Positions 1 to 33,702 of a stretch of DNA of 33,702 nt are shown piece after piece. The stretch is from Nanoarchaeota archaeon (GTDB taxonomy: Archaea > EX4484-52 > LFW-46), in NCBI GenBank assembly GCA_018897155.1, contig JAHILE010000043.1, positions 1 through 33,702 on the forward strand, read 5' to 3'. How positions within the stretch are numbered: position 1 is the stretch's first letter; each line of letters opens with the position of its first letter. Made by a program: the position numbers and the translations under genes. Under the pieces are notes generated by a model. The model was not told the origin of the DNA, did not search any database, and saw nothing but the letters and a program-made list of their open reading frames with translations.

Positions 1-2
1 AT

Positions 3-98
3 AAGGCGAAGTTTGAAGTAGTGGCTGGCGAACTGAAACACTTTAACGAGTTAGTTAAAGGACATAAGAAACTTCTGGTTGCGATTGGAGAGCTTTAG
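3..98 (+). CDS. C-terminal fragment of an unidentified protein
   Basis: An open frame enters from the left edge and stops at TAG 96-98. It encodes 31 residues of a charged, helical C-terminus ending GHKKLLVAIGEL. I do not recognise the family, and the start lies outside the window. It sits 60 bp before the first attC-like element, so it is probably the cargo of the preceding cassette. Confidence 0.55.
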   Translation, partial: KAKFEVVAGELKHFNELVKGHKKLLVAIGEL

Positions 99-157
99 TT
101 CTATATTATAAATGCCGTCGTTCTACGTGCGGCGGGGCTTCTGTCGGCGAGGGGGCA

Positions 158-247
158 AATTGAATATAACTCGGCAGTTTCACGTAGTCCGCGAAAGCGG
201 ATTAGGGTGAGCCAGAGCGAACCGTGAAACTGCATGTTAAGCTCCCG
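158..247 (+). repeat. attC-like element 1
   Basis: The outer box ATTGAATATAAC (159-170) is followed by 3 nt and arm GCAGTTTCACG (174-184). An apical hairpin TCCGC/GCGGA follows (188-192/197-201), then a hairpin with tandem G-A pairs, GGTGAGC/GCGAACC (206-212/217-223, sharing its last C with the next arm). The complementary arm is CGTGAAACTGC (223-233), and GTTAAGC begins at 236 after 2 nt. The 11-bp stem is perfect. The layout matches elements 2-4 although their arm sequences differ. Confidence 0.75.
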
Positions 248-705
248 CTCAACAATAGAACCAAAGCGGTCGAGCACCGCAGCGAAGCGAGGAGCGGAGA
301 AGTCGAGGTCGGCGGGCGCGTCGTCGTTAGCAGTTATAACCCGGTATTTCTACTCTTTGCATACTAAGTTTATTTTGGAGTTTGACTGCGATCTGATTTG
401 CTCTTTCTTTATCTTTAGCAAGAATATGCACCGCCAAATTAACGGGGTTTGCATACTGATTGAAGCTTATCGAAATGCCATACGGATCTTTTTCGTCTGA
501 CTTCTTCAGGTCTGCACTTGTATTGTTAGGTCCAAAATGTTTCTCAAGATACGAGGGACATGTACCCAACACCTCTTCCAAATTTGTTTTAGGATCAATT
601 ATGCCATCTATTAAAATACCATCCATTTTCATATTACCACCTACTACGAGTAGTCTACGAAGGTTTATATTTCTTAGTCGCCCGCCGACCTCGATTGAGT
701 TTAAC
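236..705. mobile_element. Integron-like cassette 1
   Basis: The unit runs from the GTTAAGCTC box closing element 1 to the GAGTTTAAC box opening element 2. These ends are complementary at 8 of 9 positions, the ninth being a G-T wobble. Just inside lie 16-bp perfect inverted repeats TCGAGGTCGGCGGGCG (303-318) and CGCCCGCCGACCTCGA (679-694). The right copy abuts the outer box. About 55 nt of hairpin-forming sequence, including GCGGT/ACCGC, lies between the left box and left repeat. The cargo is one small minus-strand gene. Confidence 0.65.
327..632 (-). CDS. Hypothetical protein, 101 aa (cassette cargo)
   Basis: The frame is open further upstream, to 863, but that would read through attC-like element 2. 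The start chosen is ATG 630-632 (MKMDGIL...), because AGGTGGT, a good ribosome-binding site, lies a few bases upstream and an AAATATAAA TATA-like box lies at 664-672, about 35 nt before it. The product is soluble, with no signal peptide or membrane segment. It has a charged middle and a C-terminal stretch containing NPVNLAVHIL that should form beta strand and helix. I do not recognise the family. It is the only gene in cassette 1. Confidence 0.6.
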   Translation of the reverse strand: MKMDGILIDGIIDPKTNLEEVLGTCPSYLEKHFGPNNTSADLKKSDEKDPYGISISFNQYANPVNLAVHILAKDKERANQIAVKLQNKLSMQRVEIPGYNC

Positions 706-792
706 TCGGCGGGTTTACGAAGTTTCTGCAAAGCAGAAATTTGGGAGGAGTGAGCGAAACGAACGGAACCGTAAAGCCGCTTGTTATATTCC
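692..792 (+). repeat. attC-like element 2
   Basis: The outer box is ATTGAGTTTAAC (694-705). Arm GCGGGTTTACG (709-719) pairs with CGTAAAGCCGC (770-780) with one G-G mismatch. The apical hairpin is TTTCTGC/GCAGAAA (723-729/733-739). A second hairpin, GTGAG with loop CGAAA and CGAAC (750-764), contains tandem G-A pairs. The right box is GTTATATTCC (783-792). Compared with element 1, paired positions change together. Confidence 0.75.
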
Positions 793-1754
793 TTTTGGCG
801 AAGCCAAAAGTTCGAGGCGAAGCCGAGAAAGTTGAGTTCTCGCGATAATATTGCCGAAGGCACATGAATTAGGGAAGGGGGCGTTGCAATATCATCGACT
901 GCATCAGCGGTGCTTCATATGATTTATTCCTGTATTCTATAAGCATCCCGCGCAGCATATAACCAAAATAGAAGCGTTGGAATGAACGCCAGCGGAGTTG
1001 TAAAAAACAGATAGAAATCAATTACCCATATTGTGAATCCTAACATCATGAATGCTATTCCGCGTTTAATTTTTCCAATCGCGATGTGCCCGAAGCCTGG
1101 AACGCCCATGGACAACAAAAACAGAAACCTTTTTGCCCAGGTACTATTTTCCTCTTGCAGTGATTTATAGATTAAATATCCCGATACTAAAATCACGCCT
1201 AGCCACATAAGTATGAGCGATAAACTAGTAGCGAGTGTAAAGATAAGAGGCCAGCCTGCCTGCGACAATGCATATGCATAGATAAAATAGTCATATCGGG
1301 GGCTTGAAGGAAAAAATATGGTATAACCGGCATAAACGCAAAGCGCGATAATCCAATTAAAGATTCTTAATTTCTTAGCAATGCCCCAGTTTTTGTACGC
1401 CCAGAAATAACCTAATAAAACTACGGCAAGCTCGCTAAAAAGCCAAACGATTCCCCTCAGATCCATTCCGCTAAGTATCCATACGAAATCGCCCCACACA
1501 TGACCGTCGTTGGTCAAAAGCTCGCTTGCACCAACCTCAAGAGCCCATCCGACGGGATTTCCCGGGATAAATTCTGCTCCGCCGAATAGAGGGTAAAAAA
1601 CGAGGAATAATAGGAGATATCTTGTCAAGTCCCAAAAAAATAATTTCTTTTTACTTTCCATATTAAATCACTTGTGTAATTATGGGTTATTACTATTTTT
1701 ATTGTTCAATAAACTTCATCCCCCTTCCCGTGCGAGAACTCAATTGAATATAAC
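783..1754. mobile_element. Integron-like cassette 2
   Basis: The unit runs from GTTATATTC (783-791) to GAATATAAC (1746-1754), a perfect 9-bp inverse complement. Cassette-specific inverted repeats follow inside: TTGAGTTCTCGC (832-843) with GCGAGAACTCAA (1732-1743), and GGGAAGGGGG (872-881) with CCCCCTTCCC (1720-1729). Two hairpins lie between the left box and left repeat: CTTTTGGC/GCCAAAAG (792-810) and CGAGGCGAAGCCGAG (813-827). The latter 15-mer recurs exactly at 4014-4028 and 7849-7863. The cargo is one membrane-protein gene on the minus strand. Confidence 0.65.
924..1661 (-). CDS. Polytopic membrane protein (cassette cargo)
   Basis: The 245-aa product is hydrophobic almost throughout, with roughly six or seven predicted membrane segments. 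One starts near residue 12, others lie around 70-90, 100-118 and 135-165, and two sit in the last 65 residues. The C-terminal part has the pattern PGFGHIAIGKIKRGI...DAYR, typical of small membrane proteins related to TM2/DUF5683-type domains (PGxGxxYxGxxxRG). The specific function is unknown. The start is ATG 1661; GTGAT a few bases upstream could serve as ribosome-binding site, and an AT-rich TATA-like stretch lies near 1696-1706. It is the sole gene between elements 2 and 3 and points left, toward cassette 1's gene. Confidence 0.7.
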   Translation of the reverse strand: MESKKKLFFWDLTRYLLLFLVFYPLFGGAEFIPGNPVGWALEVGASELLTNDGHVWGDFVWILSGMDLRGIVWLFSELAVVLLGYFWAYKNWGIAKKLRIFNWIIALCVYAGYTIFFPSSPRYDYFIYAYALSQAGWPLIFTLATSLSLILMWLGVILVSGYLIYKSLQEENSTWAKRFLFLLSMGVPGFGHIAIGKIKRGIAFMMLGFTIWVIDFYLFFTTPLAFIPTLLFWLYAARDAYRIQE

Positions 1755-1843
1755 TTTGGCGTTAAGAGTAGTTTTGGCGTAGCCAAAATTAGGATGGAGA
1801 AATCTGCAAGATTTCGGAATCTCTTAATGCCTTGTTATATTCC
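1743..1843 (+). repeat. attC-like element 3
   Basis: The outer box is ATTGAATATAAC (1743-1754). Arm GGCGTTAAGAG (1758-1768) pairs with CTCTTAATGCC (1821-1831) through one G-T wobble. Hairpins are TTTTGGC/GCCAAAA (1772-1778/1782-1788) and GAAATC/GATTTC (1799-1804/1810-1815). The second stands on a symmetric GGA/GGA internal loop and a GAT/ATC stem. The right box is GTTATATTCC (1834-1843). Confidence 0.8.
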
Positions 1844-1944
1844 CCGAAGGGTTGATTTTTAGTGCAATGGTGCCGAAGGCAAAAAATCAAAGTCGCAGGG
1901 TAATTTTTATATATTTCGTTTAGGGGTTGCCGCCGTCTTTTTTG

Positions 1945-1967
1945 CTTCTTTTTTGCTAAAAAAGAAG
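1945..1967. repeat. Poly-T/poly-A hairpin in cassette 3 leader
   Basis: CTTCTTTTTT (1945-1954), loop GCT, AAAAAAGAAG (1958-1967) form a perfect 10-bp stem. Similar hairpins occur at 4316-4340 and 4362-4382 in the corresponding place of cassette 4. The T-runs could terminate archaeal transcription entering from the left, insulating the cassette promoter. Confidence 0.5.
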
Positions 1968-1998
1968 ATTGGGGGGGTTCCGTTGAAAAATAGATGAA

Positions 1999-2009
1999 TT
2001 TATATAAAT
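1999..2009 (+). promoter_or_regulatory. TATA box of the GmrSD-like gene
   Basis: TTTATATAAAT is centred about 40 nt before ATG 2044, a normal archaeal promoter position giving a short leader. Confidence 0.55.
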
Positions 2010-2043
2010 AACTATATACATCATTATATAGCTATTTTGAGCA

Positions 2044-3840
2044 ATGATAAAAATGATGGATAATAGATATACTAAAAGATTGTATGGTGTGTTTGATAAA
2101 GAGAATCAAAGACAAATACAGGTTCCAGTGTTTCAAAGAGCTTATCTTTGGGGATTAAACAATTGGGAAAAATTATTAGATGATGTAATTGGAGAAGAAG
2201 AAACCCAATTTATGGGAGTATTAATTGGTGTGGGAGAAGGGGATACTAGCTATCCAATATATACTCTTATTGATGGCCAGCAGAGACTTACTACTCTATC
2301 TTTCTTTATACTCGGTTTATATAAAAGGGTTACTGAAATCTGCGAAAATGAGCAGGACAAGGAATTAATAGTATTAAAAGACGATATTGAAAAGAGATTA
2401 ACAATAACAAAAAAAGAGAAAATATTAACAAGATTGATATTGTCTAAACAAAACTCCAACAAAGAGGACTATGAATATTTGGCTCATTTGATATTGATGC
2501 CAAACAAAAGCTATGATAAGCCTGCTAATTTTGGAAATAGGAGAATAAGTTATGGATTTAATTTCTTTTCTGAGTATTGTCAAAAGGAAGTAAAATCTCT
2601 TGAAGATGCAAAAAAGTTATATGAAAAACTCAAAAATCTAACTTTTGTAGAACTTGAAGAAGATGATTTCTCTAACGCATTTAAATTATTTGAGGTTTTG
2701 AATTATAGAGGTCTTTCGTTATCTGCTATGGATATTATAAGAAATGCTATTTTTAAAGAACTACATTCCCAAAAAAAGGATTTAATTGAATACGATAAAA
2801 TGTTTAACAGAATAATGAACAATTTATTAGATTCTACATTTCAGACAAGATTTTTAAGACAATTTTACATGGCATTTAAAGGAGATGAAACTATTACTGT
2901 TAAAGGAGTATCAAAAGCAACCATATCAAAAGTCATTATGGTTTATGAAAAATTAGCAAAAAGAAATACAATTTTTCTACTTGAAGAACTTGAAGAAAAA
3001 TCAGAGATATACAAAGAATTTATCGTTTTTGAAAATGGGAATAAATTTAGCGAATTGTACGAAAATTTAATGAATTTGGGAATATCCCCAGCATATACTC
3101 TTTTGCTTTATTCCAAATCAAAAAAAGTATTTAATGATGATAACTATGAAAAATTATTACTTCTCCTAAGAAACTTCTTTGTAAGAAGAAATATTCTTGA
3201 TATACCTCCTACTAGAGAATTAGATAATTTGTTTATGAAACTTGTTGAGACAATAGAAGAAAAAATAAAAGAGGATACGCATGAAGAAATATTATTAGAG
3301 ATTATAAAAGAAAAATTGTTCACTAGAATAGAATTAAAAAATGATGATTTATTCAAAGAAAAATTATCGGGCGATATTTATGAGATTAATACTGAAATGA
3401 CAAGATATCTTCTTTGTTTAGTAGAAGAAAATTTACGAAGTAAAGATAGCAGAATTAATCTTTGGGAGAAAAATAAATCAAATAAACTTTTATTTACAAT
3501 TGAGCATATCTTACCTCAAAAGGGATTAGGAAAAAACAACGAATGGGTAAAGGAATTAGGAGCGAATGATGAGAAAGAGGCAATAAAAATAAGGGATGAA
3601 TTTTGCCATAAATTAGGCAATCTTACTCTTACAACAAGCAATCCTAATTTATCTGATTTTAACTTTGTAGAAAAGAAAAATAGGGTTGATAGAAACAAAA
3701 AGCATGTTGGATACAATAACGGATTCAAAATAAACGAGTATGTTATGAAACAACAAAAATGGAATGTTAATCAAATAAAAGAAAGAACAGATTTTTTAAT
3801 AAATGAAATTATAGGGATATTAGAAATAAATAAAAAATAA
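2044..3840 (+). CDS. GmrSD-like restriction enzyme (DUF262-DUF1524)
   Basis: The product is a 598-aa fused GmrS/GmrD-type protein. The N-terminal DUF262 (ParB/Srx-like NTPase fold) shows QVPVFQRAYLW at 26-36 and DGQQRLTTL at 77-85. A long helical middle follows. The C-terminal DUF1524 His-Me/HNH-type nuclease shows IEHILPQ near 485-491 and HKLGNLTL near 522-529. Known relatives are Type IV enzymes that cut modified, typically glucosylated hydroxymethylcytosine, phage DNA using NTP; related fusions include other phage-defence proteins. Both motif sets look intact. It is the only gene in cassette 3, has its own TATA box, and its AT-rich codon use is unlike the neighbouring chromosome. The substrate is inference from the family; several in-frame Met codons leave the start open by a few residues. 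Confidence 0.88.
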   Translation: MIKMMDNRYTKRLYGVFDKENQRQIQVPVFQRAYLWGLNNWEKLLDDVIGEEETQFMGVLIGVGEGDTSYPIYTLIDGQQRLTTLSFFILGLYKRVTEICENEQDKELIVLKDDIEKRLTITKKEKILTRLILSKQNSNKEDYEYLAHLILMPNKSYDKPANFGNRRISYGFNFFSEYCQKEVKSLEDAKKLYEKLKNLTFVELEEDDFSNAFKLFEVLNYRGLSLSAMDIIRNAIFKELHSQKKDLIEYDKMFNRIMNNLLDSTFQTRFLRQFYMAFKGDETITVKGVSKATISKVIMVYEKLAKRNTIFLLEELEEKSEIYKEFIVFENGNKFSELYENLMNLGISPAYTLLLYSKSKKVFNDDNYEKLLLLLRNFFVRRNILDIPPTRELDNLFMKLVETIEEKIKEDTHEEILLEIIKEKLFTRIELKNDDLFKEKLSGDIYEINTEMTRYLLCLVEENLRSKDSRINLWEKNKSNKLLFTIEHILPQKGLGKNNEWVKELGANDEKEAIKIRDEFCHKLGNLTLTTSNPNLSDFNFVEKKNRVDRNKKHVGYNNGFKINEYVMKQQKWNVNQIKERTDFLINEIIGILEINKK

Positions 3841-3876
3841 GATGCCCTTTAATTACTCTAAATTCTGCACAGCAAA

Positions 3877-3898
3877 CTATCTGTTCGCAGGACTTAGG
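3877..3898. repeat. CTATCTGT-hairpin copy 1
   Basis: CTATCTGTTC, loop GCA, GGACTTAGG is the first of four related short hairpins. The others are at 4031-4051, 7865-7886 and 7920-7942. All lie downstream of cassette cargo, and all resemble CTATCTGTCC-GAA-GGACTAAGG. Confidence 0.5.
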
Positions 3899-3913
3899 AA
3901 CCCCCTATAAATT

Positions 3914-4028
3914 GGAAAAATTTGGGAGAGCAAAGCGAACCTCTTAACCTTTGTTATAGAAAGTGCAAAGCATTTTCCCGTCCCCCGTTGGTCGGTTAAG
4001 AGAAGTTTTTCTTCGAGGCGAAGCCGAG
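3914..4028. repeat. Circularly permuted attC-like element, copy 1
   Basis: The features of an attC-like element appear here with the halves exchanged. TTTGGGAGAGC..GCGAAC leads to CTCTTAACC (3941-3949), TTT and GTTATAG. Then come about 35 nt with hairpin GAAAGTGC/GCATTTTC, the box CGTTGGTC, GGTTAAGAG (3994-4002), AAG, and hairpin CGAGGCGAAGCCGAG. The two 9-nt arms are perfectly complementary. An outer GGAAAAA/TTTTTCT pairing encloses them. A second copy lies at 7757-7863. Confidence 0.6.
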
Positions 4029-4082
4029 ACAATCTGTGTGAAGCACTAAGGCGGCAACCCCGTTTTAAAAATTTACCCTGCG

Positions 4083-4181
4083 ATTGGATATAACATCGGA
4101 ATTTAACGAAGTCGCCGAAGGCGATTTGGGTGGAGAAACCTGCAAGGTTTCGGAACCGTTAAATTTCCTGTTAGTTTCTCC
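4083..4181 (+). repeat. attC-like element 4
   Basis: The outer box is ATTGGATATAAC (4083-4094). Arm GGAATTTAACG (4098-4108) pairs with CGTTAAATTTCC (4157-4168) with one bulged base. Hairpins are TCGCC/GGCGA (4112-4116/4120-4124) and GAAACC/GGTTTC (4135-4140/4146-4151), the second above a GGA/GGA loop as in element 3. The right box is GTTAGTTTC (4170-4178). Confidence 0.8.
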
Positions 4182-4410
4182 TGTTAAGGATTGATTTTTA
4201 GTGCAACGATGCTCGAAGAGCAAAAAATCAAAGTTTTTGAGAATGCCGTTCGTATTGTTTCTGAAATAATATTTTTTGGGTGGGCTATGTATTAGAGAGA
4301 CGCGCGCTTTTTTTGTTTCTTTTTTTCCTAAAAAAAGAAAATGGGGATTTCCGTCTTTTTGCTTCTTTTTTCTAAAAAGAAGTCGGGAGTTTTGATAAAA
4401 TTAATCAAAA

Positions 4411-4419
4411 GATTTATAT
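4411..4419 (+). promoter_or_regulatory. TATA box of the R-M operon
   Basis: GATTTATAT, about 50 nt before ATG 4465, is the only clear TATA-like box upstream of the operon. Transcription should start near 4440. Confidence 0.5.
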
Positions 4420-4425
4420 ATCTCT

Positions 4426-4443
4426 ACAAATAATCTTATTTGT
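4426..4443. promoter_or_regulatory. Candidate operator of the R-M operon
   Basis: ACAAATAATCTTATTTGT is a perfect inverted repeat with 8-bp arms and a 2-bp centre. It lies just downstream of the TATA box, where the transcription start is expected. A small ribbon-helix-helix-like protein is the first gene of the operon, so autoregulation is a natural reading. Confidence 0.5.
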
Positions 4444-4464
4444 GTTTATTTATGAGGTTAAAAA

Positions 4465-4620
4465 ATGGGTGAAGAAGAAAATAGAAAAAATGTAACAATT
4501 CATATTAATTCTAAAATTTATGAAGAATATTCAGAATTCTGTAAAAAGGAAGGAATAATTTTATCAAGACAAATTGAAAAATTTATAATGAATGAATTAA
4601 AAAAGGTGGATAAAAAATGA
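4465..4620 (+). CDS. Small ribbon-helix-helix-like protein, possible R-M controller
   Basis: The 51-residue product has a strand-like segment NVTIHINSKIYEEYSEFC, then a turn and a helix with LSRQIEKFIMNEL. This is the layout of CopG/Arc-type ribbon-helix-helix DNA-binding proteins. GAGGT (4454-4458) is a strong ribosome-binding site 6 nt before the ATG. The stop overlaps the methyltransferase start as ATGA (4617-4620), implying translational coupling. A palindrome at 4426-4443 in the promoter is a plausible binding site. In many R-M systems a small controller protein regulates expression; that role here is inferred from position only. An antitoxin-like protein is the alternative. Confidence 0.65.
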   Translation: MGEEENRKNVTIHINSKIYEEYSEFCKKEGIILSRQIEKFIMNELKKVDKK

Positions 4621-5780
4621 CTTTGAACTACATAGGGAGTAAATTATCTCTTTTGGATTTCATTCATTTTATTGTAGATAAAGAAATAAAAGAAAATATC
4701 TTTGTTGTTGGAGATTTGTTTGCAGGAACTGGAATTGTAGGGCAAAGTTTCAAAAGAAAGGGATACAAAATTGTTGCTAATGACATACAATATTATAGTT
4801 TTGTTTTAAATAAAAAATTTCTAACAAACAACGATTTTGTAAAATTTGAGGGATTGGTAGAGGAGATACCTAATTTACTAAATTATGAGAAAAAAGAAAG
4901 AATATTACAAGTTTTAAATTATTTGAATAATTTAAAGGAAAGAAAAAAGGGATTTATCTTTGATAATTATTCTCTTGCTGGAACAAAAGGAAAAGAATTT
5001 GAAAGAATGTATTTTTCAGATGAAAATGCTTTAAAGATTGATACAATTAGATTAAAAATTGAAGATTGGTTTAGAAATAAAAAAATAAGCGAAAGAGAAT
5101 ATTTTTATTTATTAGGAACTTTAATTGAAGCATCTGATAAGGTGGCAAATACAGCTTCGGTTTATGGTGCATTTCTAAAAAAAATAAAAAAATCTGCACA
5201 AAAGGAACTTCAATTATATTATAATGAAATTATTTTTGGTGATAAAGAGAATATAGTTTTTAATGAGGATATCTTAAAAATTTTAAATAAAGAAAAGATT
5301 GATTTATTGTATTTAGACCCCCCATATAATGCGAGACAATATTGTTCTAATTATCACATGTTAGAAACTATATCAAAATATGATAATCCAAATATCTCTG
5401 GGAAAACTGGATTAAGAGACTACCAAAAACAAAAGTCAAAATTTTGCAGTAGAAATAATGTTAAGGAAGAATTTGAAAAAATAGTAAAAACAACTAATGC
5501 AAAATATATTCTATTAAGCTATAATAATGAAGGTTTAATGTCAATAAAAGATGTTCAAGAGATACTTTCTTTAAGAGGAGAACCAAAAACATTTATACTC
5601 AAATATAAAAGATTTAAAGCAGACAAAACAGAAAATAGAAATCATAAATCCGACTTTACCTATGAATATTTACATTTTGTTAAATGTGATGAAAATATGG
5701 ATGAAATTAGAAATAAAGAATTTCCTATAATTGAGATTGATTCTAATATGTTGAATAACCAAACTAAATTAACTAATTAA
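4617..5780 (+). CDS. DNA adenine methyltransferase, D12 (Dam-like) class
   Basis: The 387-aa protein transfers methyl groups from S-adenosylmethionine to adenine N6 in DNA, as judged by family. YIGSK (5-9) matches the N-terminal motif of D12-class enzymes. DLFAGTG (33-39) is the cofactor-binding motif I. DPPY (about 234-237) is catalytic motif IV. The length exceeds Dam (about 280 aa) and leaves room for a larger target-recognition region between motifs I and IV. The start overlaps the upstream regulator by 4 nt. A second methyltransferase follows one base after the stop, so the two are co-translated. Two methylases beside one nuclease suggests an asymmetric recognition sequence with one enzyme per strand; this is inference. 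Confidence 0.88.
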   Translation: MTLNYIGSKLSLLDFIHFIVDKEIKENIFVVGDLFAGTGIVGQSFKRKGYKIVANDIQYYSFVLNKKFLTNNDFVKFEGLVEEIPNLLNYEKKERILQVLNYLNNLKERKKGFIFDNYSLAGTKGKEFERMYFSDENALKIDTIRLKIEDWFRNKKISEREYFYLLGTLIEASDKVANTASVYGAFLKKIKKSAQKELQLYYNEIIFGDKENIVFNEDILKILNKEKIDLLYLDPPYNARQYCSNYHMLETISKYDNPNISGKTGLRDYQKQKSKFCSRNNVKEEFEKIVKTTNAKYILLSYNNEGLMSIKDVQEILSLRGEPKTFILKYKRFKADKTENRNHKSDFTYEYLHFVKCDENMDEIRNKEFPIIEIDSNMLNNQTKLTN

Positions 5781-5781
5781 A

Positions 5782-6525
5782 ATGGTAGCATATAACGACT
5801 TAAATTATAACGATTGGAAAAAATATTTGGGAGATATTACGACTGACGCAATTTGGATAACTCCTAAGATTAATGGAAAGTTTGAAATTCCAAAAAGAGA
5901 CTTTTTGCCTAAAAATAGCAATACTTTTCATGGGTTGTTTATTCCTGAAATACCTTATCAATTTATTAGAAGATTTACAAAAAAAGGAGAAATTGTTTGG
6001 GATTGTTTTGGGGGTAGTGGAACAACAAAAAAAGTTTCTGATTTATTGGATAGAAAATGTATAATTAATGATATTTCTCCCCAAGAAGATTTTATTATTA
6101 AAGCAGATTCAACAACATTTAATCCTAATTCTAAAATTCATTTAATTTTTATGCACCCACCTTATCATAATATAATCAAATATTCAAATAAAAATGAAGA
6201 TGGCTCAAATTATAATTCAATTAATGAATTCTTAAATTGGTTTGAAAACGTTGTTAAAAATGTTACCCAATATTTAGAAGAAAATAGATTTTTAATTTTG
6301 GTGTGTGGAAACATTTATCAAAATGGAGAAGAACACACCTTAGGAGTTTGGTGTAAAGACATTATATTAAAATATGGATTTAAATGTAAATCCCATGTGA
6401 TAAAAGATTATGGAGAAACTAAAGGAGGAAGTAAAAATTATAACCTTAATTATTATAGGGCATTAAGAGGTAATTTTAATTCTTTTTACGGAGATAATAT
6501 TTTTATATTACAAAAGATAAATTAA
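5782..6525 (+). CDS. Second DNA methyltransferase (N6-A or N4-C)
   Basis: The 247-aa protein has FGGSGTT (76-82), the S-adenosylmethionine motif I in the FxGxGTT form, followed later by HPPY (125-128) as catalytic motif IV. The segment HGLFIPEIPYQFIRRFTKKGEI before motif I is like the stretch seen before motif I in amino-methyltransferases of the N4/N6 group. The order motif I then motif IV differs from classical beta-class enzymes. HPPY in place of DPPY or SPPY leaves the methylated base (adenine or cytosine) undecided. The ATG follows the previous stop after one base. Its 3' end overlaps the convergent nuclease gene by 4 bp. Confidence 0.8.
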   Translation: MVAYNDLNYNDWKKYLGDITTDAIWITPKINGKFEIPKRDFLPKNSNTFHGLFIPEIPYQFIRRFTKKGEIVWDCFGGSGTTKKVSDLLDRKCIINDISPQEDFIIKADSTTFNPNSKIHLIFMHPPYHNIIKYSNKNEDGSNYNSINEFLNWFENVVKNVTQYLEENRFLILVCGNIYQNGEEHTLGVWCKDIILKYGFKCKSHVIKDYGETKGGSKNYNLNYYRALRGNFNSFYGDNIFILQKIN

Positions 6526-7670
6526 TTATAATTAATCTCAGAAAACTTTAATTCTTCTCCAACTACTTCATATTCAATAAATTTTAAAGGTAAGCAATTT
6601 TGATTTTTATTATTAAATTGTTTAAATGATTCTATTATTTGCAAATATTTTTCAGAATCTTTATTGTCAAATTTTTTAGCAATTAATACTGGCTGTATTG
6701 TGCTTATTCTATTAGAGATATAATATTGTTGTAACCAATCCACATATCTTTGAAGTTGAATAACATTTAATAAAGATATTTGAACTGCTTTTAATTCAAT
6801 AGGCAAAATTAATCTTTCATCATTTCTCTTTTGTAATGATAAAGCAATATCTATTCTCTGCATTCCAACACCACAAGAAACTTCATTTCCAATCCATTCT
6901 AACTTATTGTCTTGTATAAGTAGATTTTTTAATTCATCACTTATATCCACATTTTTACAAATATATGCTTGCAGATGACTTTCAAAAGCTTTATCCTCTT
7001 TGTATTTTTGTACAAGTCTTGGTAAAACATTAATTTCCTCTTTTCTTCCAGAATAGTTATGTTTAGTCTCCGACGGAATTATTTTTTGATTATCTACATT
7101 ATAAGAAAAGTTTTGAGAATTAATTTTTTGTCTATTATTTTTATCTCTTATCAATTTAAATAATCTTTCTGTTTCATAAATCGTAATCATTGTATTTCCA
7201 CGATTACCTTTTAATTTTCTATAAATTAAACTCCATAACATTTGATTGGGAGATTGAATAAACTTTATTTCGTCTAATGCTTCCCATTCTGTAACCCCTT
7301 GTGCATAAACTTCATAAGGTTCTAATAAAACTCTAAAAGTTAATGACTTTTGTAATTCATCTTTTAAAAATTGTCCATTGTCATTATTATCCAAAAAACC
7401 ATTAGACTTAGCTTTGAATATCCCATAAAATTTTCCTTCGCCAACTTCCCTACTTTGTTGTAAGTAAAAGATTACATAATCTCCAATTCTTACTCTACTT
7501 AAATCTGCAATCATGCTAATAAGTAAATTTTCTCTTGTTGGATTAAGTTTTGATTTTGAATTATTATTAAAATCTAAGATGTAATCTTTTGCCCCTGTGC
7601 CTGCAAATAAATATTCTAAATGATACTTAAAAGTATTTTTATCAACAATGAAAACATGTGTATTTACCAT
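6522..7670 (-). CDS. Restriction endonuclease with PUA/EVE-like and PD-(D/E)XK domains
   Basis: The 382-aa protein starts with NTHVFIVDKNTFKYHLEYLFAGTG...RIGDYVIFYLQQ...GKFYGIFKA, which has the look of a PUA/EVE-type beta-barrel. The C-terminal part has RIDIALSL followed by LPIELKA, the D..ExK signature of PD-(D/E)XK nucleases. It is convergent with, and overlaps by 4 bp, the second methyltransferase, so it is the likely restriction partner. The frame is open to a GTG at 7691. I place the start at ATG 7668-7670 because ATTTATAAAT (7694-7703) lies about 28 nt upstream, giving a nearly leaderless message. The recognition sequence and EVE assignment are inference. Confidence 0.75.
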   Translation of the reverse strand: MVNTHVFIVDKNTFKYHLEYLFAGTGAKDYILDFNNNSKSKLNPTRENLLISMIADLSRVRIGDYVIFYLQQSREVGEGKFYGIFKAKSNGFLDNNDNGQFLKDELQKSLTFRVLLEPYEVYAQGVTEWEALDEIKFIQSPNQMLWSLIYRKLKGNRGNTMITIYETERLFKLIRDKNNRQKINSQNFSYNVDNQKIIPSETKHNYSGRKEEINVLPRLVQKYKEDKAFESHLQAYICKNVDISDELKNLLIQDNKLEWIGNEVSCGVGMQRIDIALSLQKRNDERLILPIELKAVQISLLNVIQLQRYVDWLQQYYISNRISTIQPVLIAKKFDNKDSEKYLQIIESFKQFNNKNQNCLPLKFIEYEVVGEELKFSEINYN

Positions 7671-7693
7671 ATTAATATTAAAGATATTCACAC

Positions 7694-7703
7694 ATTTATA
7701 AAT
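7694..7703 (-). promoter_or_regulatory. TATA box of the restriction endonuclease gene
   Basis: ATTTATAAAT is centred about 28 nt upstream of ATG 7670 on the minus strand. It supports the shorter start and a leaderless message. Confidence 0.55.
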
Positions 7704-7756
7704 ATGTTTGTTTTTTGAGAGGTCTAAAACATATTTTCAAAACTCCCGAATAAAAT

Positions 7757-7863
7757 CAGAAAAATTTGGGCGAAGCCTTTTATCCTTTGTTAGAAGAAAT
7801 TTTAATTTCTTTGTGGTTTTCGTTGGTCGGATAAAAGAAGTTTTTCTGCGAGGCGAAGCCGAG
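7757..7863. repeat. Circularly permuted attC-like element, copy 2
   Basis: Outer stem CAGAAAAA (7757-7764) pairs with TTTTTCTG (7841-7848). Inner arms CTTTTATCC (7777-7785) and GGATAAAAG (7829-7837) pair perfectly. Between them are TTTGTTA, a hairpin AGAAAT/ATTTCT and the conserved box CGTTGGTC. Hairpin CGAGGCGAAGCCGAG (7849-7863) follows. Relative to the copy at 3914-4028 the arm sequences differ, yet both pair internally. Two CTATCTGT hairpins follow at 7865-7886 and 7920-7942. Confidence 0.6.
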
Positions 7864-8023
7864 ACTATCTGTCCGAAGGACTAAGGAAATCCCCTATTAA
7901 TTCAAAAACAAAGTTTTTGCTATCTGTCCTGAAAGGACTAAGCGCGTCTCTCCTATTGGGTGGGAGAAAAAATATTATTTCCTATCTCTTTGTTTTAACT
8001 TTATCTTGTAGGCATTCTCAAAA

Positions 8024-8107
8024 ATTGAAACTAACTAGATATTCTACGGAGTAAATTCCGCTTTTTGCGCCTTTTTGTAATGAAAAGCGGAATAAAGTTG
8101 GTATAAC
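8024..8107. repeat. Array end: outer box and attI-like or degenerate attC region
   Basis: ATTGAAACTAAC (8024-8035) closes cassette 4. Beyond it the regular spacing is lost. Nineteen bases precede ATTCCGCTTTT (8055-8065), which pairs perfectly with AAAAGCGGAAT (8083-8093); AAA and GTTGGTATAAC (8097-8107) follow. On the minus strand the junction reads GAATATCTAGTTAGTTTC. This places a box-like GAATATC beside GTTAGTTTC, as in an integron attI simple site. This could be the array's insertion site or a decayed attC. Confidence 0.4.
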
Positions 8108-8250
8108 GCTCGCCTATTGAGTATTATGCTGAGTTTTGTTGGTTTTTTATTGCAATATGAAGTATTATGCAATAAAAAAGCTTGAAAATTGGACAGTCAG
8201 TACAGTGAATTTTCATGATTTTTCGCGCCCTTTTGTGGAGTTATACCAAC
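8097..8250. repeat. Inverted-repeat element overlapping the 3' end of xerA
   Basis: GTTGGTATAAC (8097-8107) and GTTATACCAAC (8240-8250) are perfect 11-bp inverted repeats. Between them are hairpins TTTTTTATTGCA/TGCAATAAAAAA (8143-8154/8168-8179) and TGAAAATT/AATTTTCA (8183-8190/8208-8215). The arrangement resembles a large attC-like or MITE-like element. It contains the last codons of xerA, and its first hairpin could terminate that gene. Confidence 0.5.
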
Positions 8251-9066
8251 TTCCGGACTATGCAAAGTGTCTAGTGGGCTCTGAATATTTTTTATTAGCG
8301 CTGTAGAAACATGTGTATATAGCTCGGTTGTCCTTACGTCAGAATGGCCAAGCAGCTTTTGAATTATGTGAATATCCGTTCCGTTCTCAAGCAGATGCGT
8401 AGCATAACTATGGCGCAGTGTATGTGGATGGACATTTTTGATTATTCCGGCAATGCTTGCGGCTTTATCCACTATCTTTTCGATTGTAGCTTCAGTAAGC
8501 CGCCCTCCTCTTGCAGAATCAAATACATAGGGGTTCTCATCATTTCTCAGGAGAATGTATGATTCAAGCCGCTTTGATAAAGTGAAAGGCAGCGATACTA
8601 CACGGTCTTTGTTGCCCTTTCCCTGCCTTACAAAAAGTATGCCTTCTTCGAACCGAATATCATCTTTTTTTAGTTTTGCGGCTTCTGATACTCTCAGGCC
8701 GCAGCCATAAACCGTTTCAATTATTAGCTTATGCTTTGTGTTTGAAATCGCAGTTATTATTCTTTGCACTTCATTCTTTGTAAGCACTTCAGGAACTCTT
8801 TTCGGGCGCTTCATAAAAGTTATGGCCATCTCCCTTCCGAGCACATTTCTGTAAAAGAACTTGACCGCACTTATCCTCAAATTCACTGTTCTCGGGTCCA
8901 TTTTTTCAGACAGACCGGCAAAATATTGCCGAATTTCGTCGTGCTCCGCCTGCGCGCCCATTCTCTTAAGAAAACATGATGTATGGAACATATACGACTT
9001 TACGGTCTTTGCGCTGAACCCTCTCGACTTAAGTTCGATTTCCAATTTGCCAAGTAATATATTCAT
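8197..9066 (-). CDS. xerA: Tyrosine recombinase, XerA type
   Basis: The 289-aa site-specific recombinase should act on dif-like sites by the tyrosine mechanism. The N-terminal SAM-like DNA-binding domain spans about 1-90. The catalytic residues are all present: R125 (GCGLRVSE), K150 (RQGKGNKD), H215 and R218 (HTLRHSYATH), H241 (LLGHSDV), Y250 (ELYTHV). The extra segment characteristic of integron integrases near the HxxR motif is absent, so sequence alone says XerA, not IntI. TTATATAT (9091-9099) lies about 29 nt before the ATG, suggesting a leaderless message. The last 20 or so residues after SPLDTL look like a read-through tail encoded inside an inverted-repeat element. It is next to an attC-like array whose outer boxes resemble an archaeal dif half-site. 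Chromosome dimer resolution is the default role, and cassette recombination is a hypothesis. Confidence 0.9.
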   Translation of the reverse strand: MNILLGKLEIELKSRGFSAKTVKSYMFHTSCFLKRMGAQAEHDEIRQYFAGLSEKMDPRTVNLRISAVKFFYRNVLGREMAITFMKRPKRVPEVLTKNEVQRIITAISNTKHKLIIETVYGCGLRVSEAAKLKKDDIRFEEGILFVRQGKGNKDRVVSLPFTLSKRLESYILLRNDENPYVFDSARGGRLTEATIEKIVDKAASIAGIIKNVHPHTLRHSYATHLLENGTDIHIIQKLLGHSDVRTTELYTHVSTALIKNIQSPLDTLHSPEVGITPQKGAKNHENSLY

Positions 9067-9090
9067 AATGTCAATTGATTTTGCAGGGCA

Positions 9091-9099
9091 TATATAATT
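9091..9099 (-). promoter_or_regulatory. TATA box of xerA
   Basis: TTATATAT on the minus strand, 25-33 nt before ATG 9066, sits in the 38-bp gap after the HD-domain gene. Confidence 0.55.
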
Positions 9100-9104
9100 A
9101 TCCT

Positions 9105-9689
9105 TTAAACGTTGCCGATAGATGCATCAGTTATTTCATCCGCGCGTATCCCTGCCGCATCCATCAATTCTTTTTCTAAGTTTTTTGTAAGAGGCTCCGC
9201 GCGATTCACATTTTCAAGATGGTGCGGATACCTTTCGCGCAGATATTCAAACCTTTCGGAAAGCGAAACGATTTTATCGTGCTTGACTCGTTTGTCTGCA
9301 TAGAAAACGATTTTTTCTTCAATGCTGAAGCTTGCGCCTTCTTTTATGATTTTATGCAAAACATGATTTTCCGCAATTTTTGCAACTTCGGGATAGCCTT
9401 CTTTTTCAAGAATTTCGCGCGCCATTGAGCCATGCTTGCCGGATTTGTTTTTGATTTCAATAATCTTGTCGATATCGTGCAAAAGTGCTGCTGCGCACAC
9501 TAACGAAACGTTGACAGTTCCTCCGCGCGCATTTATTCTTTCTGCAATAAAAACCGCGATTTTAGAAACCGTAGCGCAATGTGCGACAATATTTTTGGGC
9601 ATCCCATATTTTGAAAGAAGCGCCATGCATTCGGAATAAGTGGGAACCTCGATTTTGTTTTGCATGAAAATAATTGTTATCGCATTCAT
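9105..9689 (-). CDS. HD-domain metal-dependent phosphohydrolase
   Basis: The 194-aa protein has an HD superfamily core. An early histidine (VAHCATVSKIA) is followed by the signature LLHDIDK, then KHGSMAREIL, further His residues in ENHVLHKI, and an Asp in FYADKRVKHD. These residues coordinate metals in HD-type phosphatases and nucleotidases. The domain is often annotated as an HDIG or phosphohydrolase protein; the substrate cannot be told from sequence. The start is ATG 9689, with ATG 9665 (MQNKIEV) as an alternative; neither has an obvious ribosome-binding site. It lies 47 bp downstream of the Sec61-beta gene on the same strand and may be co-transcribed with it. Confidence 0.8.
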   Translation of the reverse strand: MNAITIIFMQNKIEVPTYSECMALLSKYGMPKNIVAHCATVSKIAVFIAERINARGGTVNVSLVCAAALLHDIDKIIEIKNKSGKHGSMAREILEKEGYPEVAKIAENHVLHKIIKEGASFSIEEKIVFYADKRVKHDKIVSLSERFEYLRERYPHHLENVNRAEPLTKNLEKELMDAAGIRADEITDASIGNV

Positions 9690-9736
9690 TTAAGATTTAA
9701 GCGATTGTGCTGTAGGGTATGAAATTCATTAGACGA

Positions 9737-9895
9737 TTAGATAATTGCAAGCCTGACCAGAACTTCTATTATTATTACAATTGATGCGAAACCAACAACC
9801 TGCTCGGGAGTTACCTTTATACCGCTGTTATCTTCGTCAAAATATCGCGTAAGCCCTGCTGTGCTTTGCGGAAGGGATTGTTTTTCTTCTGACAT
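9737..9895 (-). CDS. Preprotein translocase subunit Sec61-beta (SecG)
   Basis: A 52-residue protein matching the archaeal Sec61-beta pattern. A short polar N-terminus leads to STAGLTRYFDEDNSGIKVTPEQVVG, then a single C-terminal membrane helix of about 20 residues. The GLxRYFDE and GIKVTPE segments are the family's conserved core. It is a small accessory subunit of the SecYE channel in the cytoplasmic membrane. GGAG lies about 10 nt before the ATG. An inverted repeat CTTGAAAGC/GCTTTCAAG (9930-9938/9954-9962) is in its leader. Confidence 0.9.
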   Translation of the reverse strand: MSEEKQSLPQSTAGLTRYFDEDNSGIKVTPEQVVGFASIVIIIEVLVRLAII

Positions 9896-9929
9896 TTTCA
9901 AACATCTCCATTAGCATTGGTTTGAAAAG

Positions 9930-9962
9930 CTTGAAAGCGCAAAACGCGCCTAAGCTTTCAAG
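9930..9962. repeat. Hairpin upstream of the Sec61-beta gene
   Basis: CTTGAAAGC (9930-9938) and GCTTTCAAG (9954-9962) pair perfectly around a GC-rich loop. In the minus-strand transcript this would fold in the leader about 35 nt before the start codon. On the plus strand it is followed by a T-run. Its role is unknown. Confidence 0.4.
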
Positions 9963-10050
9963 ATTTTTAATCATTCTCCATTTCTTTGGATTAAAAGATA
10001 ATTATATGAAGGACGCTAAACTATAAAAAGGTTGTCAGATTACTAGATTT

Positions 10051-10743
10051 ATGCGTATTGCTGTTTCCGGCTCAAAAGATACGAAAAACATTGTTTCTCA
10101 AGTGAAACGTGCCGGTATTGAAATAGATGATATTAACCCCGATTTTGTAATCACTTACGGCGGCGACGGAAGCATTCTTTGGGCAGAAAACCAGTATCTT
10201 GGAATTCCGAAAATACCTGTTCGTGCAAGCGCAACTGCGAAAGTGTTTATGTATGATGAGAACGATCTTGGGAGTATTCTTGAAAAGCTCAAATGCGGTG
10301 AATACAAAATCTCTGAAGTCATGAAGCTTGAGGCGCTATTTGCAGGAAACTGCATTGTCGCGCTTAACGATTTTCAAGTAAGATGTCCCATTCCGGTTCA
10401 GGCTCTTAGATTCTCTATCTCTATTAACGGCAAGCCGGCTTTCACAGAAGTTATCGGCGACGGAGCAGTCATTTCAACTCCGTTTGGATCCGGAGCGTAT
10501 TATTCTTCTGTCGGCGGAAAGCCGTTCAAAAAAGGCATAGGAATTGCCATGAATAATCCGCATGATTATGAAGGGATGCGAACAATTGTCGCCGATGAAT
10601 CCGATGAGATTTCAATAATATTGCTGCGTAATGAAGGCATTTTATTGTTTGATAACTGCGAGAAAATATTTCGGATAAGCCCAAGTGATGAGATAATAAT
10701 ACGCAAGGCAAAGGAGAACGCGAAGTTTGTAAGAATGGATTAA
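10051..10743 (+). CDS. nadK: NAD kinase (NAD+ to NADP+)
   Basis: The 230-aa enzyme phosphorylates NAD+ to NADP+, the only de novo route to NADP. GGDGS (37-41) is the kinase signature with the catalytic aspartate. GDGAVISTPFGSGAYYSSVGG is the NAD-binding region (family form GDGxxxxTPxGSTAYxxSxGG; here the usual STAY is SGAY). Archaeal and short bacterial forms are 230-280 aa, so the length is at the lower end. ACTATAAAAAGG (10020-10031) lies about 25 nt before the ATG, suggesting a leaderless message. The gene is followed by rpoF on the same strand. Confidence 0.93.
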   Translation: MRIAVSGSKDTKNIVSQVKRAGIEIDDINPDFVITYGGDGSILWAENQYLGIPKIPVRASATAKVFMYDENDLGSILEKLKCGEYKISEVMKLEALFAGNCIVALNDFQVRCPIPVQALRFSISINGKPAFTEVIGDGAVISTPFGSGAYYSSVGGKPFKKGIGIAMNNPHDYEGMRTIVADESDEISIILLRNEGILLFDNCEKIFRISPSDEIIIRKAKENAKFVRMD

Positions 10744-10745
10744 GC

Positions 10746-10754
10746 TATTTAAAG
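10746..10754 (+). promoter_or_regulatory. TATA box upstream of rpoF
   Basis: TATTTAAAG is centred about 30 nt before a short ORF (10780-10827) and about 80 nt before rpoF. The expected transcript therefore begins at or very near the short ORF. Confidence 0.45.
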
Positions 10755-10779
10755 CTATTTCTACAACGTATTGAATATC

Positions 10780-10827
10780 ATGCCTTATGGCAAGCTTTTC
10801 AACCCAAGGCATAAAGAGATGGTTTAA
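10780..10827 (+). CDS. Possible 15-codon leader ORF before rpoF
   Basis: ATG CCT TAT ... TAA encodes MPYGKLFNPRHKEMV and ends one base before the rpoF ATG. A TATA box about 30 nt upstream would place its start codon at the transcript's 5' end. It may couple translation of rpoF, or be chance. An in-frame extension of rpoF from ATG 10787 is the competing reading of the same bases. Confidence 0.3.
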   Translation: MPYGKLFNPRHKEMV

Positions 10828-10828
10828 A

Positions 10829-11173
10829 ATGAAGAAACTAGAATCAGGTTTCATTACGAATGTCGAAGCAAAGCTTATTTTGCAGGCGACAGACCGAAGG
10901 AACAAGGATGTTGACGAAAAAGTGGAACTTGGGCATGAGCAGAAAGTGACGCTTGATTATCTTAGGAATGTTGCAAAGGCGAACAAGTCCGATATTGAGG
11001 GCGCTAAAAAGAAGCTGGCAGAGCTTGGCGTGCTGAAAGACCACCAGATTATGATATTGCTCAATCTGCTTCCGAAAGACAAAGACGAAATTGATGTCAT
11101 TTTCCAGAAGGAGAGGACAACGCTTACCAAAGAACAGATAGAAAAAATACTTGAGATTGTAAAAAAGGTTTAG
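10829..11173 (+). CDS. rpoF: RNA polymerase subunit F (Rpb4-like)
   Basis: A 114-aa protein matching archaeal RpoF/Rpb4. The N-terminal segment binds RpoE. A helical HRDC-like C-terminal domain contains HEQKVTLDYLRNVAKANKSDIEGAKKKLAELGVLKDHQIMILLNLLPKDKDEIDVIF, with the conserved LxxLGVLKDHQIxxLxNLLPKxxDE core. With RpoE it forms the stalk of RNA polymerase, which contacts initiation factor TFE. The start chosen is ATG 10829 (MKKLESGF), which gives the usual family length. The longer frame from 10787 adds 14 residues without family precedent. In many archaea rpoF is followed by a DUF655 gene, as here. Confidence 0.93.
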   Translation: MKKLESGFITNVEAKLILQATDRRNKDVDEKVELGHEQKVTLDYLRNVAKANKSDIEGAKKKLAELGVLKDHQIMILLNLLPKDKDEIDVIFQKERTTLTKEQIEKILEIVKKV

Positions 11174-11234
11174 ATAATGCAGAATCAAAAAAGTGCATCA
11201 AAAACAAAGACTATTTTGATAAAGAGTGATTTTA

Positions 11235-11792
11235 ATGAAAGACGAATGGGCGATCGTATTGGATTATCTGCCGAGAGGGCACCCGATGCAGCCGCGCGCT
11301 CATCCGGTTGCGCAGATAATAGGAACTGAAAATTTCAATCTTCTAGAAGTGATTCCGCGTGAGGGAAAAGCATTAAAATCAATGGACAAGGTCTATATCG
11401 GCGAAGGAAAGCGCGACGACATTCAATCCATTATCGGCAAAATACCCTCTAATAAGCTTACCGCAACAGCAAATTCTGAATTGCCCTACGTTGTTGAAAA
11501 AATAGTAGGCGAGCAAGAGAAAAAATTCGTGAATTTCTTCAATATTGCAGATTCCATAACCACGAAACTGCACAGTTTCGAGCTTCTGTCCGGAATCGGA
11601 AAAAAGCACATGTGGGCGATAATTGACGAACGCAAAAAGAGACCTTTCGAGAGCTTTGGGGATATAAAAAAACGCTGCCCAATGCTGCCGGATCTCAAGA
11701 AGAGCATTGCGAAAAGAATAGCTTCAGAGCTGACGCAAGAAGAGAAGTGGTATGTTTTCATTGCCGCGCCAAGAGAGGAGAGAAGGTATTAG
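11235..11792 (+). CDS. DUF655 family protein
   Basis: The 185-aa protein belongs to the archaeal DUF655 family. The N-terminal segment DEWAIVLDYLPRGHP..AQIIGTENFNLLEVIPR is characteristic. The C-terminal half has a helix-hairpin-helix-like FELLSGIGKKHMWAIIDERKKRPFESFGDIKKR, suggesting nucleic-acid binding. The function is not established. It commonly sits with rpoF and ribosomal genes, as here. GAGTGAT just upstream favours ATG 11235 over the GTG at 11226. Confidence 0.9.
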   Translation: MKDEWAIVLDYLPRGHPMQPRAHPVAQIIGTENFNLLEVIPREGKALKSMDKVYIGEGKRDDIQSIIGKIPSNKLTATANSELPYVVEKIVGEQEKKFVNFFNIADSITTKLHSFELLSGIGKKHMWAIIDERKKRPFESFGDIKKRCPMLPDLKKSIAKRIASELTQEEKWYVFIAAPREERRY

Positions 11793-11836
11793 TAAACACG
11801 TTCTTAATTCATTTAAACATTTGATTCTATAAAAGG

Positions 11837-11844
11837 TATATAAA
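11837..11844 (+). promoter_or_regulatory. TATA box of tRNA-Trp
   Basis: TATATAAA lies about 30 nt before the first base of the tRNA. A second TATA-like TCTATAAAAG lies just upstream at 11826-11835. Confidence 0.6.
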
Positions 11845-11870
11845 CTTTGAAATAGAAGTTTTAGGAGAAA

Positions 11871-12074
11871 GGGGTCATGGTGTAACGGTAGCACAAAGGG
11901 CTCCAGATTACGAATTATGCTGATTTGGAGCGACGAGCCGAGCAATTCCTTTCACAGCCGTTCTAGGCTTTTTAGCCCGGAGCGATTGGTGAATTGCTAA
12001 AAACGGCGATGATTAAAAATAAATTTGTGCGGAGAAACCTTTTAGTCGGGGTTCGAATCCTCGTGACCCCACCA
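11871..12074 (+). tRNA. tRNA-Trp (CCA) with a 130-nt intron
   Basis: Acceptor GGGGTCA pairs with TGACCCC (12064-12070), followed by A and an encoded CCA. D arm is GTGT..GCAC and T arm CGGGG TTCGAAT CCTCG. Anticodon stem AAGGG pairs with CCTTT (one G-T) around loop CTCCAGA, giving anticodon CCA and tRNA-Trp. The intron (11907-12036) interrupts the canonical 37/38 position. A bulge-helix-bulge is visible: CTCC (11901-11904) pairs with GGAG (12031-12034), with 3-nt bulges AGA and AAA. An intron helix ACGAATT/AATTTGT lies beyond. Confidence 0.93.
11907..12036 (+). other. Archaeal tRNA intron with extra structure
   Basis: At 130 nt it is much longer than most archaeal tRNA introns. It can form AGCAATTC/GAATTGCT (11941-11948/11991-11998) and GCCGTT/AACGGC (11957-11962/12002-12007), which cross each other as in a pseudoknot. 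A CTGA (11920-11923) and an ATGATTA (12009-12015, one mismatch to box C) recall the box C/D guide RNA known in tRNA-Trp introns of some Euryarchaeota. Confidence 0.6.
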
Positions 12075-12112
12075 TTTTTATAATTTGCTTTTAAAATGCG
12101 TTAGTGTGACAA

Positions 12113-12183
12113 GCGTCGGTAGTCTAGTGGTATGATTCTGGCTTGCCAAGCCAGTGGCCCGGGTTCAATTCCCGGCCGACGCA
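12113..12183 (+). tRNA. tRNA-Gly (GCC)
   Basis: Acceptor GCGTCGG pairs with CCGACGC (12176-12182). Anticodon stem CTGGC/GCCAG closes loop TTGCCAA, anticodon GCC. The T arm is CCGGG TTCAATT CCCGG. No CCA is encoded, unlike the preceding tRNA-Trp. A TTTTAAAA box lies about 25 nt upstream. Confidence 0.95.
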
Positions 12184-12195
12184 TATTTTTCTGAC

Positions 12196-12573
12196 TTAGA
12201 AATCCTCAAACAATTCATCATCTTCGCGCCAAAGCGGCCTGCAAATGACATAATGCACGAGCGTTTCTTTTCCGGTATTCGTCAATTGGTGAGTATGATT
12301 GGGCGGTATTAGTATGGACGAAAGTGAATAGACGTTTTTCGATTCTGATCTTCCTGTTTTTCTGTCTTTGATTTTCATTATTCCCGCGCCATTTATAATT
12401 AGATAAATTTCAGTCATTTTCTTATGGTAATGTGTCTTTGTTCCCTGCCCTGCGTCAATTCTGTTAATATCTATTTCAAGGTCTTTTTCTATAAAATGCC
12501 GTTTTAATCTGCCGCATGGAATAATTTTTTCGTCTTTAATTTCAGAATCATTGATTATTTTCATATCACTCAT
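12196..12573 (-). CDS. Cupin-domain protein
   Basis: The 125-aa product is a single cupin beta-barrel. Motif 1 is GQGTKTHYHKKMTEIYLIINGAG, matching G(X)5HXH(X)3-4E(X)6G with metal ligands H, H and E. Motif 2 is IPPNHTHQLTNTG. Small proteins of this kind bind a metal and serve as sugar isomerases, dioxygenases or binding proteins; the substrate cannot be told here. The frame is open to a TTG at 12606, but ATG 12573 (MSDMKII) is the more likely start. A TATTTAAAT box lies near 12652-12660 on the minus strand. It is convergent with tRNA-Gly and divergent from aIF5B. Confidence 0.82.
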   Translation of the reverse strand: MSDMKIINDSEIKDEKIIPCGRLKRHFIEKDLEIDINRIDAGQGTKTHYHKKMTEIYLIINGAGIMKIKDRKTGRSESKNVYSLSSILIPPNHTHQLTNTGKETLVHYVICRPLWREDDELFEDF

Positions 12574-12732
12574 GCGCGCGATGTTGTCTGATAACTTTTT
12601 TAACAACGTAGACCATTCGTTTATTTTTGATTCGTTAATAAACGTTTCAATTTAAATACATCTTTATGAAAGTTAATGCAAAACGGTCGCCGTTAAAGGA
12701 CAACACTCATGCGCGCTAACCTATGCCAATCA

Positions 12733-12740
12733 TTATAAAG
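12733..12740 (+). promoter_or_regulatory. TATA box of the aIF5B gene
   Basis: TTATAAAG is centred about 30 nt before ATG 12767 and 40 nt before ATG 12776. This argues against the upstream ATG at 12758, which would lie before the expected transcription start. Confidence 0.5.
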
Positions 12741-12775
12741 CTTGCCTTAAATATGTAATGGCATGGATGAGTTTT

Positions 12776-14542
12776 ATGCCAATCCGCCAGCCCATAATTT
12801 CGATTCTCGGACATGTGGACCATGGAAAAACGACTCTTCTTGACACTATCAGGGCCTCGCGCGTTGCGATCGGCGAAGCTGGCGGCATCACCCAGCATAT
12901 CGGCGCATCAGAAGTGCCGGTTGAGAACATACTAAAAACCTGTAATTCATTTCTAAAAAAGTGGAAAATTGATGTCAAAATTCCCGGCCTTTTGTTTATT
13001 GACACGCCCGGACACGCGGCGTTTTCGCTGCTTCGAAAGCGCGGCGGAGCTCTTGCAGATATAGCGATTCTTGTGATTGACATTACGGAAGGCATAAAGC
13101 CGCAGACTGATGAGGCGATCAAAATCCTGCGCGATAATAAGACGCCGTTTATTATCGCCGCGAACAAAGTGGACAAAATCAGCGGATGGCAGACTCAAAA
13201 AGATGCCTGTTTCCATGATGCATTTGATGCCCAATCGACAAAAATCCAGGAAGAGCTTGACCTGAAAATTTACACACTTATCGGGCAGTTAGGTGAGCGC
13301 AACATAATGAGCGACCGCTTTGACAGGATAACTGACTTCACAAAAACAATAGCAATTGTGCCGGTTTCAGGAAGAAGCGGCGAAGGCGTTGCGGATCTTC
13401 TGGGCTTAATTACCGGGCTCTCGCAGAAATATCTTGAAAAAAAGCTTGCGTTGGATGAATCCGGTGTCGGCAAAGGCACTGTTCTTGAAGTGAAGGAAGT
13501 TAAAGGCCTCGGGATGACTCTGGACATAATACTTTATGACGGTATAATGCGCCAGGGAGATACGCTTGTGATTGGCGCGCGTGAAAAACCCGTAGTTACG
13601 AAAGTCAAGGCGATATTGAAAATACCGCCATTAAAAGAAATTCGGGTCGAAAAAAAATTCGTGCCGGTAAAAGAAGTTTTAGCTGCCGTTGGCATCAAGG
13701 TATCTGCAATGAATATTGATGAAGTAATTGCCGGTGTTCCTATCTATACTCTGCGCGAAGGCGCTTTGACAAAAGAATACGAAGATCTTGTCAGAAAGGA
13801 AATCGAAAGTGTTGAAATTGTGACTTCAAATGAAGGCTTGATAATCAAGGCAGATGCGCTTGGAAGCCTTGAGGCGATTGTGCGCAGCATAAAAGAGAAG
13901 AACATTCCGATAAGAAAAGCGCTTATTGGCGCGGTTTCGCGAAAAGATATACTTGAGGTAAAGGATTCTGACCCTAAATACAAGGTTGTTCTCGCTTTTA
14001 ATGCAAACGTGGCTGATGATGCAAAGCAGGAATCAAAAGACACCGGCGTAAAAATTCTTGAAAGCGAAATCATTTACAGGCTTCTTGAAGGCTATGATGA
14101 GTACTTAAAAGACCTTGATGCCGCACAGAAAAAAGCGCTGTCAGAGTCGTTGAAAAAGCCGGCAAAGGTGCGCATCATTCCGGGATTTGTTTTTAGGCAA
14201 TCAAAGCCTGCTGTTGTTGGCATGGAAATAGTTCTTGGCACATTGAAAAAAGACGCGAAACTGATGAATTCTGTTGGCGAAGTCCTTGGAGATGTCGAGC
14301 AGGTGCAGGACAAGAACGTCAATATTGATGAGGGAAAAATCGGCATGAAATGCGCGGTTTCTGTCGACGGCTTTGTTGTCGGAAGAAATGCAAAAGAGAA
14401 TGAGGTTTTCTACACATTCCTGACAAAAGAAGAATATAAGTTGCTGCGCAAGAACATCGGCTTCCTGTCGCAGAGCGAAATCACATGCCTTGACGAAATC
14501 AAGCAGGTGATGCTGAAAACTGACAAGCTGTGGGATTTGTAA
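12776..14542 (+). CDS. infB: Translation initiation factor aIF5B
   Basis: The 588-aa GTPase promotes ribosomal subunit joining and binds initiator tRNA. GHVDHGKT (G1) lies near residue 12. DTPGHAAFS (G3), NKVD (G4) and a downstream beta-barrel domain 2 follow. After these come the alpha/beta domain III (IIKADALGSLEAIVRSI) and a C-terminal domain IV with GFVFRQSKPAVVG. The length agrees with archaeal aIF5B. The open frame reaches ATG 12758. ATG 12776 (MPIRQPIISILGHVDHGK) matches the family N-terminus and has GGATGA just upstream; ATG 12767 is also possible and would be near-leaderless. Confidence 0.96.
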   Translation: MPIRQPIISILGHVDHGKTTLLDTIRASRVAIGEAGGITQHIGASEVPVENILKTCNSFLKKWKIDVKIPGLLFIDTPGHAAFSLLRKRGGALADIAILVIDITEGIKPQTDEAIKILRDNKTPFIIAANKVDKISGWQTQKDACFHDAFDAQSTKIQEELDLKIYTLIGQLGERNIMSDRFDRITDFTKTIAIVPVSGRSGEGVADLLGLITGLSQKYLEKKLALDESGVGKGTVLEVKEVKGLGMTLDIILYDGIMRQGDTLVIGAREKPVVTKVKAILKIPPLKEIRVEKKFVPVKEVLAAVGIKVSAMNIDEVIAGVPIYTLREGALTKEYEDLVRKEIESVEIVTSNEGLIIKADALGSLEAIVRSIKEKNIPIRKALIGAVSRKDILEVKDSDPKYKVVLAFNANVADDAKQESKDTGVKILESEIIYRLLEGYDEYLKDLDAAQKKALSESLKKPAKVRIIPGFVFRQSKPAVVGMEIVLGTLKKDAKLMNSVGEVLGDVEQVQDKNVNIDEGKIGMKCAVSVDGFVVGRNAKENEVFYTFLTKEEYKLLRKNIGFLSQSEITCLDEIKQVMLKTDKLWDL

Positions 14543-14621
14543 CCACTTGCAATCGTCATTGGATTATAAAACCTAGAGCGAAGCGGAGAATTTGAAGTCT
14601 GCGAATTAATTTTTATTTAAA

Positions 14622-16544
14622 TCAGGCATACGCATAATTCAACACTAATTCCCCGTTTGAATTTCTTACATACATAACATCGCCATTATTGTTCCAAATA
14701 GCATTACAAGAATAACCTCGACTACACCAATATAACTGTTCTCTTCTGTTGGTTCCACAACCGGTGTAAAGAGTTACTGTTTTTTCACTTTCTAAAACAA
14801 AGGTTGGAAAAATATATGGATTTCGTGATGATTCATCTTTAACTGTCCAACTCGTTAAATCACAAGGATAAGAGCATGAATTTATCAAAGTTACATATTC
14901 ATCATTTAGATTATTACAATCATCGCCTTCCGCGTTCCATTTGAAATAAGAAATTCCGATACATTGATTATCGCAAATACCTTCACCTGAAGGTTGTTTC
15001 CAAACATTTAATTTTAGCGCCTTAGCTTCGGTTTCGGCATTTCTTAGGTCACTTTCATATTTTTTATTTGGAGAGATGATGTAAACATTTGCATAACCTT
15101 CTTTAACTAATTGTGAATTCACAAATGAATCATTAATAAATAAATATCTCAAAAGTCTCCCATATTGGTCTTTATCTTGAATATCATTCTCAAGAATAAC
15201 ATTTTTGCTTTCTATAAGTTCTCTTAGTCTATTATTTGCTTCTTGATAATACGGTTGACCCCGTTCAGGCGTATTAATGCCGAGTAACCGCACTTTGATA
15301 CTGCCTTGCAGTTCAATGCTATCTCCATCTATAACTCTAGATACAAAAGCAACCGATTTATTAGCGGTTATTTCCGTTGTTGAATGATTTTCTATTTTTT
15401 GCCACTGCATTTCTGATGTTTTCACAATAGTTTTTTGTTTGAGAACACAGAGGTTAACCTTTTCCCAGCCCGCGGGCACATCGCACGGCGTCGGGAATTC
15501 TTTGCACTCGCCTGTTTTCTCGTTCTTTGCAGGAGTTATGACTTGCGCGCACATTTTAGGTTCGCGCTCCTTTGTTTCGTTGCGCGTCTGATTGCGTTCT
15601 TTTTCGCGCTCACGTTCGCCATCATCTTCAGTCAGCTTTTTGATTTTTTCGCGCGCATTTTCCGCCAACTGCTTAGCGGCGTTTGCAAGGCCGTATGCTT
15701 CGCCGTATTTTGATGAATCTATCGCGTCTTGCGCCGCAGCCAGCTTGTCAAGAGAATTGTTCAGAAGAATCAGAGCAGCGTTGTCCGTTATATTGTTCAT
15801 GCCTATTTCATCATTCAGTTTTGCGATTTCTTCCCGTGCATCAATTATATTTTCGAATGCCTCGTCAAGCTTGCCCTTTGTAATATTGTGCTCTTTTTCT
15901 ATTTTTTCTACCGCATCTTCGATTTCTTCCTTAGTTTTGTTTGTGCGCGCCTTTATCTCGATTTTTATTTTCTCTTTGTTCTTGTTGATTTCGATTTTAA
16001 GGGAGCCGGTCTGGTTCTGCATGCTTGCAATAAGCGAGCCGATAAGCGCTTTCTGTTCGGCTGTCAGCTTTCCCTCTGTCATGATTTTTATTTTAAGGCG
16101 CTCGGCCATTATTTCTGTCTTGTTCCGGAGCTTTTCTACCTCGCGCTCGATTTCAATCTGCTTTTTTATTTCTTCGGTTTTGTTGCCTTTACTTATGCTT
16201 TTTGCGGCGGACTTAGCTTTTTCCAAAAATTCTTCATGGGATTCTTTTGCTTTTTCCGCAGCGTTTATTTTGCCTTCTTCAGCCATTTTCTGGAACTCGC
16301 GCAAGCGTTCTTCGGCTATTGTTATGCTCTTTTTTGCTTTTGATTCAGAATTAAATGTAAGCGCCAAAGAGAACTTATCGAGCGCGTCTTTAAAGCCCCA
16401 GAAAAAGCTGTCAGGGTTTATTGAAGGCTCGTTGTCTTCAATGACAACTGCGCCGGAGGAAGCATTAGGGGTATCTTCAGCCATGACAAGCGCGAATTGC
16501 GCGAAAATCAGAACAAAAGCGGTAATAACAATGGCTTGTTTCAT
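14622..16544 (-). CDS. Secreted coiled-coil / thermonuclease / lamin-tail protein
   Basis: The 640-aa protein begins with a signal peptide (MKQAIVITAFVLIFAQFALVMA). Residues about 45-115 (SFFWGFKDALDKFSLALTF...) resemble DUF5667. A long, highly charged coiled coil runs to about 325, followed by a Cys-containing linker. A staphylococcal-nuclease-like domain spans about 395-515, with RVIDGDS, VRLLGINTPE and DQYGR carrying the Arg, Glu and Arg catalytic positions. The calcium-ligand Asp of the LLxxDTPE motif is Asn here. The C-terminus (about 530-640) is a lamin-tail-like beta domain containing WNAEGDD and LTSWTVKDESS. It is probably an extracellular or surface nuclease that digests environmental nucleic acid. 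The coding DNA for the last 370 residues is visibly more AT-rich than the coiled-coil part, suggesting a domain fusion. Confidence 0.85.
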   Translation of the reverse strand: MKQAIVITAFVLIFAQFALVMAEDTPNASSGAVVIEDNEPSINPDSFFWGFKDALDKFSLALTFNSESKAKKSITIAEERLREFQKMAEEGKINAAEKAKESHEEFLEKAKSAAKSISKGNKTEEIKKQIEIEREVEKLRNKTEIMAERLKIKIMTEGKLTAEQKALIGSLIASMQNQTGSLKIEINKNKEKIKIEIKARTNKTKEEIEDAVEKIEKEHNITKGKLDEAFENIIDAREEIAKLNDEIGMNNITDNAALILLNNSLDKLAAAQDAIDSSKYGEAYGLANAAKQLAENAREKIKKLTEDDGEREREKERNQTRNETKEREPKMCAQVITPAKNEKTGECKEFPTPCDVPAGWEKVNLCVLKQKTIVKTSEMQWQKIENHSTTEITANKSVAFVSRVIDGDSIELQGSIKVRLLGINTPERGQPYYQEANNRLRELIESKNVILENDIQDKDQYGRLLRYLFINDSFVNSQLVKEGYANVYIISPNKKYESDLRNAETEAKALKLNVWKQPSGEGICDNQCIGISYFKWNAEGDDCNNLNDEYVTLINSCSYPCDLTSWTVKDESSRNPYIFPTFVLESEKTVTLYTGCGTNRREQLYWCSRGYSCNAIWNNNGDVMYVRNSNGELVLNYAYA

Positions 16545-16636
16545 ACGTATATAGGCTCGCAGGACAATTTAAACTTTATCCGCACGTCTAATTCATTGGC
16601 TTTGAGAACCGGATGATTTTTGCCCGGACAATAGCC

Positions 16637-16644
16637 TTATAAAT
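16637..16644 (+). promoter_or_regulatory. TATA box of the S6e gene
   Basis: TTATAAAT lies about 43 nt before ATG 16683. The ribosome-binding site GAGGAT (16673-16678) lies between them, so this gene has a short leader, unlike several neighbours. Confidence 0.5.
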
Positions 16645-16682
16645 CTTGCAGTTATACTATTGTTAGTTTCAAGAGGATACCT

Positions 16683-17090
16683 ATGCCAGCACGAATCGTT
16701 ATAGGCGACAAAGACGGAAAATCATACCAGAAGGAAATTGCAGCAGATAAATTGAATGCTCTTCTTAATCTGAAAATCGGCGATGAGTTCGACGGAGGAA
16801 TTGTCGATGTTCCAGGATACCGATTTTCAATAAGCGGCGGGTCTGACAAGGACGGATTCCCTATGCGAAAAGGCGTACATGGCCAGGGAAGGAAACAAAT
16901 TCTTGTTGCAGAAGGCCCGGGATATTATCCCATTATGAAAGGCGGGCGCAAGAAAAAATCAATACGCGGAGAAGTTATTGCTTCCGATATTGCGCAGATT
17001 AATGTTAAACTTGTAAAAGCAGGCGCGAAACCGCTCGCTGAACTCTTTGGAAAAACCGCAGAGGCTCCCAAAGCCGAAGAAAAGAAATAA
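16683..17090 (+). CDS. rps6e: Small ribosomal subunit protein S6e
   Basis: The 135-aa protein matches archaeal S6e. It shows an N-terminal beta-rich fold with KSYQKEI, the family signature SGGSDKDGFPMRKGVHGQGRKQIL, and basic stretches GGRKKKSIRG. The acidic/lysine tail (AEAPKAEEKK) is variable in the family. It binds 16S rRNA in the small subunit. The gene has its own TATA box and a good ribosome-binding site, and faces the convergent end of the RuBisCO operon. Confidence 0.95.
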   Translation: MPARIVIGDKDGKSYQKEIAADKLNALLNLKIGDEFDGGIVDVPGYRFSISGGSDKDGFPMRKGVHGQGRKQILVAEGPGYYPIMKGGRKKKSIRGEVIASDIAQINVKLVKAGAKPLAELFGKTAEAPKAEEKK

Positions 17091-17136
17091 TTCTTTAAAA
17101 TTCTAGATTTCTTTGCGCTGTTAGCGAAAATATGCA

Positions 17137-17565
17137 TTAATGTACAACCACGTATGAAAAGGTATGGCGATTTTTTATTCTAAATGCTTTAAGGAGCATC
17201 ATCATTCCGCGCGCAGCCACCACTGAAACGCACGCAGTTATTCCAAGCCCTCCTCCGAGCCCTGCAAATGCCGGGCTTGAAAACAAGAAAACAAAAGAAA
17301 AAATCGCGCCGGAAACCGCAATCCACATATGGTTTGGAACCGCTTTTTTTGAGCTCATTCCGGCAAAAGACGCACCCATCGCGGCAAGAGGGATTGTTTC
17401 GGCTAGTTGCCCATCAACAAATCCCGTGGCTCCAAGAACATAAAAGATAACGCCGAAAAACAGCGCAACAGCAGCGGATGCCGCCACAGGCCCCCATCCG
17501 CGGCTATTGTTCAGTTCATACGTTATGGACGCTGCAACAATGCTGGCTATTATTACTTCATACAT
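17137..17565 (-). CDS. Small membrane protein, last gene of the RuBisCO operon
   Basis: The 142-aa product has about four or five membrane segments and no soluble domain. It contains AAMGASFAGMSSKKAVPNHMWIAVSG. The adjacent upstream protein has GAFVGMSSNMFGVPEIAFAG at the matching place, so the two may be distant paralogues forming a heteromeric membrane complex. I do not recognise the family. The ATG directly follows the TAA of the upstream gene, so translation is probably coupled. Being fifth in the RuBisCO transcript hints at a linked role, but none can be assigned. Confidence 0.65.
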   Translation of the reverse strand: MYEVIIASIVAASITYELNNSRGWGPVAASAAVALFFGVIFYVLGATGFVDGQLAETIPLAAMGASFAGMSSKKAVPNHMWIAVSGAIFSFVFLFSSPAFAGLGGGLGITACVSVVAARGMMMLLKAFRIKNRHTFSYVVVH

Positions 17566-18102
17566 TTAATCACCGAATATTTTGCTTGTTAAATATGTCG
17601 CAATGAACGCGATTGTTCCTAAGGTGCCGCCGGTTCCGTTATATGTTTTTCTTGGCGCCGTCTGCACCAGCCCGGCAACCAGCCCGGCAAATGCGATTTC
17701 CGGCACGCCGAACATGTTCGATGACATGCCAACGAACGCTCCGCAGTATACGGGCCCTGAAAGGCTTTTCATTCGTTCATTCCGGTTTGCATATATTGCA
17801 TAAGCCAGGCCTACAATGCTGGCGGCAATGACAGGCCCGAAAAACATTGTGCTTAGAAAAAACGTAACAACGGCGCCTAAAATAGCTGCGATGATTATTG
17901 ATGTTCCGCTGATAGGGGCATGTTTTATTTTGATCGCACCTGTGCTCTGGAATAGAAATCCAACAATTAAAAATGCTAAAATGGCAAAAAATAGGGGGTT
18001 TATCCCGCTGCCAAGCTGGAAATAGGTCATGCCATAATAAAATAATAGAAATGCCGATAATAAAACGAATACGGCATTATTGAAGTACGATGCTTTTTGC
18101 AT
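17566..18102 (-). CDS. Membrane protein downstream of RuBisCO
   Basis: The 178-aa product has about five or six predicted helices and a short KIKHAPISGT loop. A central GAFVGMSSN segment resembles one in the next protein, and the last third is glycine-rich (TYNGTGGTLGTIAF). The family is unknown. It starts 15 bp after the RuBisCO stop on the same strand and abuts the following gene, so it belongs to the same operon. A transporter or channel is possible, but no signature supports a particular substrate. Confidence 0.65.
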   Translation of the reverse strand: MQKASYFNNAVFVLLSAFLLFYYGMTYFQLGSGINPLFFAILAFLIVGFLFQSTGAIKIKHAPISGTSIIIAAILGAVVTFFLSTMFFGPVIAASIVGLAYAIYANRNERMKSLSGPVYCGAFVGMSSNMFGVPEIAFAGLVAGLVQTAPRKTYNGTGGTLGTIAFIATYLTSKIFGD

Positions 18103-18117
18103 AAGTCTCCCCGGAGT

Positions 18118-19413
18118 TTACTTATCGCTTTTGGAAGCCTCCCAACAATTGAGAGCCATTCTAAGTTCTTCATGATTTTTTGAATATTCTTTCAAAGACG
18201 TTTTCTTAAGGCACGCATCAACCGCTTGCCTTGCCGCCATAGCCCCTGTCTTTGTTCCGCCGGGGTGTGCGTGTATTCCGCCTCCGAATTGCATGATTAT
18301 GTCTTTTCCAAAAACATCCATTAGATCAGGAACCATTGTCGGCTCCAGCCCTCCGGAAGCTACGGGAAACATCGGTTTTATTTTACCCCAATTCTGCTCA
18401 AGTACATTAAGCCGGTAATTTTCCTTTACGATGCCAAGTACGCATTCATCACGGACGGCCAAAACCTCATCTTTTCCGCCATGCATTTTTCCCACAACGG
18501 TTCCTATGTGAAGTTGGTCCAAACCGACAAGCCGCGTAAGCTTTGATATTACAGTCATACTTATGCCGTGCTTCGGATTTCTTGTCAGGGCAGAATGCAT
18601 GCATCGGTGCGCATGCAGAACCAGCTTCAAATCCTCGTTTGCTTCCCTCAGCGTCTGCAGGGCGGTCCAGCCAACTGGAATGATATCAATCATTATATAT
18701 TCTCCGCCCAGGCTTTTGACATACTCCGCCCGCTTTATCATTTCCTGGCACGTGGGCGCAGTAATATTGCACATATACATTTTTCTCTCACCGGTTTCTT
18801 TTTCAACTTTATCCCTTAATTTTAGAGTTGTCTTAGCCCTTTTTTCGAAACTGTTGAATTTCTGGTTTGTAAGGTTTTCGTCATCCTTCACAATATCGCA
18901 GCCGCCAACCCAGGAATTATACGCGACTTCAGCATGTTTTTCAGAAGTCAGTCCAACTTTTGGCTTTACTATGGTTCCGACAAACGGCCGGTCTTTGACT
19001 TTCATAAGTTTTCTTACACCCTCCAGGCCAAATTTCGGTCCGCGAAACTGCTTTATGACCTGTTCAGGAAATGAAATATCCTGCAGCCTTAAGTTGTCTA
19101 GAAGCTTCATGCTGAATATATTTCCTGCAACAGAGCTTAAGAATTGCGGAACTGAATTAGTTTCAAACAAATCCACATGATATGCAACTTTGATAGTATT
19201 TCTTTTTTTGTCCATGAAAAATACATGGGGCTTTAAGCGCTTTGCCAGTTTAGGGCTCAGTGTCTGGATATCTGCCCAGGTGTCTATGGAGCTTTCTCCA
19301 GCCATGTTTGTTGCGGCCTTTTCAAAACTAACTCCTTCAGATGGTTCGATATAATATTCACAAATTAAATCATTTTTTGTAGGTTTATAGTTTATGTCTA
19401 TATATTCCTGCAT
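18118..19413 (-). CDS. rbcL: Form III (archaeal) RuBisCO large subunit
   Basis: The 431-aa enzyme carboxylates ribulose-1,5-bisphosphate to two 3-phosphoglycerates. In archaea it usually works in AMP/nucleoside salvage with AMP phosphorylase and ribose-1,5-bisphosphate isomerase, neither of which is in this window. All catalytic positions are recognisable: KPKVGL (proton-transfer Lys), KDDE (carbamylated Lys and Mg2+ ligands), HAHRCMH, QLHIGTVVGKMHG (His and loop-6 Lys), PVASGG and FGGGIHAHPGG. It is therefore probably active, not a RuBisCO-like protein. The sequence reads as form III. The frame is open to a GTG at 19419; ATG 19413 (MQEYIDINY) is preferred. It follows a winged-helix regulator by a few bases. 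Confidence 0.94.
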   Translation of the reverse strand: MQEYIDINYKPTKNDLICEYYIEPSEGVSFEKAATNMAGESSIDTWADIQTLSPKLAKRLKPHVFFMDKKRNTIKVAYHVDLFETNSVPQFLSSVAGNIFSMKLLDNLRLQDISFPEQVIKQFRGPKFGLEGVRKLMKVKDRPFVGTIVKPKVGLTSEKHAEVAYNSWVGGCDIVKDDENLTNQKFNSFEKRAKTTLKLRDKVEKETGERKMYMCNITAPTCQEMIKRAEYVKSLGGEYIMIDIIPVGWTALQTLREANEDLKLVLHAHRCMHSALTRNPKHGISMTVISKLTRLVGLDQLHIGTVVGKMHGGKDEVLAVRDECVLGIVKENYRLNVLEQNWGKIKPMFPVASGGLEPTMVPDLMDVFGKDIIMQFGGGIHAHPGGTKTGAMAARQAVDACLKKTSLKEYSKNHEELRMALNCWEASKSDK

Positions 19414-19424
19414 ATTCACACCAT

Positions 19425-19706
19425 TTAAATTTTTTTGACAATTTTATCATATACTCTGATGAGTTCGGTGAGATCCTTTACCTTGAGAGTGTATAGTTTT
19501 TCAGGCGCGCGGCTTTCAAAAGACACGAATCCAAAATCATACAGCATCTTCAGGTTTTTTGATGCTGAAGATTCGGTTATATTTAATATGGCTGCGATTT
19601 CATGAACGGATATTTTTTCCTTATTGCCTAGTATGTGTAGAATATCCCGCCTCGTTCTGGATCTTATGGCTCTTGCAAGCTTTTCGTCAGGCATTTTTTC
19701 ACCCAT
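19425..19706 (-). CDS. Winged-helix (ArsR-like) transcriptional regulator
   Basis: The 93-aa protein has a helix-turn-helix of ArsR/MarR-like type. AIRSRTRRDILHILGNKEKISVHEIAAILNITESSASKNLKMLYDFGFV covers helix 1 to the recognition helix, and a wing follows (FESRAPEKLYTL). A helical C-terminus probably mediates dimerisation. There are no cysteine metal-site motifs, so an ArsR metal sensor is unlikely. The start overlaps the upstream stop by 8 bp, and RuBisCO begins a few bases after its stop. It probably regulates its own operon. The perfect palindrome at 20424-20439 in the operon's promoter region is a candidate site. Confidence 0.82.
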   Translation of the reverse strand: MGEKMPDEKLARAIRSRTRRDILHILGNKEKISVHEIAAILNITESSASKNLKMLYDFGFVSFESRAPEKLYTLKVKDLTELIRVYDKIVKKI

Positions 19707-20376
19707 TAATTTTGAATGATTTTATTATGTTGCTAAATATCCCTTCATACATTCGATAATATTCATCTTGAGATGAATATTTGAAAGTATATGCAGTTCC
19801 GTTGGTGTAAAATACAGCGTATCTCAGTTTCCACTCCGGTATTCCGGCGAGCATATCATATCCATTCATGCCATTTATCGAAATTACGGTTTCATTCAGG
19901 ATTTCCAAGCCCGAAAGCATAGCCTCTTTTTTAAATTCCTCTTTAATATCTTGAGAATTTGCAGCGGATTTTACCATAAATTCAATGTCTACTGAAACGA
20001 GCACCCCTTCTTTAGGCACATCCTTTTTGAACGTTATGATTTTTTTAATGGCTCTATTCGGAAACTCTACGCAATTATACGCTTCATAATATTGCGTTGG
20101 ATCGCATTGTTCAATATCTTTATCCACGCCGATAGAGAATTCCCAATTATCAGGATAATTAAAGCCATAATTAAGTTTGCCGTCATAGACATATCCGTTA
20201 GTTGTCAGCGGCAATGGCGCCGGCTCTGCTGTTAGTGGCGGGTATGCGGATTCTGCGGGCTGTTCAAAAGGTTTTTCAGAGGTCTGTTTTTCCGCGTTTG
20301 GCAAACTAAAGAAAGCGAGCGCTATCACAATCAAAATCACAATTGCCAATAATGTGTTTTTGTTTATATTTTTCAC
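19699..20376 (-). CDS. Membrane-anchored PsbP-like protein, first gene of the RuBisCO operon
   Basis: The 225-aa product begins with an N-terminal hydrophobic helix (LLAIVILIVIALAFFSL) that serves as anchor or signal. A Pro/Ala-rich linker follows, then a domain starting YGFNYPDNWEFSIG. It has the alternating strand pattern and late KYSSQDEYYRMYEGIFSNIIKSF seen in PsbP/DUF1795-type domains. Such proteins face outside the cell, and their role in archaea is unknown. The start is GTG 20376 with GAGTTGAT upstream. It overlaps the regulator gene by 8 bp, so the operon order is PsbP-like, regulator, rbcL and two membrane proteins. Confidence 0.7.
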   Translation of the reverse strand: MKNINKNTLLAIVILIVIALAFFSLPNAEKQTSEKPFEQPAESAYPPLTAEPAPLPLTTNGYVYDGKLNYGFNYPDNWEFSIGVDKDIEQCDPTQYYEAYNCVEFPNRAIKKIITFKKDVPKEGVLVSVDIEFMVKSAANSQDIKEEFKKEAMLSGLEILNETVISINGMNGYDMLAGIPEWKLRYAVFYTNGTAYTFKYSSQDEYYRMYEGIFSNIIKSFKING

Positions 20377-20409
20377 AGTATCAACTCGACAATGCCCTCA
20401 AACATGTCA

Positions 20410-20421
20410 AATATATAAATG
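20410..20421 (-). promoter_or_regulatory. TATA-like box of the RuBisCO operon
   Basis: AAATATATAAAT on the plus strand reads ATTTATATATTT on the minus strand. It is centred about 40 nt before the GTG start at 20376 and is flanked by CATGT half-sites. Confidence 0.45.
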
Positions 20422-20423
20422 TT

Positions 20424-20439
20424 CATGTATATATACATG
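20424..20439. promoter_or_regulatory. Perfect 16-bp palindrome between the RuBisCO operon and htpX
   Basis: CATGTATATATACATG is a perfect palindrome and also a TATA-like sequence for htpX on the plus strand. Further ACATG/CATGT half-sites flank it (ACATGT at 20402-20407). A dimeric regulator bound here would block or bend both divergent promoters. The operon's own winged-helix protein is the obvious candidate. Confidence 0.5.
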
Positions 20440-20509
20440 TTTCTAAGTTGCTCAATTGGGCAACTGTGAAACAGTAGGCACTTTTAGAAATTGCCCGTGC
20501 GTGATTATT

Positions 20510-21466
20510 ATGTGGCTGCAAGTCAAAATGTATTTGATTTTAGGAATGTTCTTCGGGGTAATCTATGCCCTGCTTTCAATGATCGGTGCGTACATGGGCA
20601 TCGGAAGCTTCATGTTTTACGGCATTCTTGCGACAGTTATGATGCTTGTCCAGTACATGATAGGTCCGAAAATCGTTGATTGGTCTATGAAAGTAAAATA
20701 TGTCTCTGAAAAAGAGCATCCCGAACTTCATAGAATGGTGGCCGAACTTGCAAAAAAAGCAAAAATATCGAAACCTAGAATCGGAATATCCCGGGCATCG
20801 ATTCCAAATGCGTTCGCATTTGGCAGATGGGAATCTGATTCAAGAGTATGCGTTACTGAAAAACTATTGGATTTACTGAGTAAAGAAGAGCTTAAAGCGG
20901 TTCTCGGGCATGAAATCGCGCATATAAAAAACCGCGATGTTCTTGCTATAACGCTTATGAGTGTTGTTCCGACAATTGCATGGTACTTTGCGCAAAGCAT
21001 GTTGTTTTCCAGTCTGCGCGACCGTGACCGGGGCGGAAATATTGCAATAGGCGCCGCAGCATTTGGAATATATTTCCTGACAAATCTCCTTGTTCTTTAT
21101 GCATCAAGAATACGAGAATACTATGCGGACAAAGACAGCGTGGCGCTCGGAAACAAGCCGTCAACTCTTGCATCTGCTCTGTATAAGTTAGTTTATGGAA
21201 GCGCAAAGACGCCTAAAAGTTTGCTTAAGGAAACCGAAGGAATGAAAGCATTTTTTGCAAATGATCCTTCGCGCGCAGTCAGCGAATTCAACGACCTTAT
21301 GGCTCTTGATATGGATAAGAGCGGCTCGATAGATGAAGCAGAGCTTGCGGCAATACGCGGCAAGAAAGCGAAGGTATCCGGCATGGACAAGTTCATGGAG
21401 CTTTTAAGCACGCACCCGAATATGGTGAAACGGATTTCCGCGCTGTCAGAATTGCGCGCGCGTTGA
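20510..21466 (+). CDS. htpX: HtpX-like membrane zinc metalloprotease with an EF-hand-like loop
   Basis: The 318-aa M48-family protease has two N-terminal membrane helices, then the zinc motif HEIAH in LGHEIAHIKNRD. Two more hydrophobic segments follow, then REYYADKDSVAL with the third zinc ligand. It degrades misfolded membrane proteins in bacteria and presumably here. Unusually, DMDKSGSIDEAE (nt 21308-21343) inside the C-terminal part matches a 12-residue EF-hand calcium loop (D-x-D-x-S-G-x-I-D-x-x-E). The open frame reaches 20456, but ATG 20510 (MWLQVKMYL) gives the family N-terminus and has GTGAT upstream. Confidence 0.9.
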   Translation: MWLQVKMYLILGMFFGVIYALLSMIGAYMGIGSFMFYGILATVMMLVQYMIGPKIVDWSMKVKYVSEKEHPELHRMVAELAKKAKISKPRIGISRASIPNAFAFGRWESDSRVCVTEKLLDLLSKEELKAVLGHEIAHIKNRDVLAITLMSVVPTIAWYFAQSMLFSSLRDRDRGGNIAIGAAAFGIYFLTNLLVLYASRIREYYADKDSVALGNKPSTLASALYKLVYGSAKTPKSLLKETEGMKAFFANDPSRAVSEFNDLMALDMDKSGSIDEAELAAIRGKKAKVSGMDKFMELLSTHPNMVKRISALSELRAR

Positions 21467-21624
21467 TATATCTATCGGAATTATTCTGGCGCCAGTTCAT
21501 TCAATTTAAAAAGCTTCAAATTTATTGAAAAACTTATTTGAAATCCCCCTTGTCAAACAATTACAATATAAGGATATATGCGGCGCTGTGCAATACATAA
21601 TATTGTCAATTAGGTCTGATTATT

Positions 21625-24354
21625 ATGCTATACATTCACGAAAAGCCTGCACATGCGCTTTCTTCAGATGAAGTCATTAAGCATCTTGAAACAAATAAAA
21701 CTGCAGGGCTTTCCCTACACGAAGCGGAAAAAAGGCTTAAGAAAAACGGCCCAAACGCCCTAAACGGAACCGCGCATATTACTCCGCTGCAGATATTCGC
21801 GAGGCAGTTCAAAAGCGCGATTGTCTGGATTCTTGCATTTGCCGCCGTAATATCATATTATATTGGAGAAGATACAGAAGCTTATGTAATTTCTGCAATT
21901 ATTTTAATTACGTGTTTCATCGGATTCTTTCAGGAATACAAGGCTGAGAACATACTAAAATCCATAAAAAAGCTGACTGCGACGCATGTAAGAATTATGC
22001 GCAGCGGAGAAATGGTTGAGCTATCTTCTGAAAAAGCGGTTGTGGGCGACATAATCTTTCTTGAAAGCGGGGATAAGGTGCCTGCCGATGCGCGAATAAT
22101 GAGCTCAAACAGGCTTTCGGTTGATGAGTCTTCAATAACCGGTGAGTCTATTCCATCAAGAAAAGAAAATTGCGTTCTTAAAGAGGATGCGGCGCTTGCC
22201 GATCGCAAGAATATGCTTTTCATGGGCAGCTACGTTTCAACCGGAAACGCGGTTGCCGTTATTACGCACACCGGGATGAAGACTGAAATGGGAAAAATTG
22301 CAGGCAGCATACCAAGTGAGTGCCAGATAACGCCTTTGCAGGCAAGCATGAATCATTTCGGGAAACGGCTATCTGTTTTTGTGTTATTGATCGGCATTTT
22401 TGTCATTGCCTTTGAGCTTATCAAAGGAAAAGCGCTGTATGATATACTTCTTATTAGCATAGCGATCGCGGTTTCAGGAGTGCCTGAGAGCCTGCCCATA
22501 ATAATATTGATAGGGCTCTCGCATGGGGTCTATGTGATGTCAAAAAAGAATGCGCTTGTAAGAAAAATGGATGCTGTTGAAACTTTGGGCTGCGTCACAG
22601 TTATTTGTTCGGACAAAACAGGCACAATAACAAGAAATGAGATGACTGTTGTAAATATATATTCCAGCGGCTCGTTTATTGATGTTTCAGGCAGGGGCTA
22701 CAAGCCGGAAGGCGAATTCACATCCGGAGGAAAGCGCATTGTTCCAAAAGATAACGCTACGCTCAACCAGATGATTATTGCAGGGCTTATGTGCAACAAC
22801 GCCAAGCTAAGCAAAAAAAGCGGCGCATGGTCTTGCATGGGAGACACTACAGAAGGAAGCCTTATTGCTCTTGCAAAAAAAGCAGGGATTTCTGAAGGGC
22901 TTGTGGATTTTGAGTACACACGCATTGCGGAAATTCCGTTTGATTCTGCAAGAAAGTGCATGAGTACAATTCATCAAAAGAGTGTTGATGTGCAAATATT
23001 CATAAAAGGCGCGCCTGATATGCTGCTTAGAAAGTGCTCGCGCATCGAGAAAAACGGCGCAGTGTCTGCAATGGGCCGCAAGGAAAAAGAAAGCATAATG
23101 GCGGCGCATGAATTATTCTCAAAAAAAGCTTTAAGGGTGCTTGCAATCGCCTACAAGCCGGAAAAATTCAAGAAAAAATTTGATGAGCGCGATGAAAACA
23201 ACCTGATTTTTCTTGGACTCGTCGGCATAGAAGATCCGCCGCGAGAAGGGGTGAAGGAATCGATCGCCGCATGCAGAGCAGCAGGAATAAATGTTGTAAT
23301 GATTACAGGAGACCATGCATCAACAGCAGTTGCGGTTGCAAAAAAAATCGGCCTTATTAATGAAAACGGGCTGGTTATTGAAGGCGCTGAGCTTGACAAG
23401 ATGCCTGATGACGAATTTCAGAAAGTTGTTGAGCGCGTCTGCGTATATGCCCGTGCGACGCCAGAACATAAGCTGAAAATAATTGAAGCATTTGAGAAAT
23501 GCGGACATATTGTTGCAATGACCGGTGACGGCGTCAATGATGCGATTGCTCTGAAAAAGGCGCATGTGGGCGTGAGCATGGGCTTAAAGGGCACTGATGT
23601 TGCAAAAGAGGCTTCAGACATAAGTCTGCTCGACGATAATTTCAATACGCTGGTTTCAGCAATAAAAGAAGGCAGGACAATATATGCCAACCTTCAAAGG
23701 GCTATGCGGTTTGTTTTGTCAGTTACGACGGCTGAGATCGGCGCGATAATTCTGGCGATAATTCTTGATTTTCCGCTTCCTTTGACTGCAATAATGGTGC
23801 TTTTCATAAATCTTGTGACTGACGATCTTCCGGCAATGGGAATGAGCATGGACCGCGCAGAGAGAAATGTGATGCGTGAGCGGCCAAGGCCTGTTGGCGA
23901 GCCCATGATAAACAAGAACGCTCTGAAATCAATACTTCTTGCAGGGTCATTGATGACGCTTGCCACATTTGGCATATTTGCAATATACCACAATTATTAC
24001 GGCGCAGATACCATAAGGAGTCAGACTGCGGCGTTTGCATCGCTTATGGTAATGGAAATAATGTATGCTTATGCCATACGGATGCCTGAAAATGCGAGAA
24101 AATGGAGAGAGATGTTCAAGAATCGGCATTTGAACGCGACAGTTGTGCTTGCATCAGTTGCGGCGCTTTCAGCCATACAAATTCCAGGGCTTCAGCAGAT
24201 TTTTTCCACAACATCGCTGCATGTTTATGAGTGGCTAGTTGTGCTTTTGATAAGCGCAGTCGTCGTCGTCGGAATCGCCAAACTAAATTTCCCGAAAAAG
24301 AAATTGTATGAAAAGGACTTTTCAGTGATTAAAAATAAAGTTGTATTTGGATAA
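21625..24354 (+). CDS. P-type cation ATPase, Ca2+-ATPase-like (P2)
   Basis: The 909-aa pump has the N-terminal cation-ATPase domain (LSSDEVIKHLETNKTAGLS). Actuator loop TGES, phosphorylation motif DKTGT near residue 329, and hinge TGDGVNDAIALKKA are all present. Ten membrane helices are expected. Metal-site residues point to calcium: VPESLP in M4 (Glu), an acidic SVTTAEIG in M5, and NLVTDDLPA in M6, as in the SERCA/PMR1 group (NLVTDGLPA). Mn2+ or other cations remain possible. It follows htpX by about 160 bp on the same strand, with its own TATA-like sequences near 21565-21580. Confidence 0.92.
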   Translation: MLYIHEKPAHALSSDEVIKHLETNKTAGLSLHEAEKRLKKNGPNALNGTAHITPLQIFARQFKSAIVWILAFAAVISYYIGEDTEAYVISAIILITCFIGFFQEYKAENILKSIKKLTATHVRIMRSGEMVELSSEKAVVGDIIFLESGDKVPADARIMSSNRLSVDESSITGESIPSRKENCVLKEDAALADRKNMLFMGSYVSTGNAVAVITHTGMKTEMGKIAGSIPSECQITPLQASMNHFGKRLSVFVLLIGIFVIAFELIKGKALYDILLISIAIAVSGVPESLPIIILIGLSHGVYVMSKKNALVRKMDAVETLGCVTVICSDKTGTITRNEMTVVNIYSSGSFIDVSGRGYKPEGEFTSGGKRIVPKDNATLNQMIIAGLMCNNAKLSKKSGAWSCMGDTTEGSLIALAKKAGISEGLVDFEYTRIAEIPFDSARKCMSTIHQKSVDVQIFIKGAPDMLLRKCSRIEKNGAVSAMGRKEKESIMAAHELFSKKALRVLAIAYKPEKFKKKFDERDENNLIFLGLVGIEDPPREGVKESIAACRAAGINVVMITGDHASTAVAVAKKIGLINENGLVIEGAELDKMPDDEFQKVVERVCVYARATPEHKLKIIEAFEKCGHIVAMTGDGVNDAIALKKAHVGVSMGLKGTDVAKEASDISLLDDNFNTLVSAIKEGRTIYANLQRAMRFVLSVTTAEIGAIILAIILDFPLPLTAIMVLFINLVTDDLPAMGMSMDRAERNVMRERPRPVGEPMINKNALKSILLAGSLMTLATFGIFAIYHNYYGADTIRSQTAAFASLMVMEIMYAYAIRMPENARKWREMFKNRHLNATVVLASVAALSAIQIPGLQQIFSTTSLHVYEWLVVLLISAVVVVGIAKLNFPKKKLYEKDFSVIKNKVVFG

Positions 24355-24371
24355 TGCGCTGCACGCATTCA

Positions 24372-25103
24372 TTACTTATTATTGCAAGCATCATTTGAGA
24401 ATTTACGCACGGCATGTTTTTCAAGCTCTTTGATGGCGTCTTTTGCAATCCAGCAAGACGATTTTGAGTCAATTTTCAAGATATCTTTCGCAGTTTCAAT
24501 CGCTTTTTTATTCAACGCAGCGTTGCGCTTTCCAATCTGGCGCAGCGCCCAGTTCACGGCTTTTTTTACAAAATTGCGCGCATCAGTTGATTCGCGCGCA
24601 ATTATCGGCAGAAATTTCAGAAATGCCGTATCATCGGTCTTTTTATCATGAACCGCAAGCGTTGCCATCAAGACAAACCCCGCGCGCTTGACAAACTCTT
24701 CTTTTTGCGCGCTCCATTCAACTGCTTTTTGCCAAGCGATTTCTTTTTTATCAAAAAGATAACCGCACGTTTGATCGCAAATACCCCACGAATCAAAATC
24801 GTTTACCCAACACTCCATTTGTTTTTCATCAACTAATTTTATCTCATCAATTAAAACCGCCAAACTCCGCGCTTCAAAAATTTCAGAATCCCAAAGTTCC
24901 TGCGCTAGTTTATGGCGATATTCCGCACCATTCTTATTTGTTTTGGCTTCTTTCTTTATTTTTTTGGCAAACTTTTTTAAATACGGCATGCTTATTCCCA
25001 AAACATTTTTTGAGTTAATTCCGAAATGTGCCATTTCTGCGGCATTTTTGGCGTTGTACTGCGATTTCAATGTTTTTAGAATTTTATTGCATTGCGCGCT
25101 CAT
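24372..25103 (-). CDS. DNA alkylation repair protein, AlkD-like glycosylase
   Basis: The 243-aa all-helical HEAT-like-repeat protein shows the AlkD family pattern: GISMPYLKKFAKKI, HKLAQELWDSEIFEARSLAVLID, VNDFDSWGICDQTCGYLF, and KRAGFVLMATLAVHDK. A late NFVKKAVNWALRQIGKRN segment also matches. Family members excise positively charged alkylated purines without base flipping. The frame extends to an ATG at 25115; ATG 25103 (MSAQCNKIL) is about equally likely. It is convergent with the P-type ATPase, with only 17 bp between stops. Confidence 0.9.
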   Translation of the reverse strand: MSAQCNKILKTLKSQYNAKNAAEMAHFGINSKNVLGISMPYLKKFAKKIKKEAKTNKNGAEYRHKLAQELWDSEIFEARSLAVLIDEIKLVDEKQMECWVNDFDSWGICDQTCGYLFDKKEIAWQKAVEWSAQKEEFVKRAGFVLMATLAVHDKKTDDTAFLKFLPIIARESTDARNFVKKAVNWALRQIGKRNAALNKKAIETAKDILKIDSKSSCWIAKDAIKELEKHAVRKFSNDACNNK

Positions 25104-25146
25104 TGTAAAACACACCCAATATGATTTCAGAAAACTTGTGCAGTTC

Positions 25147-25461
25147 CTAAGCCGCTACGCCTTCCTTAATCGCCTGCTCTATGACGCTGTATTTTTTGCG
25201 CTTCATTTCTTCAAACTCTTCGGGAGTGTAGCATAACGCTTCCAAATCATATCGCGACTTCCACAGCGGAAGAATCTTGCTCATTCTTTGCGTGTAGGGT
25301 ATAGTTTTAAACGCACGCGAAACAATTATCATATCAAAATCGCTGTCTTTCAGGTTGTCGCCACGCGCCCTTGAACCGAAAAGTATTACTTTCTCTGCGC
25401 CGAACTGCTTCCTTACATCTGCAGCAAATTTCTTCACATGTCCAGTGATTTTTTTACCCAT
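25147..25461 (-). CDS. MNT-type minimal nucleotidyltransferase (antitoxin-like)
   Basis: The 104-aa protein has the pol-beta-like nucleotidyltransferase signature GSRARGDNLKDSDFD, with the GSxxRG loop and the DxD metal ligands in DFDMIIV. Proteins of this group pair with HEPN proteins as toxin-antitoxin systems, where the MNT protein can inactivate the HEPN partner by nucleotide transfer. It begins 17 bp after the HEPN gene on the same strand. Both catalytic elements appear intact. Confidence 0.87.
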   Translation of the reverse strand: MGKKITGHVKKFAADVRKQFGAEKVILFGSRARGDNLKDSDFDMIIVSRAFKTIPYTQRMSKILPLWKSRYDLEALCYTPEEFEEMKRKKYSVIEQAIKEGVAA

Positions 25462-25478
25462 AATATGACCTCCTTTGC

Positions 25479-25814
25479 CTATCTTAAGTGAGTTTCGGCA
25501 ATCTTTTCTGTATAAAGCTCACTTGGAATTGCTATGCCCGTTGTCGGATACCTTGTAATTATGTAATTCGGAGACAATTCAATAGAAGCAGTAATTATAT
25601 TTGCTGGCGCGTTTAAATCCTTTGCCAACATCAAAAGATTGTGTGTTTTTATGAGCGTCTTTTTCTTTGTCAAATATAGTGTTTTTAATGCCTTTTCGGC
25701 CGCCTGCTGTGATAGAAAAACAGAAACATAATATATTTTGGCTTCAAAATTCTTTTCCGCGCTTTCTAAATCTACTTGTGCCCGTTTCCACCGACTTTCA
25801 ATTTCTTCGCGCAT
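25479..25814 (-). CDS. HEPN-domain protein, partner of MNT
   Basis: The 111-aa helical protein has the HEPN signature FLSQQAAEKALKTLY, then KTHNLLMLAKDL, and RYPTTGIAIPSELYT near the end. Many HEPN proteins are RNases with an Rx4-6H motif. I see KTH here instead of a clear RxxxxH, so RNase activity is uncertain. It precedes the nucleotidyltransferase gene in a two-gene unit, the standard HEPN/MNT order. The pair may be a toxin-antitoxin or defence module, or a nucleotide-binding complex. Confidence 0.82.
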   Translation of the reverse strand: MREEIESRWKRAQVDLESAEKNFEAKIYYVSVFLSQQAAEKALKTLYLTKKKTLIKTHNLLMLAKDLNAPANIITASIELSPNYIITRYPTTGIAIPSELYTEKIAETHLR

Positions 25815-25850
25815 GAGTCTAATTGCTTTTGCAGATATCTATAGTTTGCA

Positions 25851-26519
25851 TCACTCAACCACGCTTCCGCCATGCTTTCCGAAAGCTGCGCGCCATATTT
25901 CTTCTGCGTCGGTGCCGTCGATAAAAATTGTCTTGATTTTCGCGCGAGAAATCGTATCTGCCGCCCTCAAGTCAAAAAGCCCGTACTGCCCGGGAAGCTG
26001 GGCATTTGCCGAAAGAATTTGCTTTAGCTGTACGTAATTCAGAACCGGGAGTTTCTTTGCGTTTTTATTCTCGCGCGGGTTGGAATCATAAACCCCGTCA
26101 ATATTGCTCGCGTTTATCAATAAATCCGCATTTATTTCCTTTGCTGCAAAAGCGGCAACTGCATCAGTTGACTGCCCGGCTTTAAGCCCGCCTGCGACAA
26201 CAACTTTATTTTTAGAAAGTGCGGCTTTAAGCCCTTTTTCATTGTTCGGAACTTCGGCGTATTTTGTGAGTGCGGAGGCGACCAAAGATGCATTGAAATG
26301 CGTGGCTTTTATGCCGATATAATCCTGCATGTCCTGTGTTGCGCCAAGTTCGCGAGCAATCGCCTGGTACTGGCGGCAGACTCTACCGCCTCCGACTATG
26401 ATTACGAGCTTTTCTGTATTTTGCGCGATTTTTTTCAGGACGTCAATGTACTGCTTTACTCCGCTAACCGAGAAGTCTTTCGTAAGAAGCGAACCGCCAA
26501 GAGATATTACTACATTCAT
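25851..26519 (-). CDS. pyrH: UMP kinase (archaeal type)
   Basis: The 222-aa enzyme phosphorylates UMP to UDP with ATP in pyrimidine synthesis. It belongs to the amino-acid-kinase fold. ISLGGSLL is the N-terminal phosphate-binding loop, VIIVGGGRVCRQYQ the GGG loop, and VVAGGLKAGQSTDAVAA the acceptor region. LLINASNIDGVYDSNPRENKNAKKL is diagnostic of the UMP kinase group. The length fits archaeal enzymes of about 220-230 aa. ATG 26519 or the adjacent ATG 26522 may be used. The downstream HEPN gene starts 36 bp away. Confidence 0.93.
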   Translation of the reverse strand: MNVVISLGGSLLTKDFSVSGVKQYIDVLKKIAQNTEKLVIIVGGGRVCRQYQAIARELGATQDMQDYIGIKATHFNASLVASALTKYAEVPNNEKGLKAALSKNKVVVAGGLKAGQSTDAVAAFAAKEINADLLINASNIDGVYDSNPRENKNAKKLPVLNYVQLKQILSANAQLPGQYGLFDLRAADTISRAKIKTIFIDGTDAEEIWRAAFGKHGGSVVE

Positions 26520-26523
26520 CAAA

Positions 26524-27915
26524 TTACCTTTGAAATTTATTTAACGCAAGCTCTTTTATAGTTTCGTATGTCTCGAATTCCGGAGCAAGCGAATCATATT
26601 TCGCGAATTTGCCGAAAGAAAGCCTTTTCGCGCCAGGCGTAAAATCCCCGCCATGAACAGGATACATAAAAATCATATCTTTACTTTGAAAAAAAGCATC
26701 CGCTTTTTTGAGCCAATCCCTTTGCTGCTTTTTATCCAGCATTTGGCTAAAAACATCCATAGGCGAATTATTAGCCCAGCCGAAATCAATAAAAACTAAT
26801 CGCAGTATCTTCCCAAACTTTTCTTCAACTTTAGAATTTATCTTATCCCATCTTTCTTCGTCGAATTTTCCGCTGTATATTTCTTCCGGTGTCGGAGTGA
26901 TCGTGACAAAATCGAGCTTTGGCGCTTGCCGATTGTAATAGATTACCGGATCAGCCCATGTTCCGACATAAATGTTTTTTCCTTTTGATCTTCCGTATTC
27001 ATGAATTGCATCTATGATCTTACCTGCAGCATCATAGGAATCTTTAACAGCTTGATGATTTTCATTATTATTGACCATGGCCTTAAGACTTTCCGCTTGG
27101 ATATAAAGCAAATCGATAAAAATTGCATCTGCGCCTGAATCTATCTGTTTTTTAGCGCGATTTACAAGAAGCTCTTGAAAAGCCGGAATCGTCAGATCCG
27201 GATAATATCCCTCGGCTTTTTGCCAATCATATTTCTCGCCAAGCTTCAACAGATGATTGGTCAGCGCGAAATATTCCTGAAATCCTTCCTTATTCAAAAG
27301 TTTCCCTCTAAGTGACGGATAGTCTTTGCATATATCTTCCGGACATATATAGGTTATATTCCATTTTTGCGGATCAAACGCCATTCCCCAAGTATCATTA
27401 GCATTGATCACAGTGTTTGCTATGGGATCTACTTCAATTCTTCCCAGAGCTTCTGAAGGAATCGCGCCTACAAATATGACTCCTGGCATTTCTTTTTTAA
27501 TCTCAGGTATTGTCTTTCTGAGCTCTTCGTATGAGTAGCCCAATTCTCTGACCAACTCGGGCACATTTTTAGTTGTAGTTTTTGCAAACTCGGCAATACG
27601 ATCAAGCAATTCAGAAGGCATATTATCCGGAGAATCCGGAGCGGGTATTGTCCAAGTATAAAAACCTAAAAAAATTAAATCTGTTTTGGTTTGTTTTAGC
27701 ATTTTGACAGTATTCTTAAGACTCCTGCCGCCGCCGGATTCTCTGTCAGTCACTTTTTCGTACACCGTAGCGACTTTAACCCGAGAAAGATCATTCTGCG
27801 GGCCGGCATATGGTATTTTCGACAAATCTATTTGTTCCAATTCATTTTTTGGAGCGATCAGCAATATCGCAATAACCAATACGACTCCTAATAAAAGCAA
27901 GATTTTTTTGTTCAT
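26524..27915 (-). CDS. Anchored TIM-barrel protein A, probable glycoside hydrolase
   Basis: The 463-aa protein starts with an MNKKILLLLGVVLVIAILLIA membrane anchor or signal. A domain with the strand-helix rhythm of a TIM barrel follows, including KTDLIFLGFYTWTIP, GVIFVGAIP, GADAIFIDLLYIQ, KNIYVGTWADP and LRLVFIDFGW. Aspartates at strand ends (IFIDLL, VFIDFG) are candidate catalytic residues. I do not recognise the exact family. It is a paralogue of the protein at 31625-32983 and sits among GH13-type genes, so an extracellular glycan role is likely. The frame reaches a GTG at 27924 overlapping the upstream stop; ATG 27915 gives the MNKKIL start shared by all cluster members. Confidence 0.75.
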   Translation of the reverse strand: MNKKILLLLGVVLVIAILLIAPKNELEQIDLSKIPYAGPQNDLSRVKVATVYEKVTDRESGGGRSLKNTVKMLKQTKTDLIFLGFYTWTIPAPDSPDNMPSELLDRIAEFAKTTTKNVPELVRELGYSYEELRKTIPEIKKEMPGVIFVGAIPSEALGRIEVDPIANTVINANDTWGMAFDPQKWNITYICPEDICKDYPSLRGKLLNKEGFQEYFALTNHLLKLGEKYDWQKAEGYYPDLTIPAFQELLVNRAKKQIDSGADAIFIDLLYIQAESLKAMVNNNENHQAVKDSYDAAGKIIDAIHEYGRSKGKNIYVGTWADPVIYYNRQAPKLDFVTITPTPEEIYSGKFDEERWDKINSKVEEKFGKILRLVFIDFGWANNSPMDVFSQMLDKKQQRDWLKKADAFFQSKDMIFMYPVHGGDFTPGAKRLSFGKFAKYDSLAPEFETYETIKELALNKFQR

Positions 27916-27920
27916 AAACT

Positions 27921-29705
27921 TCACTTAACTGTTAATATCCTTGAGCCATAAGCAGGCACAGTTATTTTAAAATTAGCAGAATCACTGACAGTAAAAATTT
28001 CTCCGTTCAGTTCGTCTTTTAGCCGCGTTCCGTTTGGAAATGGAATGTCCAAAACGCTTTCGACTTGTTTTCCGTTGAAATTAATTACAACGATTACCGT
28101 TTCATTTTCATAAGCCCTTGAATACGCATAAATATTGTCTCCGGATTTCCAGACGTTTTTGATGTCGCCGTATTTAAGAGCGCTGCTGGAATTGCGGATA
28201 GAAAATACTTTTTTATAAAAATCTCTTAAACCATAATCTCCATTAATCCAATTAACTTTGGGGTCAGCATTTCCAGTTCTAAACCAATCATTCGTCGCTC
28301 CAATTTCCTGCCCGGCTTGTATGAACGGAATTCCCGGAAGAGTGGAAATCATAACCAAAAAATTTTTATTCAATGTCGAATTATCCTTATTCAGTCTTGA
28401 CTGATCGTGAGACTCCAAAACAAGTAAAGGCGTTTTGCCCAATGTCGCGATACCTTGCGCAAGTTTATCTATGAGTTGCTGAGAGGTTATTGTGTTTGCG
28501 GCAATACCGGGCATAAGGCGCGGAAGATTAGCATATTCCAATTCCGCCGGCACTTTTTTGGACAAGCCAGGTTCGGATATAAACGCAGCATCGGGCTTAA
28601 TCTTTTTCACAGCGCCTATCGCGCTTATTAGTAATTTTTCCGAAGAGTGGTCGCCGGAGAACACCATCGAATTATAATTATTAGACGGCGCGTCAATTCT
28701 CCATCCGTCAATACCATATTCTTTTACATAGTATTCCGCAATTTGAGTAAAATATTTGATTACATTGGCATTTCCCAAGTCCACTGCCGGACCCCATCCA
28801 GCTATTGGGAAACTCCGCACCATAATTCTATCTCCGCTGATTTCTCCGCCAAATTCATAAAGATCTTTACCCCCTGCCACCGACGACTTATGCTTGCCAG
28901 CAAAAACAAAATTTCTACCATCCAGTGTTGTGTACTCCAATTTCCAATTCATTTCTTTTGCTTTTTCTGCGAGTTCGGTGCTGGAAAAACTATAAGTCCA
29001 ATTATTATTATAAATTATACTATTTGGAGGCGTGCAGCAGGTCACGAGATCAAACAAAATTTTCATATCGTTTTTATGCACTATATCAATCAATTCTTTG
29101 AGATCATCGGGCGAGCCATACGCCGGATCAATTTTATAATAATCATTAATCAAATATATGAGCGTTGTCTCCTGCCTCTTCATTGCTCTTTCCCAAATAG
29201 GCATCAAATATATTGTCTTTACGCCCAATTCCTTAAGGTGTGGAATTTGTTCAGTTATCTCCTTGAAAGAATGGTTTGGGTAATAATAGGGGTGAGTTTC
29301 GTAAATCGCTCCCTCGTTAAGCCATGTTTTGCCAATTGGCGCGGGACTGGATTTTGGCGAAGGCGCAGGCAGGATTATGGGTGATGGTGAAATAGGCGTC
29401 TTTGCAGGAATAACTGCCTTATTCAAAGCCGTTTGAGCCGTATCTAGTAAATCTCCGGCTTTTTTGTAATCTTTATTATCAAACGCCTGCTTCGCTTCCA
29501 GCCCCAACCCCTCTACTTCCGAAACATCAACGCCCTGCGCTTTGGCCGCATCATACTGTGATTTTAATGACTGAAATTTCTGCTGCAATTCTTCTTTGGT
29601 TATTTCCGGATTCTGAGCGGCTCTTTTTTGTTTTATAGCAATAGCAGCTATCGCTAAAATGGCGATTATAATTATTGCCAACAGTACTAAGATTTTTTTA
29701 TTCAT
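27921..29705 (-). CDS. Anchored GH13 alpha-amylase-family protein A
   Basis: The 594-aa protein has an N-terminal membrane anchor, a short helical repeat segment (about 35-97), a Pro/Ser linker and a GH13 (beta/alpha)8 barrel. Region II is GWRIDA with Arg336 and nucleophile Asp338. Region III is ISEPG with acid/base Glu378, and region IV is ESHD with His433 and Asp434. The catalytic triad is therefore complete. Region I, normally DxVxNH, reads FDLVTCCTPP near 219-226, so the usual Asn-His are replaced. A C-terminal all-beta domain ends PAYGSRILTVK. It probably acts outside the cell on alpha-glucans. The C-terminal 100 residues closely match the partial gene at 32989-33702. Confidence 0.88.
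   Translation of the reverse strand: MNKKILVLLAIIIIAILAIAAIAIKQKRAAQNPEITKEELQQKFQSLKSQYDAAKAQGVDVSEVEGLGLEAKQAFDNKDYKKAGDLLDTAQTALNKAVIPAKTPISPSPIILPAPSPKSSPAPIGKTWLNEGAIYETHPYYYPNHSFKEITEQIPHLKELGVKTIYLMPIWERAMKRQETTLIYLINDYYKIDPAYGSPDDLKELIDIVHKNDMKILFDLVTCCTPPNSIIYNNNWTYSFSSTELAEKAKEMNWKLEYTTLDGRNFVFAGKHKSSVAGGKDLYEFGGEISGDRIMVRSFPIAGWGPAVDLGNANVIKYFTQIAEYYVKEYGIDGWRIDAPSNNYNSMVFSGDHSSEKLLISAIGAVKKIKPDAAFISEPGLSKKVPAELEYANLPRLMPGIAANTITSQQLIDKLAQGIATLGKTPLLVLESHDQSRLNKDNSTLNKNFLVMISTLPGIPFIQAGQEIGATNDWFRTGNADPKVNWINGDYGLRDFYKKVFSIRNSSSALKYGDIKNVWKSGDNIYAYSRAYENETVIVVINFNGKQVESVLDIPFPNGTRLKDELNGEIFTVSDSANFKITVPAYGSRILTVK
29488..29705 (-). repeat. Near-identical 218-bp duplication, copy 1
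   Basis: It encodes the anchor and helical segment at the N-terminus of the GH13 protein. It differs from copy 2 (31388-31605) at only a few positions, for example CCGGATTCTG against CCGAGTTTTG, while the rest of the two genes is strongly diverged. This points to recent duplication or gene conversion of the 5' end. Confidence 0.85.
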
Positions 29706-29739
29706 ATTGATCAGTTTTTATTTGTTTAAATAATTAAAA

Positions 29740-31605
29740 TTAATTGACTATTAGTATCCTTGAGCCGTAAGCGGGCATATGAACTTTCAATTCGCTGGAA
29801 TTGCCTGCAAATGTTTCGTTGTATAACAAGTCGTAAACGGTTATGGCATCTCCGCCGAATTTTGTTTTGACAATGGCGTCAACGGACTTATCGCCTGCAT
29901 TTACGATTACCGTTGCCGACTCATTCTCGCTCCATCTGTTGTACGCTATGAGCTTCTTTACTTTCGGAGAAACCAAGGCGTCTTCGATATTATCCGATTG
30001 CAAAGAAGGCAGGGTTTTTTTAATCATTATTAGTTTTTTGTACTGGTTTTTTAAAGAATCCGCGTTATATCCAAATAATTTTTCTCCGACTTCCTCGGCA
30101 AGAATAATTTGATATTCTCCTATCCAAATAATATTTCCCGGAGCGGTGATAGCTAAAGTAAGATACGCGTTCGAGACATCCGGCTTAAGGAGATCCACAA
30201 ATTTATTCGCCTCAACCCAAGTATTAACAAACTTGGCGGTTTTTGTGTATTTTTCCTCTTGCTGCGTCAGCTTAAATGCCTTGACATAATTTTCAGAATA
30301 TGAATATCCTGTGCCTCCGTAAACCAGCTTTAACAAACTTCTGAAATTATAGCCCTGCACCCAATCAAAATATTTTCCGATTGTCCTGTCCACTCTCGGA
30401 TCCACGTACCATCCGGAAATATCTCCTTTGCAGGTTTTCATAATTAAATCATCGGGCATATCCCTTGTGCTTTTCCATGTTATTTCAGAAGCAAAGGCAA
30501 GATTCTTTTCCGTTTCCTTTCCCAATTGCTCTATTTTTTCTCGCATGGCGTTTGCAAGAGGTTCTGGGCTGTAATATCCGTCAACAGGCGTCAAGCATTC
30601 AAAGCCTTTTGCATATCCGGTTTTATCGCATAGATCCTTTATGTAAGAATTGCAATATGCCATCATTGCCGAATCGAGATATATTCCATCCACGCCCCAT
30701 TTTTTGACCCAGTGAGGAAGCACTGTTTCTGTTACGTATTTAATCAACTCGGGGTTATCCTTATTCACGACATACCCGTATTGGGCGAGTGGCCATGGCC
30801 AGAATATCGCCGGCTCTCTATAAATGCTTTTTAGCATCCACTCGGGATGATTATCATAGACAAAAGTGCCCGGCGCCGTAACCGTGATTTGTAATTGGGC
30901 AATGACTTTCATGCCAAGCGAATGAGCTGTTTGCACCATGTGCAAGAATTCTTCTTCGGTTCCCCGTTCAGAGTCGGGTTTAAGATAGTCCTTAACAATG
31001 AATGTATCCTTGATTTCCATGTTCTCAATGCCTTTTTCCGTTTTCACCGGTATTGTCCGCCCTGCCTCCGGCCATATCGCATCATAAGGAGTCCAGATGA
31101 AAATGGTATTTGCTCCGGTTTCTTTTAATTCCGGCAATGCCCCCTCAACTTCTTTCCATGAAGGCTTTACAGTTCCCGCTTTTGGCATGTTCATCTGGGG
31201 AATGCCGGCTATTACAATGGTTTCATTTAATGTTTCCGGCGCCGGGGTTGCAGGCGTGGAAGTAGTCGCGGGTGGCGTTGAGGGTGCAGGAATAGGAGAT
31301 GTTTTTGAGGTTTTTATTTCCTCTAACGCGCCTTTTGCTTTGTCCAAAAGTTCGTTCGCTTTTCCGTAATCTCCATTATCATAATTCTGCTTCGCTTCCA
31401 GCCCCAACCCCTCTACTTCCGAAACATCAACGCCCTGCGCTTTGGCCGCATCATACTGTGATTTTAATGACTGAAATTTCTGCTGCAATTCTTCTTTGGT
31501 TATTTCCGAGTTTTGAGCGGCTCTTTTTTGTTTTATAGCAATAGCAGCTATCGCTAAAATGGCGATTATAATTATTGCCAACAATACTAAGATTTTTTTA
31601 TTCAT
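29740..31605 (-). CDS. Anchored GH13-like protein B
   Basis: The 621-aa protein has the same membrane anchor and helical segment as protein A, a Thr/Pro linker, then a (beta/alpha)8 barrel related to GH13. NTIFIWTPYDAIWPEAG covers the early strands. GVDGIYLDSAMM carries a candidate nucleophile Asp, and LAFASEITWK a candidate acid/base Glu. The C-terminal beta domain ends MPAYGSRILIVN. The regions around the catalytic residues differ from classical amylases (no GxRxD arginine), so activity or specificity may differ. It is separated from protein A by 34 bp and from the next gene by 19 bp, consistent with one transcript. Confidence 0.75.
   Translation of the reverse strand: MNKKILVLLAIIIIAILAIAAIAIKQKRAAQNSEITKEELQQKFQSLKSQYDAAKAQGVDVSEVEGLGLEAKQNYDNGDYGKANELLDKAKGALEEIKTSKTSPIPAPSTPPATTSTPATPAPETLNETIVIAGIPQMNMPKAGTVKPSWKEVEGALPELKETGANTIFIWTPYDAIWPEAGRTIPVKTEKGIENMEIKDTFIVKDYLKPDSERGTEEEFLHMVQTAHSLGMKVIAQLQITVTAPGTFVYDNHPEWMLKSIYREPAIFWPWPLAQYGYVVNKDNPELIKYVTETVLPHWVKKWGVDGIYLDSAMMAYCNSYIKDLCDKTGYAKGFECLTPVDGYYSPEPLANAMREKIEQLGKETEKNLAFASEITWKSTRDMPDDLIMKTCKGDISGWYVDPRVDRTIGKYFDWVQGYNFRSLLKLVYGGTGYSYSENYVKAFKLTQQEEKYTKTAKFVNTWVEANKFVDLLKPDVSNAYLTLAITAPGNIIWIGEYQIILAEEVGEKLFGYNADSLKNQYKKLIMIKKTLPSLQSDNIEDALVSPKVKKLIAYNRWSENESATVIVNAGDKSVDAIVKTKFGGDAITVYDLLYNETFAGNSSELKVHMPAYGSRILIVN
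31388..31605 (-). repeat. Near-identical 218-bp duplication, copy 2
   Basis: It covers the start of the gene at 29740-31605 and matches 29488-29705 almost base for base. Both copies begin at the ATG and end at the same codon in the helical segment. Confidence 0.85.
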
Positions 31606-31624
31606 AATTTTTACCTTTTAATTG

Positions 31625-32983
31625 TTATTTGGCTGCTTTTTTATTCGCAAGTTCTTTGATCGTTTCGTAGGTGTTGAATTCCGGAGCAAGGGAGTCGTAA
31701 TTCCTGTATTTTCCGAATGCAAGCCTTTTCGCGCTCGGCCCCATATAGCCCCCGTGAAGAGGATAAATAAAATTAACGCCGTTTTTCGCAAAAGAATCGT
31801 CAAGAGTTTGCAATAAGCCGCTTTGTTCTTTTTTATTCAATTTCTGGCTGAAATCAACCGTTGGCGAAATATCCATGCTCCAATCGATAAAGGCAAAAAT
31901 CGGGGTATTGTCGTATAATCTTTTGGCGCGCGATATCTTCTCATAGCTCTCGTCAAGTTTTTTATTCAGAATTTCGTTTTCAGTCGGCGTCATTGTTACA
32001 AAATCAACACTGGACGGCATCTGCGGCAATCCTTCAATATATTTGAATGGAACCGCCCACGCCCCAACATAAATACGCTTTCCTTTTGATTCGCCGTATC
32101 TATGTATTTCGTTTATTATTTTTTCCGAAGCGCTAAATAAATCCTTAATTATGGGATGTTCTGTGTCCTTGACAAACGGGTAAAAAAGCGATGTCTGCGG
32201 CAAGCCGTCAATCCAGATTGCATCCGCTCCCGCGTCTATCTGTCTTTTAGCCCAACTTAAAAGAAGTCCTTGATAATCAGGATTTGTTATATCCGGAAAG
32301 TATGCTTCAACTTCTCTGTAATCATAGTTTTCAGATTTTGCCCATCCGTGCCAGCCGGCGAATTGCGCCTGAAATTCTTCTTTAGTAAATGGTTTACCAT
32401 TTTTTTGTATGCTCCATTTTTGCGGGTCAAGCGCCATTGCCCATGTTTCATTAGTAGTATAGACTTTCCCAGTTATATCGTTTTTATCTATCCTATTGAT
32501 ACGTTGGGCAGGTATTGCTCCCACGAATATAACATTTGGCATTTCCCTTTTTATCGCAGATATCCTTTTTTCAAGTTCTTGGTAATTATAGCCACTTTTC
32601 TCGACCAGCAACGGAATCTGCTCTGGCTTGATCCCCGTGCGTTCCGCATATTCTTTTACGATCTCGGGTGGAATATTTTCCGGAGAATCGAAAGCAGGAA
32701 GCCATCTCCAGAAGCTGCGGAATACCATGTCTGCATGAGTCTCATTAAGAATCCGGATGACATCGCCGGTGCTTCTTTGCGGCCCTAAGGGCGGCTCATC
32801 AATTATATTTTGGTAAAGAACCGCGACCTTTACTTTGCTTAAATCGTTTTTTGGGTCTGCCCAGTCGCTGCTTAGTGTATTGTTTATTTTCTCTGGCATT
32901 TGGGGTGGGACATGCTGAATTATCAAAACTGCAACAATTGCGATAAACAATACTGCCGCAAAAATTAAGATTTTTTTGTTCAT
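31625..32983 (-). CDS. Anchored TIM-barrel protein B, probable glycoside hydrolase
   Basis: The 452-aa protein is a paralogue of the one at 26524-27915. It shares the MNKKIL anchor, DPKNDLSKVKVAVLYQ (DLSRVKVATVYE in A), a shared MPxVIFVGAIP, GADAIWIDGLPQ, YVGAWAVP, and a C-terminal LAFGKYRNYDSLAPEFNTYETIKELA. Asp residues in IWIDG and AFIDWS occupy the same strand-end positions as in A. The family is unrecognised, and extracellular glycan processing is inferred from its neighbours. It lies 5 bp downstream of the partial GH13 gene and is part of the same minus-strand run. Confidence 0.75.
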   Translation of the reverse strand: MNKKILIFAAVLFIAIVAVLIIQHVPPQMPEKINNTLSSDWADPKNDLSKVKVAVLYQNIIDEPPLGPQRSTGDVIRILNETHADMVFRSFWRWLPAFDSPENIPPEIVKEYAERTGIKPEQIPLLVEKSGYNYQELEKRISAIKREMPNVIFVGAIPAQRINRIDKNDITGKVYTTNETWAMALDPQKWSIQKNGKPFTKEEFQAQFAGWHGWAKSENYDYREVEAYFPDITNPDYQGLLLSWAKRQIDAGADAIWIDGLPQTSLFYPFVKDTEHPIIKDLFSASEKIINEIHRYGESKGKRIYVGAWAVPFKYIEGLPQMPSSVDFVTMTPTENEILNKKLDESYEKISRAKRLYDNTPIFAFIDWSMDISPTVDFSQKLNKKEQSGLLQTLDDSFAKNGVNFIYPLHGGYMGPSAKRLAFGKYRNYDSLAPEFNTYETIKELANKKAAK

Positions 32984-32988
32984 ATATT

Positions 32989-33702
32989 TTACCTTTTAAT
33001 TGTTAATATCCTTGAGCCGTAAGCAGGCACAATTATCTTAAAATTAGCAAAATCGCTAACGGTAAAAGTTTCGCCGTTCAATTCGTCTGTCAATCGCGTT
33101 CCGTTTGGAAACGGAATATTCAAAACGGTTTCCGCCTGCTTGCCGTTGAAATTAATTATGACAATGACAGCTTCATTTTCATAAGTCCTTGAATAGGCAT
33201 AAATATTATCGCCTGACTTCCAGATATTTTTAATGTCGCCGTATTTCAGGGCGTTGCTGGAATTGCGGATAGAAAAAACTTTTTTATAAAACTGCCATAA
33301 ATCTGAATTGGTGTCATAGTTAGATAAATCAAAAGCTTGTTTTTTTATGTTTCCTGTTTCCTGCCCCGCATATATCATCGGCACTCCCGGAATTGTGGAT
33401 ATCATAGCCAGCAAAGCCTTATTCTGCTTCGGATAAGCCGCCTGCACTCTTTGCGTATCATGATTTTCAGAAAAATGAGATCTGGTTCGGTTATTTTTTA
33501 TATTTTCCTTTATCATATAATTAACCAAGTCCTGAGAAGTCGCTTTATTGTTCACAATCTTGTCAAGAAATCCGTCTTTATAGGTAATTGATCCGATGGG
33601 AAGTTTTGTCGGATAGTTCAGCCATCCGGAAAAATACCAATTATACGATGCCTCCGCGTACTCGTCAAAAGCGGTATCGCAAGTTTCCGGAGCTCGTTCG
33701 CA
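32989..33702 (-). CDS. GH13 alpha-amylase-family protein C (5' end outside window)
   Basis: The frame is open from the right edge, giving 237 residues that begin CERAPETC. A GTG at 33555 is only an internal codon. SEASYNWYFSGWLNYP-like sequence precedes it (read here as AEASYNWYFSGWLNYPTKLP), typical of a GH13 barrel after the acid/base strand. HFSENHDTQRV is region IV with the catalytic His-Asp. MIYAGQETG and a C-terminal beta domain with FSIRNSSNALKYGDIKN follow. The last 100 residues are nearly the same as in the GH13 protein at 27921-29705, so the two derive from a duplication. The catalytic nucleophile lies outside the window. Confidence 0.88.
   Translation of the reverse strand, partial: CERAPETCDTAFDEYAEASYNWYFSGWLNYPTKLPIGSITYKDGFLDKIVNNKATSQDLVNYMIKENIKNNRTRSHFSENHDTQRVQAAYPKQNKALLAMISTIPGVPMIYAGQETGNIKKQAFDLSNYDTNSDLWQFYKKVFSIRNSSNALKYGDIKNIWKSGDNIYAYSRTYENEAVIVIINFNGKQAETVLNIPFPNGTRLTDELNGETFTVSDFANFKIIVPAYGSRILTIKR

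Follow-up and report, generated by a model that had tools for sequence, protein, structure and literature searches.

A probable integron-type cassette array with a Xer-type candidate integrase in an archaeal genome

The cassette array and its attC sites

The window, that is the whole stretch of 33,702 nucleotides analysed here, is the entire contig C43 of an archaeal genome assembly (1.43 Mb, 62 contigs, estimated to be 96% complete). Its left part holds a row of gene-bearing segments separated by folded elements, followed by a putative insertion site, attI (8024-8110, minus strand), and by the gene of a tyrosine recombinase (8197-9066, minus strand), and we consider it nearly certain that this row is a cassette array of the integron type. 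Since the window is the complete contig, the array runs off at base 1. The archaeal ribosomal protein S6e (16683-17090) and archaeal aIF-2 (12758-14542) are encoded on the same contig and exceed their curated cut-offs, so that the array does not lie on a stray bacterial contig; its placement in an archaeal genome by the original prediction, made from the sequence alone, is borne out.

The cassettes of the window are read on the minus strand, and cassettes 1 to 4 each have a short inverted repeat of their own. Cassette 1 (4094-8034; outer repeat 4235-4247 / 8011-8023) is likely a restriction-modification unit, with a D12 methyltransferase (4617-5780, plus strand), an N6/N4 methyltransferase (5782-6525, plus strand) and a nuclease-like gene (6522-7691, minus strand), the methyltransferases being preceded by a RepB-like protein of 51 residues (4465-4620, plus strand; PF10723, E 1e-4). 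A GmrSD-type restriction enzyme (2044-3840, plus strand) occupies cassette 2 (1754-4093; outer repeat 1894-1908 / 4068-4082), a 245-residue protein without a Pfam match (924-1661, minus strand) cassette 3 (705-1753; outer repeat 833-843 / 1732-1742), and a protein of about 100 residues (327-632, minus strand) cassette 4 (170-704; outer repeat 304-318 / 679-693), while only the start of cassette 5 (1-169) is present before the contig end cuts it. Among 80 cassettes surveyed the median length is 833 bp and 53 carry a single gene. Methyltransferases and restriction enzymes (GmrSD, MjaI, CfrBI, type I) are prominent, besides many unknown and metabolic families.

The four elements that we assign as attC sites of cassettes 1 to 4 (4083-4179, 1743-1843, 694-792 and 159-245, all on the minus strand) were found within a few bases of where they had been predicted. 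They score 92.2, 104, 92 and 73.8 bits, respectively, with a covariance model. Each folds better than its own dinucleotide shuffles (z -3.0 to -7.2), and the cassettes are separated by foldable sites with R and L boxes. The model was built from these four elements and a fifth copy on contig C51, aligned by hand with N padding. In this five-copy alignment 97% of the cells are paired and 12 pairs have changed on both sides, a result reached by none of 500 shuffles, and when the structure is slid along the alignment only 23-43% pairing remains; the predicted common plan with compensating changes is therefore confirmed. Over related loci the model finds 72-76 elements, and in an alignment of 72 copies, which leans towards the model because it was fitted to it, 94.5% of the pair cells are paired versus less than 48% for slid structures. 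A comparison of arm lengths in the L stem gives equal arms in 67 of 74 copies, so no regular bulge is apparent in this stem.

The scan of related archaea that had been proposed as a check was carried out with the same model. In the genome that holds the window the model detects 17 elements at E <= 0.01, with E down to 1.7e-24, seven of them on a single contig of 8.8 kb (C52). Of the 34 phylum members analysed, which all belong to one order, 26 have sites at E <= 1e-4. Among 394 genomes of archaea, 40 have sites at E <= 1e-8, and 23 of these lie outside the order. Note that the compared genomes are assemblies, mostly split into many contigs. A lone attC on contig C51 (L016 2387-2475) has serS immediately downstream and one small gene on its other side, and is possibly a cassette at a secondary site.

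The recombinase and the adjacent attI

The gene at 8197-9066 encodes a tyrosine recombinase of the archaeal Xer type with 289 residues, which we propose as the integron integrase. It reaches 234.7 bits with the profile NF040815 (recomb_XerA_Arch, cut-off 220) and 205 bits with the IntI profile TIGR02249, under the cut-off of 265. By inspection, the catalytic residues R, K, HxxR, H and Y are all present. The protein aligns over its full length with Pyrococcus abyssi XerA (4A8E) and has 10 residues at the place where IntI4 has 52; the IntI-specific additional domain (I2, around patch III) is absent from every archaeal row of the alignment. The NF040815 cut-off is passed by this protein and by five of seven other array-linked proteins scanned, L161 and L164 falling below it. 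The expectation that the array lacks a recognisable IntI is thus literally true, but a candidate integrase of another type exists beside the attI core.

In the tree, nine array-linked recombinases form one clade (97/93), apart from the chromosomal XerA proteins of the same order (96/96), and the IntI references, two sequences, constitute a fully supported branch of their own that excludes the array recombinases. As the labels in this tree rest partly on adjacency, it is the separation of the clades and not the labels that we take as evidence. The chromosomal clade includes a second recombinase of this genome, on contig C19, which has neither attI nor array next to it and appears a better candidate than the array enzyme for chromosome dimer resolution at dif. 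Two further array-linked groups are found in the tree, L111/L132/L140 and L161/L164. A recombinase group on contigs G033 C78, G020 C82 and G017 C156 also adjoins arrays, so that more than one Xer-type enzyme may serve them. Four of the closest relatives of the window recombinase lie on contigs without a detected attC; three of these contigs break off on the attI side after no more than about 200 bases. Plasmid matches were rejected as close relatives, being distant general integrases with about 40% identity or less. Upstream of the window-type recombinases a motif YCTAYCGGCA is conserved about 20 bases before a TATA-box-like sequence (window about 9113-9122, minus strand; L126, L127, L128, L129, L130 and L108), possibly a regulator site.

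The proposed attI comprises the core GTTAGTTTCAAT (8035-8024) and recombinase-proximal arms of approximate extent, and its place and order agree with those in related loci. There, a palindrome such as ATTATACGGAAT-AA-ATTCCGTATAAT is followed after a few bases by GTTAnnnnCAAT, downstream of window-type recombinases and upstream in the L121/L122/L131 group. The window itself has the core, but its palindrome has decayed (GCGGAATTTACTCCG) and is not scored by the automatic scan; the candidate integrase gene stands beside an attI core at the head of the array. The array had been predicted to end at 8035, which is the last base of a fifth core, that of the proposed insertion site. An attI adjoins eight of the nine recombinases of the array clade (six by automatic scan, the window and L127 by eye), and for the ninth the contig ends 3 bases past the stop codon. 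The scan detects sites near 10 of 25 recombinases versus 5 in 340 kb of background, with two unconvincing cases among the ten, the weak, AT-rich L138 and the reversed L130 beside a broken gene. Palindrome and core do not occur beside the chromosomal XerA clade, save for one weak AT-rich match. The core of the first cassette matches attI at 5 of 5 bases in four of five loci, and the window attI core pairs at 5 of 5 with the attC of cassette 1. A second, decayed integron is found in the same genome on contig C46 (L108 4170-4996, 5169 and 6812-6900). Its recombinase is frame-broken, its palindromic attI is intact, and the core of its single attC agrees with attI at 5 of 5 bases.

Polarity, exchange at the core and the outer repeat

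All 14 contigs among the related loci that hold both array and recombinase have the recombinase at the attI end, one of them with an extra weak match on the far side, and 85 genes run in the orientation of attC versus 37 against it (binomial p 1.6e-5). By both observations the top strand of attC corresponds to the window's minus strand, the reverse of the predicted polarity. The outer boxes are R boxes of the integron type, as had been recognised, but R'' and R' had been assigned on the wrong strand.

Bases past the crossover at an attC belong to the next cassette, and should accordingly pair with the attC at the far end of that cassette and not with the adjoining one. For 50 neighbouring pairs the start core pairs with the attC of its own cassette at 4.04 of 5 bases, compared with 2.6 for the joined attC and 2.29 after permutation, and none of 20,000 permutations reached the observed value. 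Pairs from other archaeal families outside the order (27) yielded 4.30, 2.15 and 2.12, respectively, and a true Vibrio integron (35 cassettes) 3.86, 2.09 and 2.0. As the pairing follows the cassette in the same way as in Vibrio, the archaeal arrays bear the cassette signature. The best partner of an R box does not lie inside its own element but is the R box of the neighbour in the same cassette.

Comparison of individual cassettes also points to site-specific exchange at the GTTA box or immediately beside it. The same cassette start adjoins attI in L128 (G004) and an attC in L122 (G006), with 91% identity over 211 bases beginning at TGTTATATTCAAT, and a second one stands at attI in L122 (G006) and at an attC in L121 (G020), the similarity beginning at GTTATACGCAAT. 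Cassettes are shared across families, and their identity breaks off exactly at the core (GTTA). In one related contig (G032 C136) the sequence stops precisely at the attI GTTA, which may reflect a variable first cassette, although it may also be chance.

Most archaeal cassettes carry, outside the R box, a private inverted repeat, often of 11-16 bp. At one end it lies directly outside the core box and at the other before the side hairpin (AGT-repeat ... repeat-ATTG in the orientation of the original prediction). Its score within the order is 9.82 versus 3.97 for permuted cassettes, and outside the order, where fewer cassettes carry it, 5.96 versus 3.50. One free test applied to both systems gave 10.85 versus 7.10 for archaeal cassettes and 6.8 versus 6.64 for the Vibrio control cassettes, in which no outer inverted repeat was thus detected. 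Blocks of about 160 bases, from attC to AGT, are common to cassettes with differing repeats and genes, and the repeat therefore travels with the gene and not with attC. In a circular cassette it would lengthen the attC stem outwards, and it may either have a role in folding or be a scar of cassette formation.

Inside-out, circularly permuted attC-like elements lie near the starts of cassette 2 (3911-4060) and cassette 1 (7745-7890), and further ones at G004 C25:2522-2660, G006 C1:686-821 and G020 C50:5056-5119. In these, the L-stem arms enclose a short loop in which a TAAC box stands with a degenerate R box, and the apical hairpin faces outwards. The idea that they are broken attCs was dropped, for in the checked cases they recur beside attC or attI, near cassette starts.

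Proposed mechanism and relation to known integrons

In the mechanism that we propose, the integrase would be a dedicated, array-linked tyrosine recombinase of the Xer type, a paralogue of chromosomal XerA. Circular cassettes would carry a folded attC with an R box GTTAnnnn/nnnnTAAC, an L stem of 9-11 bp and two apical hairpins, and the cassette-specific inverted repeat would lengthen this attC at the base. The recombinase would join the cassette core (G^TTA) either to another attC or to attI, where two palindromic binding arms stand next to the GTTAnnnnCAAT core, and repeated joining would build the array, in this case of restriction-modification and unknown genes. We infer that the array-linked enzyme performs the reaction and cuts at the G^TTA phosphate, that a single folded strand is its substrate and that the outer repeat aids folding. 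We judge it probable, at roughly 0.8, that the array is served by this Xer-type recombinase as a dedicated integrase without the IntI domain.

The arrays might instead have been built by a conventional IntI, since lost or acting in trans, while the Xer-type recombinase next to them would have a different role. The majority of archaeal integrons described to date are such clusters of attC sites lacking an integrase (CALINs; PMC9668308), and the palindrome beside the window attI core has decayed. Yet a scan of 35 genomes of the group gave no IntI above the curated cut-off (TIGR02249), the first cassette agrees with the attI core next to the recombinase, palindrome and core recur beside the related recombinases and not beside the chromosomal clade apart from its single AT-rich match, and the recombinase side is constant in 14 of 14 contigs, so that we regard this explanation as improbable.

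Less probable still is a chain of small transposon-like units, in which a gene flanked by GTTA and TAAC would move together with its terminal inverted repeats, the element between two units being a spacer or relic. Each gene is indeed enclosed by inverted repeats made up of cores and outer repeats, but in homologous cassettes the attC moves with one flank and homology ends at the core on the opposite side, as in integrons, and 72 copies show a constraint on pairing in the L stem. The strong covariation could also be that of structured RNA genes or regulatory elements repeated between genes; as no match in an Rfam scan reached its gathering score, and the pairing of cores across cassettes and the breakpoints at GTTA have no RNA explanation, we give this the least credence of all.

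Outside the archaea, one of the closest known systems is the bacterial chromosomal integron, here the Vibrio superintegron (L182/L183), which has the same core signature and GTTA crossover box, and whose insertion site is likewise proximal to the integrase. It differs in the approximately 42 extra residues of its integrase, in the apex of its attC and in cassettes that lack the outer inverted repeat. The IntI-specific domain is, to our knowledge, found in all known integron enzymes. In pdif/dif modules, by contrast, short double-stranded dif-like sites occur in inverted pairs and are acted on by host XerC/XerD in trans, with no attI and no folded attC. What they have in common with the present system is that Xer-type recombinases move gene modules, as described for Acinetobacter plasmids (PMC6449649). 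In CTXphi integration XerCD, without a domain of the I2 type, acts on a folded single strand (PMC4792948), but the site is that of a phage, the enzyme is that of the host, and there is neither a cassette array nor a dedicated recombinase.

The statement in the original prediction that integrons had only recently been reported in archaeal genomes was correct, as they were published in 2022 (Ghaly et al., PMC9668308). These agree with ours in the domain of life and in tandem cassettes with foldable attC, mostly without IntI. Integrases were accepted there only with the IntI-specific domain (IntegronFinder), which the integrase proposed here lacks, and the text considered here mentions neither outer repeats nor a palindromic attI. 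As the standard search demands this domain (PMC9668308), an integrase of the present type could also account for the apparent lack of an integrase in most archaeal integrons. Within the open-access literature other than preprints, the Xer-type integrase, the palindromic attI and the outer repeat with its extended att site appear to be new.

Escudero et al. (PMC4792948) describe the origin of IntI as a chicken-and-egg paradox, I2 being useful only with attC and attC only with I2. A folded-site cassette system with an integrase devoid of I2 would, if true, be a natural and directly testable example for this paradox, and may reveal how integrons function, or came into being, in the absence of the IntI-specific domain. 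We are inclined, with little more than even confidence, to see here a second kind of integron, widespread in small-genome archaea, in which a Xer-type enzyme without I2 acts on folded cassette ends whose stem is longer and mostly free of bulges and is joined by an outer repeat private to each cassette. Such an integron would have been invented independently or would represent a surviving stage from before IntI gained I2, the private repeat being a scar of cassette making. A private outer repeat in each cassette is a new clue to how cassettes are born.

A comparison of gene content with close genomes had also been suggested. A genome of the same genus (G001) also has the HDIG and NAD kinase genes that neighbour the array here, but a different gene directly follows HDIG, and there is no recombinase in the 260 bases up to the contig end; this weakly suggests presence versus absence of the integron, weakly because the contig ends there. 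Elsewhere in the window a type III RuBisCO (18118-19419, minus strand) exceeds its curated cut-off. Judged from the translations alone, a run of five glycosidase-like genes (26524-33702, minus strand) is apparently paralogous, and two of these, at 27921-29705 and 29740-31605, have near-identical N-termini.

What the first reader, a model, noticed from the sequence alone, without database searches (positions are those of the whole stretch)
236..8035. Cassette-end complementarity follows the integron rule in four consecutive units
In an integron the last bases of an attC belong to the next cassette, so the start of a cassette should complement the R'' box at its own end. That is what I see. Unit 1 pairs GTTAAGCTC with GAGTTTAAC (one wobble), unit 2 GTTATATTC with GAATATAAC, unit 3 GTTATATTCC with GGATATAAC (one extra T), and unit 4 GTTAGTTTC with GAAACTAAC. 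Unit 4 differs from the others yet still matches itself over 3.9 kb. This is strong evidence that units move as circles joined at this box.
Basis: seen in the sequence. Interest (0 to 1): 0.85.

Follow-up and report, generated by a model that had tools for sequence, protein, structure and literature searches.

The report
Archaeal integron-like array lacking true integrase
A small archaeon carries a row of swappable gene cassettes that obeys the integron rule (each cassette's two ends match each other), but the enzyme beside it lacks the part thought essential for integrons, and the same system turns up across tiny archaea and tiny bacteria, so it may show how integrons began.

Summary
Four units (236-8035) have start and end boxes that complement each other (5, 6, 5 and 6 of 6 variable bases). 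Alone this is weak: one other arrangement of the same boxes scores as well. A covariance model of the element found the family in 26 of 34 genomes of the order and, through a conserved core, in many DPANN archaea and CPR bacteria. In 94 units (91 outside the window) boxes pair within units (5.1 and 4.5 of 6), not within elements (3.2 and 2.8), far beyond permutations. A near-identical cassette shared by an archaeon and CPR bacteria ends exactly at the predicted crossover. Read from the lone attI-like box at 8035, the array runs leftward.

Two things are new. First, the adjacent recombinase is XerA-like and lacks the IntI-specific insertion; none of 83 searched genomes has a true IntI. Second, unit ends match further: a 12-18 nt cassette-specific arm (S), beside the box on one side and behind a structured insert (X) on the other, in 51 of 74 cassettes. 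In the excised circle these would close a junction about 14 kcal/mol more stable; three class 1 cassettes lack it.

It works like an integron but fails its defining integrase test: a new variant. Circles and activity are inferred.

The parts
8197..9066 (-). Tyrosine recombinase, 289 aa, XerA_Arch/NF040815 family, without the IntI-specific insertion; its 3' end faces the array (type B arrangement)
   Evidence: Invariant R125, K153, H215, R218, H241 and Y250 in the 13-protein alignment
8027..8110 (-). attI-like site: lone box (minus strand GTTAGTTTC) next to an inverted repeat (8055-8065 with 8083-8093)
   Evidence: Sequence; same layout beside other recombinases (L039-L041, L043; L047, L048, L052, L154, L169, L198)
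4086..4178 (-). attC-like element e3 (R boxes plus branched hairpin body)
   Evidence: R1 model 86.7 bits; fold
1746..1842 (-). attC-like element e2
   Evidence: R1 model 101.7 bits
697..791 (-). attC-like element e1
   Evidence: R1 model 75.1 bits
162..244 (-). attC-like element e0; the cassette to its left is cut by the contig end
   Evidence: R1 model 59.1 bits
4094..8034 (-).
   Evidence: Boxes AGTTTC/AGTTTC, S arm 14 nt; Pfam and PADLOC
1754..4093 (-). Cassette 2 (unit 3): GmrSD-type restriction enzyme, antisense to the array
   Evidence: Boxes 5 of 6, S 16 nt with one mismatch; PF03235 and PF07510
705..1753 (-). Cassette 3 (unit 2): 245-aa protein of no known family, sense
   Evidence: Boxes 6 of 6, S 12 nt
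170..704 (-). Cassette 4 (unit 1): about 101-aa protein, sense
   Evidence: Boxes 5 of 6, S 16 nt
303..318 (.). S arm of unit 1, partner 679-694
   Evidence: TCGAGGTCGGCGGGCG and its reverse complement
832..843 (.). S arm of unit 2, partner 1732-1743
   Evidence: TTGAGTTCTCGC and its reverse complement
1893..1908 (.). S arm of unit 3, partner about 4068-4083 (first 11 nt exact)
4234..4247 (.). S arm of unit 4, partner 8011-8024
   Evidence: TTTTTGAGAATGCC and its reverse complement
245..302 (.). X insert of unit 1, between box and S
792..831 (.). X insert of unit 2 (two hairpins)
1843..1892 (.). X insert of unit 3
4179..4233 (.). X insert of unit 4

Best explanation
This is an integron-like gene-cassette array on an archaeal chromosome, run by a XerA-type tyrosine recombinase that lacks the integron-integrase (I2) insertion. 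Shown from sequence: on the minus strand the order is attI-like site (about 8035), then cassettes, each beginning TT-N6-AAT-S and ending S'-X-N6'-AAC-body-G, so that boxes (N6) and arms (S) of one cassette complement each other; the body travels with the cassette whose X adjoins it; shared cassettes end at the AAC. Inferred: the recombinase cuts at G|TT (AA|C on the other strand), releases a cassette as a circle, and inserts circles at attI or between cassettes, using a folded single strand of the element as substrate. Also inferred: in the free circle S pairs with S' around the element, giving a three-way junction (S stem, X arm, R-box stem with body) that is lost once the cassette is in the array, which would favour capture over loss.
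For: Box rule in 49 + 45 units with permutation and element controls. S arms in 51 of 74 cassettes against 4 of 625 mismatched pairs; offset 8 in 50 of 51, first base T in 51 of 51, matching falls to background after about 16 nt. Circle junction more stable than the foreign-end version in 51 of 51, mean -42.0 against -28.2 kcal/mol. All located elements lie on one side of the recombinase with one polarity in 14 loci of DPANN and CPR. Lone box and inverted repeat at the recombinase. Of 492 near-identical body pairs the X-side flank alone is conserved in 150, the other flank alone in 5. A 707-nt block at 88-91% identity in a Woesearchaeon, a Microgenomates bacterium and a Campbellbacterium ends at the AAC. 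Longest ORFs run in the canonical sense in 53 against 18 cassettes. Catalytic residues invariant. Stem covariation: 8 of 14 consensus pairs change on both sides.
Against: No recombination, circle or strand choice was observed. The recombinase lacks the insertion held essential in integrons. In 23 of 74 cassettes no S arm scoring 10 or more was found. Extra-helical bases, which set strand choice in attC, are not clearly placed: bulges fall on either arm. Many loci are metagenome bins and could be misassigned. Units 3 and 4 of the window carry genes against the array direction.
Confidence: 0.8

Rival explanations
1. An ordinary archaeal integron as already reported, its IntI being elsewhere in the genome or divergent.
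For: Archaeal integrons are known (PMC9668308); most of those were clusters without IntI. TIGR02249 is the second-best family for the recombinase, and the C-terminal SPL(D) motif is shared with IntI.
Against: 0 of 34 genomes of the order and 0 of 49 other genomes with elements reach the IntI cut-off, while the same search rings in 2 of 51 genomes of another phylum and IntI1 scores 508.6 bits. Box I to HxLRH spacing is 61-68 residues against 106-107 in IntI. The array recombinase is the one next to attI. S arms are absent from three class 1 cassettes.
Confidence: 0.1
2. Units are transposon-like elements with imperfect terminal inverted repeats inserted next to REP-like palindromes.
For: Boxes plus S arms amount to 18-24 nt inverted ends; the elements are palindromic and repeated.
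Against: No transposase in the units seen; ends differ from unit to unit but match within each; elements separate every unit; polarity and the attI-like site at a tyrosine recombinase are constant.
Confidence: 0.04
3. The structures act as RNA (terminators or small RNAs) and the end pairing arose by fold-back copying when cassettes were born, with no continuing recombination.
For: X and the bodies are well-structured with conserved TGCAA loops; S arms look like fold-back copies.
Against: Exact cassette ends in distant genomes and linkage of the body to one side only need recombination at the box. No Rfam family above threshold.
Confidence: 0.05

Closest known systems
Integron (IntI, attI, attC cassettes; class 1 and chromosomal)
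   Same: Array of cassettes on one side of a tyrosine recombinase, lone attI-type box, attC-like hairpins with GTT/AAC boxes, start-end box rule (also seen in three class 1 cassettes), genes mostly in one sense
   Different: Recombinase lacks the IntI insertion; cassette ends carry S arms and an X insert; conserved branched element body; extra-helical bases not clearly placed
Archaeal integrons and CALINs (Ghaly et al. 2022, PMC9668308)
   Same: attC clusters in archaeal MAGs, including Nanoarchaeota and Aenigmatarchaeota; restriction-modification cargo; cross-domain sharing
   Different: Their IntIs carry the IntI-specific domain; here no IntI is found and a XerA-like enzyme is linked to the arrays. 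Some of their CALINs may be this system; this was not testable here
Archaeal XerA / dif
   Same: Recombinase family NF040815 above cut-off (234.7 against 220); nearest solved folds 4a8e and 5hxy
   Different: Linked to cassette arrays; forms its own clade apart from the second Xer of the same genomes
Xer-dependent pdif modules of Acinetobacter plasmids (from own knowledge, not tested)
   Same: Gene modules moved by a Xer-type recombinase without IntI
   Different: pdif modules are flanked by short double-strand dif-like sites, not by long hairpin elements with cassette-specific ends

Membership tests
Integron | Integrase with the IntI-specific insertion in the catalytic domain | tested here: not met
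   positive controls
Integron | attC-type sites: R''/R' boxes (AAC...GTT) around an imperfect stem with unpaired spacer and terminal structure | tested here: met
   stem covariation; unpaired spacer commonest at 3/1 or 4/1 nt
Integron | Extra-helical bases on the R''-L'' arm that set the strand | tested here: inconclusive
   Of 167 elements with a stem, bulges on one arm in 67, the other in 32, both in 21, none in 47
Integron | Boxes complement within a cassette rather than within an attC | tested here: met
   class 1 control
Integron | attI next to the integrase gene | tested here: met
   Lone box plus inverted repeat beside the recombinase; binding not tested
Integron | Cassette genes mostly in one orientation | tested here: met
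   53 against 18, p 4e-5
Integron | Integrase excises circles and inserts them at attI | not testable with these tools
   Only indirect: shared cassettes with exact ends
[quoted passage not shown]
   NF040815 above cut-off for the window's enzyme and for 6 of 7 others scanned
Archaeal XerA/dif chromosome-dimer resolution | Housekeeping Xer clade of its lineage | tested here: not met
   Window enzyme groups with array recombinases; the genome's second Xer (G000:C19, L051) lies in another clade, 98/88
pdif modules | Modules bounded by short dif-like XerC/XerD sites | not tested
   The boundaries seen are long hairpin elements

The most novel reading that the evidence does not exclude
A separate class of cassette system, shared by DPANN archaea and CPR bacteria, in which hairpin attC sites work with a tyrosine recombinase that never had the I2 domain, and in which a circle-only three-way junction makes capture directional. 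It would be a living stage, or a parallel, of the step from Xer to integron.
Probability: 0.35. Interest if true: 0.92.

Novelty: new variant of a known kind. Interest (0 to 1): 0.82.

Why it matters
Integron integrases differ from Xer enzymes by the I2 insertion that reads folded attC. Escudero et al. [quoted passage not shown] Here are natural arrays of attC-like sites tied to enzymes without the domain, so the question can be tested with purified proteins. The S/X ends suggest a substrate that differs between free circle and array, a simple route to directional capture. If active, this is a gene-capture route across tiny-genome archaea and bacteria that tools demanding IntI would miss.

Tried and rejected
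Element core in viral contigs: none. Rfam: only wcaG at 28.8 bits, under its 42 cut-off, at 4312-4396; taken as chance. Ungapped complementarity beyond the box: nothing at positions 7-30; it appeared only when an offset was allowed. Homologous cassettes as a test of which body travels: too few pairs, and both bodies differed; replaced by the body-pair test. True-IntI arrays in Deferribacteres-phylum genomes as a control for S arms: no attC array recognised, so the control rests on three class 1 cassettes. Gammaproteobacterial chromosomal integrons could not be reached. No earlier report of the combination in the held library; subscription papers and preprints are not held. DNA model against 18 other genomes: 15 without a hit, including both genomes with true IntI.

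Full report
WHAT WAS CHECKED. Within the window the pairing scores 22 of 24 variable bases against 16 of 24 within elements, but four units alone cannot decide: one other assignment ties because units 2 and 3 start with the same box. So the test had to go outside the window.

ELEMENT FAMILY. The window is G000:C43, part of an archaeal bin of 1.43 Mb; genes for aIF5B/IF2 and DUF655 lie to the right of the array. Ten elements from the window and from neighbours of homologous recombinases aligned over 102 columns, and 8 of 14 consensus pairs change on both sides. A covariance model found the element in 26 of 34 genomes of the order (which is the whole phylum held) with up to 34 copies per genome. 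The rest of the 33.7 kb window gave no hit, and 15 of 18 other genomes gave none. An exact pattern of the element core hit 98 stretches of named genomes: Nanohal-, Aenigm-, Woese-, Pace-, Nano- and Altiarchaeota, ANME-1, Methanoperedenaceae, and CPR bacteria such as Uhr-, Buchanan-, Peregrini-, Campbellbacteria and Microgenomates. It hit no viral contig and no Rfam family above threshold.

THE RULE HOLDS. Over 49 consecutive units of the order the six bases beyond GTT match the unit's other end 5.08 times of 6, against 3.21 for the two boxes of one element. Positions 1-6 stand at 0.76-0.96, positions 7 and 8 at 0.06 and 0.00. Shuffling ends among all units, or only within a locus, never reached the observed value in 20,000 trials each. 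A second set of 45 units from named genomes, mostly other phyla, gave 4.53 against 2.85. Some failures are expected where an intervening element was missed.

POLARITY. In L047, L048, L052 and L054 the unit next to the recombinase ends in a lone box just before the recombinase start codon; the match to its partner is 9 of 9 in L048, 8 of 9 in L047 and L052, and 7 of 9 in L054. Beside it lies an inverted repeat. In 14 type A loci all located elements lie upstream of the gene with one polarity. In the window, L043 and L045 the gene is flipped but the polarity relative to the lone box is the same. Bodies more than 80% identical in different loci keep only the X-side flank in 150 pairs and only the other flank in 5. 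Longest ORFs follow the canonical sense 53 to 18. Crossover at AA|C (plus strand), that is G|TT (minus strand), is inferred.

MOBILITY. A block of about 707 nt coding for a 171-aa protein, 88-91% identical, occurs in a Woesearchaeon (L157), a Microgenomates bacterium (L160) and a Campbellbacterium (L210). It ends at the AAC of the following element in L157 and L210 and begins inside the preceding body. Other shared blocks (L142/L197, L047/L048, L122/L183) begin or end within about 8 nt of the AAC. Binning errors are possible for short contigs; the L160 contig is 311,798 bases long.

THE RECOMBINASE IS NOT INTI. It exceeds the XerA_Arch cut-off (234.7 against 220) and misses the integron-integrase cut-off (205.1 against 265), matching that profile only in two separated parts. 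Its alignment to the solved Vibrio integrase skips residues 184-235. No genome of the order (0 of 34) and none of 49 other element-bearing genomes has a match above the IntI cut-off. IntI1 passes at 508.6 bits, and 2 of 51 genomes of the phylum of G104 pass (one of these is nearly identical to IntI1). The spacing from the box I region to HxLRH is 61-68 residues wherever the motifs were found in the array and other Xer-like recombinases here, 69 and 73 in E. coli XerC and XerD, and 106-107 in four IntIs. In the tree IntI is one clade (100/100), the DPANN array enzymes largely another (95/96), the CPR ones a third (100/100), and the second Xer of the window's genome falls elsewhere; the deep order is unresolved. 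The C-terminal SPL(D) motif is shared with IntI. Nearest solved folds are XerA and the Vibrio integrase; the model is fair (pLDDT 84.3).

THE SECOND LAYER. Local alignment of unit ends showed a perfect or near-perfect 12-18 nt inverted arm S. On one side it begins eight bases beyond the GTT/AAC; on the other it follows an insert X of 21-69 nt. It scores 10 or more in 51 of 74 cassettes that obey the box rule, against 4 of 625 mismatched pairs. The offset is 8 in 50 of 51, the first base T in 51 of 51, X ends in AG in 46 of 51, and the match falls to background after about 16 bases. There are 45 distinct S sequences, so this is covariation and not a shared motif. Joining the ends as in a free circle gives a multibranched fold with mean -42.0 kcal/mol against -28.2 with a foreign end (51 of 51 lower). 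S was counted as found because it pairs, so lower energy is partly built in; the size and the fixed geometry are not. Three class 1 cassettes obey the box rule (5, 5 and 6 of 6) but have no S: end-anchored score 5 each, one start-anchored score 7, against a null median of 5 and 95% at 7.

MECHANISM. Shown: architecture, polarity, boundaries, absence of the insertion, S/X geometry. Inferred: circles, cleavage point, folded single strand as substrate, and the idea that the S stem forms only in the circle and so favours insertion over excision. The element's spacer and stem resemble the features defined for attC in PMC2727003, but extra-helical bases, read in integrons by the I2 domain, are not consistently on one arm, which is what one might expect without that domain.

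KNOWN OR NEW. Ghaly et al. 2022 report archaeal integrons whose IntIs carry the specific domain, and many attC clusters without IntI; some of those may be this system. Smyshlyaev et al. [quoted passage not shown] No held paper describes arrays run by an enzyme without it, nor the S/X ends. It is filed as a new variant: it works like an integron and fails one defining test.

Noticed in passing
window 3914-4040 and 7758-7875; also L047 6323-6480, L048 4968-5130, L183 5857-6010, L139 2860-3020 (-): A conserved element of about 130 nt near the end of several cassettes that looks like a circularly permuted attC (right half, then a GTT box and small hairpin, then left half); stems covary and 74 columns are invariant in six copies.
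   Followed up: partly
window 4617-7691: Cassette 1 holds a D12 methyltransferase, a second methyltransferase whose profile matches suggest circular permutation, and a 389-aa protein of no known family on the other strand: probably a restriction-modification system with an unrecognised nuclease.
   Followed up: no
G000:C46 about 32170-32996 (L038, L045): A second, broken copy of the array recombinase (68-76% identical, in-frame stops) with an element about 2 kb away, in the same genome.
   Followed up: no
L103 8964 and L194 4265 units: Two cassettes in different genomes share about 150 nt at one end and 130 nt at the other at 90% identity but differ in between and in length (2661 and 1740 nt): same ends, different cargo.
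   Followed up: no
element bodies and X inserts: Mini-hairpins with a TGCAA loop (CTGCAAG or GTGCAAC) recur in 109 of 199 element bodies and in many X inserts.
   Followed up: partly
attI-like sites upstream of L052, L053, L054 recombinases: The inverted repeat next to the lone box ends in GTT directly overlapping or abutting the recombinase start codon, so recombination at attI could affect its translation.
   Followed up: no
KX853513.1 (L267), Virus Rctr41k: A virus from a methane-oxidising enrichment encodes a full-length IntI-type integrase annotated xerD, with the 106-residue spacing.
   Followed up: no

What the first reader, a model, noticed from the sequence alone, without database searches (positions are those of the whole stretch)
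3914..7863. Circularly permuted copies of the element inside cassettes 3 and 4
At 3914-4028 and 7757-7863 the 3' half of the element (TTTGGG..., arm, TTT, GTTA) comes before the 5' half (CGTTGGTC, arm, AAG, hairpin). Arms CTCTTAACC/GGTTAAGAG and CTTTTATCC/GGATAAAAG pair perfectly but differ in sequence, so pairing is selected. An outer AGAAAAA/TTTTTCT stem closes both. They may be remnants of tandem attC sites around a tiny insert, or a second functional site or RNA. I know of no described counterpart.
Basis: seen in the sequence. Interest (0 to 1): 0.66.

Follow-up and report, generated by a model that had tools for sequence, protein, structure and literature searches.

The report
Rearranged recombination site in archaeal cassettes
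Gene cassettes of tiny DPANN archaea carry, besides the usual folding attachment site, a second conserved folded site that is the same site with its halves swapped; it has lost the box that the enzyme would cut, so it probably helps the enzyme rather than being cut, and it appears undescribed.

Summary
Both elements (3914-4012, 7758-7847) are attC-like three-way junctions in circularly permuted order. A covariance model and a DNA pattern found the same element in 6 of 34 genomes of the host phylum, 69 of 371 genomes of a second DPANN phylum, and 54 of 57 pattern hits (47 titled DPANN lineages). In 65 aligned copies the stems pair in 98% of cells with compensatory changes; a divergent set of 42 covaries more strongly. 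A profile of the element with its halves swapped back recognises ordinary attC sites. The element sits about 80 nt before the attC cleavage box, always on the attC-folding strand (all 76 attC-model hits) and always with the Xer recombinase on its 3' side (19 of 19), while neighbouring genes point either way (29/31). The R'' box GTTA is kept (61 of 65); the cleavage box R' (AAC) is gone (0 of 65). Best reading: a conserved end component of cassettes of a XerA-driven, integron-like system, acting as a non-cleavable folded accessory site. The mechanism is inferred, not shown: predicted folding of naked DNA is only marginal. The 'decayed tandem attC' reading is unlikely; an RNA is not excluded.

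The parts
3914..4012 (+). permuted attC-like element, copy B (end of cassette 3)
   Evidence: covariance model R1 115.5 bits; arms 9/9 paired. R1 was built partly from this copy
7758..7847 (+). permuted attC-like element, copy A (end of cassette 4)
   Evidence: R1 88.1 bits; arms 9/9 paired. R1 was built partly from this copy
4089..4175 (+). ordinary attC-like site between cassettes 3 and 4
   Evidence: R2 72.2 bits (in training set); ssDNA fold z -4.2
1749..1839 (+). ordinary attC-like site
   Evidence: R2 83.2 bits (in training set)
700..788 (+). ordinary attC-like site
   Evidence: R2 62.1 bits (in training set)
165..241 (+). ordinary attC-like site
   Evidence: R2 39.4 bits (in training set)
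8032..8035 (+). TAAC junction next to the recombinase gene, putative attI-side boundary of cassette 4
   Evidence: read from sequence; inference
8197..9066 (-). XerA-type tyrosine recombinase, putative integrase of the array
   Evidence: NF040815 234.7 bits over cut-off 220; TIGR02249 205.1 under cut-off 265; IntI insertion absent
4013..4050 (+). hairpins hp4 and hp5 (CGAGGCGAAGCCGAG; AATCTGTGTGAAGCACTAAGG) after copy B
   Evidence: read from sequence; similar hairpins follow many other copies
7848..7886 (+). hairpins hp4 and hp5 after copy A
   Evidence: read from sequence; repeat family D7, 89% identical to copy B over 66 nt
2044..3840 (+). cassette 3 gene, GmrSD/DUF262-type restriction protein
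   Evidence: PF03235, PF07510
4617..5780 (+). cassette 4 gene, D12 N6-adenine methyltransferase
   Evidence: PF02086
5782..6525 (+). cassette 4 gene, N6/N4 DNA methylase
   Evidence: PF01555
6522..7691 (-). cassette 4 gene, EVE-like/NucS-like protein (EVE is a recalled label for the PRK00809 match)
   Evidence: weak matches PRK00809 and NucS

Best explanation
The element is a conserved end component of gene cassettes in an integron-like system of DPANN archaea that appears to be run by a XerA-type recombinase. It is an attC three-way junction in circularly permuted order: the arm stem and two hairpins are the same, but the stem that is a closed hairpin in attC is the open end here, and the two core-box sides face each other across a small hairpin. 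It lies on the strand that corresponds to the recombinogenic bottom strand of bacterial attC. It keeps the non-cleaved box R'' (GTTA) and lacks the cleaved box R' (..AAC). In the excised cassette circle it would lie about 80 nt 5' of the attC cleavage box. Shown here: structure, homology by rotation, strand, position, distribution, box loss. Inferred: it folds as single-stranded DNA and binds XerA through arms and R'' without being cut, as an accessory or assembly site that helps choose the strand and favour insertion of the circle.
For: Covariation in 65 and 42 copies. Rotated profile: 22 hits at E<=0.01 with the permuted elements masked, all on the expected strand, against 7 for the unrotated profile and 0 in reversed sequence. 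All 64 attC-model hits on 57 sources and all 12 on 40 further sources lie on the permuted element's strand (at least 4 and 2 of them overlap the element itself). Xer on its 3' side in 19 of 19 loci that show one. Nearest upstream ORF same strand 29, opposite 31. GTTA kept 61 of 65, AAC 0 of 65. Distance to attC: median 79 nt in 33 of 110 copies with an attC within 600 nt. Folded strand: GNA triloops 112 of 205 against 2 of the mirror type. Genomes with it are enriched for attC: 40 of 69 against 72 of 302, p 1.5e-7. One cassette holds nothing but the element.
Against: No experiment shows binding or any role. Predicted ssDNA folding is weak: z -0.5 to -2.2 for six copies, against -4.2 for attC4; in three of the six (L034, L050, L068) the minimum-energy fold is not the proposed one. 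Bacterial attC is reported to need no accessory factor (PMC2727003, passages read). Many cassettes lack a detectable copy: 2 of 4 in the window, and 72 of 112 attC-positive genomes (strict filters). Orientation constancy could be plain descent of a cassette end. The pattern that fetched most of the 65 copies fixed part of the 3' half.
Confidence: 0.5

Rival explanations
1. It is an RNA element: a small RNA or untranslated structured region carried on cassettes, for instance a transcript end or processing signal.
For: Conserved multi-helix fold with G.U-type pairs. Predicted RNA fold of copy B is essentially the proposed one, and copy A's centroid too. T-rich stretches follow some copies.
Against: Strand tied to attC and recombinase, not to genes (29 same, 31 opposite). 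Loops are GNA triloops (112) rather than GNRA tetraloops (10). RNA fold z only -1.9 to 0 on the element's strand. No Rfam family.
Confidence: 0.22
2. It is a relic: tandem attC sites around a tiny cassette lost their outer halves, and the rest hitch-hikes on cassette ends without function.
For: Sequence order fits; small hairpins also follow the GTTA of ordinary attCs; other hairpins and inverted ends also travel with the cassettes.
Against: Compensatory arm changes over many genomes and divergent copies; R'' kept while R' is always lost. Neutral decay would break pairs.
Confidence: 0.13
3. It is itself a mobile unit or an insertion target (REP/MITE-like, or mobilised separately by the recombinase) that lands at cassette ends.
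For: 82-92% identity across genomes of several families of the order; a cassette with the element alone.
Against: One orientation and nearly one distance to attC. No copies outside the array contig in the host genome; none found in viral contigs, plasmids or phages.
Confidence: 0.1
4. It is cut by XerA after all, for example at GTTA, so that each cassette has two active sites.
For: GTTA is nearly invariant next to a conserved arm stem.
Against: The box equivalent to the attC cleavage box is absent in 65 of 65. No junctions at this GTTA were seen, though none were searched for systematically.
Confidence: 0.05

Closest known systems
attC sites of bacterial and archaeal integrons
   Same: arm stem, core boxes, bottom-strand fold, position at cassette boundaries; rotated profile recognises DPANN attC
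   Different: halves in swapped order; closed at the core-box end and open at hp1; cleavage box R' missing; in addition to attC, not instead of it
integrons reported in Archaea (Ghaly et al. 2022, PMC9668308; abstract, part of Results, one section and passages read)
   Same: tandem attC cassettes in archaea, DPANN included
   Different: those integrases are IntI with the IntI-specific domain; here XerA type without it; no permuted site in what was read
XerA, archaeal chromosome-dimer resolvase
   Same: window recombinase passes the NF040815 cut-off
   Different: gene sits at an attC array; no dif site was sought
attI sites
   Same: recombinase-proximal TAAC junction is present
   Different: the permuted element recurs at cassettes far from the recombinase, so it is not the platform attI

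Membership tests
attC site (the permuted element) | R' box RYYYAAC with cleavage position | tested here: not met
   AAC within 16 nt before the 3' arm in 0 of 65
attC site (the permuted element) | R'' box GTTRRRY | tested here: met
   GTTA in 61 of 65; the RRRY part not scored
attC site (the permuted element) | paired L arms | tested here: met
   98.6% of arm cells paired
attC site (the permuted element) | boxes at the open end, order R''-L''-L'-R' | tested here: not met
   halves swapped in all aligned copies
attC site (the permuted element) | recombined as folded bottom strand | not testable with these tools
   needs an assay
attC site (window 165, 700, 1749, 4089) | inverted core boxes and foldable arms, two or more within 4 kb | tested here: met
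   (fold statistics for one of four; all four folded)
IntI integron integrase (8197-9066) | curated score cut-off | tested here: not met
   205.1 against 265
IntI integron integrase (8197-9066) | additional domain around patch III | tested here: not met
   10 residues where Vibrio IntI (2a3v) has about 52, between two matched parts
XerA archaeal recombinase | NF040815 cut-off | tested here: met
   234.7 against 220
integron (whole system) | recombinase, attI and attC cassette array | tested here: inconclusive
   array and recombinase present; attI only inferred; activity untested
known structured RNA | match to an Rfam family | tested here: not met

The most novel reading that the evidence does not exclude
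DPANN cassettes are bipartite: each brings a cleavable folded site (attC) and, on the same strand about 80 nt away in the excised circle, a circularly permuted, non-cleavable copy. A XerA-type recombinase without the IntI domain would use both to recognise the correct strand and to favour insertion, a job that in bacteria is done inside one attC and with the IntI-specific domain. This would be the first known recombination system that uses a circularly permuted copy of its own site as a control element.
Probability: 0.3. Interest if true: 0.85.

Novelty: new variant of a known kind. Interest (0 to 1): 0.72.

Why it matters
How a Xer-type enzyme without the IntI domain can run integron-like cassettes, and how cassettes are built and kept directional, are open questions. 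A conserved second folded site gives a concrete, testable part. The cassettes carry many restriction and other anti-phage genes, so the system probably matters for gene exchange and defence in uncultured DPANN archaea. A covariance model of the element is also a handle for finding such arrays.

Tried and rejected
Chance or artefact: rejected by covariation and by the many copies. Promoter, terminator or UTR of the neighbouring gene: not favoured, gene strand is 29/31. Genome-wide REP-type repeat: the pattern of hp5, the hairpin next to the element, occurs only four times in 7 whole genomes, on contigs that carry the element. Viral, plasmid or phage element: no match, noting that these collections probably hold little DPANN material. 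Correlation between permuted arms and the neighbouring attC arms: looked at by eye, none seen, not counted. Thermodynamic proof of the fold: failed, z scores weak. Structure prediction and fold search were not used. The automatic attC regex gave 2 false calls of 32 (L068 mirror, L074 in an ORF) and was replaced by model R2. The automatic arm finder on divergent copies mis-called some rows; the MAFFT alignment A7 (42 of 43 rows, L155 dropped as too long) was used for the count.

Rows dropped: of 78 R1 matches, 6 duplicates of loci fetched twice and 5 weak ones (L068:643, L052:245, L051, L012, L013) were left out, leaving 67; L043 (cut) and L027 (partial) were dropped for the 65-row alignment. 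Of the 57 pattern hits, L049 and L065 gave no R1 match and L051 a weak one. Of the divergent matches, 40 stretches were fetched; the weakest-scoring ones were not.

Full report
CHECK OF THE OBSERVATION. Trimmed to the fold they are window 3914-4012 and 7758-7847, both on the + strand. Ordinary attC-like sites in the window (R2 matches at 165-241, 700-788, 1749-1839, 4089-4175) read TAAC - arm - AAG - hairpin 1 - TTTGGG - hairpin 2 - arm' - GTTA. The permuted elements read hairpin 1, 3' strand - TTTGGG - hairpin 2 - arm' - TTTGTTA - hairpin 3 - CGTTGGTC - arm - AAG - hairpin 1, 5' strand. It is the same three-way junction opened at hairpin 1 and closed at the core-box end.

OTHER COPIES. BLAST of copy B in 61 genomes found matches in 9, with long ones in G000, G004, G006, G007, G020 and G033. 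A covariance model built from nine copies (R1) matched 6 of 34 genomes of the host phylum and 69 of 371 genomes in the phylum of a Pacearchaeota genome. A DNA pattern in named genome contigs gave 57 stretches, of which 54 carry a strong R1 match. By record title 47 of these are DPANN lineages (Pace-, Woese-, Nano-, Aenigm-, Nanohalarchaeota, 'DPANN'), 4 unspecified archaea, 1 Methanolliviera and 2 contigs of about 4 kb labelled bacterial (L043, L060), which may be misbinned. No match in viral contigs, plasmids or phages.

THE FOLD IS SELECTED. I aligned 65 copies by MAFFT without structure. The two stems pair in 98.0% of cells (shuffled 93.1%; slid 51-66%), covariation 0.141 against 0.054, no shuffle of 500 as high. 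Arm pairs include CTTTTATCC/GGATAAAAG (24), CTCTTAACC/GGTTAAGAG (22), CTTTTACCC/GGGTAAAAG (4), CTCTTATCG/CGATAAGAG (2). The outer stem changes on both sides in three copies, and RNAalifold adds hairpin 3 with compensatory changes. Caveat: the fetch pattern fixed part of the 3' half, so constancy there is partly by selection of the data. A second set, found by the model alone and more divergent (42 rows), has 94.8% of arm cells paired against 70.6%, covariation 0.586 against 0.176, 0 of 500; 30 of 42 rows pair 8 of 8. That set was chosen by a model that contains the pairing, so it leans that way, but the shuffles keep the column make-up.

HOMOLOGY BY ROTATION. A profile of the 65 copies with their halves swapped back, run on the loci with the permuted elements masked, gave 10 hits at E<=1e-3 and 22 at E<=0.01, all 22 on the expected strand; 13 of the 22 overlap attCs called earlier by an independent script. 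The unrotated profile gave 3 and 7, and reversed sequence 0 at these limits. So the element is related to attC in permuted order, not just similar in parts.

PLACE AND POLARITY. The attC model R2 (22 sites) gave 64 hits on 57 sources and 12 on 40 further sources, every one on the strand of the permuted element (at least 4 and 2 of these overlap the element itself, and the training sites are among them). In 33 of 110 copies an attC starts within 600 nt downstream, median 79 nt, 10th-90th percentile 58-151. A Xer-type recombinase lies on the 3' side of the element in 19 of 19 loci that have one within the fetched stretch, mostly close to it (three of the 19 are partial or distant matches). The nearest upstream ORF is on the same strand 29 times and on the other 31 times. 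So the element follows recombination polarity, not transcription. Common descent of cassette ends may explain part of this. In the 371-genome survey 69 genomes had the element, 112 attC and 40 both (odds ratio 4.4, p 1.5e-7).

WHICH STRAND, AND WHAT IS MISSING. Bacterial attC is recombined as a folded bottom strand, cut in the R' box between C and A; the R''-L'' side is needed but not cut (PMC2727003, passages read). With the recombinase on the right, the window + strand corresponds to that bottom strand, TATAAC is R' and GTTA is R''. Around 110 copies, 112 of 205 triloops on this strand are GNA and only 2 are of the mirror type TNC; in control stretches it is 67 and 32 of 553. GNA triloops make very stable DNA minihairpins (recalled; a literature search only listed papers with the motif). 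The permuted element keeps GTTA in 61 of 65 and has AAC in the place of R' in 0 of 65. It looks able to bind but not to be cut.

THE SYSTEM AROUND IT. The recombinase at 8197-9066 passes the archaeal XerA model (234.7 over 220) and fails the integron-integrase model (205.1 under 265). Between two matched parts Vibrio IntI (2a3v) has about 52 residues where this protein has 10, so the IntI-specific domain is absent. A relative next to a permuted element in L034 is 63% identical. Seven of eight cassette-type proteins tested match anti-phage models. In G006 contig 1 two attCs (533-617, 865-957) enclose only the permuted element (691-788): a cassette without a gene. In 23 cassettes the two ends match each other as inverted repeats better than the ends of other cassettes (26.3 against 19.7; 0 of 10,000 permutations), so in an excised circle the attC stem would be prolonged outwards.

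HOW IT MOST LIKELY WORKS. Excision would give a circle in which, on the folding strand, the permuted element lies shortly 5' of attC. I propose that it folds there, binds XerA through its arms and R'', is not cut, and helps to seat the recombinase on the right strand and to favour insertion. Folding as DNA, XerA binding and the effect on direction are inference. Against it: the predicted DNA fold is weak, z -0.53 and -1.31 for the two window copies on the + strand and down to -2.2 in others, while attC4 has -4.2; in L034, L050 and L068 the best fold is another one. RNA predictions are not much better (z -1.9 to 0 on the element's strand). So the fold would need protein, or be transient.

LITERATURE. 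Searches for integrons in Archaea, integron with Woesearchaeota, XerA with cassettes, 'archaeal integrons' since 2023, 'circularly permuted' with integron, cassette accessory sites, and XerA/Xer with gene cassettes in archaea gave no paper that by its listing describes such a site. Read in part: PMC9668308 (outline with abstract, first part of Results, section on attC diversity, passages); passages of PMC2727003, PMC8371274, PMC8946536 and PMC8138268. Most subscription journals and preprints are not held, so absence from print is not proven.

Noticed in passing
window 8197-9066: XerA-type recombinase without the IntI domain at an attC array; similar pairs in 18 other loci with a permuted element. 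The XerA-run integron-like system may itself be undescribed.
   Followed up: partly
window 241-8032, cassette ends: Each cassette's two ends are imperfect inverted repeats of each other (e.g. TCGAGGTCGGCGGGCG; TTGAGTTCTCGC), specific to the cassette in most of 23 cassettes.
   Followed up: partly
window 8095-8107 and 8240-8252: Inverted repeat AAGTTGGTATAAC / GTTATACCAACTT spanning the 3' end of the recombinase gene, perhaps part of attI.
   Followed up: no
G000 C46:32170-32996 and C19:8432-9238: Two degraded relatives of the recombinase in the same genome, 68-76% and 46% identical, with stops; one attC-like match lies near the first (L171 8817-8895).
   Followed up: partly
window 3876, 4030, 7865, 7919: Recurrent small hairpin CTATCTGTCC-GAA-GGACTAAGG around the permuted elements; its pattern was found only four times in 7 genomes, on contigs with the element.
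   Followed up: partly
L123 1100-1160 (- strand): A further permuted-like element read by eye that model R1 did not report; counts are lower bounds.
   Followed up: no
window 1939-1975, 4310-4390: Repeated hairpin TTTTTGCTTCTTTTTT...AAAAAAGAAG; weak Rfam wcaG hit at 4312-4396, below the gathering score, probably chance.
   Followed up: no
window 26524-33555: Row of related large ORFs with repeated starts (families D1-D5).
   Followed up: no
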